This document shows positions 1-64,000 of a stretch of DNA of 64,000 bases, piece after piece (position 1 is the first letter of the stretch; every line of letters starts with the position of its first letter). Both the position numbers and the translations under genes were made by a program. Source of the DNA: Sulfuricurvum sp. (lineage in GTDB: Bacteria > Campylobacterota > Campylobacteria > Campylobacterales > Sulfurimonadaceae). Location: contig DYMK01000002.1 in the NCBI GenBank assembly GCA_020721585.1, forward strand, positions 1 through 64,000, written 5' to 3'. The notes below the pieces were generated by a model. That model was not told the DNA's origin. It made no database searches and was given only the letters and a program-made list of their open reading frames with translations.

Positions 1-157
1 CTGTCCTTGAGTAGTTGATATTCTACTGGATTGACACAAAATTTCTAACGATCCCTAGAATGTTGGCAATGGGTATTCGTTAATGATGCGAATTCGCCAT
101 GGCACTTTTTTATATCGTTGTCAAAACTCAAAATCTCTGACCCTTCTAACCGTTTTT

Positions 158-237
158 ACTGGTTCCCTATCTCCCGATGGGGAACCCTTATCACTATTAC
201 ACCGCCTTAGTTCCCTATCAGGAGATAGGGAACCAGT
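158..237. repeat. 17-bp perfect inverted repeat with nested hairpin
   Basis: Bases 158-174 (ACTGGTTCCCTATCTCC) are the exact reverse complement of 221-237. Nested inside the right arm is a second hairpin, GTTCCCTATC (210-219), loop AGGA, GATAGGGAAC (224-233). A partial copy GGGGAACC lies near 179-186. The AGGA loop matches the first hairpin of the dispersed two-hairpin repeat at 353-414, so this is probably a diverged relative. Confidence 0.7.
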
Positions 238-288
238 TTATATATAAATAGGAGGGGGGGGTGTCAAGAGAGATTGAATTTTAGTTTT

Positions 289-316
289 CGTCATTCCCGC
301 GAAGGCGGGAATCCAG
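289..316. repeat. dRS3-like hairpin repeat (ATTCCCGC/GCGGGAAT)
   Basis: ATTCCCGC (293-300), loop GAAG, GCGGGAAT (305-312), preceded by GTC and followed by CC. A near copy occurs at 43545-43570 between nrtA and nrtB. The form resembles the dRS3-type repeats known from Neisseria and common in many proteobacterial genomes; membership of that family is inferred from the motif only. Confidence 0.7.
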
Positions 317-352
317 CTAAAAGTGAAGATTGAATATCTAATCCTACGATTT

Positions 353-414
353 AAGCTCCAGTTTGAGAGTGTATACCATTAGTCTGCATTCCCACTCAGG
401 AGAGTGGGAACGAG
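353..414 (-). repeat. Dispersed two-hairpin repeat, copy 1 (family A)
   Basis: Read on the minus strand: a hairpin TTCCCACTC-TCCT-GAGTGGGAA, then GCAGACTAA, then TATACACTC and a second AAGCT-type arm. The same order appears on the plus strand at 11896-11937 and 16867-16929. The linker GCAGACTAA plus TATACA is shared by all three copies. No coding potential. Confidence 0.75.
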
Positions 415-424
415 AAGATCTTAG

Positions 425-478
425 ACCCTGAGTCAAACTCAGGGTGAGGGGAGATAGATTCCGTATCAAGTACGGAAT
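425..478. repeat. Two hairpins after htpG (TCAAG-loop family B)
   Basis: ACCCTGAGT/ACTCAGGGT (425-433/437-445) and ATTCCGTA-TCAAG-TACGGAAT (458-478). Relatives with the same loop style followed by GAC occur at 585-605 of the nrt spacer (43585-43605) and at 61518-61538. They begin 3 bases beyond the htpG stop codon, so they could also stabilise or end the htpG transcript, although no U-tract follows. Confidence 0.6.
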
Positions 479-481
479 GAC

Positions 482-2365
482 TTAGAGTGCTTTTGCCATA
501 ATACGGTTTAGGCGTGTGATAAATCCTGCGGTATCTTCAAGGGTTTCACCTTCGTACAAGCGTGCTTGATCAAGCAACACGTGCGCTGCGTCATCAATAA
601 GATTCATATCCGCGCTATCACTGAGCTTTTGGATCAACTCATGGTTAGGGTTGATTTGCAAGATGTATTTGATAGCAGGTGCTTCCATCCCGCCCATACT
701 TCCGAACTGTTTCATCATCTGCGCCATCATGTAGCCTGAATCTTCTTTGTCTACTTTGAGACACACCGCAGAATCGGTAAGATCAAAGGTCGTTTCGACT
801 TTAGAGATACTCTCACCCAAAACGTTTTGGATTTGTCCGACAAACGACTCCATCCCTTTGGCTTTTTCTTCGTGTTCTTTTTTCTCCTCTTCGGACTCTT
901 CGAGTTTGGCATCGACAACATTGATAAATTTATAATCGTTGTACTCGGTGACCATTGGGAAAACGATGGTATCGATCTCTTCGTTGAGAACGAGAACATC
1001 AATCCCTTTGGCTTTAAAACGCTCTAAGCTTGGGGAATTTTTGAGCATCGAAAGGGACATTTTGGCCGTGATGTAATAGATCTCTTTTTTTTCAGCATCC
1101 ACACCCTCAACGAATTGGCTAAACATGACCGGCGTATCGGAGTTTAGGGTATTGAGTTTAAGAAGCTCAAGAATTTTTTCACGGCTTCCTGTATCGCTGT
1201 AAAGCCCCTCTTTGAGGACATTACCGAACTCTTTGTAGAACGCATCGTACGTTTGGGGATTATTTTGCGCCGTTTTTGCCAATTCACCCAACACTTTTTT
1301 CACCGATGCGTTTTTAATTTTGCTCATAACGCGGTTGCTTTGGAGGATTTCACGGCTGACGTTCAAGGGAAGATCGGCAGAGTCGATCACTCCTCGCAAG
1401 AAACGGAGGTAGGTCGGCATCAACTCTTTTTCATCGTCGGTAATAAAGACACGGTTGATGTAGAGTTTGATACCGCTTTGGTAATCGACGCGGTACAAAT
1501 CCATCGGTGCTTTAGACGGCACGTAGAAGAGGGTGGTGTACTCTAATGTCCCCTCTGCGCGGTTGTGCATCCAGAGTAATGGCTCGCTGGAATCGTGGGC
1601 GATGCTGGAGTAAAAATCTTTGTACTCTTCGTCCGAAATATCCGATTTAGCAATTGTCCACAATGCGTTGGCTTTGTTGATTTGTGCATTAACCGTTTCG
1701 TTATGCCCTTTTTCTTCACCCTCAGCAGGTGCTACCCACTCCTCTTTGTCCATAAAAATAGGGAAGGGGATGTGGTTGGAATATTTTTTGATAATGCTTT
1801 CGATGCGGTGGGTCTCTAAAAACTCTCCCTCATCGTCTTTGAGGTGCATAATGATGCTGGTACCATGACTGTCACGTTCTGATGGTTCAAGATCGTATTC
1901 TGATCCCGCCATCGATGACCATTTGTAGGCTTGCTCTTCGCCGGCTTTGCGACTGATCACTTCAACTTTGTCCGCGACCATAAAGGCTGCATAGAAACCA
2001 ACCCCGAACTGACCAATCAAATTAGAGTCTTTTTTCTGATCGCCTGAAAGTTTTTCCAAGAACGCTTTCGTCCCTGATTTGGCGATGGTTCCGAGGTTTT
2101 CGACCAAATCGTTCTCATTCATCCCAATACCGCTATCGGCGATGGTGAGGGTTTTGGCTTCTTTGTCAATCACGATGTCGATACGAGGGGAAAAATTGAC
2201 ACTTTTATACGCTTCATCGGTCAAGACCAACATATTAAGCTTATCAAGTGCATCGGAGCTATTGGAGACCAATTCACGGACGAAAATCTCTTTATTCGAG
2301 TAGAGTGAGTGGATCATAAGGTGTAAGATTTGTGAGACTTCGGTTTGAAATTGATGTTTTGCCAT
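482..2365 (-). CDS. htpG: Molecular chaperone HtpG (Hsp90 family)
   Basis: ATP-dependent cytosolic chaperone of the Hsp90 family, 627 residues, the usual bacterial length. The N-terminal GHKL ATPase motifs are clear: NSSDALDKL near residue 38, ADSGIGM near 78 and GQFGVGFYAAF near 118. The middle domain carries NVSREILQ. The frame is open 15 codons further upstream, but the start at 2365 (MAKHQF) is preferred because AAGGA lies 9 bases before it and the protein begins as other HtpG proteins do. It is separated by 93 bases from truA upstream and appears to be its own transcription unit. Confidence 0.97.
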   Translation of the reverse strand: MAKHQFQTEVSQILHLMIHSLYSNKEIFVRELVSNSSDALDKLNMLVLTDEAYKSVNFSPRIDIVIDKEAKTLTIADSGIGMNENDLVENLGTIAKSGTKAFLEKLSGDQKKDSNLIGQFGVGFYAAFMVADKVEVISRKAGEEQAYKWSSMAGSEYDLEPSERDSHGTSIIMHLKDDEGEFLETHRIESIIKKYSNHIPFPIFMDKEEWVAPAEGEEKGHNETVNAQINKANALWTIAKSDISDEEYKDFYSSIAHDSSEPLLWMHNRAEGTLEYTTLFYVPSKAPMDLYRVDYQSGIKLYINRVFITDDEKELMPTYLRFLRGVIDSADLPLNVSREILQSNRVMSKIKNASVKKVLGELAKTAQNNPQTYDAFYKEFGNVLKEGLYSDTGSREKILELLKLNTLNSDTPVMFSQFVEGVDAEKKEIYYITAKMSLSMLKNSPSLERFKAKGIDVLVLNEEIDTIVFPMVTEYNDYKFINVVDAKLEESEEEKKEHEEKAKGMESFVGQIQNVLGESISKVETTFDLTDSAVCLKVDKEDSGYMMAQMMKQFGSMGGMEAPAIKYILQINPNHELIQKLSDSADMNLIDDAAHVLLDQARLYEGETLEDTAGFITRLNRIMAKAL

Positions 2366-2458
2366 GTGCGACATTCCTTGTAAATGATTTTTGCGGTGTG
2401 ATTGTAACAAAATAGTTTTAATAATGCAAGAAGTATCAACTAAGTTGAGCGTTATTGA

Positions 2459-3187
2459 CTAATACTTTATCCGCGTCAGGTAGAGACCATTATGGGGAGC
2501 AATGGCGGTGGTGTGCCGTTTCGCCCCCTTAAGCTGTTCGATGAGCTGTTCTTTGGTCGCTTTACCCGCAGAAATGCGGAGCAAAAATCCTACCATAAGG
2601 CGAATTTGCGCCCGCAAAAAACCATTCCCCTCAAACACAAGGACAAAATACCCCTTGTGATCGTACACGTAAGCGCGATGGATAATGCGGGTAAAATGCC
2701 CCAAATCATTACCGCTTTTTTTAAACAGCTCAAAATCGTGGGTTCCCACAAAACACCCAATGGCATCAGCGATCACCTCACGATTGAGTTGGGGGATAAA
2801 GGTGATAAATTCATCTTCAAAAGGGTTACTTTTCCCCTCTTTAATCACATAGCGATAGACGCGTCGTTTGGCACTGTAGCGGGCATGAAAATCATTATTA
2901 ACCCACACAATGCGTAAAATTCGCAAAGAGGGGGGAAGGAGGAGATTGAGCATATCACATAACCGTCGTAGATCATCCCAATAGGGGGGTATATCAAGAT
3001 GCATCACCTGATGGGTGGCATGAACCCCGCGATCGGTGCGTCCTGAACCTTTGGGAATGGACTCAATTTGAAGTCGCTTCAGGGCGATGAGAAGTGTCCC
3101 AATGACCGTATTATGGGTGTTGGGTTGCTGTTGTGACCCCATAAACGCAGAGCCATTGTAACTTAATGTGATTTTGACACGACTCAA
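2459..3187 (-). CDS. truA: tRNA pseudouridine(38-40) synthase TruA
   Basis: Isomerises uridines 38-40 in the anticodon stem of tRNAs. The catalytic aspartate sits in GRTDRGVHA (around residue 50), and the C-terminal half has the usual ARY(S)AKRRVYRY and RAQIRLMVGFLL segments. The length of 242 is typical. The start is TTG at 3187, overlapping the TGA stop of the upstream permease as TTGA, so translation is probably coupled. It is the last gene of the glmU-coaBC-pilD-lpt-truA run. Confidence 0.95.
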   Translation of the reverse strand: MSRVKITLSYNGSAFMGSQQQPNTHNTVIGTLLIALKRLQIESIPKGSGRTDRGVHATHQVMHLDIPPYWDDLRRLCDMLNLLLPPSLRILRIVWVNNDFHARYSAKRRVYRYVIKEGKSNPFEDEFITFIPQLNREVIADAIGCFVGTHDFELFKKSGNDLGHFTRIIHRAYVYDHKGYFVLVFEGNGFLRAQIRLMVGFLLRISAGKATKEQLIEQLKGAKRHTTAIAPHNGLYLTRIKY

Positions 3188-4212
3188 AAGCGATGCCCCA
3201 CCAATTTTTTATAAATCCCAAAATAGGTTCCCACTAACCATATCAACGCCATCACCCAAATCGTATGGAGACCGAACCATTTTTGGATAATAATGGATCC
3301 CGAATAAAAAAAGATGATGGAGAGAAAAAGCCATAAATAGATCCACCGTTTTTGGTGCCGTGCATGGACAACTCCTAACCCAACAATCAAAAACAACGAG
3401 AGGAGGGGGAGGAGACTTAACAACGTATTGGTGGTAAAAAGATGGGTTCGATACTCCTGCTCGGTGGGAGACGTCGTCCAATATTCAAGGGTATTGGTAA
3501 AAAATATCCGATCCTCTTTGACCACATTGTTAATGGTCAGATGATCATACATCATCCGTTTAAAAACCGCATCGGTATAACTGTATCCTTCTCCTTGGTT
3601 TAATTGCAGTTGTAAATGCCCTTTGGCATTGAGCAAATTGGCACTGTGTGCCACCAGCAAAACCTCTTCTTTAAGGTCTTTATTAAACAATACAATATCC
3701 CCATACGATCGATTTACACTGTCGGTTTTGTTGATAAAAAGCATCCAATCCCCAAAATGGTGACCAAATTCCGACGCAGAGAGGTTAAACTTGGCTTGAG
3801 CTTGTTTGTGCGCTAAAAAGTTTTTGGAAACATTTTTAATGTACGGCGTGACCACGACAAAATCGACCCATAATACAATGCTCAACAACAGTGCAGGAAG
3901 TGCCAAGACCCGTACCAAAAACATAGGAGAGACCCCTAATGAAAAAACCACCACCATCTCATTGTCATTAGAGAGACGATAGAGTGCCAATGCCCCCGCG
4001 ATCACAAATGCGATGGGGAGGGTATAAAACAACAACTCCGGCAAAACGAACAAATAGAGTTTCCCCATCTCTCCAAGGGTTAAGGTAATAACCGCCGTAT
4101 AGGTCGCCAGCTTGATCATAAAAATGACCGAAGCGATGGTAAACAAGGGGATAAAGAGTGAGAAAAACAGAAGATTAATATGGAAAAAAAGATAATGACG
4201 TAATTTACCCAT
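3184..4212 (-). CDS. LptF/LptG family LPS export permease (YjgP/YjgQ)
   Basis: Inner-membrane permease of the LptBFG transporter that lifts lipopolysaccharide toward the periplasmic bridge. 342 residues with paired N-terminal hydrophobic segments (LLFFSLFIPLFTIASVIF; LFVLPELLFYTLPIAFVIAG), a third helix near 100, a large soluble middle region and three C-terminal helices, the YjgP/YjgQ layout. The frame is open upstream, but the ATG at 4212 overlaps the prepilin peptidase stop (ATGGGTAA) and gives the normal N-terminus MGKLRHYLFF. Whether it is LptF or LptG cannot be decided from this sequence alone; Campylobacterota usually have two unlinked copies. Confidence 0.88.
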   Translation of the reverse strand: MGKLRHYLFFHINLLFFSLFIPLFTIASVIFMIKLATYTAVITLTLGEMGKLYLFVLPELLFYTLPIAFVIAGALALYRLSNDNEMVVVFSLGVSPMFLVRVLALPALLLSIVLWVDFVVVTPYIKNVSKNFLAHKQAQAKFNLSASEFGHHFGDWMLFINKTDSVNRSYGDIVLFNKDLKEEVLLVAHSANLLNAKGHLQLQLNQGEGYSYTDAVFKRMMYDHLTINNVVKEDRIFFTNTLEYWTTSPTEQEYRTHLFTTNTLLSLLPLLSLFLIVGLGVVHARHQKRWIYLWLFLSIIFFYSGSIIIQKWFGLHTIWVMALIWLVGTYFGIYKKLVGHRF

Positions 4213-4954
4213 ATAATCCTGCCAAATACGCGGTGACTTGGACATCAAGCATCAACACAATCCATGTTGCCAATACCAAGAAAGGGATAAAGGGCAGTTG
4301 CAAGGAATCCTCATCTTCGGATCGGGTGAGCAATAACGCAGGCAGTGCCAACAATGCCGAAAGAAAAATCGCCACCAAAGTTAATTTTACCCCCAAAATT
4401 GCCCCCATGGTCGCAGCGATCATAATATCGGCTTCCCCCATCACCTCTTTTTTGAACAGATACGAAAGGTAAAAACGTAACAACGTAAATCCCCCGGCAA
4501 AAAGGAGAGCATTGGAGAAGTTATACCCCAATTGTCCCCATGAGGTGGCACTGATAATCGCAAAGGTCAATGCACTCAGATTAAGACTGTCGGGAACCAT
4601 TTTGTAATAAAAATCAATAAAGGAGAGGGAAAGCAACAATGTAAACGAAAGGGCAATCCCCAATGCAGAGAGATTCATCCCCAATTTCATCGCAATAAAG
4701 ACAAAAATCAACCCACTCAATGCTTCGACAATGGGGTATTGGATCGAAATAGGGGAGTGACAAAAATGGCACTTCCCCCGTAAAACCAACCATGAAACGA
4801 TGGGGATATTGTGCCACGCTTTGAGGGGGGTGTGACACATCATGCAGTGAGAAGCGGGGAAAGAGACATTTTCATCCCGTGGTGTCCGAACAATTAACAC
4901 ATTCATAAACGAGCCAATCGAGGCTCCCAAAATAAAAACAAAAAGCCATTCCAT
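4205..4954 (-). CDS. pilD: Prepilin peptidase / N-methyltransferase (A24 family)
   Basis: Membrane aspartic protease that cleaves type IV pilin or pseudopilin leaders and methylates the new N-terminus. 249 residues. An N-terminal zinc-binding region has two CxxC pairs (CMMC near 38, CHFC near 63), followed by hydrophobic helices. The two catalytic aspartates are in FIDFYYKMVPD and GEADIMIAA. ATG at 4954 is preceded by AGGGG; a GTG one codon earlier is also possible. No pilin genes are visible in the window, so its substrates lie elsewhere. Confidence 0.93.
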   Translation of the reverse strand: MEWLFVFILGASIGSFMNVLIVRTPRDENVSFPASHCMMCHTPLKAWHNIPIVSWLVLRGKCHFCHSPISIQYPIVEALSGLIFVFIAMKLGMNLSALGIALSFTLLLSLSFIDFYYKMVPDSLNLSALTFAIISATSWGQLGYNFSNALLFAGGFTLLRFYLSYLFKKEVMGEADIMIAATMGAILGVKLTLVAIFLSALLALPALLLTRSEDEDSLQLPFIPFLVLATWIVLMLDVQVTAYLAGLYG

Positions 4955-4959
4955 CACAG

Positions 4960-6240
4960 TTACCCCTTGGGTTGTAAAGTCATTACGTTATCTAAAAGCT
5001 CAAAAGAGAGGGAAAGCTTATCATTGCTTGGCAAATGATGCACTGAATCCATCGTAATGAGATCAATCGCATTGGATTCTCCCCCAAAAGGGTGTTGGGT
5101 ATCGATAAGATTGAGACATACCGCATCCACGTTTTTGGTCACCAACAATTTTTTGGCATTCTCGTGTGCGGTTTTGGGATCCATCTCCGCTTTAAAGGCA
5201 ATGGTCGTAATCCCCTCTTTGTTGCACTCTTTAAGGAGATCACGATTTTGTTTCATCGCAATATTCCAGTTTTCCCCCACTAACTCTTTTTTGAGTTTTC
5301 CCTCTTGGGGATAGAGGGGAACATAGTCACTTACCGCCGCTGCCATAAACAAATAGGGCTTTTTCTGGATAAGGGTGATGGGTTGATCGTGAATCAATGA
5401 GGGCTTAGAAAGTTTCCCTTTTTTGGCAATACGGATCGAATCGGTGAGATACTCTTCCATCTCGTGGGATCCCTCAACGCGAATGGTGTGAATCCCCAAG
5501 GGAAGATCACGCTCAAAACGGGTCGCGATCACATTCACATCCGCACCCCGTACAAACAACGCTGTAGCCAGTGAAGATGCCATCTTGCCGCTGGAACGGT
5601 TACTGATCGTACGGACATCATCAAGTCGTTCAATGGTTCCCCCTCCTGTCACAATCACCCGACGATTTTCCCAAAAAGGGTGCGTGAGAAGAATTCTCGC
5701 GGTATTCCAAAAGATTTCCATGGGTTCAGCCATCGCACCATCCCCCACCGTTTCACACGCCAATGCTTTGGTTTGGGTCGAGACAATCTCGTAATGGGCG
5801 ATGGAGAGCATCTTGAGGGAGGCTTGGATCATCGGATTATGGATCATTGTGGTATTGGCAGAGGGGGCTAGAAGTTTAACCCCGCCAAATGCCAAAGCAC
5901 ATTGGGTCAATATCGTATCGGCAATCCCATTGGCAAGTTTAGCAATCGTATTGGCCGTAGAGGGGGCAATGACCATAATATCGCACGATTGGGAGAGTTT
6001 GATGTGATTAAAATCATCTGCCCACGATTCATTGGTATCGTCTAGTACCTTGTTTTTACTCAATGCTTCAAAACTCAACGGGGCAATAAATTTTTTAGCC
6101 GAGGGGGTCATAACCACATGGACATCGGCTCCCGCTTTGGTGTACAACCGTACCAATTCCAATGCTTTATACGCCGCAATCGATCCTGTGATACCAAGGA
6201 GAATTTTTTTGCCCGCCAAGAGAGTAGGGGAGAGGGTCAT
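4960..6240 (-). CDS. coaBC: Bifunctional phosphopantothenoylcysteine decarboxylase/synthetase CoaBC
   Basis: Performs two steps of coenzyme A synthesis: CoaB couples 4'-phosphopantothenate to cysteine and CoaC decarboxylates the product with FMN. The N-terminal CoaC half has GITGSIAAYKALELVR and the substrate segment NTTMIHNPM, which differs from the common PAMNxxMW form. The CoaB half has NRSSGKMASSLA around residue 220. 426 residues. The start overlaps the glmU stop as TAATG, so the two are translationally coupled. Confidence 0.95.
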   Translation of the reverse strand: MTLSPTLLAGKKILLGITGSIAAYKALELVRLYTKAGADVHVVMTPSAKKFIAPLSFEALSKNKVLDDTNESWADDFNHIKLSQSCDIMVIAPSTANTIAKLANGIADTILTQCALAFGGVKLLAPSANTTMIHNPMIQASLKMLSIAHYEIVSTQTKALACETVGDGAMAEPMEIFWNTARILLTHPFWENRRVIVTGGGTIERLDDVRTISNRSSGKMASSLATALFVRGADVNVIATRFERDLPLGIHTIRVEGSHEMEEYLTDSIRIAKKGKLSKPSLIHDQPITLIQKKPYLFMAAAVSDYVPLYPQEGKLKKELVGENWNIAMKQNRDLLKECNKEGITTIAFKAEMDPKTAHENAKKLLVTKNVDAVCLNLIDTQHPFGGESNAIDLITMDSVHHLPSNDKLSLSFELLDNVMTLQPKG

Positions 6241-7544
6241 TACTTTCCTTTGCCAAAAAAGCGACTAAAGAATCCTTTAATCGTTTTAAGGGGGGTACGA
6301 CTAAGAATCAAAAGATCACTCTCATAACTGCCTGAAGTGACCGTAGTCCCCGCGGCAATCATCACATTATCGGCAATGGTCACAGGGGCAACCAGTTGGG
6401 TATCACTGCCGATGAACACATTTTTACCGATGATGGTGTGGTATTTTTTAATCCCATCGTAGTTACAGGTGATGGTTCCTGCCCCAATGTTCGTCCCCTC
6501 ATCGATGGTCGCATCGCCTAAATAACTCAAATGTCCCGCTTTAACGCCACTTAAAGTCGATTTTTTTACCTCAACAAAATTACCAATATGGGTACGGTCA
6601 ATGACACTGTTGGGGCGGATATGGGCAAGTGGCCCAATGTCAGAATCGCGGATAATACTGCTTTCGATCACGCTATGGGCTTTAATGTGCGCATGGGAAA
6701 TTAAGGTATCACCACACAAACGCACCCCATTTTCAATACTACATTCCCCCTCAAATTTCACCCCTTCTTCAAGATAGATGGTTTGGGGAAGCTGCATAAT
6801 GACCCCTTGATCCATCCAAAAGCGACGAAGACGATCCATCAAAATCTCTTCGGCATGGGCAAGATCGGCTTTGGAATTAACCCCTTTGAATTCCGTTTCA
6901 TGGACAAAAAGTGGGGTGATGGTCAAATCATCGTTACGAGCCAAGGCAATCACATCGGTGAGGTAATACTCCCCTTGGGCATTGTCATTGGTCAATGCAG
7001 GAAGATAGGTTTGCAACACGTGATGCTTAAACGCATACACCCCAGCATTGACACTTTGAACCTGTTTTTCCGCATACGTGGCATCTTTTTCTTCGACAAT
7101 TCGGATGACGTGATCCTTTTCAATGATCACCCGACCATAACCGCTGGGATTTTTAAGGGCAATGACCGACATCACAATATCCGCAGGATTTGCCCTAAAT
7201 TTTTCGATCGAAGCACGCTCAACCAAAGGCATATCCCCATTGAGCACCAAAACGTCCTCATACTTAGGGTGTACTCCCATCATTGCGCCCCCCGTACCGG
7301 GGAAATTTTCGGTATCTTGAACGACGAAGGTTAACCCTTCAAAATAACGTTCCATAGCGGCAATGACTTCTTCTTTTTGGTGCGCAACGACCACAATAAC
7401 ATCATCCGTCATCTCACGAGCGGCTTTGATACTGTAATAAAGCATCTCACGTCCACCAATTTCATGAAGCACTTTTGCTTTGGGTGATTTCATCCGGCTC
7501 CCTTTGCCGGCAGCCAAAATAACGATGGACAAAGCAGTAGACAT
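6240..7544 (-). CDS. glmU: Bifunctional GlmU (GlcN-1-P acetyltransferase / UDP-GlcNAc pyrophosphorylase)
   Basis: Makes UDP-N-acetylglucosamine for peptidoglycan and LPS. The N-terminal nucleotidyltransferase has LAAGKGSRMKSPKAKVL near residue 10 and VLNGDMPLV near 98. The C-terminal half is a left-handed beta-helix of hexapeptide repeats with HLSYLGDA, GAGTITCNYDG and FIGSDTQLVAP. 434 residues. TAGGAG precedes the ATG by about 6 bases. It heads a five-gene cell-envelope and cofactor operon and is divergent from trmA. Confidence 0.96.
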   Translation of the reverse strand: MSTALSIVILAAGKGSRMKSPKAKVLHEIGGREMLYYSIKAAREMTDDVIVVVAHQKEEVIAAMERYFEGLTFVVQDTENFPGTGGAMMGVHPKYEDVLVLNGDMPLVERASIEKFRANPADIVMSVIALKNPSGYGRVIIEKDHVIRIVEEKDATYAEKQVQSVNAGVYAFKHHVLQTYLPALTNDNAQGEYYLTDVIALARNDDLTITPLFVHETEFKGVNSKADLAHAEEILMDRLRRFWMDQGVIMQLPQTIYLEEGVKFEGECSIENGVRLCGDTLISHAHIKAHSVIESSIIRDSDIGPLAHIRPNSVIDRTHIGNFVEVKKSTLSGVKAGHLSYLGDATIDEGTNIGAGTITCNYDGIKKYHTIIGKNVFIGSDTQLVAPVTIADNVMIAAGTTVTSGSYESDLLILSRTPLKTIKGFFSRFFGKGK

Positions 7545-7612
7545 AACACGCTCCTAGAGGATAAATAAGGGGACGATTCTATCCAAATTAACCGATAATA
7601 CCCCTTAGGGTA

Positions 7613-7621
7613 TGGTATTAT
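7613..7621 (+). promoter_or_regulatory. Probable extended -10 promoter for trmA
   Basis: TGG directly followed by TATTAT (7616-7621), 31 bases before the trmA ATG at 7652, with GAGG as ribosome site. A clear -35 box is not visible, which is usual for Campylobacterota sigma-70 promoters with an extended -10. Confidence 0.45.
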
Positions 7622-7651
7622 CGCGCGATCGTTTATCACTGAGGAGTCGTA

Positions 7652-8770
7652 ATGGAATGTGACTATTTTGGACTGTGTGGCAGTTGCCGTTTGTATGAGA
7701 GAGGGTATGCGGGGCAATTGGCGACCAAACAACAGACTATTGAAGAACACTTTAGCCCCTATCTCAACAGTGAAAAGCTCACGGTATTTGTCTCCCCAGA
7801 ATCCCATTTTCGCTCCCGAGCCGAATTTAAAATCTATCATGATGAAGCGGGATCTTTTTATGCCATGAACCGTTTGGATAAACAAGGGGTGGTTAAAATT
7901 ACGCAGTGTTCCATCGTTCATCCTGCCATTGCTGATCTCATGACCCCCTTATTGGAAGAAATCAAACATCACGGACTGGGACATAAACTCTTTGGAATTG
8001 ACTTTTTGACCAACAGCCAAGGGGGCGTTTTGGTGAGCATGATTTACCACAAACCCTTGGATGAGACATGGAAAACCAAAGCCATGCACATAGAAGAGAG
8101 CCTCCATATCCATATTATTGGTCGCAGTCGTAAACAAAAGATTGTCCTCTCCCACGATTATGTTATTGAGACTTTGCGTATCCATGAACGAAACTATCGC
8201 TATGTCCATATCGAAAACAGTTTTACCCAACCTAATCCCAGCGTCAATGAAAAAATGGTTAGCTGGTCACTGGAGCAGTTAGAGGGAATAGGGGGGGACT
8301 TATTGGAACTGTATTGCGGTGCGGGTAATTTTACCATCCCTTTTTCCCATCACTTTGATCGGGTCTTAGCCACCGAAATATCCAAAGCCTCCATTATGGC
8401 AGCGAAACAAAACACCCATCTTAATAACGTAGAGAATATTCAGTTCATTCGATTAAGTGCCCAAGAGTTTACCCAAGCGCTGGATGGTGTCCGTACGTTT
8501 CGTCGTCTTGAGGGGTTAGAGGTGCGTAATTATCAATTAACCACCCTCTTTGTGGATCCACCCCGAAGCGGATTGGGGGAAGAACCCTGTACGTTTGCTG
8601 CACGCTTTGATCATATTTTATACATCTCGTGTAACCCTGAGACCTTATTACGCGACTTAGAGCAGTTGTCCCAAACGCACGAGGTTCAAGCTATCGCCGC
8701 ATTTGACCAATTTCCTTATACTCACCATTTGGAAATGGGGGTTAAATTGGTTCGTAAAGCGATACCTTAA
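7652..8770 (+). CDS. trmA: tRNA (uracil-5-)-methyltransferase TrmA-type
   Basis: SAM-dependent methyltransferase that makes 5-methyluridine at tRNA position 54. 372 residues, starting MECDYFGLCGSC, without a TRAM domain, which favours TrmA over RlmC/RlmD. SAM-binding LLELYCGAGNFTIP is near residue 217, DPPRSGL near 303, and the catalytic cysteine is in SCNPETL near 331. Its stop TAA overlaps the stop of the convergent rhodanese gene. Confidence 0.92.
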   Translation: MECDYFGLCGSCRLYERGYAGQLATKQQTIEEHFSPYLNSEKLTVFVSPESHFRSRAEFKIYHDEAGSFYAMNRLDKQGVVKITQCSIVHPAIADLMTPLLEEIKHHGLGHKLFGIDFLTNSQGGVLVSMIYHKPLDETWKTKAMHIEESLHIHIIGRSRKQKIVLSHDYVIETLRIHERNYRYVHIENSFTQPNPSVNEKMVSWSLEQLEGIGGDLLELYCGAGNFTIPFSHHFDRVLATEISKASIMAAKQNTHLNNVENIQFIRLSAQEFTQALDGVRTFRRLEGLEVRNYQLTTLFVDPPRSGLGEEPCTFAARFDHILYISCNPETLLRDLEQLSQTHEVQAIAAFDQFPYTHHLEMGVKLVRKAIP

Positions 8771-9282
8771 AACCCTCCGTAGGGCATTTTTGCCTCTTTC
8801 CATCCAAACATAAAACCATCTTCAAGGTTATAAGCTTTGATCCCCTCTTTGGCAAGGAGATTTGCTGCTGCTTTGGAGCGTGGACCACTACGACACACCA
8901 AAATCACCGAATTTGCCTTACGCAATTTCATCGCTTTCATCACATCGGCAACAAAATTGGTATTAACCACCTCCTTGGGGTCATAAAGCTTTTGCATATC
9001 ACTGTGACTTTTGGTAGTATCTGTCTTGAGTTCAAATTCAGCACTTTTAACCCGTTCTTCGATCGATTTTGGGACATACGTCCAATCGAAAGCAGGGATG
9101 TTAACAAATCCTTCTCCATGACCCGTGTAGAGAAATTCAAGGGTCGTACGGACATCAACAATGAGGGCATCCCCTTTTTTTTCCATCTCTAATGCCTCTT
9201 GCGCGGTTACATCCCCCTCATACATATCATTAGCTGATACAAAAAGAGCTACCAAAAGGAGTGCTGTTAAAACTTTTTTCAT
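8767..9282 (-). CDS. Exported rhodanese-domain protein
   Basis: Probable periplasmic sulfurtransferase or persulfide carrier. 171 residues with an N-terminal signal peptide (KKVLTALLLVALFVSA) and a single rhodanese domain. The active-site loop is CRSGPRS near residue 131, with the catalytic cysteine present; DVRTTLEF near 43 is the conserved N-terminal strand. A central insertion of about 50 residues separates the two halves. In a presumed sulfur oxidiser a role in sulfur handling is plausible but not shown. Confidence 0.85.
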   Translation of the reverse strand: MKKVLTALLLVALFVSANDMYEGDVTAQEALEMEKKGDALIVDVRTTLEFLYTGHGEGFVNIPAFDWTYVPKSIEERVKSAEFELKTDTTKSHSDMQKLYDPKEVVNTNFVADVMKAMKLRKANSVILVCRSGPRSKAAANLLAKEGIKAYNLEDGFMFGWKEAKMPYGGF

Positions 9283-9407
9283 CTGTTAAATCATCCCATC
9301 TAGTGTAAAATTGGCACAATTATATCACATTAGTATCTTTTCTTAAAGTTGTTGGTAACGCTTTTAAACTAAAATTATCCACCATAAAAAAAGAGGGGGA
9401 CATTATC

Positions 9408-9956
9408 ATGTACCACAGTGATCTCATCAAGCTCACCGAACAAACCAAAAAGCTCACGGCTATGGTCATAGAGAGTGAAGTCGTTACGAATGATTTTTTG
9501 ACCTCTACCATGACAAATTTTTTTTCGACTGTCGTATCCGCCCATAATAGTACGGAAGCGTTACAACTGTATGAAAAAAATATTTCTGATATTGTATTTC
9601 TCGAAATTCTTTTATCGGAGATGGATGGCATCGAACTTTCACGTCGAATGCGTGCCATTAATCCTTCACAGATTATTATCGTTATTTCATCAACAAACGA
9701 TATTCAAAAAATTTCAGAATCCATCGAAGTGGGGGTTAATGGTTTTATCCAAAAACCGCTTGATGGCACTAAAATTCAAGAGATGCTTCACACTATTATC
9801 TCTCTTATTGCTAAGCGTAAAAAAATAGAGACCAAAACATTTTCTATTTCATTGCCATTAGATGTATACGAATTGGTGGATGATACTGCGAAAGCGGAAA
9901 GCATCTCCAAAAATGCCGTGATCATTCGTGCATTGCGTTTCTTTTATAATCAATAA
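9408..9956 (+). CDS. Degenerate receiver domain fused to a ribbon-helix-helix domain
   Basis: 182 residues. Residues 16-130 follow the response-regulator receiver pattern: hydrophobic AMVIESE at strand 1, FLEILLSEMDGIEL at strand 3, IVISS at strand 4 and FIQKP at strand 5. The phosphorylated aspartate is replaced by Glu66 (FLE instead of LLD), and one of the two acidic-pocket residues is Ser23, while Ser94/Ser95 and Lys116 remain. Residues 138-182 (FSISLPLDVYELVDDTAK, then SISKNAVIIRALRFF) look like a CopG/Arc ribbon-helix-helix DNA-binding unit. It could be a constitutively active or phosphorylation-independent regulator. No kinase is adjacent. Confidence 0.75.
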   Translation: MYHSDLIKLTEQTKKLTAMVIESEVVTNDFLTSTMTNFFSTVVSAHNSTEALQLYEKNISDIVFLEILLSEMDGIELSRRMRAINPSQIIIVISSTNDIQKISESIEVGVNGFIQKPLDGTKIQEMLHTIISLIAKRKKIETKTFSISLPLDVYELVDDTAKAESISKNAVIIRALRFFYNQ

Positions 9957-9975
9957 TTTTAGTTTTTTTTCAGCT

Positions 9976-10003
9976 TTTCTTGGCTAAAATTCTAGCCAAG
10001 AAA
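9976..10003. terminator. 11-bp hairpin between receiver-RHH gene and tRNA-Glu
   Basis: TTTCTTGGCTA (9976-9986) and TAGCCAAGAAA (9993-10003) pair perfectly around a 6-base loop. It sits 20 bases beyond the receiver gene stop. The T-run precedes rather than follows the stem, so it is not a textbook intrinsic terminator in the plus direction; an end-of-transcript or mRNA-stabilising hairpin is the likeliest role. Confidence 0.45.
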
Positions 10004-10029
10004 GACAAAGTACTTTCTTCTTCTAAAAC

Positions 10030-10104
10030 GGCTCCATCATCTAACGGTTAGGATTTCAGGTTTTCATCCTGGCCACAGGGGTTCAAATCCCCTTGGAGTC
10101 ACCA
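10030..10104 (+). tRNA. tRNA-Glu (anticodon TTC)
   Basis: 75 bases including an encoded CCA. Acceptor arm GGCTCCA pairs with TGGAGTC (one G-T pair). The anticodon stem TCAGG/CCTGG encloses the loop TTTTCAT with anticodon TTC. The T-arm CAGGGGTTCAAATCCCCTT is canonical. It stands alone, with no other tRNA visible nearby. Confidence 0.96.
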
Positions 10105-10253
10105 TCCATTAAAATCTCAGAGTCTACAAAAAAAATCTATTCCCTCTTTAATTTCTGTCTAAAAAAAATTTATTTGAGCAAAATAAACAAAAACGCTTTA
10201 AGTGTAATTTTGGTTAACATAATATAAATTATATCAAAAAATGGAATGCTAAA

Positions 10254-11438
10254 TCAGCACTCCATTTCCATAACATTCCAAGGGAGACCTTGGGTGTTCA
10301 TCTCATCCATGAAGAAATCAGGATCAAGTTGCTCCATATTAAACACCCCTTCTCCACTCCATTTTCCCTCTAGCATCAATTTCGCACCAATAACAGCAGG
10401 AACTCCTGTTGTATACGAAACACCTTGGGATTTTACTTCGGCGTAGCACGCTTCGTGATCTTTAACTTGGTAAATATAAATCTTACGTTTTTTACCATCT
10501 TTGAGACCTTCAGCAACGATACCGATGTTGGTTTTACCCTTAGTACGAGGACCAAGTGACGCCGGATCAGGGAGTAAGGTTTTTAGAAATTCCATCGGAA
10601 CGATTTTCATCCCCTGATGTTCAATCGGTTCAATTCCGAGCATTCCAACATTTTCGAGGCATTTCATGTGTGTAAGGTAGCTTTGACCGAACGTCATAAA
10701 AAAGCGGATACGTTTCAGACCATGGATGTGTTTTACAAGAGACTCCATTTCTTCGTGGTAGAGCAAATAGCTATCTTTTGGTCCCACTTCAGGATAATCC
10801 CACACTTGCATGATCTCCATCGGCGCCGTTTCAATCCACTCACCCTCTTCCCAGTAACGTCCTTTCGCACTTACTTCGCGAAGATTGATCTCAGGGTTAA
10901 AATTGGTAGCAAACGGATAACCGTGATCCCCAGCATTACAATCAAGGATGTCAATGGTATGAATCTCATCAAAATAGTGTTTTTGAGCATACGCACAAAA
11001 AACGTTCGTCGCACCTGGATCAAATCCACTTCCTAAAAGTCCCATGATCCCCGCTTCTTTAAACGCCGCATCACGTTCCCATTGGAGTTTATATTCAAAT
11101 TTTGCTTCATCAGGATGTTCGTAGTTAGCGGTATCCAGATAGGGTGTTTTGGTGGCGATACACGCATCCATAATCGTTAAATCTTGATACGGAAGTGCGA
11201 CATTAATCAAGATGTCTGGATTGAATTGATCAATCAAATCAATCACTTCTTGGGTATTATCCGCATCAACCGTTGCAATTTCAATAGCACCTGAGGGAAG
11301 TTCATTTTGGATCTCTTCACAACGCCAAATGCTACGACTTGCCAAAACAATACGATCAAATACACTATTGTTCATAACACATTTATGCGTTACAACGCGC
11401 CCTACTCCGCCAGCGCCGATAATGAGTACAGTTGCCAT
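10254..11438 (-). CDS. Carboxynorspermidine synthase (saccharopine dehydrogenase family)
   Basis: NADPH-dependent condensation of aspartate semialdehyde with a diamine to carboxy(nor)spermidine, the first step of the alternative polyamine route used by Campylobacterota and vibrios. 394 residues. The Rossmann motif IIGAGGVGRVVTHKC is at the N-terminus, and the protein has the saccharopine-dehydrogenase-like GLLGSGFDPGATNVFCAY segment near residue 132. The partner decarboxylase nspC lies 49 kb away in the same window. AGGGA precedes the ATG. Saccharopine or lysine metabolism is the alternative reading, less likely given nspC. Confidence 0.88.
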   Translation of the reverse strand: MATVLIIGAGGVGRVVTHKCVMNNSVFDRIVLASRSIWRCEEIQNELPSGAIEIATVDADNTQEVIDLIDQFNPDILINVALPYQDLTIMDACIATKTPYLDTANYEHPDEAKFEYKLQWERDAAFKEAGIMGLLGSGFDPGATNVFCAYAQKHYFDEIHTIDILDCNAGDHGYPFATNFNPEINLREVSAKGRYWEEGEWIETAPMEIMQVWDYPEVGPKDSYLLYHEEMESLVKHIHGLKRIRFFMTFGQSYLTHMKCLENVGMLGIEPIEHQGMKIVPMEFLKTLLPDPASLGPRTKGKTNIGIVAEGLKDGKKRKIYIYQVKDHEACYAEVKSQGVSYTTGVPAVIGAKLMLEGKWSGEGVFNMEQLDPDFFMDEMNTQGLPWNVMEMEC

Positions 11439-11497
11439 AAAAAATCCCTGATAAAAAATATAATGGAAATTATAGGGTAAAGTCTCTTACGAAAATG

Positions 11498-11869
11498 TTA
11501 CAAATAAAATGACTCGAAAAGGGTCAATGCCCAAATAAATGCTAACATTGCCAAAGAGAGAAATACTAACGCTGCTCCTGCATCTTTTGCCCGTTTTGCA
11601 AGCTCATTATATTCAAAGGTCACCAAATCAACTGTCCGTTCAATAGCACTGTTGATCATTTCTGCGATTACTGGAATAAAAAGGGAAATAGACAAAACAG
11701 CATGATGTTTAAAAGAGATAGGTAAATACCATGCAATGATCATACCAACAATAAATAAAAGTATTTGAAGGCGAAAAGAAGGTTCGTTTTTAAATACTTC
11801 ATTAAATCCATTTAATGCATAGCGCGTATTTTTTAACAGTGTATAATCAGGTTTATTAAGAGAAGACAT
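11498..11869 (-). CDS. dgkA: Diacylglycerol kinase DgkA
   Basis: Small integral membrane kinase that recycles diacylglycerol to phosphatidic acid. 123 residues with three hydrophobic helices and the signature EMINSAIERTVDLV followed by AKRAKDAGAALVFLS. The frame is open to 11932, but that extension runs into the dispersed repeat at 11896-11937; ATG at 11869 with AAAGGA before it gives the normal N-terminus. It lies downstream of the helicase/TPR island on the same strand, so read-through from the island into dgkA is possible. Confidence 0.93.
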   Translation of the reverse strand: MSSLNKPDYTLLKNTRYALNGFNEVFKNEPSFRLQILLFIVGMIIAWYLPISFKHHAVLSISLFIPVIAEMINSAIERTVDLVTFEYNELAKRAKDAGAALVFLSLAMLAFIWALTLFESFYL

Positions 11870-11895
11870 AGTTTTCCTTTTATAAGAATATTTTT

Positions 11896-11937
11896 CCTCG
11901 TTGGGAACGCAGACTAACATATACATTCCCAAGCTGG
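11896..11937 (+). repeat. Dispersed repeat family A, copy 2 (left flank of island)
   Basis: Bases 11896-11936 match 16878-16918 in 39 of 41 positions in the same orientation. This copy lacks the left half of the first hairpin and has a diverged second hairpin. The copies directly bracket the two-gene island. Confidence 0.85.
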
Positions 11938-11953
11938 AGAGACTGTAAAAGAA

Positions 11954-13870
11954 CTAAATTCTTTTCAGGGACTGTTCAGCAATTTTGACCATTTTCCATC
12001 CCCAGATCCCTTTTTTCCTATTGAAGTTCAATACAGCTAATCCTTCAACGTAATCGCCATCATTTATCTTACAGTGATCAATAAAAGGCCTGTCAATAAA
12101 TATATCATCCATAGTAAAACCAAGCCCATTAGAAATCCTAACCATGCTTTTAAATCGCTTCGCCGTAAAAATACTGATCTCTTTATTTGTAGGTTGACAA
12201 GCCAATACGGTGTACTGTGTTCCACGATCATGAGTGTGAGAAGCGAACTTGAGAGCAACAATATCGGCCACATTAAAATTCATACTAAAATTTTCAAAAT
12301 GAATGACCCCATCTATCTTTCTATCAACGATAAAATGAGCCAGTTTTTTATCATGATTGATATGGTCAATAATCCCAATATATTCAGAAAAAACATCCCA
12401 TTGTTGCGCTTCACTGCGTGGTTCAATTAGATAAATTTGGAAACGTCTTTCTACGTCGTATTCCCCTTTTACTTTCAGTCCGGAACCTAGTTTCATGCTT
12501 TTAAACGGGTACCTTCTTTCAGATACTGAAATTTCAGTTGGAGTTGATTGATTAGCCATAGATAGAAATATCTTTCGCTTTGGTTTATCGGGATTTTTGG
12601 TTGTTGTAAATGTATTGCCTAAAGATGCATTTAACCATGGAAGGGAATCAAACAATAAGGCTTCAGCGATAGCAGTATGTTGTTTATAAAAATCTCGATT
12701 GTCCTTGGTAGCTGTAGTGTTTTGATACCATTCAGCATTTTTATACTGCAGTTGGGTTTCCGTTAATTTCCATCCTTCCTGCTCTCTGCTTTTAATCGCT
12801 TGATCGATTTCATATTTCGCTTCACGATAAAGAGATTTTTGAATCAGCAAATCAGCGAATTTCATCCGAACATTAGCAAGAAATTTCTCGTCGCTTCTGC
12901 ATGTTAAAGCTTTCGAATAGCATCCAAACGCTTTTTCAGTATCAGTCCCTATTAACGTTTCAGCCAACAAATCCCAGGCCCAATATTCATTGAGTTTAGC
13001 TTTGGCTACGGATAAAGAGAATTCATACGCTTCACGATTTTGTCCAACACCTAAAAGCAATTTTGCTTTGTAATACGTCAGCCAAAAATTTTCAGGAAAA
13101 GTACTTATCGCGTTGTCTACATACGGAAGAATATATTTCATATCATCTTCAATATGTCGTGATAGTCCATCTTTTGCGGCATGCTGAATGACTTTTTCTG
13201 CAACACTTGGGTATGATTTGCCATTGTCGGCTTGATAAGGTTCATAATCCTCATGAGTTAGATTATTCAGATCCCAAAAACGTAAAAATGCTACGAGGTT
13301 GAATCCTTCGCTTCCTATCAATTTATCCGCATATCGTAGAAAAAGAGAATGTAATCGAGAGGGACGCTCATTTTTTAATTTAATATACTCATTCAAAAGT
13401 TGCTTTGCTTTAAATACATCGATTTTTTCTGTACCAAATATATCTTTTCCAACTCTATACAGTTCCCACCCTAACCCTTCATAAACCGAGATATCGCTAG
13501 GAAAACTTCTCAATGCAGTTCTATATGCGTTTACCGCATCATGATGTCGACCCTGTTTACTCAATGCTTTGGCATCCGCAATGATTTTTGTTTGTGGATT
13601 ACCTAGACCTTTTGCATGATTGACACTTCTCACTAGTATTTCATCATTCTGATCGATATCCAATCCATTTAACTCAGAAACAAAACTTCTAAGTGAATTA
13701 TCATCATTTCGATTGGATGCATCTTTGATTAAATCGACAAGGCAATAAGCAAGAGCTTTAATATTCCATGGATCATTTGGATTGTTACGTACCAATTCTT
13801 GACCCATTTGGTACGCTTCATATGTCTGTCCAGCTTTGCGTTTTTCAAAGACTTCTTTACTGGTAATCAT
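11954..13870 (-). CDS. TPR protein with C-terminal beta-rich nucleic-acid-binding-like region
   Basis: Unrecognised family, 638 residues. About residues 1-390 are helical and repeat-like, with TPR-type segments such as HDAVNAYRTALRSFPSD (110-127) and EKAFGCYSKAL (312-322). A linker is followed by a beta-rich region (430-630); YIGIIDHINHDKKLAHFIV and GVIHFENF (497-527) resemble cold-shock or S1-type OB folds. No signal peptide or membrane helix, so cytoplasmic. The ATG overlaps the helicase stop as TAATG, which makes coupled translation and a joint function likely. A scaffold or nucleic-acid-binding partner of the helicase is an inference only. Confidence 0.75.
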   Translation of the reverse strand: MITSKEVFEKRKAGQTYEAYQMGQELVRNNPNDPWNIKALAYCLVDLIKDASNRNDDNSLRSFVSELNGLDIDQNDEILVRSVNHAKGLGNPQTKIIADAKALSKQGRHHDAVNAYRTALRSFPSDISVYEGLGWELYRVGKDIFGTEKIDVFKAKQLLNEYIKLKNERPSRLHSLFLRYADKLIGSEGFNLVAFLRFWDLNNLTHEDYEPYQADNGKSYPSVAEKVIQHAAKDGLSRHIEDDMKYILPYVDNAISTFPENFWLTYYKAKLLLGVGQNREAYEFSLSVAKAKLNEYWAWDLLAETLIGTDTEKAFGCYSKALTCRSDEKFLANVRMKFADLLIQKSLYREAKYEIDQAIKSREQEGWKLTETQLQYKNAEWYQNTTATKDNRDFYKQHTAIAEALLFDSLPWLNASLGNTFTTTKNPDKPKRKIFLSMANQSTPTEISVSERRYPFKSMKLGSGLKVKGEYDVERRFQIYLIEPRSEAQQWDVFSEYIGIIDHINHDKKLAHFIVDRKIDGVIHFENFSMNFNVADIVALKFASHTHDRGTQYTVLACQPTNKEISIFTAKRFKSMVRISNGLGFTMDDIFIDRPFIDHCKINDGDYVEGLAVLNFNRKKGIWGWKMVKIAEQSLKRI

Positions 13871-16689
13871 TATTTCAACTCATTCGATAATATTTCATTT
13901 AACTCTCGTATAAATTCGACAGATGTGCTTTTATTCGGCTGTTCAGCAAATCGTGTAAACTGTTTCTTTCCATTGTAATAAAAATCAAATGTAGCCATGT
14001 CATTATTTTTAGTAAACAAATATTTTTCTAGCCAAGGATGAGAAGAAATTTCAACAATCTTGATATCTTGTGGCTCCAATATTTTCTTTAAACTCTCGTA
14101 GAACTCTTCCAAAAACGGTTCTGAAAAATTGAAGTTCATAGTGTCTGCCACAGTATTTACAGGTTTCACAATGATCTTTTTATGATTTAAAGATACCAGT
14201 AACGAAATAATTTTGTTTGACAACTCATCTTGATTTTGAGGAGAAATATTCGAAATTTCATATTTACCGTTGTAATAAATATTTATTCGACATCTTTCTT
14301 GCCCGTCTGTAAAGAAATAAGCTTCCTGATACTGGTTATGCTGTATGTCTACAATAGTGATATTTTCTGTTTTCACGTTCTCAGACACCGATTTCAGTAG
14401 AGTAACTAAAAAACTATTAGTAGGGCTAATTCCAAACAAGTTGCTCACATCATCTGATACTACATCACTTTCCTTGATAGTGTCATTGACATTTTCATCA
14501 AAAATACTCCCTATACGTGTCATCCCGCTTGTAGGCTTTATGTGTGGCTCATCAAACAAATACAATTTTTTAGATGTTCGTGTAATTGCAGTATAAAACC
14601 ATCTAAAGTAGTCTTTTGTTAAAACATTTTGATGAGTTTTACAATTTACAAAAACATTATTCCATTCACTACCTTGTGCTTTATGGCAAGTAAGCGCATA
14701 ACCGAATTTTATTTTTAGCGAATTAAAGTAGTCATCGCTTTTGATCGCTTGTTTAAACTCTTCCGTATTAGGGCTTAAGCCTTTCTCTCTTGCACGATTT
14801 ACGAAATCGACATACAAAGCAACCGTTTCAAGTCTATTGATGTCACGACTTTTTAATTTATACTTATTTATTTCATTTAGAAAATATGTGTCATTATAAA
14901 CCAAGCCCCTATATAAAATATTTTCAAATATCAAACATTCAAAAAAGTAAGACTTACCATCAATATTTTTAAACCCAATTTCTACTCTTCTAAACCATAG
15001 TGGTACTTTTGTGGTTATAGTGAGTTCTTCATTAATTTTTTCTCTGACAAATACTTCTCTTTTGATAATATTATCATCGACTTTTCTGATGAGTCCAAAA
15101 TCGCCATTATAAATAAAAATTGCTTGGTTGCCATTATTGGCTACTGCCATCACTTTGTCACCAGCTGTAATATATTCTTGATTTGGGAAAAAATGCTTCC
15201 TAACGTGTGAATTATATTCATCAACAACAGCATTTGAATGAGCAATAATTATGGATTCTCCATTAATTTTATATCCACAAGAATCAAGATATTTACCCAT
15301 TAACTCTTCACGCTCTACATGTTGAGTGTCTTCAAAGTTTAAATTAATATCAAGTTGATTAAAAGTATTTCTTCTAATCGATTCCCTTATAGTAAGTGAA
15401 TTTTCAACAATCCCACTATCAACGCTCTGTCTCATAATTTCTGTTAATTCGTATGAGTTACATTTCAGATTAAATTCTTTTTCAAGATAAACCAAATTCA
15501 AAGCTGGAGAAAAATTCATTCCAATCGGTGGTAGCTGTGCCGTGTCTCCAATAAAAATGATCTTTTTGTCATGATCATTGTGGTCAATATGTATATATTT
15601 CATTAGATCAGAAAGTAATCTGCCAGAGCCAAACCTAAAAAATTCTCCCTCTTGAACAATATCACTAACCATTGATGCTTCATCTATAATATATACAGTA
15701 TTTCCATCATGTGTATTATCATTTAAATCAAAGTAAAACTTAAATGTTTCAGTACCATCAATATTTTCAACTTTATATTCTTTTAAATCTTTGTAAGAAT
15801 AAATAGATTTGTGGATTGTAAATGCTTCATTTTTAGTTTTTTCTTTTATGACTTTAGCAGCTTTACCAGTGGGAGCGGCTAAGATAAATTTTCTTCCGAT
15901 TGAAGTCAAATATTCTGTAAACCCTTTTGTAATAAATGTTTTTCCAGTTCCTGCATAACCTTTAAGTAAAAATACATGACTGTCTGCATTTTTTAAAAAA
16001 TCATCTAGCTCTTTAATAAGCTCTTGTTGCCCACTATTTAATTGATAATCAGCATAAATTTCTTCTAATGTTATTCTTTCGTTTATCTCTTCATCATTTA
16101 AATTCAATGCATTTGCAACTTCTTTATTTACAGTTTCAAACCATTGTATATTTTCATTTGTATTATTAATGGGTTCAATTATCTGCCGATTGTTGTCTTG
16201 TTGAGCTTGTATGACATCATTAAGCTCCATGATTGTTTGTTCAAGTACATCAATTTTGTTCTTGTCAGTTTCTATGGGTAATATAAAATCATATTGATAT
16301 TCTATTTCAGGATTTGTTTTGACGGAATAAAACCAGCAAGCAATAGAATAAGTTTCTTTTAGCAACCATTCTATGTCACTCTGTAAAATTTCATTACGAT
16401 GGATTGCCTTATTGGCTTTAATCCTTATTGCATGAAATTTTTTTACTATTTGTTCATCAATAATATCTTGAAATTTTTGATTTCTTAATGCTGAAAATAA
16501 ATCCCACTGTTTATCATATTCAAGATTTAACTCTCTATATAAAGTTGGTACTAAAAACTCTATAAAGCATCGAAGCTTTATAATTGAACTTTGTGGATCA
16601 GAATATAAATATTGCTCTGAAAATGCACCAAAATCTGCCAATTGAGGCCATTTTTCTCTTAAAAATTCAAAATTTATAGATTTTAGCAC
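13870..16689 (-). CDS. SF1 (RecD/Pif1-like) helicase with DUF4145-like N-terminus
   Basis: 939 residues. Residues 1-125 resemble the DUF4145-type domain found at the N-terminus of HsdR and some defence helicases (SSIIKLRCFIEFLVPTLY; IRIKANKAIHRNE near 89-100). The helicase core follows: Walker A GYAGTGKT at 244-251, Walker B YIIDEAS at 333-339, motif III FIGDTAQLPPIG at 379-390, motif V/VI ALTCHKAQGSEW near 665 and YTAITRTSKK near 699. Residues 759-835 and 859-935 are two related copies of an unknown module. The start is GTG with AAAGGTGAT before it. Composition is clearly more AT-rich than the neighbours, suggesting transfer. DNA-dependent ATPase activity is well supported; the biological role is not known, defence being the likeliest. 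Confidence 0.85.
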   Translation of the reverse strand: MLKSINFEFLREKWPQLADFGAFSEQYLYSDPQSSIIKLRCFIEFLVPTLYRELNLEYDKQWDLFSALRNQKFQDIIDEQIVKKFHAIRIKANKAIHRNEILQSDIEWLLKETYSIACWFYSVKTNPEIEYQYDFILPIETDKNKIDVLEQTIMELNDVIQAQQDNNRQIIEPINNTNENIQWFETVNKEVANALNLNDEEINERITLEEIYADYQLNSGQQELIKELDDFLKNADSHVFLLKGYAGTGKTFITKGFTEYLTSIGRKFILAAPTGKAAKVIKEKTKNEAFTIHKSIYSYKDLKEYKVENIDGTETFKFYFDLNDNTHDGNTVYIIDEASMVSDIVQEGEFFRFGSGRLLSDLMKYIHIDHNDHDKKIIFIGDTAQLPPIGMNFSPALNLVYLEKEFNLKCNSYELTEIMRQSVDSGIVENSLTIRESIRRNTFNQLDINLNFEDTQHVEREELMGKYLDSCGYKINGESIIIAHSNAVVDEYNSHVRKHFFPNQEYITAGDKVMAVANNGNQAIFIYNGDFGLIRKVDDNIIKREVFVREKINEELTITTKVPLWFRRVEIGFKNIDGKSYFFECLIFENILYRGLVYNDTYFLNEINKYKLKSRDINRLETVALYVDFVNRAREKGLSPNTEEFKQAIKSDDYFNSLKIKFGYALTCHKAQGSEWNNVFVNCKTHQNVLTKDYFRWFYTAITRTSKKLYLFDEPHIKPTSGMTRIGSIFDENVNDTIKESDVVSDDVSNLFGISPTNSFLVTLLKSVSENVKTENITIVDIQHNQYQEAYFFTDGQERCRINIYYNGKYEISNISPQNQDELSNKIISLLVSLNHKKIIVKPVNTVADTMNFNFSEPFLEEFYESLKKILEPQDIKIVEISSHPWLEKYLFTKNNDMATFDFYYNGKKQFTRFAEQPNKSTSVEFIRELNEILSNELK

Positions 16690-16721
16690 TATATATCACC
16701 TTTACTTTTTCACGCAACATC

Positions 16722-16727
16722 ATTATA
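16722..16727 (-). promoter_or_regulatory. Probable -10 box for the helicase/TPR operon
   Basis: TATAAT on the minus strand, 33 bases before the GTG start of the helicase gene. No clear -35 box is seen. It would place the island under its own promoter. Confidence 0.4.
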
Positions 16728-16767
16728 TATTTATGTATTACAATTTGTTCTGAATATTGGTATCCAT

Positions 16768-16866
16768 TACTTAAAAATTCCACCCAACAAATCATCCATC
16801 TCTTGGTGCAGTTGTTGAACATCCAATTGCATTGTTTTGACGGTCAATGTATTTGAGATATTCCTT
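16768..16866 (-). pseudogene. Possible 3' remnant of a gene, cut by repeat element
   Basis: On the minus strand a frame is open from the edge of the repeat to a TAA at 16768, reading NISNTLTVKTMQLDVQQ then LHQEMDDLLGGIFK. The amphipathic end looks like the C-terminus of a protein, but the upstream part is replaced by repeat family A copy 3. It is too short to identify. Confidence 0.3.
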
Positions 16867-16929
16867 GTTCCCAACGTCCTCGTTAGGAACGCAGACTAAC
16901 ATATACACTCCCAAGCTGAAGCTTGGAAG
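16867..16929 (+). repeat. Dispersed repeat family A, copy 3 (right flank of island)
   Basis: The most complete copy: hairpin 1 GTTCCCAACG-TCCT-CGTTAGGAAC (one mismatch), linker GCAGACTAACATATACAC, hairpin 2 CCAAGCT-GA-AGCTTGG. Bases 16878-16918 match 11896-11936 at 39 of 41 positions. The end lies 20 bases from the psd stop codon. Confidence 0.85.
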
Positions 16930-16949
16930 CAAGACAAAGTGCCGTGTGA

Positions 16950-17768
16950 TTAGCGCAACGTCCCGATCGTTTGACCAAAACGGACACTCTCCCCTACTTC
17001 CAAGCCCATAGTGATCATATCCTCTTCAAAGAGCATCACGATGGTCGAACCCATCTGAAAGCACCCAAAATCATCCCCTTTTTTGAGTTTCACATCGCAA
17101 TAGGTATAGCATTGCGGTGTTCGTACATCACTATTGGTTTGGATCGAAGGTTCAAAGGAGACTTCCATTTTTCCAACGTTCAACGCCCCTACTAAGATCA
17201 TAAAGAACCGTTTGTTATTGTCGGCTAAACACTCGATGACCACCCGCTCATTTTCGATAAAAAGGTCAACTTTACGTTTGAGGGTGGGGATATTGACGGG
17301 ATACAATTTTCCAGGGATATGGACAGCGCGGACTATTTGTGTATTCAAGGGGAGATGATAACGGTGATAGTCGCGCGGGGAGAGGTACAAATTGATAAAA
17401 TGACCGGTGCTAAAGTGTGCTTTGATCGAGGGGAGAATGTGATCCCCTAGCAACGCATCAATGTTGTAGCTCATCCCTTTAATCTGAAGCGCGCGTGCCT
17501 CCTGAATACGCCCTACTTCGGTAATCAACGCATCGCAGGGGCTGATCATCGCTTGGGGATCGGAGGAAAATACTCTGGGTTTCATGAGCTTACGGGTAAA
17601 GAGAGCATTGAGGGTTAGGTAGGATGCGGGGGGATTAAAATCACCCATATCCAATCCCATGAGCTTCACGTAGCTTTGGTTGATAATTTTTTGAAAAAAT
17701 GGGGAATGCGCTTTGGAGGCGAATCTCCCAAACGCTTGGGAAAGGGTAGAAGTAACGTGGTGTGTCAT
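16950..17768 (-). CDS. psd: Phosphatidylserine decarboxylase proenzyme
   Basis: Converts phosphatidylserine to phosphatidylethanolamine at the membrane. 272 residues. The autocleavage site that creates the pyruvoyl group is in FQMGSTIVMLF near residue 240 (GST, with Met before it instead of the common Leu or Gly). HFSTGHFINLYLSPRDYHRYH near 117-137 is the conserved core. It starts 3 bases after the truD stop, in the operon thiL-truD-psd. Confidence 0.95.
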   Translation of the reverse strand: MTHHVTSTLSQAFGRFASKAHSPFFQKIINQSYVKLMGLDMGDFNPPASYLTLNALFTRKLMKPRVFSSDPQAMISPCDALITEVGRIQEARALQIKGMSYNIDALLGDHILPSIKAHFSTGHFINLYLSPRDYHRYHLPLNTQIVRAVHIPGKLYPVNIPTLKRKVDLFIENERVVIECLADNNKRFFMILVGALNVGKMEVSFEPSIQTNSDVRTPQCYTYCDVKLKKGDDFGCFQMGSTIVMLFEEDMITMGLEVGESVRFGQTIGTLR

Positions 17769-17771
17769 GAT

Positions 17772-18863
17772 TTAGTCTTGCTCCTCATCTGATTGTATTG
17801 GACGTTTGGCGATTTCTTCGATGAGTACGGTGGCATACGACCCTTTGGGGAGGGTGAAATGGAGTTCAAACCACGCTTCATTCTCTTTGTAAATCCCCTC
17901 AATCTCTTGGGGATAGATCCAACCGTATCGTCGTGCGCCATCAATGTCTTTGGTAATGGTATCAAACGTTTGCTCAATAGCAAAAGCTTCCTCTATCGCA
18001 CGCGTAGCACGTTTACCGCTAAGTAACCCTGTCATCGAAATATCGTGTGCATCGAAGCGTGCAATCTCATCATCACTTTCATAATGAAAAATTTTCCCGT
18101 GGGGATAGTGCATTAAGACATCCCCATGAATGAGCTTAAAAGGGTGTTTTTGTTTTTTCATCTGCTCAATCTCAGCTAGGGGCAATGAGAGTTCATTGAG
18201 TAACTCATGAGGGGTAAAACTTTCGATAAGTTTGGAGATTTGAACCCGACGCGAGAGCCATCCATTAAAAAGATAGCTTTGGTAGGCGTTAATGTAAAAC
18301 TGGTGCAATTTTTTATTTTTTTCTCTTAATGTCCCCTCTAAGATCGCTTTGCCTTTGAGATAATTTTCCCCATCGGTGCCAAAACGTTGAAATCCAAAAT
18401 AATTGGGAATCCCATTTTTCTTAATCGCTTTGAGCGCTTCGTGAATTTTATACGCAGAGGTGGGATTGACTTTTTTGAGACGGATGAAAAAACGGTTCCC
18501 TTTGAGGTGACCCATCCGAATTTTATTATTGTGGTAGTGACGTTCAAGGATTTTTATCCCCTCATGGTCAAAATTTTCCAACATTGGCTCATATTTTTTA
18601 GGAAGAGAGATGTACTGTTTGGTCTGAGCGTTTTTATCTTTTAGCCCTGCATAGCCGATGTCACGACTTTTTATCCCCAAATGGTTGCTAAAAATATCCA
18701 GCATCTGCCATGTGGAGAGATTCTTTTTCCGAATATGTAACACCAAATGTTCCCCCTCACCGCTAAAGGGGTAAAGGGGGATTTCATCCACAACGAAATC
18801 GCGCGCGGATTGGCGAAAATGAAATTCGATGGTGCTATGGGGGAGAGAGTATTGACGTTCCAT
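17772..18863 (-). CDS. truD: tRNA pseudouridine(13) synthase TruD
   Basis: Modifies uridine 13 of tRNA-Glu. The catalytic aspartate is in GYAGLKDKNAQTKQYIS near residue 72, and NRFFIRLK and PNYFGFQRFG (near 150) are diagnostic for TruD. 363 residues from the ATG at 18863, which has AGGAAG 7 bases before it; the longer frame would overlap thiL. It is 10 bases beyond the thiL stop. Confidence 0.95.
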   Translation of the reverse strand: MERQYSLPHSTIEFHFRQSARDFVVDEIPLYPFSGEGEHLVLHIRKKNLSTWQMLDIFSNHLGIKSRDIGYAGLKDKNAQTKQYISLPKKYEPMLENFDHEGIKILERHYHNNKIRMGHLKGNRFFIRLKKVNPTSAYKIHEALKAIKKNGIPNYFGFQRFGTDGENYLKGKAILEGTLREKNKKLHQFYINAYQSYLFNGWLSRRVQISKLIESFTPHELLNELSLPLAEIEQMKKQKHPFKLIHGDVLMHYPHGKIFHYESDDEIARFDAHDISMTGLLSGKRATRAIEEAFAIEQTFDTITKDIDGARRYGWIYPQEIEGIYKENEAWFELHFTLPKGSYATVLIEEIAKRPIQSDEEQD

Positions 18864-18873
18864 GAGGTACTTC

Positions 18874-19698
18874 CTAAAAATGATGTGTTTTGCACCGATT
18901 AACCATTTTTCCCCGACAAGCGGTTCCAATGATGGTCATCGGTGTTTTGGTGAGTTGGGCAATCTTTTGTATTTTTTTAGTATAGCGTGAATCAAAGGCA
19001 ATAAGCATCTCATACTCTTCACCACTGCACCCTAAGGCTTTGTTATACCGTTTATCCCATCGAATTCCCAGACGATTGAGCGAACACAGTTTGTGAAGGT
19101 CACTAAAAAGCCCATCCGAAATATCCATACCGCATCGTAGAGACGCTCGACCTTTATGGATAAAATCGCTTCGTAAGGTGGGGGCAACAAAACGACTTTG
19201 GGTATGAACCTTTCCGCCACTCATGAGATAGCGCAAATGACGCAATGAATGACCAAGATACCCCGTAAATGCCACAACATCTCCTGTTTTCATCCCTTTT
19301 CGAGTCAGGGGATGGGTGCTTTTGGAAACAATCGTGATCGAAAGATCAATCTTAGTGTTACCAATAGTATCACCACCGATAATCTCCACCCCAAAGTTAT
19401 TGGCGCACTCTCTCATACCTCGCGCTAAAGCTTCTCTATCTTCTAAAGACATCTGCTTGGGCATCGCGACACCCACAAGCGCATAGCGCGGAATCGCGTT
19501 CATGGCGATGGCATCGGAGAGGTTCACCATCATCGCTTTGTAGCCAATTTGGTAACAGGAGAGCCATTGGCGTTTAAAATGGACATTCTCAAAAAAGAGA
19601 TCTTTACTGTAAATCCACGTACCAACGACCGCACCATCATCCCCTATACGGGATTTTTTGGGACTCATCTGTGTAATAAAGTAACTTTCAACGTTCAC
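18874..19698 (-). CDS. thiL: Thiamine-monophosphate kinase ThiL
   Basis: Phosphorylates thiamine monophosphate to the diphosphate cofactor. 274 residues from a GTG at 19698. The metal/ATP motif IGDDGAVVG is near residue 20, NLSDAIAM near 61, IIGGDT near 107 and MDISDGL near 190. An ATG at 19734 is in frame, but it lies inside the probable -10 box (TATAAT, 19733-19738), so the GTG with GGA six bases before it is the better start. Confidence 0.92.
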   Translation of the reverse strand: MNVESYFITQMSPKKSRIGDDGAVVGTWIYSKDLFFENVHFKRQWLSCYQIGYKAMMVNLSDAIAMNAIPRYALVGVAMPKQMSLEDREALARGMRECANNFGVEIIGGDTIGNTKIDLSITIVSKSTHPLTRKGMKTGDVVAFTGYLGHSLRHLRYLMSGGKVHTQSRFVAPTLRSDFIHKGRASLRCGMDISDGLFSDLHKLCSLNRLGIRWDKRYNKALGCSGEEYEMLIAFDSRYTKKIQKIAQLTKTPMTIIGTACRGKMVNRCKTHHF

Positions 19699-19732
19699 GA
19701 AAAATCCATTCGATGGGGTTAAATAAAAAAGC

Positions 19733-19738
19733 ATTATA
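19733..19738 (-). promoter_or_regulatory. -10 box for thiL-truD-psd
   Basis: TATAAT on the minus strand, 35 bases before the GTG of thiL. It decides the thiL start because the upstream ATG overlaps it. Confidence 0.5.
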
Positions 19739-19839
19739 AGATATTTGAGGTTAGGGGGGAGTTAAAAGAGAAAAAAAACAAAATTTGTTACTATTCTGGA
19801 CACTTCAGCTCTCATAAAGAAAAGGGAATGGGGTGTTCA

Positions 19840-19868
19840 TTGTATCCAAGCGTCAAGAACGCTATAAT
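19840..19868 (+). promoter_or_regulatory. Sigma-70 promoter for sdhABE
   Basis: -35 TTGTAT (19840-19845), 17-base spacer, -10 TATAAT (19863-19868) within GCTATAATCT, 58 bases before the sdhA ATG. AAGGA precedes the ATG. Confidence 0.6.
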
Positions 19869-19926
19869 CTTTTTCAAGCTTATGCCAATTTGGTGTTGGA
19901 AACTATATTTTTATTAAGGATGGTGT

Positions 19927-21639
19927 ATGAGTATTCCCGTTCATACGTATGATGCGATTATCGTCGGTGCTGGTTTAGCTGGATGTGCCGCAGCTCGTGA
20001 ATTACAAAAAGCAGGTAAAAAAGTGGCGGTTCTCACCAAGCTTCACCCGTTACGCTCTCACTCTGGTGCAGCACAAGGTGGGATTAACGCCGCTTTTAGC
20101 GATGCGGACAGTACAGAACTTCATGAATTTGATACCGTTAAAGGATCAGATTATTTGGCCGATCAAGATGTAGTAGAATTTATGTGTCAACGCGCCCCTG
20201 AAACCATCCGTTGGGCTGAGCGTATGGGAGCGGCATTTAGTCGTAATACTGATGGCACCATCGCACAACGCCCTTTTGGGGGGCAATCTTCTCCGCGTGC
20301 TTGTTTTGCTAAAGACCGCACAGGGTTAACCTTACTTCAAACCATGTATGAACAAGCGTTCCGTGAAGGGGTTGAGTTTTGGGATGAGTGGTATGTAGCC
20401 GATTTGCTTTACACTGAGGGGAAAGTGTACGGGGTTGCTGCCTACAATATCCGTAATACCCAAAAAGCCCTTTTCAACGCCAAAGCGGTCATGTTCGCTA
20501 CAGGGGGATACGCTAGGGCGTTCAAAATCAATTCCAACGCTCATGCCAATACCGGTGATGGTCTCTCTTTGGTAGCGCGTCATGGACTTCCACTTGAAGA
20601 TATGGAATTTGTCCAATTTCACCCATCAGGTCTTTCGGGCAATGGAGTTTTGATTTCCGAAGCGGCGCGTGGAGAGGGGGGAAAACTTCTCAACTCTTTG
20701 GGTGAACGTTTTATGGAAAAATATGCCCCCAATGCAATGGAATTGGCATCACGTGACGTTGTTGCTCGTGCCATCATCCAAGAGATTCGTGAAGGACGCG
20801 GGGTTGGTCCTCGTAAGGATGCGGTGTATATTGATTTGGTTCATTTGGGGAAAGAAAAAATCATGGAGCGTTTACCGGAACTTCGTGATCTTGCGATCAC
20901 GTTCCTTGGGTTGGACATGATTAAAGAGCCTATTTTAATCTCCGCAACCGCACACTATTCTATGGGGGGAATCCCAACGGATAAATTGGGACACGTTCGT
21001 AAAAGCAATAGCGAATTCGTCGAAGGATTCTATGCAGCAGGAGAGTGTGCGTGTTCTTCGGTGCATGGTGCGAACCGCTTAGGGGCAAATTCCGTCCTTG
21101 AAGCGTTGCTCTTTGGTCGTTTTGTGGGCAAAACCATGGTCGATGAAGTGGATAATATCCCTTTACATAAAGTGACCAAAACTGATGGTAAAGCAATGAT
21201 TGATGAACTTGCATGGGCATTAACCAATCATGGACAAGAATCCGTTCCCGTTCTTCGAGAGGAGTTGCAACAATCCATGACCGACAATGCGGGGGTCTTT
21301 AGAACCGAGGAAACGTTGATTCAACAAATGGCTATTTTGGAAAATTTACGTCAACGTTACCAAAATATCTCCATCAAAGATAAGTCCAAAGTGTTTAATA
21401 CCGAATTGCAAGAAGCGATTGAGTTTGGGCATATGTTGGATTATTCCCTCTTTATTGTGGCCAGTGCGTTGAATCGTCAAGAGAGCCGAGGTGCCCATTT
21501 CCGTGAAGATTTCCCCACACGTGATGATGAACAATTTTTAAAACATACCATGGCGTACATGGATAACAACGGAAAAATTACCCTTGACTATATGGCTGTC
21601 ACCCTTGGCAAACATGAAGTTAAAGCACGATCTTATTAA
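19927..21639 (+). CDS. sdhA: Succinate dehydrogenase/fumarate reductase flavoprotein (type E)
   Basis: FAD-containing catalytic subunit interconverting succinate and fumarate. 570 residues. The FAD motif VGAGLAGCAAARELQ is near residue 13; the histidine for covalent FAD is in RSHSGAAQGG near 45; HPSGL, the substrate HYSMGG (near 345) and the active-site arginine region GANRLGANS follow. The N-terminus has no twin-arginine leader, so this is a cytoplasmic enzyme, unlike the periplasmic MfrA of Wolinella and Campylobacter. It is followed by sdhB and a CCG-domain subunit, which defines the type-E complex. Confidence 0.95.
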   Translation: MSIPVHTYDAIIVGAGLAGCAAARELQKAGKKVAVLTKLHPLRSHSGAAQGGINAAFSDADSTELHEFDTVKGSDYLADQDVVEFMCQRAPETIRWAERMGAAFSRNTDGTIAQRPFGGQSSPRACFAKDRTGLTLLQTMYEQAFREGVEFWDEWYVADLLYTEGKVYGVAAYNIRNTQKALFNAKAVMFATGGYARAFKINSNAHANTGDGLSLVARHGLPLEDMEFVQFHPSGLSGNGVLISEAARGEGGKLLNSLGERFMEKYAPNAMELASRDVVARAIIQEIREGRGVGPRKDAVYIDLVHLGKEKIMERLPELRDLAITFLGLDMIKEPILISATAHYSMGGIPTDKLGHVRKSNSEFVEGFYAAGECACSSVHGANRLGANSVLEALLFGRFVGKTMVDEVDNIPLHKVTKTDGKAMIDELAWALTNHGQESVPVLREELQQSMTDNAGVFRTEETLIQQMAILENLRQRYQNISIKDKSKVFNTELQEAIEFGHMLDYSLFIVASALNRQESRGAHFREDFPTRDDEQFLKHTMAYMDNNGKITLDYMAVTLGKHEVKARSY

Positions 21640-21644
21640 GGAGT

Positions 21645-22628
21645 ATGATGATGGATGCACTACAATCACAATCGGTGACGTTTAAGGTTTTTCGTTTTAA
21701 CGAAGAGACCGACTACCTCCCTTATTACAATACCTATACCTTGAATGTCACCCACGAAGAGGTTGTTTTAGACATACTCAATCGTATCAAATGGGATCAC
21801 GATGGGAGCCTCTCCTATCGTCGAAGTTGCCGACACGGTATTTGCGGTATCTGTTCCATTAAAATCAACGGCAAAGCGATTTTGGCGTGTAAGTCACGTT
21901 TGTTTGATTTGATCGATATTTTTGGTACCGATTTGGTGATCGAGCCATTGAGCACCAAGCGGGTGATTAAAGATTTGATTATCGATAAAAAAGATTTTTG
22001 GGAAAAACACGCCCATGTAGATCCCTATTTGGTCAGTGAGATTGATGAAAAACCCACCGCTGAGCATACCGTTTTCCCTCATCAGTTAGAGCAATTGATG
22101 GAGGCAGATTATTGTATTCAATGCGGTGCGTGTCACTACTCATGCCCTGCGGTTGAGATTAACGAACTCTACATTGGGCCTGCTGCGTTTGCTGCTGCGT
22201 ACCGTTTCACGGCGGATGTTCGTGATGAGGGAGGTATGGATCGTCTCCATACAGTCAATCAAGAGGCGCAAGGGGTGTGGGATTGTGTTAAATGTATGGA
22301 GTGTGCTGAAGTATGCCCCAAAGAGGTCAATCCGATCGAAAAAATTACCAAACTGCATAATATGATTTTTGAACATGGAATTGCGAAAAACAATGTTGCT
22401 ACTCGTCATGCAGTAGGTTTTGCCCATTCTATTACTAAGCACGGACTACTCGACGAAGGAGAATTAGTTCGTTATTCTGAAGGAAATTTTGGGGTACTTA
22501 AACACGTTCCTGTCGCCATGAAGATGTTTAGTAAGGGTAAAATTGTGTTGCCATGGAATATGCCAAAAGCAGACAAGTTAGACGAAATTAGAAAGCTTGT
22601 CAAATCATCATCAACAGCAAAGTTTTAG
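21645..22628 (+). CDS. sdhB: Succinate dehydrogenase iron-sulfur subunit
   Basis: Passes electrons from FAD to the membrane side. 327 residues, longer at the C-terminus than classical SdhB. The [2Fe-2S] motif SCRHGICGIC is near residue 64, a [4Fe-4S] motif CIQCGACHYSCP near 158, and CVKCMECAEVCPK near 216. The extra cysteine in the last motif, where classical SdhB has a non-cysteine residue, predicts a second [4Fe-4S] cluster instead of [3Fe-4S], as known for type-E enzymes. Three ATGs in a row follow AAGGAG, so the exact start is uncertain by two codons. Confidence 0.94.
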   Translation: MMMDALQSQSVTFKVFRFNEETDYLPYYNTYTLNVTHEEVVLDILNRIKWDHDGSLSYRRSCRHGICGICSIKINGKAILACKSRLFDLIDIFGTDLVIEPLSTKRVIKDLIIDKKDFWEKHAHVDPYLVSEIDEKPTAEHTVFPHQLEQLMEADYCIQCGACHYSCPAVEINELYIGPAAFAAAYRFTADVRDEGGMDRLHTVNQEAQGVWDCVKCMECAEVCPKEVNPIEKITKLHNMIFEHGIAKNNVATRHAVGFAHSITKHGLLDEGELVRYSEGNFGVLKHVPVAMKMFSKGKIVLPWNMPKADKLDEIRKLVKSSSTAKF

Positions 22629-22641
22629 GGAGTAATAGGCA

Positions 22642-23523
22642 ATGAAAGAATTAAAATACGCACTTTTTACCGGTTGTACTGCCAAAGAGAGTACTCCTGA
22701 GCAGATGATGTCTACGCTAGCCGTTGCCAAAAAATTGGGAATTGAATTGGTAGAATTGACCGAAGCTTCCTGTTGTGGGGCTTCCCATTTGCAAGATTAT
22801 GATGACTTTTTATCCTTGGTACTCAATGCTCGTAACATTGCATACGCCGAAAAACATGGTTTGACGATGGTGACCATCTGTAATACGTGTCAGCTTAATA
22901 CGGCGATGACCAAACACCGACTCGATCATAATGCAGAACTTAAAGCAAAAGTAAACGCAAAACTGGGTGAAGTTGGTTTGGAGTACAAAGGGACTTCGCA
23001 AATCACCCACTTTTTGTATGCGATTATCGATGATTTTGGTCTGGATAAAATTAAAGAGATGGTGGTAAAACCCTTAAGCCAATTTAATATTGCACCGTTT
23101 TATGGGTGTCACAATATCCGCCCCTCTGAGCTTCAAAATGAGACCCATAAAAACCCTGAAAATGCGTACAAACCCACATCACTGGATGATCTTATCATCG
23201 CGTGCGGTGGTGCAAGTGTTGACTATGTGGAAAAAAACAAATGTTGTGGTTTTCATGCCGAACTTCAAGCACCCCATACCGCAGCGGTATTAACGGGTAA
23301 TGCCGTAGCCGGTGCGATGGATGCCAATGCCGATTGGATGGTCACCCCCTGTCCGTTGTGTCATCTTAAACTCGATACCCAAACGCACCATGCTTCCATT
23401 GCGATTGGTCGTGAGGTCTCACTTCCTGTCTTGCATATGCAACAAATGGTGGGGCTTGCCCTTGGGTGTACCCCCTCTGAGCTGGGACTTAAGCACCACG
23501 TTACTCCCGTCAACTTTATTTAA
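22642..23523 (+). CDS. sdhE: Type-E SQR subunit with two CCG domains (HdrB-like)
   Basis: Membrane-associated subunit that replaces the cytochrome b anchor in type-E succinate:quinone oxidoreductases. 293 residues with no transmembrane helices. Two cysteine-rich CCG repeats are visible: FTGCTAKE, EASCCGASH and ICNTCQLN in the first half; FYGCHNIRPS, NKCCGFHAEL and PCPLCHLK in the second. This is the heterodisulfide reductase subunit B pattern. It starts 13 bases after sdhB with GGAG before the ATG. Confidence 0.93.
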   Translation: MKELKYALFTGCTAKESTPEQMMSTLAVAKKLGIELVELTEASCCGASHLQDYDDFLSLVLNARNIAYAEKHGLTMVTICNTCQLNTAMTKHRLDHNAELKAKVNAKLGEVGLEYKGTSQITHFLYAIIDDFGLDKIKEMVVKPLSQFNIAPFYGCHNIRPSELQNETHKNPENAYKPTSLDDLIIACGGASVDYVEKNKCCGFHAELQAPHTAAVLTGNAVAGAMDANADWMVTPCPLCHLKLDTQTHHASIAIGREVSLPVLHMQQMVGLALGCTPSELGLKHHVTPVNFI

Positions 23524-23533
23524 TCACACACTT

Positions 23534-23579
23534 CTCCCCTTTTGGGGGAGTATGTCTATTCCTTCCCTTTTTTTTGCTA
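23534..23579 (+). terminator. Probable terminator after sdhABE
   Basis: CTCCCC (23534-23539) pairs with GGGGAG (23545-23550) 10 bases after the stop, with a run of T about 18 bases later. The distance of the T-run makes it an imperfect intrinsic terminator. Confidence 0.45.
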
Positions 23580-23583
23580 TAAT
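23578..23583 (+). promoter_or_regulatory. Extended -10 box for ftsK
   Basis: TGC directly before TATAAT (23578-23583), 37-42 bases before the proposed ftsK start. The context GCTATAATCT is shared with the sdhA and acnB promoters. Confidence 0.5.
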
Positions 23584-23619
23584 CTAACTCTATTTAAGCT
23601 CCCTTTTTAAGGATGTACC

Positions 23620-25809
23620 ATTTTACGCGACGCACTGTTTATTGGCACTTTTAGCCTCCTTTTTTATTTGGGTATTGCTACCATTATTAACGATCCCACG
23701 CTTATTGGGGTATGGGGAGCCGATTTTGCCCAGTATAATATTAGACTATTTGGGTATGTTGCGTATGTGTATCTTTTGACCTTAATGATTCCCCTTCTTG
23801 CCTTTTATACCGCCAAAAAAGATATTCAACGCTATGCGACCATTACGGGTCTTTATGTGTTCCCCTTTTTTATGGTCATTGTAGTACAAGCCCTTATGTT
23901 TAGCAATGACCATCGAGGGACGATAGGGGGTGGCTTTGTCGATTTTCTCAAAGGATATATTGGGGGATTTGGGGTTTGGGTGGCGTGGCTCATGATCGTT
24001 GCCATCTCCAGTGTGTTACTTTTGAAAAAATCCCCCGAGTATTGGGTGCGTATGGTCAAAGGGTATAAAGCGATGGGATGGGAATTTTTGCGTACCCTTC
24101 AAGCTGATTTTAGTGCCAAAAAATCCCCCAACAGTATCCATTACCCTCCCACGCATGAGGAGTATTATCCCCCCTCCTCTTCGAGCCATACGCTTCATAC
24201 CCCTAAAAAAAATCCTCCCATCCCCGAAGCGTATCATGATGATGTGATCCCTTCGGTGTTTTCCCCTCACCCCATCGAATCGACCATCCTCAGTGTCGCC
24301 AAAAAGGTTAAAGAGGAGAAAAAACACCATGGGATTATTGTCGATGAGTTAGAAGAGAACAAAGCTCTCTTAGCTTCCATTGACCATGGGGTTTTTGAAC
24401 AGCCCAAAGATTTCAAACTTCCTCCGACGAGTTTTTTACAATATCCCCCTCAGAAAAAAACGGTAGTGGATGAGCGGGAATTGGACGATAAAATTCGGGA
24501 TTTGATTGATAAATTGGCCCATTTTAACATTGAGGGGGATGTGGTGCGTACCTATGCGGGTCCCATTGTCTCCACGTTTGAATTTAAACCCGCAGCAAAC
24601 ATCAAAGTTTCCAAAATTTTGGGTCTCCAAGATGACCTTGCCATGGCACTCAAAGCCCAAACCATCCGTATCCAAGCCCCCGTCCCCGGCAAAGATGTGG
24701 TGGGGATTGAGATTCCCAATCGTCATATCGATATTATCTATCTGCGGGATATTTTTGAGAGTAAATTGTTTCAAGAATCGACCTCTCCCCTGACCTTGGT
24801 GTTGGGGAAAGATATTGTGGGCAAACCTTTCATCACCGATCTTAAAAAATTGCCCCATCTGCTGATTGCAGGGACAACGGGGAGTGGTAAAAGCGTCGGA
24901 ATCAATGGGATGATTTTGAGTTTGTTGTACAAAAATTCTCCCGATCAACTCAAATTATTGATGATTGACCCTAAAATGTTGGAGTTTTCGATCTATAACG
25001 ATATTCCCCACCTCCTAACCCCCGTCATCACCAAACCCAAAGAGGCGATTGCAGCACTGAGCAACATGGTCTATGAGATGGAACGACGCTACCAGCTCAT
25101 GTCCGAAACCCGCACCAAAAACATCGAAAATTTTAATGAGAAGATGAAAAGCGAAGGGGGAACATTGCTCCCGTATATCGTCGTTATCATTGATGAATTG
25201 GCGGATTTGATGATGACCAGTGGGAAGGATGTAGAGTATTCCATTGCCCGTTTAGCTCAGATGGCACGTGCCAGTGGAATCCATCTCATTGTCGCAACGC
25301 AACGCCCCAGTGTCGATGTGGTCACAGGGTTAATCAAAGCCAATCTCCCCAGTCGCATTAGTTACAAAGTGGGGCAAAAAATCGACAGTAAAATTATCCT
25401 CGATGGGATGGGGGCAGAGTCTCTTTTGGGGCGGGGAGATATGCTCTTTACCCCTCCGGGGATGAGTGGTTTGGTGCGTCTTCATGCCCCATGGAGCAGT
25501 GAATCGGAGATTGAAAAAGTGGTCGATTTTCTCAAAGAACAACGCGCTCCCCAATACGATCGACGCTTTTTACGGGACAAAGAGGAGATCATCCGCGATG
25601 GCGGAGCAGGAGATGAAAAAGCTTTGGACGAATTGTACGAAGAGGCAAAAAACATTGTCCTCACCGAACAAAAAACCTCCATTAGTTATCTGCAACGACG
25701 ATTGCAAATTGGGTATAACCGTTCAGCGACCATTATCGAACAATTGGAACACAACGGCATTCTCTCACCACCCAATGCCAAAGGGAATCGTGAAGTGATA
25801 ATCAATTGA
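23620..25809 (+). CDS. ftsK: DNA translocase FtsK
   Basis: Membrane-anchored ATPase that moves DNA through the septum and aligns chromosome termini. Hydrophobic N-terminal helices span about the first 130 residues, then a Pro/Lys-rich linker, then the motor with Walker A GTTGSGKS (near 418) and Walker B VIIDELADLM, and a C-terminal gamma winged helix (YLQRRLQIGYNRSATII). The only conventional start in frame is TTG at 23668, which cuts into the first helix. The frame is closed by TAA at 23608, and AAGGA lies 6 bases before an ATT at 23620 that would give a full first helix (LRDALFIGTF). Either ATT is the start or one T of the TTTT run at 23621-23624 is extra: with three T's the ATG at 23613 would read MYHLRDAL. 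Confidence 0.92.
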   Translation: MLRDALFIGTFSLLFYLGIATIINDPTLIGVWGADFAQYNIRLFGYVAYVYLLTLMIPLLAFYTAKKDIQRYATITGLYVFPFFMVIVVQALMFSNDHRGTIGGGFVDFLKGYIGGFGVWVAWLMIVAISSVLLLKKSPEYWVRMVKGYKAMGWEFLRTLQADFSAKKSPNSIHYPPTHEEYYPPSSSSHTLHTPKKNPPIPEAYHDDVIPSVFSPHPIESTILSVAKKVKEEKKHHGIIVDELEENKALLASIDHGVFEQPKDFKLPPTSFLQYPPQKKTVVDERELDDKIRDLIDKLAHFNIEGDVVRTYAGPIVSTFEFKPAANIKVSKILGLQDDLAMALKAQTIRIQAPVPGKDVVGIEIPNRHIDIIYLRDIFESKLFQESTSPLTLVLGKDIVGKPFITDLKKLPHLLIAGTTGSGKSVGINGMILSLLYKNSPDQLKLLMIDPKMLEFSIYNDIPHLLTPVITKPKEAIAALSNMVYEMERRYQLMSETRTKNIENFNEKMKSEGGTLLPYIVVIIDELADLMMTSGKDVEYSIARLAQMARASGIHLIVATQRPSVDVVTGLIKANLPSRISYKVGQKIDSKIILDGMGAESLLGRGDMLFTPPGMSGLVRLHAPWSSESEIEKVVDFLKEQRAPQYDRRFLRDKEEIIRDGGAGDEKALDELYEEAKNIVLTEQKTSISYLQRRLQIGYNRSATIIEQLEHNGILSPPNAKGNREVIIN

Positions 25810-25902
25810 TTAAGTGTTTCATTTTTACTCATAAAATAGTTAAAATTCTTCTCTAAGTGTTTAGATTAGTAACACTGCGACGAAAGTGTTTGGGGATTCT
25901 GC

Positions 25903-25908
25903 TATAAT
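25903..25908 (+). promoter_or_regulatory. Extended -10 box for acnB
   Basis: TGC-TATAAT (25903-25908), 30 bases before the acnB ATG. A small inverted repeat AGTGTT/AACACT (25856-25861/25871-25876) lies just upstream of the -35 region and could be an operator. No good -35 hexamer is visible. Confidence 0.5.
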
Positions 25909-25937
25909 CTTGGCAACTAAATTTAGCAGGAGTCCCC

Positions 25938-28547
25938 ATGGCTTTTATGGACGAATACACAGCACACGTAGCAGAACGCGCAGCGCAAGGAATCCCCCCT
26001 TTTCCTCTTACCAAAGAGCAAGTGAGTGAATTGGTCACCCTCATTACCGCCGAAACGTCTAAAAACAGTGACCTTGTTGAGATGCTCTCCGAGCGTGTTA
26101 ATCCGGGTGTGGATGATGGTGCGTATGTTAAAGCCGCTTTTTTGCATCAGGTGGTTCAAGGTGAAGCCAAAGCCTTCTTAGCCGACAACAGCGACATTAA
26201 CAGCGATGATCACAAAAAAGCAGCGATCAAAATCTTGGGTAAAATGGTTGGGGGGTACAACGTTAAACCCCTTATCGATGCCCTTAGTAACGATGCTATT
26301 GCCAACGAAGCAGCGCATGAACTGAAGCACACCCTTTTGGTCTATGACGCATTTAACGATATTGTAGAACTCTCCGCAACCAATCGCTTTGCCCAAGAAG
26401 TGCTTCAATCATGGGCGGATGCAGAATGGTTTACCTCCAAACCGACCCTTGCAGAGCAATTTAGCGTCGTAGTGTTCAAATTCCCAGGAGAGACCAACAC
26501 CGATGACCTCTCCCCTGCCAGTGCCGCCTTTACCCGCTCTGATATCCCGCTTCATGCGACCACGATGCTTTCGGCTAAAATGCCCGAAGGGATTGCTAAA
26601 ATTGCTGAGTTGAAAAAAATGGGAAAACAAATCGCCTACGTCGGTGATGTTGTAGGGACAGGTTCAAGCCGTAAATCAGCTGCCAACTCCGTGCAATGGC
26701 ATACGGGAGATGATATTCCGGGTATCCCCAATAAACGTACGGGTGGGGTGGTAATCGGTAGTATCATCGCTCCGATTTTCTTCGCGACGTGTGAAGATTC
26801 CGGTGCATTGCCCATCGAAGCCGATGTAAGCCAAATGGAAACAGGCGATGTATTGGACATCGATACCAAAGAGGGAACCATCACCAAAGAGGGAAATGTA
26901 ATTGCTACCTTCTCGCTTCGTCCCAATACCATCGAAGATGAAGTACGTGCAGGTGGTCGTATCCCCCTTATCATCGGGCGTGGTTTGACGGCAAAAGCAC
27001 GTACGGCTCTTGGACTTGAGCCTGCCACCATTTTTGCTACCCCAATTCAACCCGCTGATACGGGCAAAGGATACACCCTTGCCCAAAAAATGGTTGGACG
27101 TGCCTGTGGTATGGAAGGTGTTCGCCCAGGGATGTACTGTGAACCAATCACCAGCACCGTAGGAAGCCAAGACACCACAGGACCCATGACCCGTGATGAG
27201 ATCAAAGAACTCTCTGCTCTTGGGTTCTCCGCTGATTTTGTGTTGCAATCGTTTTGTCATACCGCTGCGTATCCTAAACCCTCTGATGTGAAATTGCACG
27301 CGACACTCCCAGCGTTCATTAGCTCACGCAGCGGTGTTGCCCTCCGTCCAGCCGATGGGGTTATCCACTCATGGTTGAATCGTATGGTTCTCCCCGACAC
27401 CGTCGGAACGGGTGGTGACTCTCATACCCGTTTCCCTATTGGGGTCTCTTTCCCAGCGGGATCAGGTTTGGTCGCATTTGCAGGGGTGACGGGTGCTATG
27501 CCACTTGAAATGCCCGAATCGGTTTTGGTACGTTTCACAGGAGAGATGCAAGCGGGTATCACACTTCGTGACCTTGTCAATGCAATTCCCTATTATGCGA
27601 TCAAAGCGGGTCTTTTGACCGTTGAGAAAAAAGGTAAGAAAAACATCTTCAACGGACGTGTTTTGGAAATTGAGGGTCTTCCTAACATGAAAGTCGAGCA
27701 AGCGTTTGAACTCTCCGACGCATCAGCAGAGCGTTCGGCGGCTGCGTGTACCGTTCGCCTTAACCAAGAACCCGTTATCGAGTACCTCAAATCCAACGTG
27801 ACATTGATCGAAGCGATGGTTGCCGATGGATACGAAGATGCCCGTACGTTGCAACGTCGTGCCGATAAAATGAAAGAGTGGTTGGCTAACCCATCGTTGA
27901 TGGAACCCGATGCTGATGCTGAATATGCTGCGATCATCGAGATCAATCTGAACGAAGTGACCGAACCGATTTTGGCGTGTCCTAACGATCCTGACAACGT
28001 TAAATTGCTCAGTGAAGTAGCAGGGAAAGAGATTAATGAAGTCTTCTTGGGCAGTTGTATGACCAATATCGGTCACTACCGTGCAGCGGGTGAAGTGATG
28101 CGCGGTGAGGGTAAAATTGCCGTTGAAAAATTCTGGATCGTCCCCCCAACCCGTATGGATGAGCAACAACTCATCAACGAAGGGTATTATGATGTCTATA
28201 ACGAAATCGCCGCGCAAACGGAAGTTCCGGGATGTTCATTGTGTATGGGGAACCAAGCGAGTTCTCGTGAGGGTTCAACGGTTTTCTCAACCTCAACCCG
28301 TAACTTCGATAACCGTCTCGGTAAAGGGACACAAGTGTATCTTGGTTCTGCGGAATTGGCATCGGTCTGTGCAAAATTGGGACGTATCCCAAGTGTTGAA
28401 GAATACATGAGCATCGTTCCTGAAAAACTCTCAGGAAAAGCAGATCAAGTGTACAAATACCTTAACTTCAATGAGATTGCTTCCTACGCACTTCAAGCGC
28501 GTGACGTGGCAGAAGAAAAATACGGCGTGACCATCAAAGCGGTCTAA
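25938..28547 (+). CDS. acnB: Aconitate hydratase B
   Basis: Interconverts citrate and isocitrate in the TCA cycle, also usable in the reductive direction. 869 residues with the AcnB layout: N-terminal HEAT-like region, swivel domain early in the chain, then the cluster-binding domains. The [4Fe-4S] cysteines are in [18 protein letters not shown] and [15 protein letters not shown] precedes the ATG. It is the only gene between its promoter and the convergent narB, so it is probably monocistronic. Confidence 0.97.
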
Positions 28548-28572
28548 TCGCCCTCCCCTTTCTCTTTTTTTT

Positions 28573-28593
28573 ACCCCGTACGTGTTTCGGGGT
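28573..28593. terminator. Hairpin between convergent acnB and narB
   Basis: ACCCCG (28573-28578) pairs with CGGGGT (28588-28593). A run of eight T lies before the stem on the plus strand and no T-run follows on either side, so it is a weak candidate for a shared terminator. Confidence 0.35.
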
Positions 28594-28601
28594 CTCCCCT
28601 G

Positions 28602-30605
28602 CTAACAAAACTGAACTTGCGTCGATTTAAGGGCGCTTTGAAAAGACAAAGGGTCATTGACCACACTTATGAGGGTATTAATGGGGGTTTGTGGATACCC
28701 AAACGGGGCAAAAAGATGTCGATGCGCCAATCGTCCAAATCGGACGGGTAAGGTCAGCGAACCCAATGCATTGGTAATGACCACAAGGTCACCCTCCTTA
28801 ATCGCCATGGCATACGCCTCCTCGTGATTCATCAAAAGATACGCGTCTTCTTCCCCTTTGCGTAATTCAGGGATCGATCCTGTGCGGGTCATCGTATGCC
28901 ACTGCTTTTTGGTTCGTCCGGTAATTAACACAAAATGGTCACGCTTGATCGGCGTAATCACGGGATGAATCGGATGAAACTGTGCTTTTTGGGTCACGGT
29001 GGCAAAACGTTCCTCCGCATAGAGGGTTGTGCCGCCCCATTGATACGCAAGTGTCTCATACTCTTGGCAACTTTGATCGCACAAACGTCCCTGCGTGAGG
29101 TGTTTGTACTCATCGTAAATGGCGTGCGTATGGGGATAATCAAACCCCTCAAAACCTAATTTTCGTGCAACGGCGCAGATAATATCCGTGTCACTTTGGG
29201 TGTTTGAGGGAGGGGATTTAAAAGGGCGAACCCGTTTGATAAACCGTTCAGAATTGGTCATACTCCCCTCTTTTTCTCCCCATCCGTATGTGGGTAAAAC
29301 AAGATTCGCCAGCAACGCCGTTTCGCTCAAGACGCAATCTTGAACCACCAAAAACAGCCCTTTTTTTTCCAATGCCTTTTTGGTTTTTTGGACATCAGGG
29401 AGGGTGAGTAGCGGATTGGTACACGCCACCCACAAAAAGCGAATGGCATCGGTCATGATGGCATCAATGGCGTGGGTAATGGTCATCCCTACGGTAGAAG
29501 AGATCGTTTTTGGGGGGAGATTCCAGTGCTTTTCACACGCGATTCTATCCCCTTCATCGCGAACATCACGATACGCAGGAAGGGCATTGGAAAGATACCC
29601 CACCTCTCGTCCCCCCATCGCATTGGGCTGACCGGTCAGCGAAAGGGGGAGACCTTTGCGGGCATTGATGCGACCTGTGGCCAAGAAAAGCTGCATAAAC
29701 CCTACATTGCGCATCACCCCATCCAAGGCTTGATTAAGACCCTGACACCACAATCCGACGATTTTTTTCTCAGAGGCAAAAAGGTCTACAAGGGTGCTAG
29801 CGTGATCCATCCTCACGCCACACGCCGCAATCGCTTCCTCAAAAGGGAGGGTTTGTGCCACCGTAAGTGTCTCGTGAAACCCTTGGGTCGCGCGATCAAT
29901 AAACGCTGTATCGCACCCATTACGTCGATCCAATTGGGCTAAAAGGGCATTGTAAAGGGTCGTATCACTGCCACTGACCAGCCCAATCCAAAGGTCGCTT
30001 TTTTGGGCTGTTTCGGTACAAATGGGATCAATGACGATAATTTGGGTCTCGGGATGGGCTTTTTTACGCGCAAGAATACGACGAAAGAGGACAGGATGCG
30101 CCCACGCAGGGTTGGCACCGCTAATCAAAATTACCTCCGCATCATCAATGTCGTGGTAACTTCCCAAAGGTCCATCGCTTCCAAAGACCATTTTATGAGC
30201 AACCACCGCACTTGCCATACACAATCGGGAGTTGGCATCGACATTATTGACCCCCAAATACCCTTTGATAAGTTTGGTAAAAAGGTAGCTCTCTTCGGTC
30301 AGCAGTTGCCCTGAGAGGTAAAAGTAGAGGGCTTCTTTGGGAAGATCGGTGATATTTTGGGCTAAGAGAGTGATCGCTTCTTCCCATGAAATGGGTTTAA
30401 AAGGGTCGTTTTTGTCGTCTCGATACAACGGGGTGGTGAGTCGATTGGTCTCTAACGCTTTTGCCATTTGAATCGGTTTGAGACACAGCTGTCCATGGGT
30501 AGAAGGGTTGGTTTTATCCCCTTTGACCGTATAGGCTTCACGATGGCATTCGACTTCCAAAGCGCATCCCGTCCCACAAAAAGGGCACCCTGTTGCAATG
30601 CTCAT
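28602..30605 (-). CDS. narB: Assimilatory nitrate reductase, molybdopterin subunit (NarB/NasA type)
   Basis: Reduces nitrate to nitrite in the cytoplasm using Mo-bis-MGD and one [4Fe-4S] cluster. 667 residues, within the range of the small assimilatory enzymes. The N-terminal cluster motif is CPFCGTGCAL with a fourth cysteine in GQLCLKP. There is no Tat leader. No NADH-binding partner is encoded beside it, so ferredoxin is the likely donor. ATGA overlap with the nirA stop shows operon structure cobA-nirA-narB. A formate dehydrogenase is the alternative, but the nirA and nrt neighbours argue against it. Confidence 0.9.
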   Translation of the reverse strand: MSIATGCPFCGTGCALEVECHREAYTVKGDKTNPSTHGQLCLKPIQMAKALETNRLTTPLYRDDKNDPFKPISWEEAITLLAQNITDLPKEALYFYLSGQLLTEESYLFTKLIKGYLGVNNVDANSRLCMASAVVAHKMVFGSDGPLGSYHDIDDAEVILISGANPAWAHPVLFRRILARKKAHPETQIIVIDPICTETAQKSDLWIGLVSGSDTTLYNALLAQLDRRNGCDTAFIDRATQGFHETLTVAQTLPFEEAIAACGVRMDHASTLVDLFASEKKIVGLWCQGLNQALDGVMRNVGFMQLFLATGRINARKGLPLSLTGQPNAMGGREVGYLSNALPAYRDVRDEGDRIACEKHWNLPPKTISSTVGMTITHAIDAIMTDAIRFLWVACTNPLLTLPDVQKTKKALEKKGLFLVVQDCVLSETALLANLVLPTYGWGEKEGSMTNSERFIKRVRPFKSPPSNTQSDTDIICAVARKLGFEGFDYPHTHAIYDEYKHLTQGRLCDQSCQEYETLAYQWGGTTLYAEERFATVTQKAQFHPIHPVITPIKRDHFVLITGRTKKQWHTMTRTGSIPELRKGEEDAYLLMNHEEAYAMAIKEGDLVVITNALGSLTLPVRFGRLAHRHLFAPFGYPQTPINTLISVVNDPLSFQSALKSTQVQFC

Positions 30606-32248
30606 CCCAATACCCGCGCAAGGGTACGAACATCGCCATTGTCGGTATGACGTGCATCGTAATTGTGACGAACCACATCAGCAATCTCTCCCAAGCTATA
30701 GTGGTGCTGAACGCGTCTGATCCACGCTTCAAACGACTCTTCAGGGGTACGTAGATCACGATACAAGGTAAGTAACTCGGCCACATACGCGTTTACCTTG
30801 GTTAAAACAATCCCTTTGAGAAAGAGTTTGCCTTCCTCCCCCTCACCGTGCAAACTTCCACCAACAAAAATATCCACCCCTCGAACCGTTTTCCCCTCAT
30901 AAGGGACTTTACACCCCACAAACCCAATATCGCCTGCCCCATGAACGCCACATCCTTTGATGCACGCTGACCAGTAAAACCGTATTTTGGCGTGTTCTAG
31001 GGGGAGGGTTTGGGTTAAATACTCCCCCATGGCAAGGGCATCGGGTTTTCCTTGAATAACCCCAAAGGGGCAATGGTCACTTCCAGCACAGGCAATCACA
31101 TTTGCCCTGTACGGTGAGGGGTGATTGGGATAATGGACAAACAAGGGTGAGCGTAAGGCATCCTCTTGGTCATGGATACCCGTAATGATAAGGTTTTGTT
31201 CGATGGTGAGACGAATAGCACCCCCTTGGGATTGGGCAATTTTGGCAGCGTGCAAAAGATCTGTTCCGCTAAAAACTCCCGCAGGGACAGCGGCATACAG
31301 GGCAAGGGTTCCATCATTGAGGGTAATGCTACCGTAATGGTCACCCCCCTCTTTTTGGGCTAAATTCTCCCCCGCTTTGGGCATCGAATGCCCCAATTGC
31401 GTTTCAATGGCAGCTCTAAACTCCCCCATTCCCACCGCATCAATCAAAAATTTAAGTCGATTTTTATTGCGATTATCCCGAAAACCGTAGGTTTTAAACA
31501 AGAGTGCGACCGCTTCAAAAACCTTAACCGCATCAGCAGGGGTGACAAACATATCCGCATCGTGTGCCAAACTCCCCACCCGTCCCCCCAAATAGAGGTT
31601 AAAGCCATACGCTTCCCCTTTTTGGGCGAGAGAGAGGGCGAAATCTTGACCAAAAACATTGCATCGATTGGAGAGTGACCCATTGATACCGATATTAAAT
31701 TTTCGGGGCAAGGTGGTAATCCAGTCGGGGTTTTTAAGAAAAATAGATTGAATTTGCTCCATGATCGTTTTACAGGGGATACTATTATCCATCGCCAAAC
31801 CATCGAGCGGATCGATGAGAATATTGCGAAAATTATCGACCCCTGTTTGGTAACTGGTCACCCCTACCCCCTCCAAAAGGTTCAACGCTTGGGGAATATC
31901 TTCGATCCGTAGATAACGAAGTTCTATTTGCTGACGGGTCGTAAGATCAATATAATCTTGCCCAAACGTGGTGGCAACGTACGCCACTGCCATGGCTTGT
32001 TCAACACTCAGCATCCCCCCCGCAATACGTAAACGGATCATGAACCGTTGCGGCGTCGCGGGGCGATCAAATATCCCGAAACTTTTGAGGACAAACTCTT
32101 TATCCTCTTCCACGATCGATTCATACCCTGTTTTGGCGTACTCAATAAGCCGTGCATACGCTTGGGTGGCACTAAACGCGTCTTTAATGGATTCGGTTTT
32201 GTGTCGTTTAAGGCTGCGGGATTCCTTAGCTTGAGCAAGCGATGTCAT
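30602..32248 (-). CDS. nirA: Assimilatory nitrite reductase (ferredoxin type)
   Basis: Six-electron reduction of nitrite to ammonium using siroheme and [4Fe-4S]. 548 residues. The cluster/siroheme cysteines are in CAGSDHCPFG (near 387) and CIKGCGVHG (near 427). Two ferredoxin-like half-domains are evident from repeated RFMIRLRIAGG and RLTIEQNLIITG segments. The related sulfite reductase is the alternative, but the neighbouring narB and nrtABD support nitrite. The start overlaps cobA by 23 bases. Confidence 0.9.
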   Translation of the reverse strand: MTSLAQAKESRSLKRHKTESIKDAFSATQAYARLIEYAKTGYESIVEEDKEFVLKSFGIFDRPATPQRFMIRLRIAGGMLSVEQAMAVAYVATTFGQDYIDLTTRQQIELRYLRIEDIPQALNLLEGVGVTSYQTGVDNFRNILIDPLDGLAMDNSIPCKTIMEQIQSIFLKNPDWITTLPRKFNIGINGSLSNRCNVFGQDFALSLAQKGEAYGFNLYLGGRVGSLAHDADMFVTPADAVKVFEAVALLFKTYGFRDNRNKNRLKFLIDAVGMGEFRAAIETQLGHSMPKAGENLAQKEGGDHYGSITLNDGTLALYAAVPAGVFSGTDLLHAAKIAQSQGGAIRLTIEQNLIITGIHDQEDALRSPLFVHYPNHPSPYRANVIACAGSDHCPFGVIQGKPDALAMGEYLTQTLPLEHAKIRFYWSACIKGCGVHGAGDIGFVGCKVPYEGKTVRGVDIFVGGSLHGEGEEGKLFLKGIVLTKVNAYVAELLTLYRDLRTPEESFEAWIRRVQHHYSLGEIADVVRHNYDARHTDNGDVRTLARVLG

Positions 32249-33002
32249 ACGATACCTCCTTGGGTGTATACGAATAGTGGGGGAGTACTGTGGAGAGATT
32301 CACCACCTGACCAAAAACCAAAACCGCCGGTTTAGGGGCGGTTTTTGCCGCAAGGGTCAAGTCGCTTAAAGTCGTGATGATGGAACTTTGGGTGGCGGTG
32401 GTGGCATTTGAGACAATGGCAACGGGAAGCTTGGGATCAATCCCTTGGGCTAATGCCTCTTGCACAATGTGACGTGTACGGCTAAGACCCATCAACACCA
32501 CAGTCGTATGGTCATCGATTCCCAAAAGCGGTATCCATGCAAGGTTTATGCGATCACCGGATAAGTGTGCGGAGACGATCGACATCCCCGTACTCACCCC
32601 CCGTGCAGTAGGGGCAATTCCCACCGAAAGGGGCGCGGATAACGCCGAAGAGATTCCTGCGATCACTTCCACATCAATCCCATGGGTAGAGGCATAGAGT
32701 GCCTCTTCGGTTCCCCGTCCAAAGATATACGGATCACCGCATTTGAGCCGTCCGACCGTATAGCCTTGATGGGCGTAATGGGTGATCATCGTATTAATTT
32801 GATCTTGAGGAAAGCTGTGCTTCCCTTTTTCTTTCCCCACAAACACCACTTGGGTGTGGGGAGGGATGCAATCAATGATCTCTTGGGTGAGAAGATGGTC
32901 AATCAACGCAATATCAAGTTTTTGGATGGTGTTAAACGCTTTGAGCGTGAGAAGATCACTGTCCCCCGGGCCGCAACCGATCAAATAAAGTTTTCCGTTC
33001 AT
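32226..33002 (-). CDS. cobA: Uroporphyrinogen-III C-methyltransferase (SUMT)
   Basis: Two SAM-dependent methylations give precorrin-2, the siroheme precursor. 258 residues: LIGCGPGDSDLLTLKA at the N-terminus, LKCGDPYIFGRG near 85 and GISSALSAPLS near 116 are characteristic. First gene of the operon feeding siroheme to NirA. It diverges from the precorrin-2 dehydrogenase gene that performs the next steps. Confidence 0.94.
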   Translation of the reverse strand: MNGKLYLIGCGPGDSDLLTLKAFNTIQKLDIALIDHLLTQEIIDCIPPHTQVVFVGKEKGKHSFPQDQINTMITHYAHQGYTVGRLKCGDPYIFGRGTEEALYASTHGIDVEVIAGISSALSAPLSVGIAPTARGVSTGMSIVSAHLSGDRINLAWIPLLGIDDHTTVVLMGLSRTRHIVQEALAQGIDPKLPVAIVSNATTATQSSIITTLSDLTLAAKTAPKPAVLVFGQVVNLSTVLPHYSYTPKEVSYDIACSS

Positions 33003-33070
33003 AGTGAGTGTCCTTAACGATTTTTATATTCAGACTTTTTTATCTTTAAAAAGTTTAGTCTAAAATAGCG

Positions 33071-33096
33071 ATTATACAGACACTTTTTTGTATACT
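33071..33096. promoter_or_regulatory. Divergent -10 boxes, cobA operon and precorrin-2 dehydrogenase
   Basis: TATAAT on the minus strand (33071-33076) faces the cobA-nirA-narB operon; TATACT on the plus strand (33091-33096) faces the precorrin-2 dehydrogenase gene. The -35 region of each overlaps the core of the other, so the two siroheme steps may be expressed together or in competition. Confidence 0.4.
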
Positions 33097-33126
33097 TTTT
33101 AATCAGTTTAGTACTAAGGATTGTCA

Positions 33127-33708
33127 ATGGCTCTGTTTCCCCTGTTTGTTGATCTACACGATAAAGATATTGTAGTCGTTGGGGCAGGCGTTGTGGCATT
33201 GCGTAAAATCGAACAGCTTCTAAAATTCACCCCGACCCTTACGGTCATCGCCCCCAAAATCCATCCAGAGATTCGTGCTTTAGCCCGTGTCTATCCCATA
33301 ATAGTGATACAGCGAACCTATCAGCTAAGTGATTTAGCGGAGCGTTTTTTGGTCATCGGAGCATTGGATGATCTCCACGAGCAAGAAAAAATTTATCATA
33401 CGTGTAGGATGAACAAAACACCGGTGAATTGTGTCGATTCCCCTGCATTGTGCAGTTTTATTTTTCCTGCGTTGATTGTTGAGGGGGAGGTGTGTGTGGG
33501 GATTACTACCTCAGGAAAGGCACCGGCGGTGAGTTCCGCTTTGCGAAAATATCTAACGACGCTTATCCCTAGGGGGATAGGGGATTTGATTGCTAAGGTT
33601 CATACGATTCGTCAAAACGAACCCGTGGGAAAAGATCGACAAGCAAAAATCATCGGGATATGTGAGGCGTTTTTCACCTCACGAATAACGTTAAAAGCTA
33701 AAGATTGA
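33127..33708 (+). CDS. Precorrin-2 dehydrogenase / sirohydrochlorin ferrochelatase (CysG N-terminal type)
   Basis: Oxidises precorrin-2 with NAD and may insert iron to give siroheme. 193 residues from ATG 33127, which has AAGGA six bases before it; a TTG two codons earlier is less likely. The NAD-binding motif [15 protein letters not shown] is near residue 15, and [17 protein letters not shown] near 125 is the conserved Met8/CysG segment. It equals the N-terminal part of CysG without the methyltransferase, which is supplied by cobA next door. Confidence 0.9.
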
Positions 33709-33768
33709 TTTTCATCAATCATGGAGCCTTTTGTATGTGATACAATTGAAAGAATTACGCTAGATAGG

Positions 33769-33957
33769 ATGTTTGTGCAATTCATATTTATACTCATGTA
33801 TTTTTTCTTTTTCACTATAGATGGGAGTGCTTTAACGCTTGAAGAAGCGATTGAAAAAACATTAAAAACACATCCCAGTGGGCAAATTGCTTCTTTGCAA
33901 TATGAAAGTGCCATCAAAACGACCAAGAGTGCTGATGCAGCACGGATACCTCTATGA
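33769..33957 (+). pseudogene. Truncated copy of the tolC-like gene (5' end only)
   Basis: Encodes a hydrophobic leader and then [16 protein letters not shown] and onward, stopping after about 62 residues. Bases 33826-33945 match 36677-36796 of the intact tolC-like gene in 116 of 120 positions; the leader differs. A TGATACAAT extended -10 (33740-33745) lies upstream. The frame ends where homology ends. The high identity points to a recent partial duplication. Confidence 0.8.
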
Positions 33958-33964
33958 GTAATAA

Positions 33965-34130
33965 GGACAAATTCATCCCGTACTTCACTGGCAAGTTTAT
34001 GGGCATGGGCATTGTCAACAGGATCACAAACGAGCTGAATTAGACCGCTTTTATCACGAATATGAATAAAGACGATTCAAAGTCCTTAGGGTTTATTTTT
34101 CGCAATTATATTTTTTAGAAACTTTTGCTT
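33965..34130 (-). pseudogene. Ghost of the aspS 5' end with its promoter
   Basis: Bases 33965-34075 align without gaps to 59161-59271 inside intact aspS (roughly 84 percent identical, most changes synonymous). Bases 34076-34125 then align to the aspS upstream region from 59369, including AAGGACTTTG and the TATAAT box. The 97 bases between, with the start codon, are missing, so it cannot be expressed as AspS. The downstream end of the adjacent cytochrome gene runs through the former aspS leader. Confidence 0.8.
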
Positions 34131-34493
34131 GGGTAAGAGGGTGTAAATACTAAGTTTTATCCTTTTTTTGAGATCATATCTTTCAAAATAGATCGGTAGC
34201 ATTTGATCCAAGAGCTTAGGGGAGAGTGGTGGATGGAGTCCAAAACTTTTTAAAACCTGTGGCGGGAGTGTAGAGCCTTGGATAGTAGGATGCAGCAAAT
34301 AAAGACGCATCGCTTTTTGAGAGCGTTGGGTGGAACCGTGTGTTTGCAAATAACGAAAATAGATCGTTTCCAAATCGGGAATATTGGTACTGTGACACGT
34401 CACACATGCACGATCAAAGCTCTCTTGAGCAAAAGCGCTCACGTTAACGAATAAAAAAATACCTAAAACTAGGCGATAAGAGATTTTGGCCAT
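34086..34493 (-). CDS. Small monoheme c-type cytochrome
   Basis: 135 residues with a signal peptide (LVLGIFLFVNVSAFA) and one heme site CVTCH at 30-34, so a periplasmic electron carrier or redox sensor partner. The rest is helical and basic. A clear axial methionine motif is not obvious. The ATG overlaps the end of the histidine kinase gene by 25 bases, so it is the third gene of a regulator-kinase-cytochrome operon. Its last eight codons lie in sequence homologous to the aspS leader, which suggests this gene once sat directly before an aspS gene. Confidence 0.75.
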   Translation of the reverse strand: MAKISYRLVLGIFLFVNVSAFAQESFDRACVTCHSTNIPDLETIYFRYLQTHGSTQRSQKAMRLYLLHPTIQGSTLPPQVLKSFGLHPPLSPKLLDQMLPIYFERYDLKKRIKLSIYTLLPKQKFLKNIIAKNKP

Positions 34494-35626
34494 CGGATGA
34501 TAAACTCGCTTCCTTGATTTTTAGCGGAACGGATCTCCAGCGTGAGATTGTACCTCTTGCATACTCGAACTACAATTTCCATCCCGATTCCCAGCCCCGT
34601 TTCAAACGATTCTCCTCTCCAGTAACGCGTATGAATTTTTTGTTTTTCTGCTTCGGACAAACCGATTCCGCTGTCTTTAATGCTGAAGTATTCGGAAGTT
34701 AGGGTGAGGAGAATGAACCCTTTGGGACCATTGTATTTGATGGCATTGGTGAGGAGATTGTTCAGAAGTCGATGAAAATCATCGGCATAAACGGTCAGTT
34801 TTATGTCGCTTAAATCGGTCGTAACTGAGAGTTTTTTATACTCGATGAGGGTTTCGAGCAAGGCTAGCTGTTCATGGATTAACTCTTTGATACTTTCAGG
34901 CTTTGGAATGGGCGGATGGGATCGAAAGTTGAGGTAGGCCAGATCCTCATAAAGTCCTGTAAGCGTTTTTGCACCGATGGTAATTCGCTGGACAAAACGG
35001 TGAAGGGAGGGTTCGGTAATCTTCTCCTCTAAAATTCGAGCATTGGAGAGAATAGCGGCAATAGGGGTGTTGAGATCATGGGTTGCGTGTTTGATAAAGG
35101 TATCGAGACTCTCGAAGGCATTTCGAGCGGGCTTGAAGGCAATGCGGCTGAGTACAAATCCAACCAATGCCATAATGAGAAAAAGGGGGACGAAAAGGGC
35201 AGATAGGCTGATAATGATCGGGAACGTTTCTATTTTTTTGGAGACGACTATGGAAGCAACCCCCAAGAAATAGAGGGAGAGATCGTGATGCACATACAGC
35301 GTTGTCTTGTCGAGCCACGTAACCTCATTCCAATGAGGAACGCTTGAGTGTTGCGTGGCAATGGGCAAATGATCGATGTCGTAGAGGGAGATTTGGTACT
35401 CTTTGGTATCAATGATGATTTCTGCCAAGTAGTGGGCTTGATTGTTTTTAAGCTGCTCTTCGAGATGGGAGAGATATTGGGTCATTTTTCTTGTTTCATC
35501 GGTAATAAGGCGCTCTTTTTCGAGGGTATAGGAAAAAAATGCCAAGACCAAAAAAAGTAAAAAAAGCGACCCCAAATAGAGTAGGCGAAACTGCAAGAGT
35601 GCCGTTTTTAAAGAAGATTCATGCAA
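34469..35626 (-). CDS. Sensor histidine kinase
   Basis: Membrane sensor kinase of a two-component system. 385 residues from TTG 35626, which overlaps the regulator stop as TTGCATGA; the longer frame inside the regulator gene is unlikely. Transmembrane helices near 15-35 and 135-160 flank a periplasmic sensor of about 95 residues. The phosphorylated histidine is in THDLNTPIAAI near 183; the ATPase has NNLLTNAIKYNG, KDSGIGLS and GLGIGMEIV. The signal is unknown; the linked cytochrome, exporter and DUF1104-like peptide suggest a redox, metal or envelope-stress cue. Confidence 0.9.
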   Translation of the reverse strand: MHESSLKTALLQFRLLYLGSLFLLFLVLAFFSYTLEKERLITDETRKMTQYLSHLEEQLKNNQAHYLAEIIIDTKEYQISLYDIDHLPIATQHSSVPHWNEVTWLDKTTLYVHHDLSLYFLGVASIVVSKKIETFPIIISLSALFVPLFLIMALVGFVLSRIAFKPARNAFESLDTFIKHATHDLNTPIAAILSNARILEEKITEPSLHRFVQRITIGAKTLTGLYEDLAYLNFRSHPPIPKPESIKELIHEQLALLETLIEYKKLSVTTDLSDIKLTVYADDFHRLLNNLLTNAIKYNGPKGFILLTLTSEYFSIKDSGIGLSEAEKQKIHTRYWRGESFETGLGIGMEIVVRVCKRYNLTLEIRSAKNQGSEFIIRWPKSLIA

Positions 35627-36281
35627 GTCGGTACCCAAAAGATCGAATGGTTTCAATCGTGAGATAGGGAACTCTTTTGCGAAGATTTTTGATGTGGGCA
35701 CGCAGGGCATTAAATCCTAAATCGTTTCCGTAGCCCCAGAGTTCAGTGAAAAAATCATCATACGTGACGATTTGCCCCCGTTTGGCAATTAACAGTTTTA
35801 ATGCTTCAAGCTCTTTGGAGTGAAGAAGGATGCCTTGATGATCGGCATCGAGAATTTGCTCTTTTAGGGGATCAAAAAAGTAGTATTCGTTTAAGGAAAT
35901 CAGTGTAGATGAGGCATGAAAAAAAGAGCGGCGAATGAGGTTTTTAAGGCGTGCGATAAGCTCTGTGGGCTCAAAGGGTTTTTTGAGATAATCATCCCCG
36001 CCGCTCTCAAATCCAAGAGCAACCGAGTCAGCTGAATTTTGGGAGGTTAGAAAAAGTATCGGGGTTCCTATCCCGCGTAAACGAAGGCTTCTTGCCAAAT
36101 CAAATCCACACCCATCGGGGAGATTGATATCTAAAATAATAGCATCAAAACGTTGTTCAAAAAAGGCATCTTCGGCATCTTTGAGGAAAAAATAAGGGGA
36201 AACGTCAAACTTTTCATCCCCTAAAATATCGCACAGTGTATCATTGAGAATCAAGTCATCTTCAAGCAATGCAACTTTCAC
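35619..36281 (-). CDS. OmpR/PhoB-family response regulator
   Basis: 220 residues. The receiver has acidic pocket LLEDD, phosphorylated Asp51 in IILDINLPDG and the conserved lysine in LKKPFEP. The C-terminal winged helix has LHSKELEALKLLI and IRSFGYRLA. It is divergent from the DUF1104-like gene and the exporter operon, which it very likely controls through the repeats at 36330-36370. Confidence 0.93.
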   Translation of the reverse strand: MKVALLEDDLILNDTLCDILGDEKFDVSPYFFLKDAEDAFFEQRFDAIILDINLPDGCGFDLARSLRLRGIGTPILFLTSQNSADSVALGFESGGDDYLKKPFEPTELIARLKNLIRRSFFHASSTLISLNEYYFFDPLKEQILDADHQGILLHSKELEALKLLIAKRGQIVTYDDFFTELWGYGNDLGFNALRAHIKNLRKRVPYLTIETIRSFGYRLA

Positions 36282-36329
36282 GTTCTATCCTTCCTTTGGT
36301 ATACTATTTTTTTGAAACTGTAGCATAAA

Positions 36330-36370
36330 TTCATATTCGTTTCGTATTTATACCGTACAATTTTTGTATT
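36330..36370 (+). promoter_or_regulatory. Promoter with candidate OmpR-type tandem sites
   Basis: TTCATATT (36330-36337), TTCGTATT (36341-36348) and TTTGTATT (36363-36370) are spaced 11 and 22 bases apart, one and two helical turns, as OmpR/PhoB regulators bind. A -10 TACAAT sits at 36356-36361, before the DUF1104-like gene. Assignment to the adjacent regulator is inferred from position. Confidence 0.4.
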
Positions 36371-36388
36371 CATTAAGAAGGGAATATC

Positions 36389-36601
36389 ATGACAAAATGG
36401 ATTGTAATCTTATTGTTCACTACAGGAATAGCTTTTGCGAGCGATTACAGTGGTAAAAGTTTGGAAGAGATGAAAGCCTTGCGCCCGACGTTATCTTTTT
36501 GGGAACTACCTGCATTTAAAGTAGAGATGCAAAAACGGATGAAAAATATGACTCCCCAAGAGCGTCAAAAACTTCAAGATGAGATGAAGCAAAGCAAGTA
36601 A
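36389..36601 (+). CDS. Small exported DUF1104-like protein
   Basis: 70 residues: signal peptide (IVILLFTTGIAFA), then a helical segment with SLEEMKALRP and MKNMTPQERQKLQDEM. The MTPQERQKL end resembles DUF1104 proteins of Campylobacterota and the LTxxQ style of CpxP/Spy periplasmic chaperones. It is the first gene after the regulated promoter and is followed 27 bases later by the exporter genes, so it may act as a periplasmic accessory or feedback protein. Confidence 0.75.
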   Translation: MTKWIVILLFTTGIAFASDYSGKSLEEMKALRPTLSFWELPAFKVEMQKRMKNMTPQERQKLQDEMKQSK

Positions 36602-36628
36602 TAAAATTATTTTATGAATAGGAACTGC

Positions 36629-37906
36629 ATGCGATTAAACACCATTTTTTTCTTTTTTTACCTCAGTGCGAGCGGCAGTGCTTTAACGCTTGAAGAAGCG
36701 ATTGAAAAAACATTAAAAACGCACCCAAATGGGCAAATTGCTTCTTTGCAATATGAAAGTGCCATCAAAACGACCAAGAGTGCTGATGCAGCACGGTATC
36801 CTCGCATTGACGCAAATGCCAATTATTTCCCAACCAAAACGTTTGTCATGCCAACCAATGGAGTGTTTTCCACTAAACAAGGAAATAGTTTGCATGGTGA
36901 TATGAGCGGATCGTATTCCTTGTGGGATTTTGGACGTTCGCGCGACCGATATACTTGGGCTTTGCGTGCGCAAGAGGGTGCAGGTTCGATGGAAAAATCG
37001 ACTCAAAATGAACTCATTGAGAACGTTTGGAATAGGTATTATAGTCTTGCCCTTACCACTTCATTGATTGATACGGCAGAGGCTTCGGTAAAATTTTATG
37101 AAGGGCAGTTCAAACAGGCTTTCAATATGCGTAAAAGCGGATTAAAAACCCAAGCGGATGAGTTGCGCTTTAGAGCATCTCTTTTGGAAGCGCAAGATCG
37201 TGCCTTACGAGCCAAAAGTGATTACGATAAGGCATCTTTGTCGTTGGGGATTTTGATAGGGAGTGATGAGCTTGTAGTCGTTAATCCATCCAGTTTAGAT
37301 CAGCGTTGCGAAATGCTCTCCCTTCAAAATATCTCTTTGGAAACTCTGCGACAAAAATTACGCGACAATAATCCTCAGCTAAAAGCTTTACGTTTGTCTA
37401 TTGACGCGCTCAAAGCTTTATCGGATGCGGCAAATAATGAAAAATATGGAACTGTAGCACTGGTAGGCTCGTATGGCTATGATAATTCTCTCTCGGCGTA
37501 TGACAGCTATCAAGCAGGTGTTGTGGGGACAATACCGCTGTATGATGGGGGGAAACTCTCCGCAGAAGCTCAAAAAAGCCGTATTGCCTATACGATAGCC
37601 CAAAAAGAGTTTGAAAATACTGAGCGTTTATTATGGCAAGAAGTGTATGGTGCGTATCGTGATTTCAAGCGTGCGGATGAGTCGATAACATCCAAAGAGA
37701 GTGTCATCGAAGCAACAACCCAATCATTACACCTGATTGCAGGACGATATGCGCAAGGGTTAGCAACCTATCTTGATGCGTTAGAGTCTCAAAGTACCTT
37801 AGAAAATGCAAAATCTGAGTTAGCCCAAGTCAAATATCAAAAAATAAGTGCGTATGCACACGTCCAAAAACTACTCAATCAAGGTGAAAATGATGATAAA
37901 AAATAA
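36629..37906 (+). CDS. TolC-family outer membrane efflux protein
   Basis: Outer-membrane channel for the tripartite exporter. 425 residues with a signal peptide, two similar halves ([19 protein letters not shown] at the start; SLETLRQKLRDNNPQLKAL in the middle), and long coiled-coil segments. ATG 36629 is preferred over 36614 since AGGA lies just before it and the signal peptide is intact. A truncated copy of the first 40 codons lies at 33.8 kb. The stop overlaps the adaptor start. Confidence 0.9.
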   Translation: MRLNTIFFFFYLSASGSALTLEEAIEKTLKTHPNGQIASLQYESAIKTTKSADAARYPRIDANANYFPTKTFVMPTNGVFSTKQGNSLHGDMSGSYSLWDFGRSRDRYTWALRAQEGAGSMEKSTQNELIENVWNRYYSLALTTSLIDTAEASVKFYEGQFKQAFNMRKSGLKTQADELRFRASLLEAQDRALRAKSDYDKASLSLGILIGSDELVVVNPSSLDQRCEMLSLQNISLETLRQKLRDNNPQLKALRLSIDALKALSDAANNEKYGTVALVGSYGYDNSLSAYDSYQAGVVGTIPLYDGGKLSAEAQKSRIAYTIAQKEFENTERLLWQEVYGAYRDFKRADESITSKESVIEATTQSLHLIAGRYAQGLATYLDALESQSTLENAKSELAQVKYQKISAYAHVQKLLNQGENDDKK

Positions 37907-38828
37907 CTATATTTGGATGGGTTTGGTCATTTTTGCAGTGGTATCTGTCGTAGTGTATGTAAAGTTACAAGCACAAAAAATGCCTAATGTCATGGTTAGT
38001 AAAGCACCTGAAATAATAGTTATTAGCGGTGTAGGAACCATTGAAGCCAAAGAGATAGTTGTTCTTGCTCCCAAAACAACGTCCAAAATTCAGGAATTAT
38101 TTGCCGATGAGGGGGATGTGATTCGAGAGGGTCAAGTGCTAGCAAAAATGGAAATTTCAGAACTGCGCGGAAATTTGCAAGAAAGTACCGCAAATATTGC
38201 AAAAAATCGTGCCCAAATGGGATCTCAAAAAGCAATCATTGAGGAGTTAAAAGCCAAAAAAAATCTAGCCGATATAACACTTACTCGCTACACGACTCTT
38301 TTGAGCGATGGCTTTGTAACTCAAGCCGAATTTGACAGTGCGCAAGCCAGTGCTAAAAGTGCTGCTGCGCAACTCATCAGTGCTAGCGAAAATTTAAAAA
38401 GCTTTGAATACGACATTGAAAAATCCATTGCGACACGCACCAGTCAAGAAGGAAAAATTGATGATTTGACGCTACGTTCACCGTTTGATGGAATCGTCGT
38501 TTCGCGCAATTTTGAGACAGGGAGTACGGTAAGTGCTGGGATGGCAGTGTTTCGACTCGCAAATCCCAAAACACTGTGGATTAAAACGTACATCGATGAA
38601 CGTCAAAGCGCAAAAGTAAAACAAGGGCAGAGCGCGACAGTGACTCTCAGATCATTTCCGGATCAAAAATTTACGGGTAAAGTGGTTCGAATCGGGGTGG
38701 AAAGTGATCGTATGACGGAAGAACGTATCGTATATATTACGTTAGATACGCTTCCCTATCCGATTCATATCGGTGAGCAAGCAGAAGCGGTTATCGATAC
38801 ATCATCTCAATCCAAAACACAATTATGA
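37890..38828 (+). CDS. Periplasmic adaptor (membrane fusion) protein, HlyD/DevB-like
   Basis: Links the inner-membrane ABC transporter to TolC. 312 residues: N-terminal membrane anchor (MGLVIFAVVSVVVYVK), lipoyl half-motif VVLAPKTTSKIQELFADEGD, coiled coil (about 85-180) and the second half-motif LRSPFDGIVVSRNFETGSTV. The ATG at 37890 follows AAGGTGAAA and lies within the end of the tolC gene. The order adaptor-permease-ATPase matches cyanobacterial DevBCA. Confidence 0.9.
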   Translation: MMIKNNYIWMGLVIFAVVSVVVYVKLQAQKMPNVMVSKAPEIIVISGVGTIEAKEIVVLAPKTTSKIQELFADEGDVIREGQVLAKMEISELRGNLQESTANIAKNRAQMGSQKAIIEELKAKKNLADITLTRYTTLLSDGFVTQAEFDSAQASAKSAAAQLISASENLKSFEYDIEKSIATRTSQEGKIDDLTLRSPFDGIVVSRNFETGSTVSAGMAVFRLANPKTLWIKTYIDERQSAKVKQGQSATVTLRSFPDQKFTGKVVRIGVESDRMTEERIVYITLDTLPYPIHIGEQAEAVIDTSSQSKTQL

Positions 38829-39961
38829 TTAACCTCGCACAACGTGATATTGCTCACTCTCTAGGTAAGTTTATTGTCACCGCATTGGGGGTTGGGATGC
38901 TTATTGGTGTGGTACTCATTATGATTGGTGTTTATCGGGGGATGGTGCACGACGCGATGATCGTCCCCAATGATATAGCTGCGGATTTATGGGTGGTACA
39001 AAAAGATACGCTGGGACCTTTTGCCGAAAATTCACGTTTGCATGAAGATCTCAAATATTCGCTCAAAGGATTTTTAGGGGTGGATGAGGTGCATCCGATC
39101 ACCTTTCAAAGCCTCCAAATTTTGCAAGCTAAAAAGCCCATACGGGTATTTGCCTTGGGCTATGATGTGTTTAGCGGCTATGCACCGTATACTCTAAATG
39201 TTGGACGTTCCATCCGAATCCCTCACAAAGAGATCATCGTCGATACCAAAACAGGATTTAAGCTCGGAGATTCCATACCGCTGGGACGTGAAACGTATAC
39301 GGTTGTCGGAATGACACACAAAGCCGTCTCTTCTGGCGGTGATCCGATGGTGTATTTGGATCTTCATGAGGCACAAGAGCTGCAATTTTTGTTTAGTAAT
39401 GAGCAACTTCGTAATGACCGCTTCCGTGGAGGAAACAGTGTTTCAACGGCTACGGTCAATACGATTGTTTTGACGCTTAAAGAAGGCTTTGATCCTAAAA
39501 AAGTTGCAAGAGAAATTCAACGATGGAAGCACCAATCAGTCTATACGCAACAAGAGCAATCCGATATTCTCACTAAAAATTTGATTGAACGCTCTGCTAA
39601 ACAAATAGGGATGTTTACGGTCATTTTACTTATTGTCTCTTCGGTCATTATTTCGCTTATTATCTACACGATGACCATCGGTAAAATGAAAGAGATTGCT
39701 ATTTTAAAACTGATTGGTGCACCCAATATCATTATTACGAAGATGATTGGACAGCAATCGGTGTTGTTGGGAATATTGGCGTTTATCGGGGGAAATATTT
39801 TCGCAAATGTGAGCGCAAACTTTTTTCCTAAAACCGTTATTCTCATTCCTACGGATGCGCTCAAACTTTTTTTGGTCATTATCATTGTCAGTATTTTGGC
39901 ATCCCTTTCGGGTATTCGCACAGCGCTTCGTGTTGATCCTTCCAGTGCGATAGGGGGATAA
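38825..39961 (+). CDS. ABC exporter permease (FtsX/DevC-like)
   Basis: 378 residues with one N-terminal helix (FIVTALGVGMLIGVVLIMIGV), a periplasmic domain of about 220 residues and three C-terminal helices, the MacB/FtsX-type arrangement without a fused ATPase. It overlaps the adaptor stop as ATGA. Substrate unknown. Confidence 0.9.
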   Translation: MINLAQRDIAHSLGKFIVTALGVGMLIGVVLIMIGVYRGMVHDAMIVPNDIAADLWVVQKDTLGPFAENSRLHEDLKYSLKGFLGVDEVHPITFQSLQILQAKKPIRVFALGYDVFSGYAPYTLNVGRSIRIPHKEIIVDTKTGFKLGDSIPLGRETYTVVGMTHKAVSSGGDPMVYLDLHEAQELQFLFSNEQLRNDRFRGGNSVSTATVNTIVLTLKEGFDPKKVAREIQRWKHQSVYTQQEQSDILTKNLIERSAKQIGMFTVILLIVSSVIISLIIYTMTIGKMKEIAILKLIGAPNIIITKMIGQQSVLLGILAFIGGNIFANVSANFFPKTVILIPTDALKLFLVIIIVSILASLSGIRTALRVDPSSAIGG

Positions 39962-40657
39962 ATGAAAAAGCCAATAATATCCATGCAAAGCATTTCAAAA
40001 ACATACGGAACGGGTGATAGTGCAGTCACGGCGATTAAAGAGGCGACGTTTGAGATTTATTCGGGAGAAACGGTGGCACTTTTAGGTCCCAGCGGTTCGG
40101 GAAAAACAACGCTGATTACCATGATAGGGTGTATCACGGAACCCTCAATGGGGAAACTTTCGCTTAATGGCGAAGTAGTTTATGACCAAAAATGGCTTAT
40201 CCATGATGAACGTAAGCTACGCCGTGAAAATATCGGATTTATCTTTCAAGCACACAATTTGATCCCTTTTTTGAATGTATTGGAAAATGTGACCTTAGTC
40301 TCGCAGATGAACGGTGTTTCCACCAAAGATTCTAATGCCAAAGCCAGAGAACTGTTAGACTATTTGGGAGTAAAGGACAAAGAAAATAAAATGCCCTCGC
40401 AACTCTCAGGAGGTCAAAGCCAACGAGTTGCTATTGCACGATCGCTTGCGAATAACCCTAAAATCATCCTCGCCGATGAACCGACTGCCGCATTGGATGG
40501 TGAAAGAGCCCTTTCCGTTATGCAATTACTAAGGAAACTCGCGCATGAACAAAAGGTAGCTATTGTGGTCGTTACGCATGATGAGCGGATGTTACCATTA
40601 TTTGATCGAATTTTACGGGTTGAGGATGGGATGATTCGAGAAGTTCAATCAAACTAA
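39962..40657 (+). CDS. ABC exporter ATPase (LolD/MacB/DevA-like)
   Basis: 231 residues: Walker A GPSGSGKTT, signature LSGGQSQRVAIARSL, Walker B IILADEPTAALDG and switch histidine VVVTHDERM. It starts on the base after the permease stop. It powers the TolC-adaptor-permease complex; the soluble ATPase makes this DevBCA-like rather than a MacB fusion. Confidence 0.93.
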   Translation: MKKPIISMQSISKTYGTGDSAVTAIKEATFEIYSGETVALLGPSGSGKTTLITMIGCITEPSMGKLSLNGEVVYDQKWLIHDERKLRRENIGFIFQAHNLIPFLNVLENVTLVSQMNGVSTKDSNAKARELLDYLGVKDKENKMPSQLSGGQSQRVAIARSLANNPKIILADEPTAALDGERALSVMQLLRKLAHEQKVAIVVVTHDERMLPLFDRILRVEDGMIREVQSN

Positions 40658-40665
40658 TACCCTAT

Positions 40666-40678
40666 ACCCCACCGGGGT
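40666..40678. terminator. Short hairpin between convergent ATPase and porin genes
   Basis: ACCCC-ACC-GGGGT in the 31-base gap between the two stop codons. No T-run follows in either direction; position is the main support. Confidence 0.3.
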
Positions 40679-40688
40679 GAGGAGCTAA

Positions 40689-41918
40689 CTAAAACTTATA
40701 ATCGAGTTGAAGCCACACTTTAGCAACATCTTTGGTAAAGGTTGCAACATCCCCTGCTTTATAATAGCCCGCTTTGATAAGACCACTTAACCCTTTAACA
40801 CTTGGGATAGCATTGGTATAGAGCATATCCCACTCATGCCCAAGGTCACTTTTGGTTGCCATGGCGTGATCGGTGTTAAAATTATGATAGACGATCACTG
40901 CTTTTCCCAACGCAGGAGAGGTGTACCCAAACGTTGCACTGGCATCGCATAATCCCCCTGTTGGGGTCGTAAGAAATTTATCCGCCCATCCATTAAACGC
41001 ATGGAGGGTTGCTAGCGGGGTTTGGAAGGCGGTTTTACCATCACTTCCGGTGGAACCACTTAGCACTTCGTATCCTGCACCCACCAAGACCCCACTGACA
41101 TTGGCAAGGGCATCAAGGTTATAATAGTGGGCATCGGCTTGGGCATTTTTGATCCCCCCTAGACTCTCTTGTGAAGCATCCCCTTGTCGGGCATATTCCG
41201 CACGATACCCAATTTTAGCGATACCAAGGGGGACATCTCCCGTAAGTGCCACTCCTGCTGTGTCGTGTGTTGAAGCGAGCCTATAGTCATACGCGGTCAC
41301 TTTGAGCATATCATTGAATTTATACGATCCATTTAACACAATCGAATTACCACGATTTCTCAATGTCACTGGAGCATTGGTAATCCCTGCGATACTGCGG
41401 ATATACCCCCCCGTTAAGGTGAGATTATCGACGGTGGTATCGGTGAGCAGTACGGCATCAAAGCTTTGCATCATTTGTCGCCAATCCACCGATCCAATAA
41501 ACCGTTGGTTGTCCAAATTGATCACTTGACGACCCGCTTTGATGGTGGTTTTGCCCACTTTGTACTGGAGATAAGCTTGGTCAAATCGGGTTTGAACGGG
41601 ATCTACGACCGTATCGTAGGTGGTCATCCCATTGTAGGTACCATCAAAGTAGTATTGTGGTCCTATGGCTTGTACGGTGGTTCCCTCCACTTTCATCGTA
41701 AGGGCATCCAGACCAAACACATTGGCGTTAAGTCCAAGGGTTGCGCGTACCGTATAGGCGTTGGCTTGACTTTTGGTATTACTTTGGTCATCGACGTTTT
41801 CATAACGGGCGCGTACTTCGCCATTGAATTTTGGATGGCTTAAGAGGCTAAAATCCTCTGCGCTGAGCGTTGTGACCAGTGCCACTACGGCACATACTGA
41901 TAGGGTGGTTTTTCTCAT
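40689..41918 (-). CDS. Outer membrane porin
   Basis: 409 residues with a signal peptide (MRKTTLSVCAVVALVTTLSA) and a beta-barrel pattern, ending in an aromatic residue (WLQLDYKF), as outer-membrane barrels do. It fits the OprD-like porins of Campylobacterota. ATG 41918 is chosen over the open frame upstream because it starts the signal peptide. It lies 22 bases after the nrtD stop on the same strand, so it may serve as the outer-membrane entry for nitrate, an inference from position. Confidence 0.85.
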   Translation of the reverse strand: MRKTTLSVCAVVALVTTLSAEDFSLLSHPKFNGEVRARYENVDDQSNTKSQANAYTVRATLGLNANVFGLDALTMKVEGTTVQAIGPQYYFDGTYNGMTTYDTVVDPVQTRFDQAYLQYKVGKTTIKAGRQVINLDNQRFIGSVDWRQMMQSFDAVLLTDTTVDNLTLTGGYIRSIAGITNAPVTLRNRGNSIVLNGSYKFNDMLKVTAYDYRLASTHDTAGVALTGDVPLGIAKIGYRAEYARQGDASQESLGGIKNAQADAHYYNLDALANVSGVLVGAGYEVLSGSTGSDGKTAFQTPLATLHAFNGWADKFLTTPTGGLCDASATFGYTSPALGKAVIVYHNFNTDHAMATKSDLGHEWDMLYTNAIPSVKGLSGLIKAGYYKAGDVATFTKDVAKVWLQLDYKF

Positions 41919-41940
41919 TTTGGGTTCCTTGATTCTATTT

Positions 41941-42741
41941 TTATTCATCATCTTTGGCAAATTTGGAGTACAAAAACTCAATAATTGCTTCACGGCATCG
42001 AAGATACTCTTCATTATGCTGTAGTTCCAAACGCTTTCGGGGACGGGGAAGATTCACATCCAATATCTCTCCGATGGTAGCCTCTGGGCCATTGGTCATC
42101 ATAATGACCCGATCACTCAACAGTACCGCTTCATCCACATCGTGGGTGATGATGATAACGGTATTGCCCGTTTGCATTTGAATGCGCATAAGATGGTCTT
42201 GTAAATTGGCACGGGTGAGTGAATCCAGTGCGCCAAAAGGTTCATCCATCAGCAAGACTTTGGGTTGGATCGAAAGGGCGCGGGCAATACCTACGCGTTG
42301 TTTCATCCCTCCACTGATTTCACCGGGGTATTTATCTTTGGCATGGTCAAGATTGACCATGCTAATGTACTTCATGACATGATCACGAATCTCAGAGGCA
42401 CTTAACGTCGACCCTAATACCTTTTTGACCGCCATCTCAATGTTTTGATACACGGTAAGCCACGGGAGTAACGAGTGATTTTGGAACACCACCGCCCGTT
42501 CCGGCCCGGGGGATAAAATGTGCTTGTTCTCCAACAAAATGGTTCCCTTGCTGATCGTGTCCAATCCCGCTATGAGATTAAGGATGGTCGATTTACCGCA
42601 CCCTGAGTGACCGATGATCGAAACGATCTCGTTTTCACGAATTTCCAGCTCAACATCTCTAAGGGCAACGTACTCTTTGCCCCCACCTAATGGGAAAACT
42701 TTATCGACGTGATCAATTTTTAAAAATGTTTTGAGACTCAT
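41941..42741 (-). CDS. nrtD: Nitrate ABC transporter ATPase
   Basis: 266 residues: Walker A GHSGCGKST, signature ISGGMKQRVGIARAL, Walker B LLMDEPFGALDSLT, IITHDVDEAVLLSDR. The last feature and PxxRxRxxL tail are typical of the nitrate/sulfonate/taurine subfamily. It overlaps the permease stop by 4 bases. Nitrate is the likely substrate because of NrtA-like binding protein and the narB/nirA locus 9 kb away; cyanate and bicarbonate relatives exist. Confidence 0.9.
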   Translation of the reverse strand: MSLKTFLKIDHVDKVFPLGGGKEYVALRDVELEIRENEIVSIIGHSGCGKSTILNLIAGLDTISKGTILLENKHILSPGPERAVVFQNHSLLPWLTVYQNIEMAVKKVLGSTLSASEIRDHVMKYISMVNLDHAKDKYPGEISGGMKQRVGIARALSIQPKVLLMDEPFGALDSLTRANLQDHLMRIQMQTGNTVIIITHDVDEAVLLSDRVIMMTNGPEATIGEILDVNLPRPRKRLELQHNEEYLRCREAIIEFLYSKFAKDDE

Positions 42742-43520
42742 ACGCGACCTCGCTTCCGATAATCAAAGAAATCGGCAATCAACCCCATCACCGTATCAAG
42801 AATGTACCCAATCACTCCGATGAGAATAATACCAATGATAATATGGGCATAGTTGAGATTGTTGTACTCATCCCAAATCCAAAATCCGATCCCAACGCCC
42901 CCTGTGAGCATCTCTGCTGCGACAATAACCAACCACGCAATCCCCAGTGAAAGGCGCATTCCCGTAAAAATAAACGGTACCGCAACGGGGAGGATGATCT
43001 GAAAAACTTTCTCAAACGGGGTGAGTTGCAGTACGCGCGCAACGTTGAGGTAATCCTCACTCACACTGCGTACCCCCAACGCCGTATTGATAATAATCGG
43101 CCAAATAGACGTGATAAAAATAACAAAAATCGCCGTCGTATTCACCTCTTTAAAGACAAACAGGGCCAAGGGCAACCACGCTAAGGGGGATACGGGCTTA
43201 AGAATTTGGATGTAAGGGTTAAACGCGGTATAGGCACTTTTAGACATCCCAATCAACAATCCCACGGGAACACCCACCGCAATAGCGATGGCAAATCCCC
43301 CAAAAACACGCGCCAGTGAATTCCCCAATTGCAACGCAATCCCCTGATCCCCTGCACCGTTGTTGTACAATGGATCCGAGAGAACAACAAAAAGTTCACT
43401 CCAAACCTCTGAGGGGGTAGGAAACCCTGGAATCTTAAGCGCAATATACGACCAAACTCCGACCATCACCCCCAATAAAAGGAGGGGTAGTAAGAGTATA
43501 TTAATAGCTTTAAATGGCAT
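42738..43520 (-). CDS. nrtB: Nitrate ABC transporter permease
   Basis: 260 residues with six hydrophobic segments and the permease loop EDYLNVARVLQLTPFEKVFQ. The start at 43520 has AAAGGAGG directly before it. About 100 bases of hairpin repeat separate it from nrtA. Confidence 0.9.
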   Translation of the reverse strand: MPFKAINILLLPLLLLGVMVGVWSYIALKIPGFPTPSEVWSELFVVLSDPLYNNGAGDQGIALQLGNSLARVFGGFAIAIAVGVPVGLLIGMSKSAYTAFNPYIQILKPVSPLAWLPLALFVFKEVNTTAIFVIFITSIWPIIINTALGVRSVSEDYLNVARVLQLTPFEKVFQIILPVAVPFIFTGMRLSLGIAWLVIVAAEMLTGGVGIGFWIWDEYNNLNYAHIIIGIILIGVIGYILDTVMGLIADFFDYRKRGRV

Positions 43521-43544
43521 AATTGCCTCCTTTAGATTGTATTT

Positions 43545-43610
43545 CGTCATTCCCGCGAAGGGGGGAATCCATCTATCATAGTGGATCCCGAATCAAGTTC
43601 GGGATGACAG
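43545..43610. repeat. Composite family B repeat between nrtA and nrtB
   Basis: TCATTCCCGCGAAGGGGGGAATCC followed by ATCCCGAA-TCAAG-TTCGGGAT and GAC. The two parts are related to the hairpins at 289-316 and 425-478. Sitting inside an operon, it may cause partial termination or mRNA processing between the highly expressed binding protein and the permease. Confidence 0.7.
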
Positions 43611-43617
43611 ATTGGTG

Positions 43618-44910
43618 TTATTTCACTTTCCAATTGTTCACTTTTGCCATTGCTTCTTTGGTCACTTTGGGATGTTTGATAGGGGCGTTATAGATATAAT
43701 CAATCACTTTGTTGGGATCAAAAACCGAACCATCCATAAATTTATTATCCGCAGCTTTCCCCTCAACTTTCCACCCTGTTGCGGGGAGAGCGTAATGAAC
43801 CTCTTGGGCCGCTTTGGCAAACAAATCGGGGCGGTACACACTCTCGACTGCTTTTTTCATATCAATGGCTTTATTCACTTGTCCCCAACGTACCATTTGG
43901 GACACTTGCCACAATCCATGGGTGTAATAGGGATAAAGGGCTTGTTTTTTACCAAAAACATTGAAATTTGGCATAGGAGTAGTGACCCCTTTGGTAAACA
44001 TATACGTCCCTGTCATGGAATTATCGATAACATCGGTCGGGGCATTCACATACGATTTAGAGGAAAGGATTTTAGAAGCCTCTTTGCGATTATCCCATGA
44101 CGCATCAAGCCACATCCCCGCTTCTATCACCGCTTCGATCATCTGTTTGGTGGTTTCGGGGTATTTATCGGCAAACTCTTTTTGTACCCCTAGCACTTTT
44201 TCAGGGCCATTTTGCCACAGTTGATACCCTGTAATGAGTGTTTTACCCACATTTCCCATAACCGCACGTTGATTCCAAGGCTCACCCACACAAAAACCAT
44301 CAATATTACCCGCAGTCATATTCGCCACCATTTGGGGTGGGGGGACGACTTTAAGGGCGACATCGGTATCGGGATCAACACCCCCTACAGCCATCCAAAA
44401 ACGCAAATGGTAGTTATGGGTACCGGTAGGAAAGGTCATGCCAAACTCAGGAACCCCCATCGTTTTAGAAGCAATCACTTTTTTCAAAGCGACCGCAGAC
44501 CCTTTTTTGGTCGCAGCAGGATCGGCTGCCATCATCGCATCGTACATTTTAGTGGAGACCGTAATGGCATCACCATTTTGTCCCAATGCCATTAACGCAA
44601 CCATATTTTTTTGGCTGCTTCCCACCCCAAGGGTCGAGGCAAGTGGCATAGCCGCTAACATATGAGACGCATCAAGCTCACCTACGGTCATTTTGTCACG
44701 AACGTTTGCCCATGAAGCTTCTTTACTGAGCGTAACATTGAGACCATGTTTGGCAAAGAACCCTTTTTCTTTGGCAATGACCAAGGCAGCACAGTCGGTC
44801 AAAGGGATAAAGCCGATTTTGAGATCCGTTTTTTCCGGTGCCGCCATCGCCATAGTGGCAGCAAGAGAGAGCAATAATGCACCTTTTTGTACAAGAGTTA
44901 AATTTTTCAC
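43618..44910 (-). CDS. nrtA: Periplasmic nitrate-binding protein
   Basis: 430 residues from GTG 44910, which has AAGGAG nine bases before it; the frame open upstream is unlikely. Signal peptide QKGALLLSLAATMAMA with cleavage before APEK, then GFIPLTDCAALVIAKEKGFF, typical of NrtA/CmpA proteins. No lipobox cysteine, so a free periplasmic protein rather than a lipoprotein. First gene of nrtABD-porin. Bicarbonate (CmpA) is the alternative ligand. Confidence 0.9.
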   Translation of the reverse strand: MKNLTLVQKGALLLSLAATMAMAAPEKTDLKIGFIPLTDCAALVIAKEKGFFAKHGLNVTLSKEASWANVRDKMTVGELDASHMLAAMPLASTLGVGSSQKNMVALMALGQNGDAITVSTKMYDAMMAADPAATKKGSAVALKKVIASKTMGVPEFGMTFPTGTHNYHLRFWMAVGGVDPDTDVALKVVPPPQMVANMTAGNIDGFCVGEPWNQRAVMGNVGKTLITGYQLWQNGPEKVLGVQKEFADKYPETTKQMIEAVIEAGMWLDASWDNRKEASKILSSKSYVNAPTDVIDNSMTGTYMFTKGVTTPMPNFNVFGKKQALYPYYTHGLWQVSQMVRWGQVNKAIDMKKAVESVYRPDLFAKAAQEVHYALPATGWKVEGKAADNKFMDGSVFDPNKVIDYIYNAPIKHPKVTKEAMAKVNNWKVK

Positions 44911-44946
44911 GGGAAGCTCCTTAATTAAGACTAATTTGTCTGAATA

Positions 44947-44952
44947 ATTGTA
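44947..44952 (-). promoter_or_regulatory. Probable -10 box for nrtABD
   Basis: TACAAT on the minus strand, 37 bases before the GTG of nrtA. A small inverted repeat AGAC/GTCT lies near the expected transcript start. Confidence 0.4.
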
Positions 44953-45002
44953 GAGTAAAAAAATAGAATATGTGCACAGTAAAGTGATTAAATAATAAGC
45001 AA

Positions 45003-45032
45003 TCGACATTTTATGTCACAATACGGTATAAA
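45003..45032 (+). promoter_or_regulatory. Promoter for the superoxide dismutase gene
   Basis: -35 TCGACA (45003-45008), 18-base spacer, -10 TATAAA (45027-45032), 39 bases before the ATG. Confidence 0.45.
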
Positions 45033-45070
45033 ATGACTTCACTATTAACACCACTTATAAGGATATGACG

Positions 45071-45757
45071 ATGGAACGACGCGATTTTATGGCATTGGGT
45101 GCTACAGCAGTAGCAACAACTCTCTATGGAGGGGAAAATACCACCGTATCCACCCCTAAAAGTGTGGATCGCTTGGGTGTCACCGCCAAAGGATTACGTT
45201 TTGATCCTAAAAAACTTTCAGGTATCTCCGAAAAAATGATCCTCTCTCATCACCAAAACAATTATGGTGGAGCCGTTAAACGCTCAAACGCCATTGGGGA
45301 AAAAATAGCGGCATTGCCCTCAAATGCTCAACCCTTTGAACTGGGTTCGCTTAAGCGTGAAGAGATGGTCGCCCTTAACTCCATCATTTTACACGAGTAC
45401 TATTTTGACGCGCTTGGCAGTGGTGGAACCATGGGGGAAAAGCTGCGCAAAGGTCTTGAACAATCGTTTGGCAGTGTCACAGAATGGGAAAACAGCTTTA
45501 AAAAAACGGCACTTTCACTGGGAGGGGGATCAGGATGGGTTTTATTGGTCTATAATCGACGTTTAGGGCGACTGGAGAACGTATGGTCATGGGATCATTT
45601 GCATGGTTTGTGGGATTCGGAGATTATCCTTGCATTGGATATGTATGAACACTCGTATCAAATGGATTTTGGTGCCAATGCTAAAGGGTACGTCGACGTT
45701 TTCTTTACCAATATCAATTGGGATGTGGTGAATAAACGCTATATTCAGATAAAATAA
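45071..45757 (+). CDS. Tat-exported Fe/Mn superoxide dismutase
   Basis: 228 residues. The N-terminus MERRDFMALGATAVATTLYG is a twin-arginine leader, so the folded, metal-loaded enzyme is probably exported to the periplasm. Metal ligands are visible: His in LSHHQNNY, His in ILHEYYF, and Asp and His in LALDMYEHSY, where Tyr replaces the common Trp of DxWEH. ATG 45071 is chosen since AAGGAT is 5-6 bases before it; the ATG at 45065 is too close. Metal preference cannot be told with confidence. Confidence 0.88.
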   Translation: MERRDFMALGATAVATTLYGGENTTVSTPKSVDRLGVTAKGLRFDPKKLSGISEKMILSHHQNNYGGAVKRSNAIGEKIAALPSNAQPFELGSLKREEMVALNSIILHEYYFDALGSGGTMGEKLRKGLEQSFGSVTEWENSFKKTALSLGGGSGWVLLVYNRRLGRLENVWSWDHLHGLWDSEIILALDMYEHSYQMDFGANAKGYVDVFFTNINWDVVNKRYIQIK

Positions 45758-45782
45758 TGCATCAATTTAAAAAGGAGTTTTT

Positions 45783-46076
45783 ATGCAATGTCCAGTATGT
45801 ATTACTGAATCCTTAGTGATGTCAGAACGAAGTGGAATTGAGATTGATTATTGTCCCAAATGTCGTGGAGTTTGGCTAGATCGAGGTGAACTTGATAAAA
45901 TCATTGAACGCTCAGAAAAGCAATTGGCTCCTAGTAACTTATACCGACAAGAGCGCACCGAACATCACAACGATCATCACGAACGCAGAGAAGAGTATCA
46001 TCACCCAGAACATCAATATCAAGAACGCCAGCACTACCATAAAAAAGAATCTTTTTGGGGAGAACTTTTCGACTAA
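45783..46076 (+). CDS. TFIIB-type zinc-ribbon protein
   Basis: 97 residues. CPVC near 3 and CPKC near 25 followed by RGVWLDRGELDKII form the zf-TFIIB zinc ribbon. The C-terminal half is rich in His, Glu and Arg (about 15 His in 50 residues), which may bind metal. AAGGAG precedes the ATG; 26 bases after the SOD stop, so perhaps co-transcribed. Function unknown. Confidence 0.85.
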   Translation: MQCPVCITESLVMSERSGIEIDYCPKCRGVWLDRGELDKIIERSEKQLAPSNLYRQERTEHHNDHHERREEYHHPEHQYQERQHYHKKESFWGELFD

Positions 46077-46126
46077 GCTCTAGGGGTATTTCTTTAATTA
46101 TGCGATTTTCCCCAACGTAAAACACG

Positions 46127-46146
46127 CCCACTTTAAGAAGAGTGGG
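46127..46146. terminator. Hairpin between convergent zinc-ribbon and SulP genes
   Basis: CCCACT (46127-46132) and AGTGGG (46141-46146) in the 91-base gap between two convergent stops. No strong T-run follows. Confidence 0.35.
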
Positions 46147-46167
46147 TGCGAGCAATGAGTCACTATT

Positions 46168-47736
46168 CTAATGGATTGAGGCAGATTTTCTAGTAATCCC
46201 CGAATAATTAATTGTTTTCACAATAATATTTTTTTCTACTGCTGCGACAATATAATTGTCAATTATTTCCCTTACATCGTACGCAATTGCTTTTGATTTA
46301 GTACAATCAATAATCACATGGGAACCATTTGGTATGGCTTCTAAATTGTTAATAATACTTGCTTTATTAAAAAATGAAACTTCTTGCCCCAATTCTATGT
46401 GATGGACAGAAACACCATCCTGATTTTGAATGACATCTTTCATGTGATACGAGTTTTTATAGCTATGATGCAACACAAATCCTAAACTTACAAAAAGCCC
46501 AAATAAAACACCTTTAAGTAAATCTGTCACTATCATCACAATAATTGTTATAACAAAGGGGGCGAATTGTTCCCATCCTAATACGTACATATCCTTAAAA
46601 ATTGTAGGTTTAGCAAGCTTATAACCAACAACAATTAAAATTGCAGCAAGCGCAGATAAGGGAATCATATTGAGAAGAGATGCAAGGGTTAACGCACTTA
46701 GTAATAACCAAAATCCATGTAAAATCGTTGACAATTTTGTTTTAGCACCAAATGAAATATTGACAGAACTTCGTACAACAACTTGCGCAATAGGAAGACC
46801 ACCAATTAAACCTGAAAAAATATTCCCTACCCCTTGAGCTTTCAGTTCTTGGTTAGTAGGAGTTACTCTTTTTAGCGGATCTAACTTATCTGCGGCTTCT
46901 ACCGACAAAAGTGTCTCTGTACTGGCAACAAGAGCAATAATCATAGCCGTTTTCCAAACATTTGCGTTAGTGATAGATGAGAAATCAGGAAAATTAAATA
47001 CCGTTGAAAAATCACTAATAGAAAACATAGGAATTTGAACCATTTGTTCTGCTGTTAATGAGAAATCAAGGAAATGGTTTAGATAAAGATAATTCATGAG
47101 AATACCAAAAAAAACCACCACAATAGGACCTTGAATGATTCCAAATAATTTATGTTTTTTGAGTAAAACTTTTTCCCATAAAATTAAAATAAATAGCGAT
47201 AAAAGAGAGATAAGGATAGCACCAGTGTTAAACATATTAAAAGCGTTGACAATGGCATCAAAGGTTGTGTTACCATCTATTTGAAAATAAGCATCATTAC
47301 CTTCATGGTCTTTATCATATCCTAAAGCATGGGGAATTTGTTTTAGGATAATTAATATTCCGATACCCGTTAACATACCATGAATGACCGATGTAGGAAA
47401 AAAATAAGCGATAAACCCAAGTCTAAAAAACCCCATTAAAAACTGTAATACACCCGCAATGACAACAGCAAGTAAAAAGGCTTGATAGCTACCAAGTAAA
47501 GAAATAGCGGTAAAAACAATAATGGCAAGACCTGCTGCTGGACCACTAACCCCAAGATGTGAGCCACTTAAACTTCCAACGACAATACCACCTATTATGC
47601 CAGCAATAATACCGGAAAATAGTGGTACACCAGAAGCAAGTGCTATTCCCAAACAAAGGGGTAAAGCAACAAAAAAAACTATAATACTGGCACTAAAATC
47701 ATCCTTAAGATGTTCTGACAATGAATTTTTAATCAT
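46168..47736 (-). CDS. SulP-family anion transporter with STAS domain
   Basis: 522 residues: about a dozen hydrophobic segments and a C-terminal STAS domain (about 430-522, GSHVIIDCTKSKAIAYD). GLIGGLPIAQVVVRSSVNI is a conserved SulP region. Its start overlaps the carbonic anhydrase stop by 8 bases, and this pairing is typical of SulP proteins that import bicarbonate, like BicA. Sulfate is the alternative substrate. Confidence 0.9.
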   Translation of the reverse strand: MIKNSLSEHLKDDFSASIIVFFVALPLCLGIALASGVPLFSGIIAGIIGGIVVGSLSGSHLGVSGPAAGLAIIVFTAISLLGSYQAFLLAVVIAGVLQFLMGFFRLGFIAYFFPTSVIHGMLTGIGILIILKQIPHALGYDKDHEGNDAYFQIDGNTTFDAIVNAFNMFNTGAILISLLSLFILILWEKVLLKKHKLFGIIQGPIVVVFFGILMNYLYLNHFLDFSLTAEQMVQIPMFSISDFSTVFNFPDFSSITNANVWKTAMIIALVASTETLLSVEAADKLDPLKRVTPTNQELKAQGVGNIFSGLIGGLPIAQVVVRSSVNISFGAKTKLSTILHGFWLLLSALTLASLLNMIPLSALAAILIVVGYKLAKPTIFKDMYVLGWEQFAPFVITIIVMIVTDLLKGVLFGLFVSLGFVLHHSYKNSYHMKDVIQNQDGVSVHHIELGQEVSFFNKASIINNLEAIPNGSHVIIDCTKSKAIAYDVREIIDNYIVAAVEKNIIVKTINYSGITRKSASIH

Positions 47737-48421
47737 CCGATAACCTTTGTTGCATTTTTAGGGCAAACGAGCTGTTCTTTAACACTTCGATTGATTCAAA
47801 CTGCATGGATTCAGGATTATAATATTCTATATCACCTGTCACAATATCATACATCCAACCATGAAGCATAATCTCTCCATGCGCAACTTTTTCTTTGACA
47901 GCAGGGTAGGTTAATAAATTTTCAATTTGACTTATTACGGATAGCTTTTCGGTAAGTCTTACAAGCTGATTTTTATCAGCATCTTTTCCCAGTGCCAATT
48001 TTGCCTGTTTTTTGGGTGCATCCCCCAGCGTTAACCATTTTTTTGTATGAATAAGATTTGGATTGTCCAAATTATCGTGATGATAAAGAGCTTCTATCGC
48101 CCCACATTTTGTATGACCACAAACGATAATATTTTTTACTTCAAGTACACTCACAGCATATTCGATTGCCGAAGCAGTTGAATGAAAATCTTCACTTGGG
48201 CTAAAAGGAGCGACAAAATTACCTACATTTCTTACCACAAAAAGTTCACCAGGGTCACTTCGTGTAATAAGATTCGGAATCACGCGAGAATCGGAACAAC
48301 CAATAAATAGAGCTTTGGGATGTTGCCCTTTTTCGGCAAGTTCTAAAAATTCTTTTTCATGTGCTTTGTAGTAACTTTTTTTAAAAAGATCATTACCCTC
48401 AATTAGTCCACGAAATTCCAT
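47729..48421 (-). CDS. can: Beta-class carbonic anhydrase
   Basis: Interconverts carbon dioxide and bicarbonate. 230 residues. Zinc ligands: Cys in FIGCSDSRVIP near 42, His and Cys in CGHTKCGA near 102-107. It leads the operon with the SulP transporter, supporting inorganic carbon supply for autotrophic fixation. Confidence 0.94.
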   Translation of the reverse strand: MEFRGLIEGNDLFKKSYYKAHEKEFLELAEKGQHPKALFIGCSDSRVIPNLITRSDPGELFVVRNVGNFVAPFSPSEDFHSTASAIEYAVSVLEVKNIIVCGHTKCGAIEALYHHDNLDNPNLIHTKKWLTLGDAPKKQAKLALGKDADKNQLVRLTEKLSVISQIENLLTYPAVKEKVAHGEIMLHGWMYDIVTGDIEYYNPESMQFESIEVLKNSSFALKMQQRLSDD

Positions 48422-48454
48422 GTATCATCCTTTTAAAATTTAGATTGGTTTGCG

Positions 48455-48463
48455 ATTATAGCA
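48455..48463 (-). promoter_or_regulatory. Extended -10 promoter for can-sulP
   Basis: TGCTATAAT on the minus strand, 34 bases before the carbonic anhydrase ATG. Same TGC-TATAATC context as the ftsK and acnB promoters. Confidence 0.5.
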
Positions 48464-48559
48464 TATATTGAGTTAATAGCTTGGGGCGAACTTTTCGACT
48501 ACATTCAACAAGAGTTAACACAAAAATACAGTCAGTTTCTGATAAAAAAGAAACAAGAA

Positions 48560-48985
48560 TTAAAGCCGCTTAACTTTATGAAGCAAGAGATCATCGACTA
48601 TCTCGTCTAGTTTCATAACCGAATACAGTGCAAGCATCTCTTGTCGCCATACGTCCCATTGTGCATGAAGTGCGCAGGGGGTTTCCCCCTCACAATCCCC
48701 TATTCCAAGGACACACGCATCGAAAAAAGCACTCCCATCCACCGCATCAATAATCGAAATCAGGGTAATATCGGAAGCCTTTTTTGCCAAAGTGACCCCA
48801 CCGGCTGCACCCCGTTGCGAGAGTAATATCCCAGCACGAACCAATTTTTGGAGTGATTTTGCCATAAAGTGAAATGGCAAATTCAACGATTGGCTAATCT
48901 CTTGTATCCGATGAAATTCCCCCTCAGGTTTGGTAGAGAGCCACACAGCAGCACGGATAGTATCTTGGCACGCAGAAGAGAGCAT
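48560..48985 (-). CDS. Rrf2-family transcriptional regulator
   Basis: 141 residues with an N-terminal winged helix (RIQEISQSLNLPFHFMAKSLQKLVRAG, then LLSQRGAAGGVTL) and three cysteines at 91, 98 and 104, the pattern that binds an iron-sulfur cluster in IscR and NsrR. A sensor of nitric oxide, iron-sulfur status or redox is likely. The target is not evident; can-sulP is downstream on the same strand. Confidence 0.88.
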   Translation of the reverse strand: MLSSACQDTIRAAVWLSTKPEGEFHRIQEISQSLNLPFHFMAKSLQKLVRAGILLSQRGAAGGVTLAKKASDITLISIIDAVDGSAFFDACVLGIGDCEGETPCALHAQWDVWRQEMLALYSVMKLDEIVDDLLLHKVKRL

Positions 48986-49026
48986 AAAAAACCTTTTCGT
49001 TTAAAGTAGGATAAAAAAAGGATGGC

Positions 49027-49788
49027 TTACAACCGCCCACCCCTAAGATTGTAGATAAATCGGTAACGGATATAGGTTTTTTGCTCAGGGCGGGGGTATT
49101 TGGAATAGGCATACTCGATGGTCTTTTTGGTCGTATCATCCAAAACCGCGAAGTGACTGTTACGGAGATACTTAATATCGGAAATATGCCCATCGGGATA
49201 GAGGTAAAATTCGATGAGATTGGTCTCATCGGCGCGAAGATTATTAGGAATCGCACTGGGACCATACCGATCTAAGACCCCTTGGGTGATCCGTTGCATC
49301 TCCCCTTGATGGTCTTGGATGTATTTTTTCTCCCCCTCAGAGAGTTTGTCAAATTTATCTCCGTACAAATCCCGAATCCCTTTGTCCACTTTTTTAGCAG
49401 GTTTTAACGACGCTGCGGCATTGGGATCGGCTTGGGAGAGGAACTCATACAGCCCTTTGGGTTTAATCGGTTCTACCGGTTTGGGGGGTTCTTCTTTGGG
49501 TTTAGCTTCCGCAACAGGAGTCGCAATGGAAGTTGGGATTGTGTGTTGCGTCCCTTTGGTGGGGGTTGGGGTGGTTTTGAGTGGTTTGGGGAGGGGATGA
49601 TCAATGACCACCTCTTTTTTCGCTTGGGGTGGCTCTTTAAGGGAGACTTTAAAGCGTGTCTCTTGGGCTTCTTTGGGGACTATTTTTGGGGTGATATACT
49701 GGATAAACAACAGCATGAGGGCAACGATTCCATGCAGTAAAAACGCCATAAAAAAAGCGTACCAAAAAAAAGAGGGTCGTTGTCGCAA
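49027..49788 (-). CDS. TonB-family energy transducer
   Basis: Couples the proton gradient to outer-membrane receptors. About 253 residues: one N-terminal helix (FFMAFLLHGIVALMLLF), a Pro/Lys-rich spacer (PKPLKTTPTPTKG; EPPKPVEPIKPKG) and a C-terminal TonB-like domain (NLIEFYLYPDGHISDIK). The frame is open to 49833 but that start is within 5 bases of the -10 box (49823-49828); TTG 49788 with GGATG before it fits better. No ExbB/ExbD nearby. TolA is the alternative. Confidence 0.8.
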   Translation of the reverse strand: MRQRPSFFWYAFFMAFLLHGIVALMLLFIQYITPKIVPKEAQETRFKVSLKEPPQAKKEVVIDHPLPKPLKTTPTPTKGTQHTIPTSIATPVAEAKPKEEPPKPVEPIKPKGLYEFLSQADPNAAASLKPAKKVDKGIRDLYGDKFDKLSEGEKKYIQDHQGEMQRITQGVLDRYGPSAIPNNLRADETNLIEFYLYPDGHISDIKYLRNSHFAVLDDTTKKTIEYAYSKYPRPEQKTYIRYRFIYNLRGGRL

Positions 49789-49822
49789 TGAATCATCCAA
49801 TAGCTGTAAATAAAAGTGGTGG

Positions 49823-49828
49823 ATTATA
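49823..49828 (-). promoter_or_regulatory. -10 box for the TonB-family gene
   Basis: TATAAT on the minus strand; it lies within the longer reading frame and so argues for a start downstream, at 49788. Confidence 0.4.
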
Positions 49829-49878
49829 ACCAAATCATCGTAAACTCTCTCATAATGGGTTGTTAATGGAGGGGTAGT

Positions 49879-49884
49879 TATAAT
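49879..49884 (+). promoter_or_regulatory. -10 box for hemL and downstream genes
   Basis: TATAAT 30 bases before the hemL ATG, with AAGGA at 49901-49905 as ribosome site. As the Septu-like pair is coupled to hemL, this promoter probably drives them too. Confidence 0.5.
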
Positions 49885-49913
49885 GGCAATTATTAATTTT
49901 AAGGATAGATTGT

Positions 49914-51197
49914 ATGACCATTACCCATTCCCAAGAAGCCTTTACCAAAGCGCAAGAACTTATCCCCGGTGGGGTCAATTCCCCCGTTCGTGCATTTAAA
50001 AGCGTGGGGGGAATTCCCCGATTTATCGCACGCGGGGAGGGGGCGTACCTTATTGATATTGATGATAATGCGTATGTCGATTATGTCCAAAGTTGGGGGC
50101 CACTGATCTTCGGTCATCGGGATGAGAGTATCGAAAATGCGGTGATCGATGCGGTCAAACACGGTCTGAGTTTTGGTGCGCCTACGCAAGCCGAAAGCGA
50201 TTTGGCATCACTCATTATCTCCTTGTACGACTCCATCGAAAAAGTCCGTTTTGTCAGCAGTGGCACGGAAGCTGTGATGAGTGCAATTCGCCTTGCACGG
50301 GGATTTACGGGGCGGGATGATATTGTCAAATTTACGGGGTGTTACCACGGTCACAGTGATGCGCTTTTGGTGCAAGCAGGTTCAGGTGCGGCGACCTTTG
50401 GTACCCCAAGCTCTCCGGGTGTTCCGGCGGATTTTACCAAACACACCCTTTTAGCAGACTACAACGATATTGAAAGTGTTAAAGCGTGTTTTGCTTCCAG
50501 TGAGGGGATTGCTTGTGTCATCATCGAACCCATCGCGGGAAATATGGGACTGGTTCCCGCCAACAAAGATTTTTTAGCCCAAGTGCGCACGCTGTGTGAT
50601 GAACATGGGGCTTTACTCCTTTTCGATGAAGTGATGAGCGGATTTCGTGCCTGTTTGCACGGGGCAGAGAGCATCACCGGAACCAAACCCGATTTGGTCA
50701 CACTGGGTAAAGTCATCGGTGGGGGGATGCCAGTAGGGGCGTTTGGGGGACGTGGCGACATCATGGCACACCTTTCACCCGAGGGGGGTGTTTACCAAGC
50801 AGGAACCCTAAGCGGTAACCCTGTTGCGATGGCAGCAGGATTAGCATCACTTGGAAAGCTCAACACCAATCGACGTATTTTTGGGGTTCTCGAAGCGCGT
50901 GCCACACGACTGATGAACGGTTTTAGTGATGCTGCCAAAAAACACAACATCGGACTTCAGACTGACGTACGTGGGTCGATGTTTGGCTTCTTCTTCAGTG
51001 ATGATGAAGTGACTAATTTTTCCCAAGCCCTCAAAAGCGATACGGCACGCTTTGCTGTGTTCCACGCTGCTATGCTTGAAGCGGGATTTTATTTTGCGTG
51101 TTCCCAATTCGAGACAGGCTTTATCTCAACGGCTATCACCGACACGATGATCGAAGCGACCATTGACGCGGCAGAGAAAATTTTTGGAGCATTATGA
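49914..51197 (+). CDS. hemL: Glutamate-1-semialdehyde 2,1-aminomutase
   Basis: PLP enzyme making 5-aminolevulinate for tetrapyrroles (C5 route). 427 residues. The PLP lysine is in [17 protein letters not shown] near 263-279; [10 protein letters not shown] near 20 and GCYHGHSD near 143 are diagnostic. Its stop codon overlaps the start of the following ATPase gene as ATGA, an unusual link between a housekeeping gene and an accessory pair. Confidence 0.96.
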
Positions 51198-52354
51198 TGT
51201 CTGAATTTTTTGTTCAAAAAGTACTTATCAAAGAGGTTCGAGGGATCACAGATTTTGAGATTCCCTTGGATGAGGAAGAACGAAAACATCTTATTATCAC
51301 GGGCAAAAATGGATGTGGGAAGACCAGTACACTCAATGAAATTGATACTTTACTGAATAAATTACTTGGGAATTCAATACTTAACCTGATGGCTGGTGGT
51401 GGATGGACAACAGAAGACTATAAGTCTCTAAAGGTAAAGCTAATATTTTCAAAACAATCGGAAATTTATGAGAATATTGTTAATGGTAAATTTATTTTGG
51501 CTTTTTTCAAAGCTAAAAGACACAATGAACCAACAATTCCACAGACACCAACCAAGCAAGCATTTCAAGCAAAATATCAAACCACTGATGAATTAAATAA
51601 AACATTTTTGCAATATTTACTCAATCTCAAAACAGAACAAGCCTTTGCACAAATTCGTAAAGATGATGACACAGTAAATAATATAGCTCTATGGTTTAAT
51701 AATTTTGAAATAAGACTCAGAGAATTATTTGAGAAAGAAGACTTAAAGCTCCAGTTTGATGATAAAGGATTTAATTTTAAAATAGCCTATGGTAATAAAA
51801 GTTTTGGATTAAATGAATTATCCGATGGATACTCATCACTTTTGGCAATAGTTACAGAACTAATTTTAAGAATGGAAGCACAAAGTAATAAAGCTTATGA
51901 TATGCAAGGGGTTGTTTTGATTGATGAGATCGAAACCCATCTCCATGTGGAATTACAAAAAAAAGTTTTACCATTTTTGACAGGATTTTTTCCAAAAATT
52001 CAGTTTATCGTGACAACACATAGTCCTTTTATTTTATCATCATTATCAAATGCGGTGATTTGTGATTTGGAACGAAAAGAAATTGTAGATAGTGAACGAT
52101 TTGTGAATGCTTCGTATTCCCAAATTCTCAAAAACTATTTTGAAGTGGATAGTGAGTTTTCAAGAATTTTAGTCAATGAGATTAAAAAATATGAGGATTT
52201 AATAACACTATTTGAAAATGGTCGATTGGATGTAAACCAAGAAAAAGAGCTATTGGATTTGGATTTAAAATTAGATCGCATTTCTCCTATGTTGTCCAAT
52301 GAAATTTATCTACGGTTTAAAGAAGCTCAGGGGAAAATTCAAACCAATGATTAA
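51194..52354 (+). CDS. Septu-like AAA/ABC-type ATPase (PtuA-like)
   Basis: 386 residues. Walker [13 protein letters not shown] near 34-45, a [11 protein letters not shown] signature-like segment near 208, Walker [13 protein letters not shown] near 235 and [13 protein letters not shown] near 265 show an SMC/RecF-type (AAA_21) ATPase with the nucleotide site closed by a long central insertion. With the HNH gene directly after it, this matches the PtuA-PtuB layout of Septu anti-phage defence. It is shorter than many PtuA proteins, and no reverse transcriptase is present, so it is not the retron version. The sequence is AT-rich compared with hemL. Assignment to Septu is by architecture, not alignment. 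Confidence 0.8.
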
Positions 52355-52982
52355 GATTGAGCGAAATGAAACTCCCAAAGTTGAGCACTATTCAACTTCA
52401 CTTGTCCAAGAGTCATTAAAAAAAGATTTTTTCAGAAAGTGTTATATCTGCGAAGAGGTGACACGTCATTTTGAAGTGGATCATTTTTACCCAAAAAACT
52501 ATTATCCTCATCTCGTGAATGATTACAAAAACCTTTTTTATTGTTGTCAAAAATGCAATAAAATAAAGCCAAAAGTGATTAATACTCACTCTGAAAATGA
52601 GATTTTAAATTGTTGTGAAATTGATCCTTCGGAGTATATTAAGCTTAAATTGAATATCAATGCGTGTAAGGTTGATGTGACACAAATTCATACCAATGAT
52701 ATACTTGAATATCAGATCAAAGAGACCATCAAGCTTTTAAATCGAGTGTATAATGGTGAAAATTCCCAAAGCACTTCGTGTGCAGATTTGAAAGATGATA
52801 TAAAAGAGAAGATGGAAGAGTTTGGCAAAAAACTTGATAAGTATCAAACAACAAAATTGAAAAATGCTATCGTGGAAGAAATTAAAAAAGAATTGACTAT
52901 TGAGTCTTCGTATGTGACATTTAAACGATGGATTATTAGAGATAATCCAAAACTAAACGCAACGTTTGGTAACTATTTTTAG
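52347..52982 (+). CDS. HNH endonuclease (PtuB-like)
   Basis: 211 residues from ATG 52347, which overlaps the ATPase stop (ATGATTAA). The nuclease core is near the N-terminus: zinc pair Cys32/Cys35 (CYIC), EVDHFYPK with Asp45-His46, KNLFYCCQKCNKIKPK with Asn62, Cys67/Cys70 and Asn71. The rest is helical with no other motif. The TIGR02646/PtuB family has this arrangement. The stop TAG is part of the AGGAGG ribosome site of the next gene, so the cassette ends exactly at the ancestral operon junction. Confidence 0.82.
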   Translation: MIKIERNETPKVEHYSTSLVQESLKKDFFRKCYICEEVTRHFEVDHFYPKNYYPHLVNDYKNLFYCCQKCNKIKPKVINTHSENEILNCCEIDPSEYIKLKLNINACKVDVTQIHTNDILEYQIKETIKLLNRVYNGENSQSTSCADLKDDIKEKMEEFGKKLDKYQTTKLKNAIVEEIKKELTIESSYVTFKRWIIRDNPKLNATFGNYF

Positions 52983-52992
52983 GAGGACAACG

Positions 52993-53289
52993 ATGAACAA
53001 CGACGAACATACACCACGGATAAAACCGATTATTGAAGGAGCAGAGACCCTATCGCTGGGGGTTTCTATGGTGGTTGCCATTTTGATCGGGGTTGCCATT
53101 GGATTGGGTTTAAAAAAGGTGACCGGTATTGGGTGGCTATTGTGGATTGGGGTGGCGATCGGAATTGCTGCGGCGTTGCTGAACATCTATAAAGCGTACA
53201 GCAAACAGTACAAAGTGTTTGAAGCATTGGCAAAAGACCCCCGTTACAACATGGGGAAACAGGTCAATGATGACGACGATGAGGATTAA
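52993..53289 (+). CDS. AtpZ/AtpI-like small membrane protein
   Basis: 98 residues with two hydrophobic helices (LGVSMVVAILIGVAIGLGL; WLLWIGVAIGIAAALLNIY) separated by a short Lys-containing turn and an acidic C-terminus (DDDDED), the form of the AtpZ/AtpI ATP synthase accessory proteins. No ATP synthase genes are nearby. AGGAGG precedes the ATG. It was probably the direct follower of hemL before the ATPase/HNH cassette arrived. Confidence 0.75.
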   Translation: MNNDEHTPRIKPIIEGAETLSLGVSMVVAILIGVAIGLGLKKVTGIGWLLWIGVAIGIAAALLNIYKAYSKQYKVFEALAKDPRYNMGKQVNDDDDED

Positions 53290-53292
53290 GGG

Positions 53293-53715
53293 ATGATCAG
53301 TTTTTTTGTCGCGGTGGTCTCCTCAATGTTGGTCGTTATGGGGTCACTGTATTCGTATCGGAATATGATCCAAAGTCGTCTCCAAGATGCTGACCCGCAC
53401 GCCTACAAAGATACCATCGAGGAGATGGAAGACCCTCATGACCTCTATTCCGAAGAAGCGGTTCACGAAAGTGAAGATGTTGTTGAGGTTTTCAAAGCAG
53501 AAAAAGCCCATCAAAAAGGGAATGTGATCCAAAACACGACCCAAAATGCCTCAGCGATGGTCTCGATGTATCGTTTAATTCCCTACGTATTTTTGATATT
53601 AGGATTTTTAGCCCTTCAAAACAATCACATTTTTGCCCCTTTATCCTATATGGCGGGATTAGCAGTGGGGATGGTTGTGGGCTATTTTGCGGCGAAGAAG
53701 GTTTTTATTTCGTAA
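53293..53715 (+). CDS. Small membrane protein, unknown function
   Basis: 140 residues: N-terminal helix (ISFFVAVVSSMLVVMGSLY), an acidic soluble stretch of about 65 residues, then two hydrophobic helices (IPYVFLILGFLAL; YMAGLAVGMVVGYFA). It starts 3 bases after the AtpZ-like stop. Not recognised. The 3' end overlaps the convergent PAS-like gene by 11 bases. Confidence 0.7.
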   Translation: MISFFVAVVSSMLVVMGSLYSYRNMIQSRLQDADPHAYKDTIEEMEDPHDLYSEEAVHESEDVVEVFKAEKAHQKGNVIQNTTQNASAMVSMYRLIPYVFLILGFLALQNNHIFAPLSYMAGLAVGMVVGYFAAKKVFIS

Positions 53716-54391
53716 TCATCGGGATATTAACGGTCACTTTTGACTCTTTGATCTCCACAAAGAGGTGATTTTCTTCGGCTAAATGGGTTAATTCAGGGAG
53801 GTATCTCCGATTAATCGTTTCGGCTGAAAGTTCGATGGAAAAAAGGGAATATTTAACGTTTTCAAATTTCACGTGTTCCCCTACTCGAAAATACAAACGG
53901 GTCAAAATGGCGTTATTCTCACGAAAAGCGTGGTAAATTTTGTTGAGCAATTTGATAAATAACTCTGCATTCAGTCGTATTTGGGGAAGGGTGGGATCCA
54001 ACTCTTTAAGATAGGCAATTGAGCTTCCAATGGAATTCGAGCTAATACACACATCAATGAGCGTGTAGATATTGACCAACTGACCCTCAGGTTTTTTCTT
54101 GGAAAAATTAAACGTAGGGAGTTGATAGAGTTTAATACCAATGGTCTCTTCATCTTCATACCCAATGGTGATACCAAAAAATTTAAAGCGACCAAATTCC
54201 AAATCCAATAGAGTGGTTTTAAATCCAAAAGAGGAGCTTGCGTAGGTTGTGGCTATTTTGTAGAGGGTAGAGGCTTCAACGGAACCCAAAAGGTGTTGTG
54301 CTTCGCCATTGAGGGAGATAATTTTTCCATTGGCATTAAAAAGGACAAAAGGATTGAAATCAAATTCAATCCACTGTTGATCGAAGGTCAT
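53705..54391 (-). CDS. PAS-like conserved protein coupled to rpoD
   Basis: 228 residues. Residues 8-80 read like a PAS domain (FNPFVLFNANGKIISLNGEAQHLLG is the usual opening). The C-terminal half (IYTLIDVCISSN, NAELFIKLLNKIYHAF) resembles a histidine-kinase dimerisation/ATPase region but lacks G-boxes and a phosphorylatable histidine motif. Its ATG overlaps the rpoD stop as TAATG, so it is translated together with the main sigma factor. Function unknown. Confidence 0.65.
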   Translation of the reverse strand: MTFDQQWIEFDFNPFVLFNANGKIISLNGEAQHLLGSVEASTLYKIATTYASSSFGFKTTLLDLEFGRFKFFGITIGYEDEETIGIKLYQLPTFNFSKKKPEGQLVNIYTLIDVCISSNSIGSSIAYLKELDPTLPQIRLNAELFIKLLNKIYHAFRENNAILTRLYFRVGEHVKFENVKYSLFSIELSAETINRRYLPELTHLAEENHLFVEIKESKVTVNIPMITK

Positions 54392-56259
54392 TAATCCTCG
54401 ATGTAGTTTTTAAGTTTACGACCCACTTTGGGGTGTTTGAGTTTTTTGATCGCACTGCTTTCGATTTGACGAACACGCTCACGGGTGACGTTAAGCTCTT
54501 TTCCGATCTCTTCAAGAGTACGGTCACTTTCGTCATCCATGATCCCAAAACGCATTTTAATAACTGCTTTTTCCCGCTCATTGAGTTGTTCTAAAACCCC
54601 TTCAATCTGCACTTTAAGGTCATCTTTTAAAATCGCATCGGAGGGGGAAATGGACATTTTATCTTCGATAAAGTCCCCAAAACGACCATCCTCTTCACTC
54701 CCGATAGGGGCTTCAAGTGAAATAGGCTCTTTAGTGATTTTGATCACGTTTTTCACTTTTTCGACCGAAAGACCAACTTCTTCAGCAATAGTTTCGACAT
54801 CGGGTTCTTTACCATGCTCTTGGAGGTGTTTACGCATGATTTTATTGATACGGTTGATGGTCTCAATCATATGGATCGGGATACGGATGGTGCGCGCTTG
54901 ATCGGCGATGGCACGGCTGATTGCTTGACGAATCCACCACGTTGCGTAGGTCGAGAATTTATACCCTTTTTGGTATTCAAACTTATCGACCGCTTTCATA
55001 AGCCCGATATTTCCCTCTTGAATCAAATCCAAAAACGGCAATCCACGGTTGGTATACCGTTTGGCAATGGAAACGACCAAACGGAGATTGGATTTTGCCA
55101 TACGGGTTTTTGCCATCTCAGAGATGCTTTTCCCCCGTTTGATTTGCTCCAAAATATCGGCAAGTTTTTCAGGTTCCATGTTAAAGCTCCCCTTGGAAGC
55201 CTCTTTGGTTTGGATCAATTTTTTGATCTCCATATAGGTGCTGACCATGGTTGCTTCAGGGACTTTTGCGGCTATCTCTTCTTTGGTCAAATCACAAATT
55301 TGGGTCAAAATGACCGTATGGTTTTTTTTGAGTTGCTCATTAAACAAGGGGAGTTTGTATTCCAACCGCTTAAGCTCTCGATCAAACCCCTCATCGCTGC
55401 GCAAGGCGGTTTCCATCGAACGAACTAACTCATTAATAAGCTTCGAGGTAGGTCCCAAATCCAACAATGCCTCTTTAAGGGTTTTTTTCTTGAAACTCAA
55501 AATGAGGAAAAAGAGGACGTAATCGGCATCCATCTCCTCAAGTGGTCGCTCTTCTAAGATTTTTTCGGTCGCTTTTGCCCACTCTTTTTTCGCTTTTTCG
55601 AGAGCTTTAAAGGAGGTAACGACTTTTTCAATCCGTTTTTTATCTTTGACCGAAGGGGCTTTTTCTTTGACCTCTTCATCATCTTCGAGCGCATCATCAT
55701 CGGTCTCGACTTCGGACTCCTCTTCATCACCATCCTCAAAACTTTTAAAAAGTTCTTTGACACGACGCTCACGATTAATCAGGGGATCTTTGTAATCAAG
55801 GATAAAATCAATGAGATAGGGAACCGAACAAATTGCATCAATAATGATCCCCTCACCCGCTTCCATCCGCTTGGAAATTTCAACTTCCTCTTCTTTGCTC
55901 AAAAGGGGAATTTGCCCCATTTCACGCAAATACATCCGCACGGGGGAATCCGAACGTGACCACTCTAACAATTCATGTTGCTTGAGAATATCAAACTGAT
56001 CGCTGGTCGCCTCTTCGATGTATTTTAGCTGCGCTACGCGTCGTGCTTCAGCTTCTTGTTGATTCAAAAGCTTGGCGTGTTCTGAGGAGGTAAAAAGGCA
56101 CGTTTTGTATTTTTCGGCCAGTTTTAAAATATTTTTGGCGTGGGTACCTGTGGGTTGTTTGTCGTATAACTCGACAATGGCTTCATAAGTGAGGCAATTT
56201 TTCGATTTATGTTCACTAAAGAGTGTTTCGAGTTGTTTGGTTAAATCTTTAACGCTCAT
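54391..56259 (-). CDS. rpoD: Primary sigma factor RpoD (sigma-70)
   Basis: 622 residues. Region 1.2 [18 protein letters not shown], an acidic insertion ([14 protein letters not shown]) before region 2, region 2 [20 protein letters not shown] and [13 protein letters not shown], region 3 and region 4 [20 protein letters not shown] are all intact. A hairpin separates it from adk upstream. The PAS-like gene follows with coupled translation. Confidence 0.97.
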
Positions 56260-56336
56260 TTGGTAGAAGCTCCCTGCGGTTTTAAAAAGAATCGGATTAT
56301 ACCGAAATTTTATTAAGCAAGGCTAATATACTTAAA

Positions 56337-56358
56337 TTACCCCTAAAAAAAGGGGTAA
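56337..56358 (-). terminator. Hairpin between adk and rpoD
   Basis: TTACCCCT (56337-56344), loop of six, AGGGGTAA (56351-56358): 8-bp perfect stem. On the minus strand it lies 15 bases after the adk stop and ends in TTT, a plausible partial terminator upstream of rpoD. Confidence 0.5.
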
Positions 56359-56372
56359 AAAGTCTCTATTCG

Positions 56373-57035
<663 letters not shown>

Positions 57036-57608
57036 TTAAATTTTTGAGAGGACAAATTCCTCTATATCGGCAACGATTTCTTCGATAAACCGTTCTCCAT
57101 CCACTTTGTGAAGGAGTCCTTGCGCCTCATAAAACTGTTCAATCCTCAAAAGGGGAGTAGTGTACACCTCCATCCGATTATTAAACACTTTTTCTTCATC
57201 GTCTGCTCCGCGCGCACGCCCCAAAACACGCTCCCGCGCTACGGCTTCACTCACCACAATTTCGATGACACTTACTAGCTCAATACGGGCTTCAAGACTC
57301 AAAAATTTGGTCAGCTCATGCATTTGCTCCAACGAGCGGGGATACCCATCGAACAAAATAATATCGTGAGGGGCATTTTTAATGGTGGTGACAATCGTCT
57401 CAAGGGCAATCTCAATGGGGACAATCAACCCTTGGGAAATAAAGCTATGGATCCGCTCACCTCGTGGTGTACCACGCGTCACTTCATCACGGAGAAGATC
57501 TCCCGTGGAGTAGTGGACAATGGCTTCATTGTTACGTGCGGCAATCATCTTTGCATCGGTCGTTTTACCGCAACCGGGTGCACCAATAATCAGAAATAAT
57601 TTTTTCAT
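57036..57608 (-). CDS. adk: Adenylate kinase, short Campylobacter-type form
   Basis: 190 residues: P-loop GAPGCGKTTD, YSTGDLLRDEV, LFDGYPRSLEQ, and a short LID (GRARGADDEEKVFNNRM). Campylobacter and Helicobacter carry this type next to aspS, as here with a 5-base gap. Its presence together with the long form is redundant unless the two differ in substrate; a related nucleoside monophosphate kinase role is possible. Confidence 0.88.
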   Translation of the reverse strand: MKKLFLIIGAPGCGKTTDAKMIAARNNEAIVHYSTGDLLRDEVTRGTPRGERIHSFISQGLIVPIEIALETIVTTIKNAPHDIILFDGYPRSLEQMHELTKFLSLEARIELVSVIEIVVSEAVARERVLGRARGADDEEKVFNNRMEVYTTPLLRIEQFYEAQGLLHKVDGERFIEEIVADIEEFVLSKI

Positions 57609-57613
57609 CCAAA

Positions 57614-59368
57614 CTACTTCGCGGTTTCACGGAGACGGATATGCAATTCACGCAATTGGGTTAATTCCACACTACTGGGAGCTTTGGTCATAATACACGA
57701 CGCTTTTTGAGTTTTTGGGAATGCGATTACGTCACGGATACTCTCTTTTTTGGACAATAGCATCATGAAACGGTCAAAGCCGATCGCAAATCCACCATGG
57801 GGTGGCGCGCCGAATTTGAGTGCATCAAGGAGGAATCCGAATTTCTCTTGCGCTTCTTCTTCACCGATCCCCAAAAGGCTAAAAATTTGCTCTTGAAGGG
57901 CTTGTTTATGAATACGGATTGATCCGCCACCAAGTTCAGTTCCGTTAAGGACAATGTCGTATGCGATGGATTCAATATCCTCAAGGTGTTCATGATTCAA
58001 ATCCCGCGGCATGGTGAAGGGGTGGTGAAGCGCTTTGACGCGACCCTCTTCGATCTCGAACATCGGAAAATCAACCACCCATACAAACTCAAAACGATCT
58101 TTGTCAATCAAATTCATTTTTTCATGCTCGGCGATGAAAATACGGAAACGTCCCATATAATCCCACACCGTTTTTTTATCCCCCGCACCGAAGAAGACCA
58201 CATCGCCCACTTCCATACCGGTACGATCGATGAGGAGTTGTAAATCTTCAGGGGAAAAGAATTTTTCTAATGGACCTTTGAGACCATCCTCTTTCATTTG
58301 GAAATAACCAAGACCTTTGGCTCCAAATTTGCGTACATACTCTTCAAAACTTTTCATTTCGCGCTTAGAAAAGACCAAATCGGCGTTGGGAACACGCAAC
58401 GCTTTGATACGGTTCATCTTGGGATTGGCAGCAATGGCGGTAAAAATCTCATTGTCACACCGGGCAAAAATATCGATCACATCCACCATTTTAAGATCAT
58501 ACCGAAGGTCGGGTTTATCCGATCCGTACCACTCCATCGCATCGTTGTATTTAATACGGTTAAAAGGGGCAGTAACCGTATGCCCTGCACTGGCAAACAT
58601 CGCCGTAATAAGTTCTTCGGCAACACGAATAACGTCTTCTTGGTTACAAAAAGACATTTCAACGTCGATTTGGGTAAATTCAGGTTGACGATCAGCACGC
58701 AAATCTTCGTCACGAAAACATTTGGCAATTTGAAAATAGCGGTCAAATCCTCCTACCATCAAAAGCTGTTTGAAAAGCTGTGGTGATTGGGGAAGGGCGT
58801 AAAAATCCCCCTCATGCACACGACTGGGTACAAGATAATCCCGCGCACCCTCAGGGGTTGATTTGGTCAAAATGGGGGTTTCAACTTCCAAAAATCCTAA
58901 CGAATCGAGGACATTACGCGCCGCAATGGCCGCTTTGGAACGAAGTTTAAACGTTTTGTACATTTCAGGATTACGCAAATCCAAATAACGGTACTTCAAA
59001 CGGGTCTCTTCACCCACACTGTTATCACCGATCACAAAAGGGACGGGCTCGGAACGGTTCTCAATAATGAGTTCCTCAACGACCACTTCAATCGCACCGG
59101 TTTGAAGACGGGGATTTACCAATCCCTCACCTCTGGCACGAATACGACCATGGGCAATCAAGACAAATTCATCGCGCACATCACTGGCAAGCTTATGGGC
59201 GTGTGCATTATCCGCAGGATCACACACCAGCTGAATTAAACCGCTTTTATCGCGTAAATCAATAAAGACGATACCACCATGATCACGGTAACTGTTCGCC
59301 CAACCACATAAAACGACGCTTTCGCCAACGTTTTTCTCACTTAAATCGGTACAAAAATGACTTCTCAA
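57614..59368 (-). CDS. aspS: Aspartyl-tRNA synthetase (probably non-discriminating)
   Basis: 584 residues: OB-fold anticodon domain ([19 protein letters not shown]), class II motif 2 [20 protein letters not shown], bacterial GAD insertion domain, motif 3 [12 protein letters not shown]. Start is TTG 59368, with AAGGA 7 bases before it. In Campylobacterota this enzyme usually also charges tRNA-Asn for amidation by GatCAB; that is family knowledge, not seen here. A broken copy of its first codons lies at 33.97-34.13 kb. Confidence 0.96.
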
Positions 59369-59397
59369 ATCAAAGTCCTTTGGGTTTATTTTTCGCC

Positions 59398-59403
59398 ATT
59401 ATA
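59398..59403 (-). promoter_or_regulatory. -10 box for aspS-adk-adk
   Basis: TATAAT on the minus strand, 30 bases before the TTG start. The same box is preserved in the aspS ghost near 34.11 kb. Confidence 0.45.
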
Positions 59404-59519
59404 ACCATTAGAAACTTGTGGTTTGATAATATATCCAAGGGGGAAATCCCTACAGTTTGGTTTTAAGCGTTACGTGCTAGACTTTAGGGATACTATACAA
59501 ATTATAAGGAGTGTTTATT

Positions 59520-60251
59520 ATGGATTTCGTTTTATCTCCCCAAAAAATTGTCATTATGATGAGTCTTTCCGCCGTTTTTTCCGGGTGTGTTGATCCCTAT
59601 TACGCTCCTACTACGCGCTACCAACCCTCCCCTACGCGATATTACTCGTCTCCTGCACCTCGTTATGTTGCACCAACGCCTCGTTATGTTACACCAACGC
59701 CAGTGTATGTACCTCAACAAGCCCCCACACAAGTTATCGTTGTCCCCTCTTCACGACGATCTACCTATTATCCGTCACATTCTCGTGATTCAGATCGTAT
59801 GGATCGCTACGATCATACTAGCCGTTATCGCAATAGTGCAAGCCAAATGGATCTACAGCCACAAACTATGAACAAGAACAATCACTTCGTTGATACCCCT
59901 CGTATTCGTAATGGTTTCGATCGTATGGATAATCGTTCCACACCAATGCAAAATAGCGCACGGCAGATGGACAATCGGGTCAATCCCATCGTTCAACCAA
60001 CGCCACAACCGATGGTGCAACCCCGTATCGATAATCGCCCAACGCCACAACCGATAGTGCAACCCCGTATCGATAATCGCCCAACTTTCCAACCAACGCC
60101 TACCGTACAACCCAGACCAACACCAGCAATGCAGCCACAGCCACGTATAGAGAGTCGTCCTACACCCATGGCACAACCAACACCACCATCGACGCAACCC
60201 AAAAAAGTCAATAATAACGCCAATCAAACCCCGTCTGGTTTAGCACGCTAA
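59520..60251 (+). CDS. Pro/Gln/Arg-rich putative lipoprotein with tandem repeats
   Basis: 243 residues. ATG 59520 is preferred (AAGGA 9 bases before it); a GTG at 59511 is directly on the ribosome site. A hydrophobic leader ends in SAVFSGC at Cys23, a near-consensus lipobox. The mature part is low complexity: Tyr/Pro repeats (PRYVAPTPRYVTPTP), then DNR- and PQP-rich repeats, including two 14-residue units PQPMVQPRIDNRPT. No globular domain is visible; probably an extended cell-surface or envelope protein. No homology recognised. Confidence 0.7.
   Translation: MDFVLSPQKIVIMMSLSAVFSGCVDPYYAPTTRYQPSPTRYYSSPAPRYVAPTPRYVTPTPVYVPQQAPTQVIVVPSSRRSTYYPSHSRDSDRMDRYDHTSRYRNSASQMDLQPQTMNKNNHFVDTPRIRNGFDRMDNRSTPMQNSARQMDNRVNPIVQPTPQPMVQPRIDNRPTPQPIVQPRIDNRPTFQPTPTVQPRPTPAMQPQPRIESRPTPMAQPTPPSTQPKKVNNNANQTPSGLAR
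60003..60086 (+). repeat. 42-bp tandem repeat inside the lipoprotein gene
   Basis: Two adjacent 42-bp units, 60003-60044 and 60045-60086, differing by about one base and keeping the reading frame. They encode the 14-residue unit and are a likely site of length variation by slippage. Confidence 0.75.
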
Positions 60252-60331
60252 TCAAAAAAATCGGTAAGCTAAAAAGCCTTGTATCCTTTCCATGATACAA
60301 TGGCTTTTATTAAAATGATAAGGATTTTTTG

Positions 60332-61474
60332 ATGTCGATTGACTTCTCCCAACTTCCCCATACCCCCATGTACATTTGTGAATTAGCGCGTTTGGAAAAA
60401 AACCTTCAGCTCATGCAACGGGTTAAAAACGAATCCGGTGCCAAAATTATCCTCGCCCTCAAGGGGTTTGCGATGTGGTCTACGTTTGATGTGGTAGGAA
60501 ATTATTTGCAAGGTTGTACCGCCAGTGGTTTGCACGAAGCCAAACTGGCCCGTGAAAAAATGGACAAAGAGGTGCATACCTATTCTCCCGCGTTTAAAGA
60601 CGACGAGATTGAGGAAATTGCCCGGATTAGCGATGATATTGTCTTTAATTCCCCCGCCCAATTTCACCGCTATTATGCTCGAGTCAAAGCCATTAATCCA
60701 ACCATCAAGGTCTCATTACGGGTCAATCCTGAATACTCTTCCAGTCCTGTTGATCTGTATAACCCCTGTGGTCTGTACAGTCGTTTGGGGACGACCTTGG
60801 CAAATTTTGATGAATCGATTGTCTCGAAACTTGATGGACTTAATTTTCATGCGTTGTGCGAACAAAATGTCGATGCGCTAGAGGGGGTATTGGAGGCGTT
60901 TGAAGCAAAATTTGGCGCGTATATCGATGGGATGCATTATGTTAATTTCGGCGGAGGACACCATATTACCCGTGTCGATTATGACGTTGATCGTCTCATT
61001 GAAGTGATTCAAAATTTCAAAGCACGCCATAACAACATCACCGTCTATCTCGAACCCGGAGAAGCCGTAGGATGGCAAACGGGGGTATTGGTTGCATCGG
61101 TACTGGACATTATTGATAACGGAATGAAAATCGCCATTCTCGATACCTCAGCCGAAGCCCATATGCCCGATACGCTGGCAATGCCCTATCGCGCGATGGT
61201 ACGACACTCTGGTGAAGCGGGGGAAAAAGCCCATACGTACCGTTTTGGGGGTAATACCTGTTTGGCAGGGGACATCATGGGGGAGTATTCGTTTGATGAA
61301 CCGCTTACAATAGGAGACAAGATCATCTTTGAAGACCAAATTCATTACACGTTTGTTAAAAACACCACGTTTAATGGGATAAAACTCCCCTCACTGGCGT
61401 TATTAGACCCCAAAGGAGAGCTTACCATCGTTCATGAATTCGGGTATGAGGATTATCGTAATCGCCTCTCGTAA
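60332..61474 (+). CDS. nspC: Carboxynorspermidine/carboxyspermidine decarboxylase
   Basis: PLP enzyme completing (nor)spermidine synthesis. 380 residues of the alanine-racemase-fold decarboxylase type: the PLP lysine in LALKGFAMW near 41, HALCEQN near 170, NFGGGHHI near 208 and YLEPGEAVGW near 240. ATG 60332 follows AAGGA. It works with the dehydrogenase at 10.3-11.4 kb. Confidence 0.94.
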   Translation: MSIDFSQLPHTPMYICELARLEKNLQLMQRVKNESGAKIILALKGFAMWSTFDVVGNYLQGCTASGLHEAKLAREKMDKEVHTYSPAFKDDEIEEIARISDDIVFNSPAQFHRYYARVKAINPTIKVSLRVNPEYSSSPVDLYNPCGLYSRLGTTLANFDESIVSKLDGLNFHALCEQNVDALEGVLEAFEAKFGAYIDGMHYVNFGGGHHITRVDYDVDRLIEVIQNFKARHNNITVYLEPGEAVGWQTGVLVASVLDIIDNGMKIAILDTSAEAHMPDTLAMPYRAMVRHSGEAGEKAHTYRFGGNTCLAGDIMGEYSFDEPLTIGDKIIFEDQIHYTFVKNTTFNGIKLPSLALLDPKGELTIVHEFGYEDYRNRLS

Positions 61475-61517
61475 GACGCAAGGAGACTACGAACGTGATT
61501 TGGAATCTCCTTTTTAG

Positions 61518-61538
61518 ACCCTGAATCGAGTTCAGGGT
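61518..61538. repeat. Family B hairpin after nspC
   Basis: ACCCTGAA-TCGAG-TTCAGGGT followed by GAC, the same form as the hairpins at 425-445, 458-478 and 43585-43605. It lies between convergent nspC and the ATP-grasp gene and may act as a terminator for either. Confidence 0.6.
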
Positions 61539-61562
61539 GACGAAATCAGACTAAAGGGGGCA

Positions 61563-62603
61563 TTAGCGTTGAAACACTTTGCCCACTTCCTGCGCCAATT
61601 GTGGTTGGGTAGTAATCCCCACACACGAACAATTGATTTCGCTAAGGATATAGCGATCATTCCCCGCTTCATCGTAATCCATAATGTAATCCATCGTCCA
61701 CAATAACGGAAAATTTTTCCCTTGTAAATAGGGCTTAATCGCATCAAATGCGTTAAGGGTGAGTTTCACCACCTCTTTCCATTTTGGATCATTTGGCGTG
61801 TCATATTGGTAATGCGCGCCACTAAATAAAGTAGCTGAAAACTCCCCCTCTTTGGGTTTTTTATGGACGACACTCATGGGTTGATCGTTAATAATTAACA
61901 CCCGAATCTCCCCCTCACTAATACGGGGTAAATAGCGACATCCGACAAATCCACTTTTTCCTTGAAAATAGTGCAATTCAGACTCATCAATATCATCATC
62001 AAAATTCTCTTCAAACGTTCCTAAGAATTCTTCCATCGTATGGTAGTAATATTTGACATTATTGACCGCTTCGGTGGAGACAATACTCCCATCCTCTTTG
62101 AGTTCGACCAGATAAACCCCCTCTCCTGTCGAGCCATAATTGACTTTAAGGACATATTTTTTCTCTTTGATGAGGCGATGGGGGAAATGGGTTTCAAACG
62201 CTTCAAAATTGGGGTAAAACTCGGTGGTATTGTCACAAAACGGGGAATCTTTGAGTTTGTATAAGATGTCTTTGAAATTAAGGTTAATCATCACATCAGG
62301 ATGGGTTTGCACCTCTGCTCCCGCATCGCTGAGCTGTTTTAAAAAATAAAAGTACTCATCGACCCGCTTGAGATTACCCGGATTGATGCGGCTGACCACA
62401 ATAAGGGATTTTCCTTCCCCTTGTTTGAGAATATAGTCTTTAAGGAGTTCCCGTTTTTTGTGGGTATAAAAGACAATTTCCCCCTCACACTGGGCATGGT
62501 GTTGGATCGCTTTTTGGATCACTTTGGTATCGGCTCGAAACCCATCGACCCCTTTATCGCTCCCTTTGGCGTATTCGATTATAACGAGATAACGTTCTTC
62601 CAT
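61563..62603 (-). CDS. Cj0069-like ATP-grasp-type protein
   Basis: 346 residues, similar in character to the uncharacterised Cj0069 family of Campylobacter. The chain has an N-terminal Rossmann-like part (YLVIIEYAKGSDKGVDG) and an ATP-grasp-like C-terminal half: KKYVLKVNYGSTGEGVYLV, EIRVLIINDQP, LLWTMDYIMD and YILSEINCSCVGI, where the last acidic Asn/Glu pair would bind metal. It would form a peptide-like or ester bond on an unknown substrate. 67 bases downstream of pdxA. Confidence 0.7.
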   Translation of the reverse strand: MEERYLVIIEYAKGSDKGVDGFRADTKVIQKAIQHHAQCEGEIVFYTHKKRELLKDYILKQGEGKSLIVVSRINPGNLKRVDEYFYFLKQLSDAGAEVQTHPDVMINLNFKDILYKLKDSPFCDNTTEFYPNFEAFETHFPHRLIKEKKYVLKVNYGSTGEGVYLVELKEDGSIVSTEAVNNVKYYYHTMEEFLGTFEENFDDDIDESELHYFQGKSGFVGCRYLPRISEGEIRVLIINDQPMSVVHKKPKEGEFSATLFSGAHYQYDTPNDPKWKEVVKLTLNAFDAIKPYLQGKNFPLLWTMDYIMDYDEAGNDRYILSEINCSCVGITTQPQLAQEVGKVFQR

Positions 62604-62670
62604 TCTTACTGCTCCTTATCATGTTGGTAGTATTATCCTACGAAATAATTACCAAAAGATAACTGAATGG

Positions 62671-63585
62671 TTAGAAGTGAAGGGCTGCTTTTACCGCATT
62701 ACTATAACTCACGGTAGAGGCTTTATTGCAGTAGGCAATGTCAAATGCCGTTCCATGATCCACTGACGTACGGATAATGGGCAGTCCCAAAGAGACGTTA
62801 ATTCCTTCATCAAAATAGAGGGCTTTGAGTGGTGCCAATCCTTGATCATGATACATCGCCACCATCATCCGCGTATGGGCGCGAAAACGGGGGGTAAAGG
62901 CAATATCAGGGACAATCGCCCCAAAAAAAATGGTTTTCCCTAAGGTAGTATTAACGTGTGCAATGGCTGCTTCAATGATCCGCTCTTCATCCCCCAATAC
63001 CCCATGATCCCCCGCATGCGGATTAAGCCCCAACACCGCAATACGCTCTTCCTGCGTGGTGGCATAGAGTCGAAGTAAAAAATCACTGATCCCCTCAAAG
63101 GTAATATGAGATGCCACGTCACGCAAGGGGATATGTTCGGTATAGAGTGCTACATAAAGTTTTTCGCATCCCAACATCATGATTGCATTCGAGTCAAAAA
63201 AATCACGCAACGCATCGGTGTGACCGACATAGTCAATCCCTGCACGTTTCCACGCCTCTTTGTGGATCGGGAGGGTGACGATCCCATCAACGGCTTTGGA
63301 CTTGGCTAACTCCATCGCCATTTTAAAGGAGTCATAGCTGTAGCGACCACTTTTGGCACTCACTTTTCCCGCTTCAATGACAAATTCACCCCCCACTTTG
63401 ACCATACTAAAATCATTAGGACATTGGGTGTGTAAGAGACGTGCGGCCTGATGCGCCATAGTGTAGTTGATGCAATACAAGGGTTGACAAAGGTGCTTGA
63501 TGGTCTCATGCGCTTTAAGGAGTATCTCAAATCCCACCCCATTGAGATCCCCCACACTAATGGCAAGCCGTTTTAGCGTTGACAT
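62671..63585 (-). CDS. pdxA: 4-hydroxythreonine-4-phosphate dehydrogenase
   Basis: Step in pyridoxal phosphate synthesis (DXP-dependent route). 304 residues: GDLNGVGFEI at the N-terminus, LPIHKEAW and GHTDALRDF near 106-128, GLNPHAGDHG near 200 and MYHDQGLAPLKAL near 243 with metal-binding histidines. It overlaps the pdxJ stop by 13 bases; PdxJ uses its product. Confidence 0.95.
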   Translation of the reverse strand: MSTLKRLAISVGDLNGVGFEILLKAHETIKHLCQPLYCINYTMAHQAARLLHTQCPNDFSMVKVGGEFVIEAGKVSAKSGRYSYDSFKMAMELAKSKAVDGIVTLPIHKEAWKRAGIDYVGHTDALRDFFDSNAIMMLGCEKLYVALYTEHIPLRDVASHITFEGISDFLLRLYATTQEERIAVLGLNPHAGDHGVLGDEERIIEAAIAHVNTTLGKTIFFGAIVPDIAFTPRFRAHTRMMVAMYHDQGLAPLKALYFDEGINVSLGLPIIRTSVDHGTAFDIAYCNKASTVSYSNAVKAALHF

Positions 63586-64000
63586 AAATGCTTCATCTCT
63601 TTGACCGCTTGAGCTAGACCTGTAAAAATAGAACGGGCAATGACCGACTGACCGATATTAAGCTCTTGGATGGTATCAATAGCGACAATGGCGGAGGTGT
63701 TTTGGTAATTTAATCCATGCCCAGCGGCCACTTTGAGTCCCAACATTCGCGCTCGGTTGGCGGCATCCACAAGTGCATCGTACGCCACATTAAGATGGGA
63801 GTCCAACGCTTTTCGACTCAGATGGCGCAGCGATTGAATGGCATGGTGACTAAAGGCAAGAGAACTGTAACGCATCGCATAGATATTGGCGTAACTGCCT
63901 GTGTGCAATTCGACCCAATGGGTTCCCAATTCGGAGGCAAGGTTCACCGATTCTTGGGTGGGATCGATGAACAAAGAGACCTCAATCTCTTCGGCTTGAA
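63573..64000 (-). CDS. pdxJ: Pyridoxine 5'-phosphate synthase, 3' part (runs off the window)
   Basis: Condenses 1-deoxyxylulose 5-phosphate with the PdxA product to pyridoxine phosphate. Only the C-terminal part of about 142 residues is inside the window; the frame stays open to the right edge (AEEIEVSLFIDP). WVELHTGSYA, AAGHGLNY and LNIGQSVIARSIF are conserved PdxJ segments. Intact as far as visible. Confidence 0.93.
   Translation of the reverse strand, partial: QAEEIEVSLFIDPTQESVNLASELGTHWVELHTGSYANIYAMRYSSLAFSHHAIQSLRHLSRKALDSHLNVAYDALVDAANRARMLGLKVAAGHGLNYQNTSAIVAIDTIQELNIGQSVIARSIFTGLAQAVKEMKHLCQR

Follow-up and report, generated by a model that had tools for sequence, protein, structure and literature searches.

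A helicase and TPR/OB gene pair in a Sulfuricurvum genome is a new example of the candidate conflict-system class TOTE/PDC-M16

The window analysed here is a stretch of 64,000 nucleotides from Sulfuricurvum sp. (GenBank assembly GCA_020721585.1, contig DYMK01000002.1, positions 1 to 64,000). Within it, two overlapping genes that we call A and B lie between the housekeeping genes dgkA and psd, and a pair of similar repeats closely brackets them. The features of the locus are as follows.

11498-11866: dgkA, flanking the pair
11895-11939, plus strand: truncated copy of a REP-like element, running from hairpin loop to hairpin loop (by comparison with dispersed copies)
11954-13870, minus strand: gene B, 638 aa (ORF list, Pfam, PADLOC, predicted structure)
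13868-13872, minus strand: TAATG stop/start overlap of genes A and B, with one shared base (ORF coordinates)
13870-16689, minus strand: gene A, 939 aa, GTG start (ORF list, profile matches, predicted structure)
13888-14121 and 14188-14415, minus strand: two tandem TBP-TOTE domains of gene A (PF22721; 79.5 and 75.1 bits)
14557-16041, minus strand: SF1B helicase core of gene A, residues about 217-711 (Pfam, motifs, fold match)
16357-16617, minus strand: DUF4145 / HEPN-clan helical domain of gene A, residues 25-111 (Pfam PF13643, E=1.4e-9)
16722-16727, minus strand: TATAAT hexamer that may be a -10 box, 33 bp ahead of the GTG of gene A (sequence reading)
16862-16940, plus strand: complete REP-like element of two hairpins (fold z -3.2)
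16950-17768: psd, flanking the pair

Both open reading frames are intact where a preliminary description, made from the sequence alone, had placed them, and the overlap is as it was described. The pair is also AT-rich, as claimed: GC content is 0.30 for gene A and 0.36 for gene B (GC3 0.23 and 0.28), compared with 0.44 (sd 0.035; GC3 0.45, sd 0.066) across the 45 other ORFs of the window. The TATAAT hexamer proposed as the operon's own -10 box is present, but it has no matching -35 element, and a promoter scan, in which promoter-like sites were no commoner than in shuffled sequence, did not list it.

From N- to C-terminus, protein A comprises DUF4145, a coiled coil, an SF1B helicase of the Dda/RecD2 type and two TBP-TOTE domains. 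Pfam assigns the helicase core to the AAA_30/UvrD_C_2 type, which is RecD/Dda-like, and scores the C-terminal TBP-TOTE region at 140 bits, far above its cut-off. Walker A reads GYAGTGKT, with K250, and Walker B is DEAS at residues 336-339; in an alignment, these two motifs are kept in 14 homologues along with GDxAQLPP, HKAQG and TAITR. An AlphaFold2 model of moderate confidence (pLDDT 70.5, pTM 0.51) shows an N-terminal helical bundle, followed by a low-confidence coiled coil, the helicase core and, in the TBP-TOTE region, two helix-four-strand-helix units. Fold searches, whose matches span residues 204-718 only and hence neither the TBP-like nor the DUF4145 parts, align the helicase with T4 Dda over 407 residues (Z 28.2, rmsd 4.2) and with RecD2 over 346 residues (Z 26.2, rmsd 3.3). 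Conserved motifs and fold thus both place gene A in the SF1B Dda/RecD-type superfamily. Its PHROGs matches are to Dda-like and exonuclease V helicase families. Its score against the RecD2 equivalog of NCBIfam (153.8 bits) is far below the curated cut-off of 500. What distinguishes it from Dda and RecD2 is the addition of DUF4145, the coiled coil and the TBP domains, together with the almost constant presence of a TPR/OB partner gene behind it.

Protein B carries TPR_14 above the Pfam cut-off, DUF7017 at residues 263-400 (160 bits) and two OB-fold domains of the S1/CSD-TOTE type (PF22708 and PF22707), S1CSD-TOTE-1 at residues 491-554 (69 bits) and S1CSD-TOTE-2 at residues 571-630 (63 bits), both likewise above cut-off. 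The predicted structure (pLDDT 84.4) consists of a TPR solenoid over residues 1-407 and then three beta-barrels, of which the first, at about 413-484, has no Pfam match and the other two are S1CSD-TOTE-1 and -2. The results of a fold search were dominated by the TPR part, so that the barrels were hardly probed, and a PHROGs search with gene B returned no match. The preliminary reading of the domains as DUF4145, SF1 helicase and TPR/OB was correct as far as it went, but it missed the two TBP-like domains at the C-terminus of the helicase.

The pair had also been put forward as an undescribed system. This does not hold, because both proteins contain TOTE-specific Pfam domains and both have models in PADLOC. 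In PADLOC-DB 2.0.0 (2023), gene A matches PDC-M16A with 1110 bits and gene B matches PDC-M16B with 800 bits, in each case over the full length, so that the pair was already catalogued; the two matches fall in adjacent genes, and we see no difference from PDC-M16. TOTE stands for "TPR, OB, TBP, Effector" conflict systems, published in 2022 by Aravind, Iyer and Burroughs, as cited in PMC12458937. With TOTE as that paper presents it, the pair shares TPR, two TOTE-type S1/CSD (OB) domains, TBP-TOTE domains and the two-gene operon; it differs in that its TBP domains are part of an SF1B helicase that also bears DUF4145. We therefore class the pair as a new member of TOTE/PDC-M16, a known class of candidates, rather than as an undescribed system. 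The class has been catalogued apparently without experimental test: PDC systems are candidates from a guilt-by-embedding screen and mostly lack experimental validation (PMC12988326), and our literature search, which covered subscription papers poorly, found no phage-resistance experiment or other test of this pair or subtype. As early as 2013, DUF4145 had been tabulated as fused to a helicase, there named 'UvrD Helicase (endoV alpha subunit)' (PMC3710099).

Two neighbouring classes were considered and rejected. TALON, a TOTE-like system of the YprA family, has TPR-CSD and TBP components in common with the pair but combines a YprA-like helicase with a NERD nuclease; the helicase here is of the AAA_30/UvrD_C_2 type, Dda/RecD2-like and SF1B, and Pfam finds no NERD match in either protein. 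Nor is gene A the HsdR of a Type I restriction-modification system, since its helicase belongs to SF1 whereas that of HsdR belongs to SF2; inspection of the ORF list for the whole window, the surroundings of the pair included, showed no HsdM or HsdS partner gene.

Combining this class assignment with the distribution described below, we regard the locus as probably a two-gene conflict cassette of the TOTE type (PDC-M16) that was acquired horizontally and is most likely directed against phages or mobile elements. The domains suggest how such a cassette might work. We infer that A and B act as a complex, in which protein B, with its TPR solenoid and three OB/CSD-like barrels, would bind single-stranded nucleic acid and serve as scaffold, while protein A would clamp duplex DNA or DNA junctions through its two TBP-like domains in tandem. 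Its motor, of the Dda/RecD2 type, would then translocate 5'-3' and unwind or strip replication or recombination intermediates of the invader, with DUF4145 probably acting as an exchangeable effector or effector-docking module. The earlier proposal of an SF1 helicase motor working with a TPR/OB scaffold that binds nucleic acid is supported, as is a defence-type setting.

Which part of the pair might be the effector? The helicase motifs are intact and DUF4145 is present, with its motif of the form Rx7H; the ORF list shows no further nuclease gene beside the pair. Across the family of gene A, motor and scaffold stay constant while the N-terminal module is exchangeable. DUF4145 holds this position in gene A and in most proteobacterial relatives. 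In the helicase of one congener (G012) a NERD domain is fused in its place, and the helicases of Brevundimonas and Hymenobacter have no N-terminal module; immediately upstream of the former lies a gene for a DnaQ-like exonuclease, and upstream of the latter a YhcG PDDEXK gene. Some further relatives have neither an N-terminal module nor an obvious nuclease. A FastTree phylogeny nests the Brevundimonas protein within the members that have DUF4145, as sister to Microvirga (support 0.97), so that the module has probably been lost there. Because relatives carry NERD at this position, or nothing together with an adjacent DnaQ-like or YhcG nuclease gene, DUF4145 is probably an exchangeable effector or docks one, and the variation would resemble an effector slot. 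A tentative extension, possible but doubtful, is that we are dealing with a defence system that has no classical nuclease and instead relies on TBP-guided helicase remodelling of invader DNA, with motor and scaffold fixed and the N-terminal slot taken by DUF4145, NERD or a stand-alone DnaQ or YhcG.

A variant of the conflict-cassette reading would make DUF4145 an active HEPN RNase, so that sensing of an invader by the helicase, TBP and OB parts leads to RNA cleavage, dormancy and abortive infection. DUF4145 does belong to the HEPN superfamily, and for this family the catalytic motif is reported to be mostly conserved (PMC3710099), and in gene A the motif is RIKANKAIH at residues 89-97, with R89, N93 and H97 invariant in 11 distinct aligned members of the DUF4145 type. 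However, it departs from the motif of catalytic HEPN RNases, Rx4-6H with a polar residue after R: the spacing is R89-x7-H97, and the residue after R is I, L, K, M, N or H across homologues, with no conserved polar residue. The motif test therefore leaves RNase activity unsupported. In addition, several relatives do without DUF4145, and the same N-terminal module also heads HsdR-like enzymes (PRK11448 match, 89.8 bits). We regard this variant as rather unlikely.

The pair is a horizontally mobile accessory cassette, as had been suspected. Gene A is missing from 39 of 40 congeneric species, the exception being G012, whose NERD-type relative is 24% identical; other weak matches in congeners are to single domains. 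Within the phylum, 3 of 397 genomes contain TBP-TOTE, that of the window being one of them. Plasmid records with a match number 148 for gene A, of which 62 reach 80% coverage or more, and 71 for gene B. The closest plasmid relative, on pSulSP of Sulfurospirillum sp. 'SP' (34921-39680), is 73% (A) and 74% (B) identical, with the same gene order and an overlap in both cases; next to it lie recombinase genes and a toxin-antitoxin pair of the RelE/Phd type, and it lacks the psd and dgkA flanks of the window. Full-length A, DUF4145 included, is also present on four phage-like contigs of IMG/VR, with B directly downstream; these were found in an alignment scan, whereas a single-sequence scan of viral contigs gave no match. 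In E. coli, 42 of 5,426 complete genomes have the pair at 80% coverage or more.

The association between the two genes is close. In all 23 loci inspected that have a helicase of this type (a sample that includes several near-identical copies), a B-like TPR gene was found directly after the helicase, usually with overlapping stop and start codons. In one of these loci (L107) the B gene is frameshifted, and in another (L111) the gene in question is a TPR-CSD protein weakly like M16B. At that locus (G157:C16, 6695-11240) the TOTE-type helicase and TPR-CSD gene are directly followed by a Drt2-like reverse transcriptase, which appears split into two ORFs. A plasmid of Runella sp. SP2 (2463-8077) has a B-type TPR/OB gene adjacent to those for a CRISPR-associated primase-polymerase, Cas2 and Cas1, and no TOTE helicase is next to it. 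On the chromosome of E. coli strain 300081 the pair and stbA lie between a Type I restriction-modification hsdR and mcrBC, the locus being flanked by IS elements. More broadly, neighbours of relatives include Type I restriction-modification at one locus and cas1-cas2 with a CARF protein at another.

Such a distribution might also be expected if the pair were a fitness module of plasmids or prophages, concerned with replication, maintenance or exclusion of rivals, in which motor and ssDNA-binding partner aid the element's own DNA rather than defend the cell against phages. In keeping with this, the matches in 62 plasmid records extend over 80% or more of gene A, relatives on T4SS plasmids lie beside conjugation or transfer genes, the copies in enterobacteria come after stbA and a small gene, and Dda-like helicases are carried by phages (PHROGs). 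Nevertheless, chromosomal copies exist outside any plasmid context, namely in the window and between hsdR and mcrBC in E. coli; a sporadic spread over many phyla and exchangeable nuclease modules are typical of defence systems; and PADLOC places the pair among defence candidates. We therefore judge a fitness module to be unlikely, and continue to favour a conflict cassette.

It remains to consider how the cassette sits in this genome. Its neighbours in the window are housekeeping genes rather than a defence island, which is a point against the conflict reading, and dgkA and psd flank it as had been described, in a pairing that is not conserved. In 29 congeneric loci psd follows truD with no dgkA nearby, and in most of these a 200-aa gene then follows; a search of the window's genome with a 70-residue piece of that gene, run without a positive control, gave no match. 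The congeners' dgkA adjoins a saccharopine-dehydrogenase-like gene, and its neighbour on the other side is kept in nearly all loci. Since the congeners have truD-psd without dgkA, and dgkA with a neighbour of its own, psd-dgkA is a rearranged junction in the window. As it is not the ancestral junction in any congener examined, the ancestral one could not be reconstructed and no empty site can be demonstrated. The comparison of this interval among relatives yielded no congener with psd beside dgkA.

The near-identical direct repeats (claimed as 41 bp with 39 matches) are real: they span 45 nt at 11895-11939 and 16877-16921 and are 93% identical. They belong to a dispersed REP-like element of two hairpins and a conserved linker, which occurs in complete, half and loop-to-loop copies; at least five further copies exist in the genome away from TOTE genes, and the element was noted on contigs C17, C57, C15 and C100. 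The repeats were accordingly rejected as att sites. Next to the truncated copy, at 11940-11960, the window reads TGTAAAAGAACT, which runs into the region of the gene B stop codon and resembles TGTGAAAGAACT, found beside repeat fragments on contig C100; the two may belong to another short repeat that is likewise dispersed. Genes for transposases of the Y1_Tnp type occur in the same genome, at C88 and C22.

That the island is a discrete mobile element ending at these repeats seems improbable. They closely bracket a pair of low GC content, but as a dispersed REP-like element with hairpins, one copy of which (at 11895) is truncated, they are weak evidence of boundaries, as the preliminary description had itself warned. 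Moreover, two copies elsewhere, 0.8 kb from each other, enclose a pair of short ORFs unrelated to the cassette, and the psd-dgkA junction is not seen in congeners. Lastly, it is very improbable that this is an ordinary accessory helicase pair for DNA repair or recombination, RecD2-like and with no role in conflict: its 154-bit RecD2 match and Dda/RecD2-like fold would fit, but the score is far below the equivalog cut-off, TOTE domains are present, nearly all congeners lack the helicase, and a separate, weakly similar open frame of 749 aa lies elsewhere in the genome (contig C44).

The locus is of interest as a well-preserved and compact representative of a predicted class of bacterial immunity, one that spreads on plasmids, including clinical plasmids of Enterobacteriaceae, and on phage-like contigs. 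The clean exchange of the N-terminal module offers a direct route to asking which part is the effector, and the union of TBP-like domains and a helicase in one protein of a bacterial conflict system bears on the role of the TBP fold outside archaea and eukaryotes.

A Septu-like pair lies in the same window, 34 kb from the helicase and TPR genes: a PtuA-type ATPase at 51194-52354 (plus strand, 337 bits) and a PtuB-type gene at 52299-52982 (plus strand, 125 bits), with a GC content of 0.31, directly after an ORF that reads as hemL-like (glutamate-1-semialdehyde aminotransferase).
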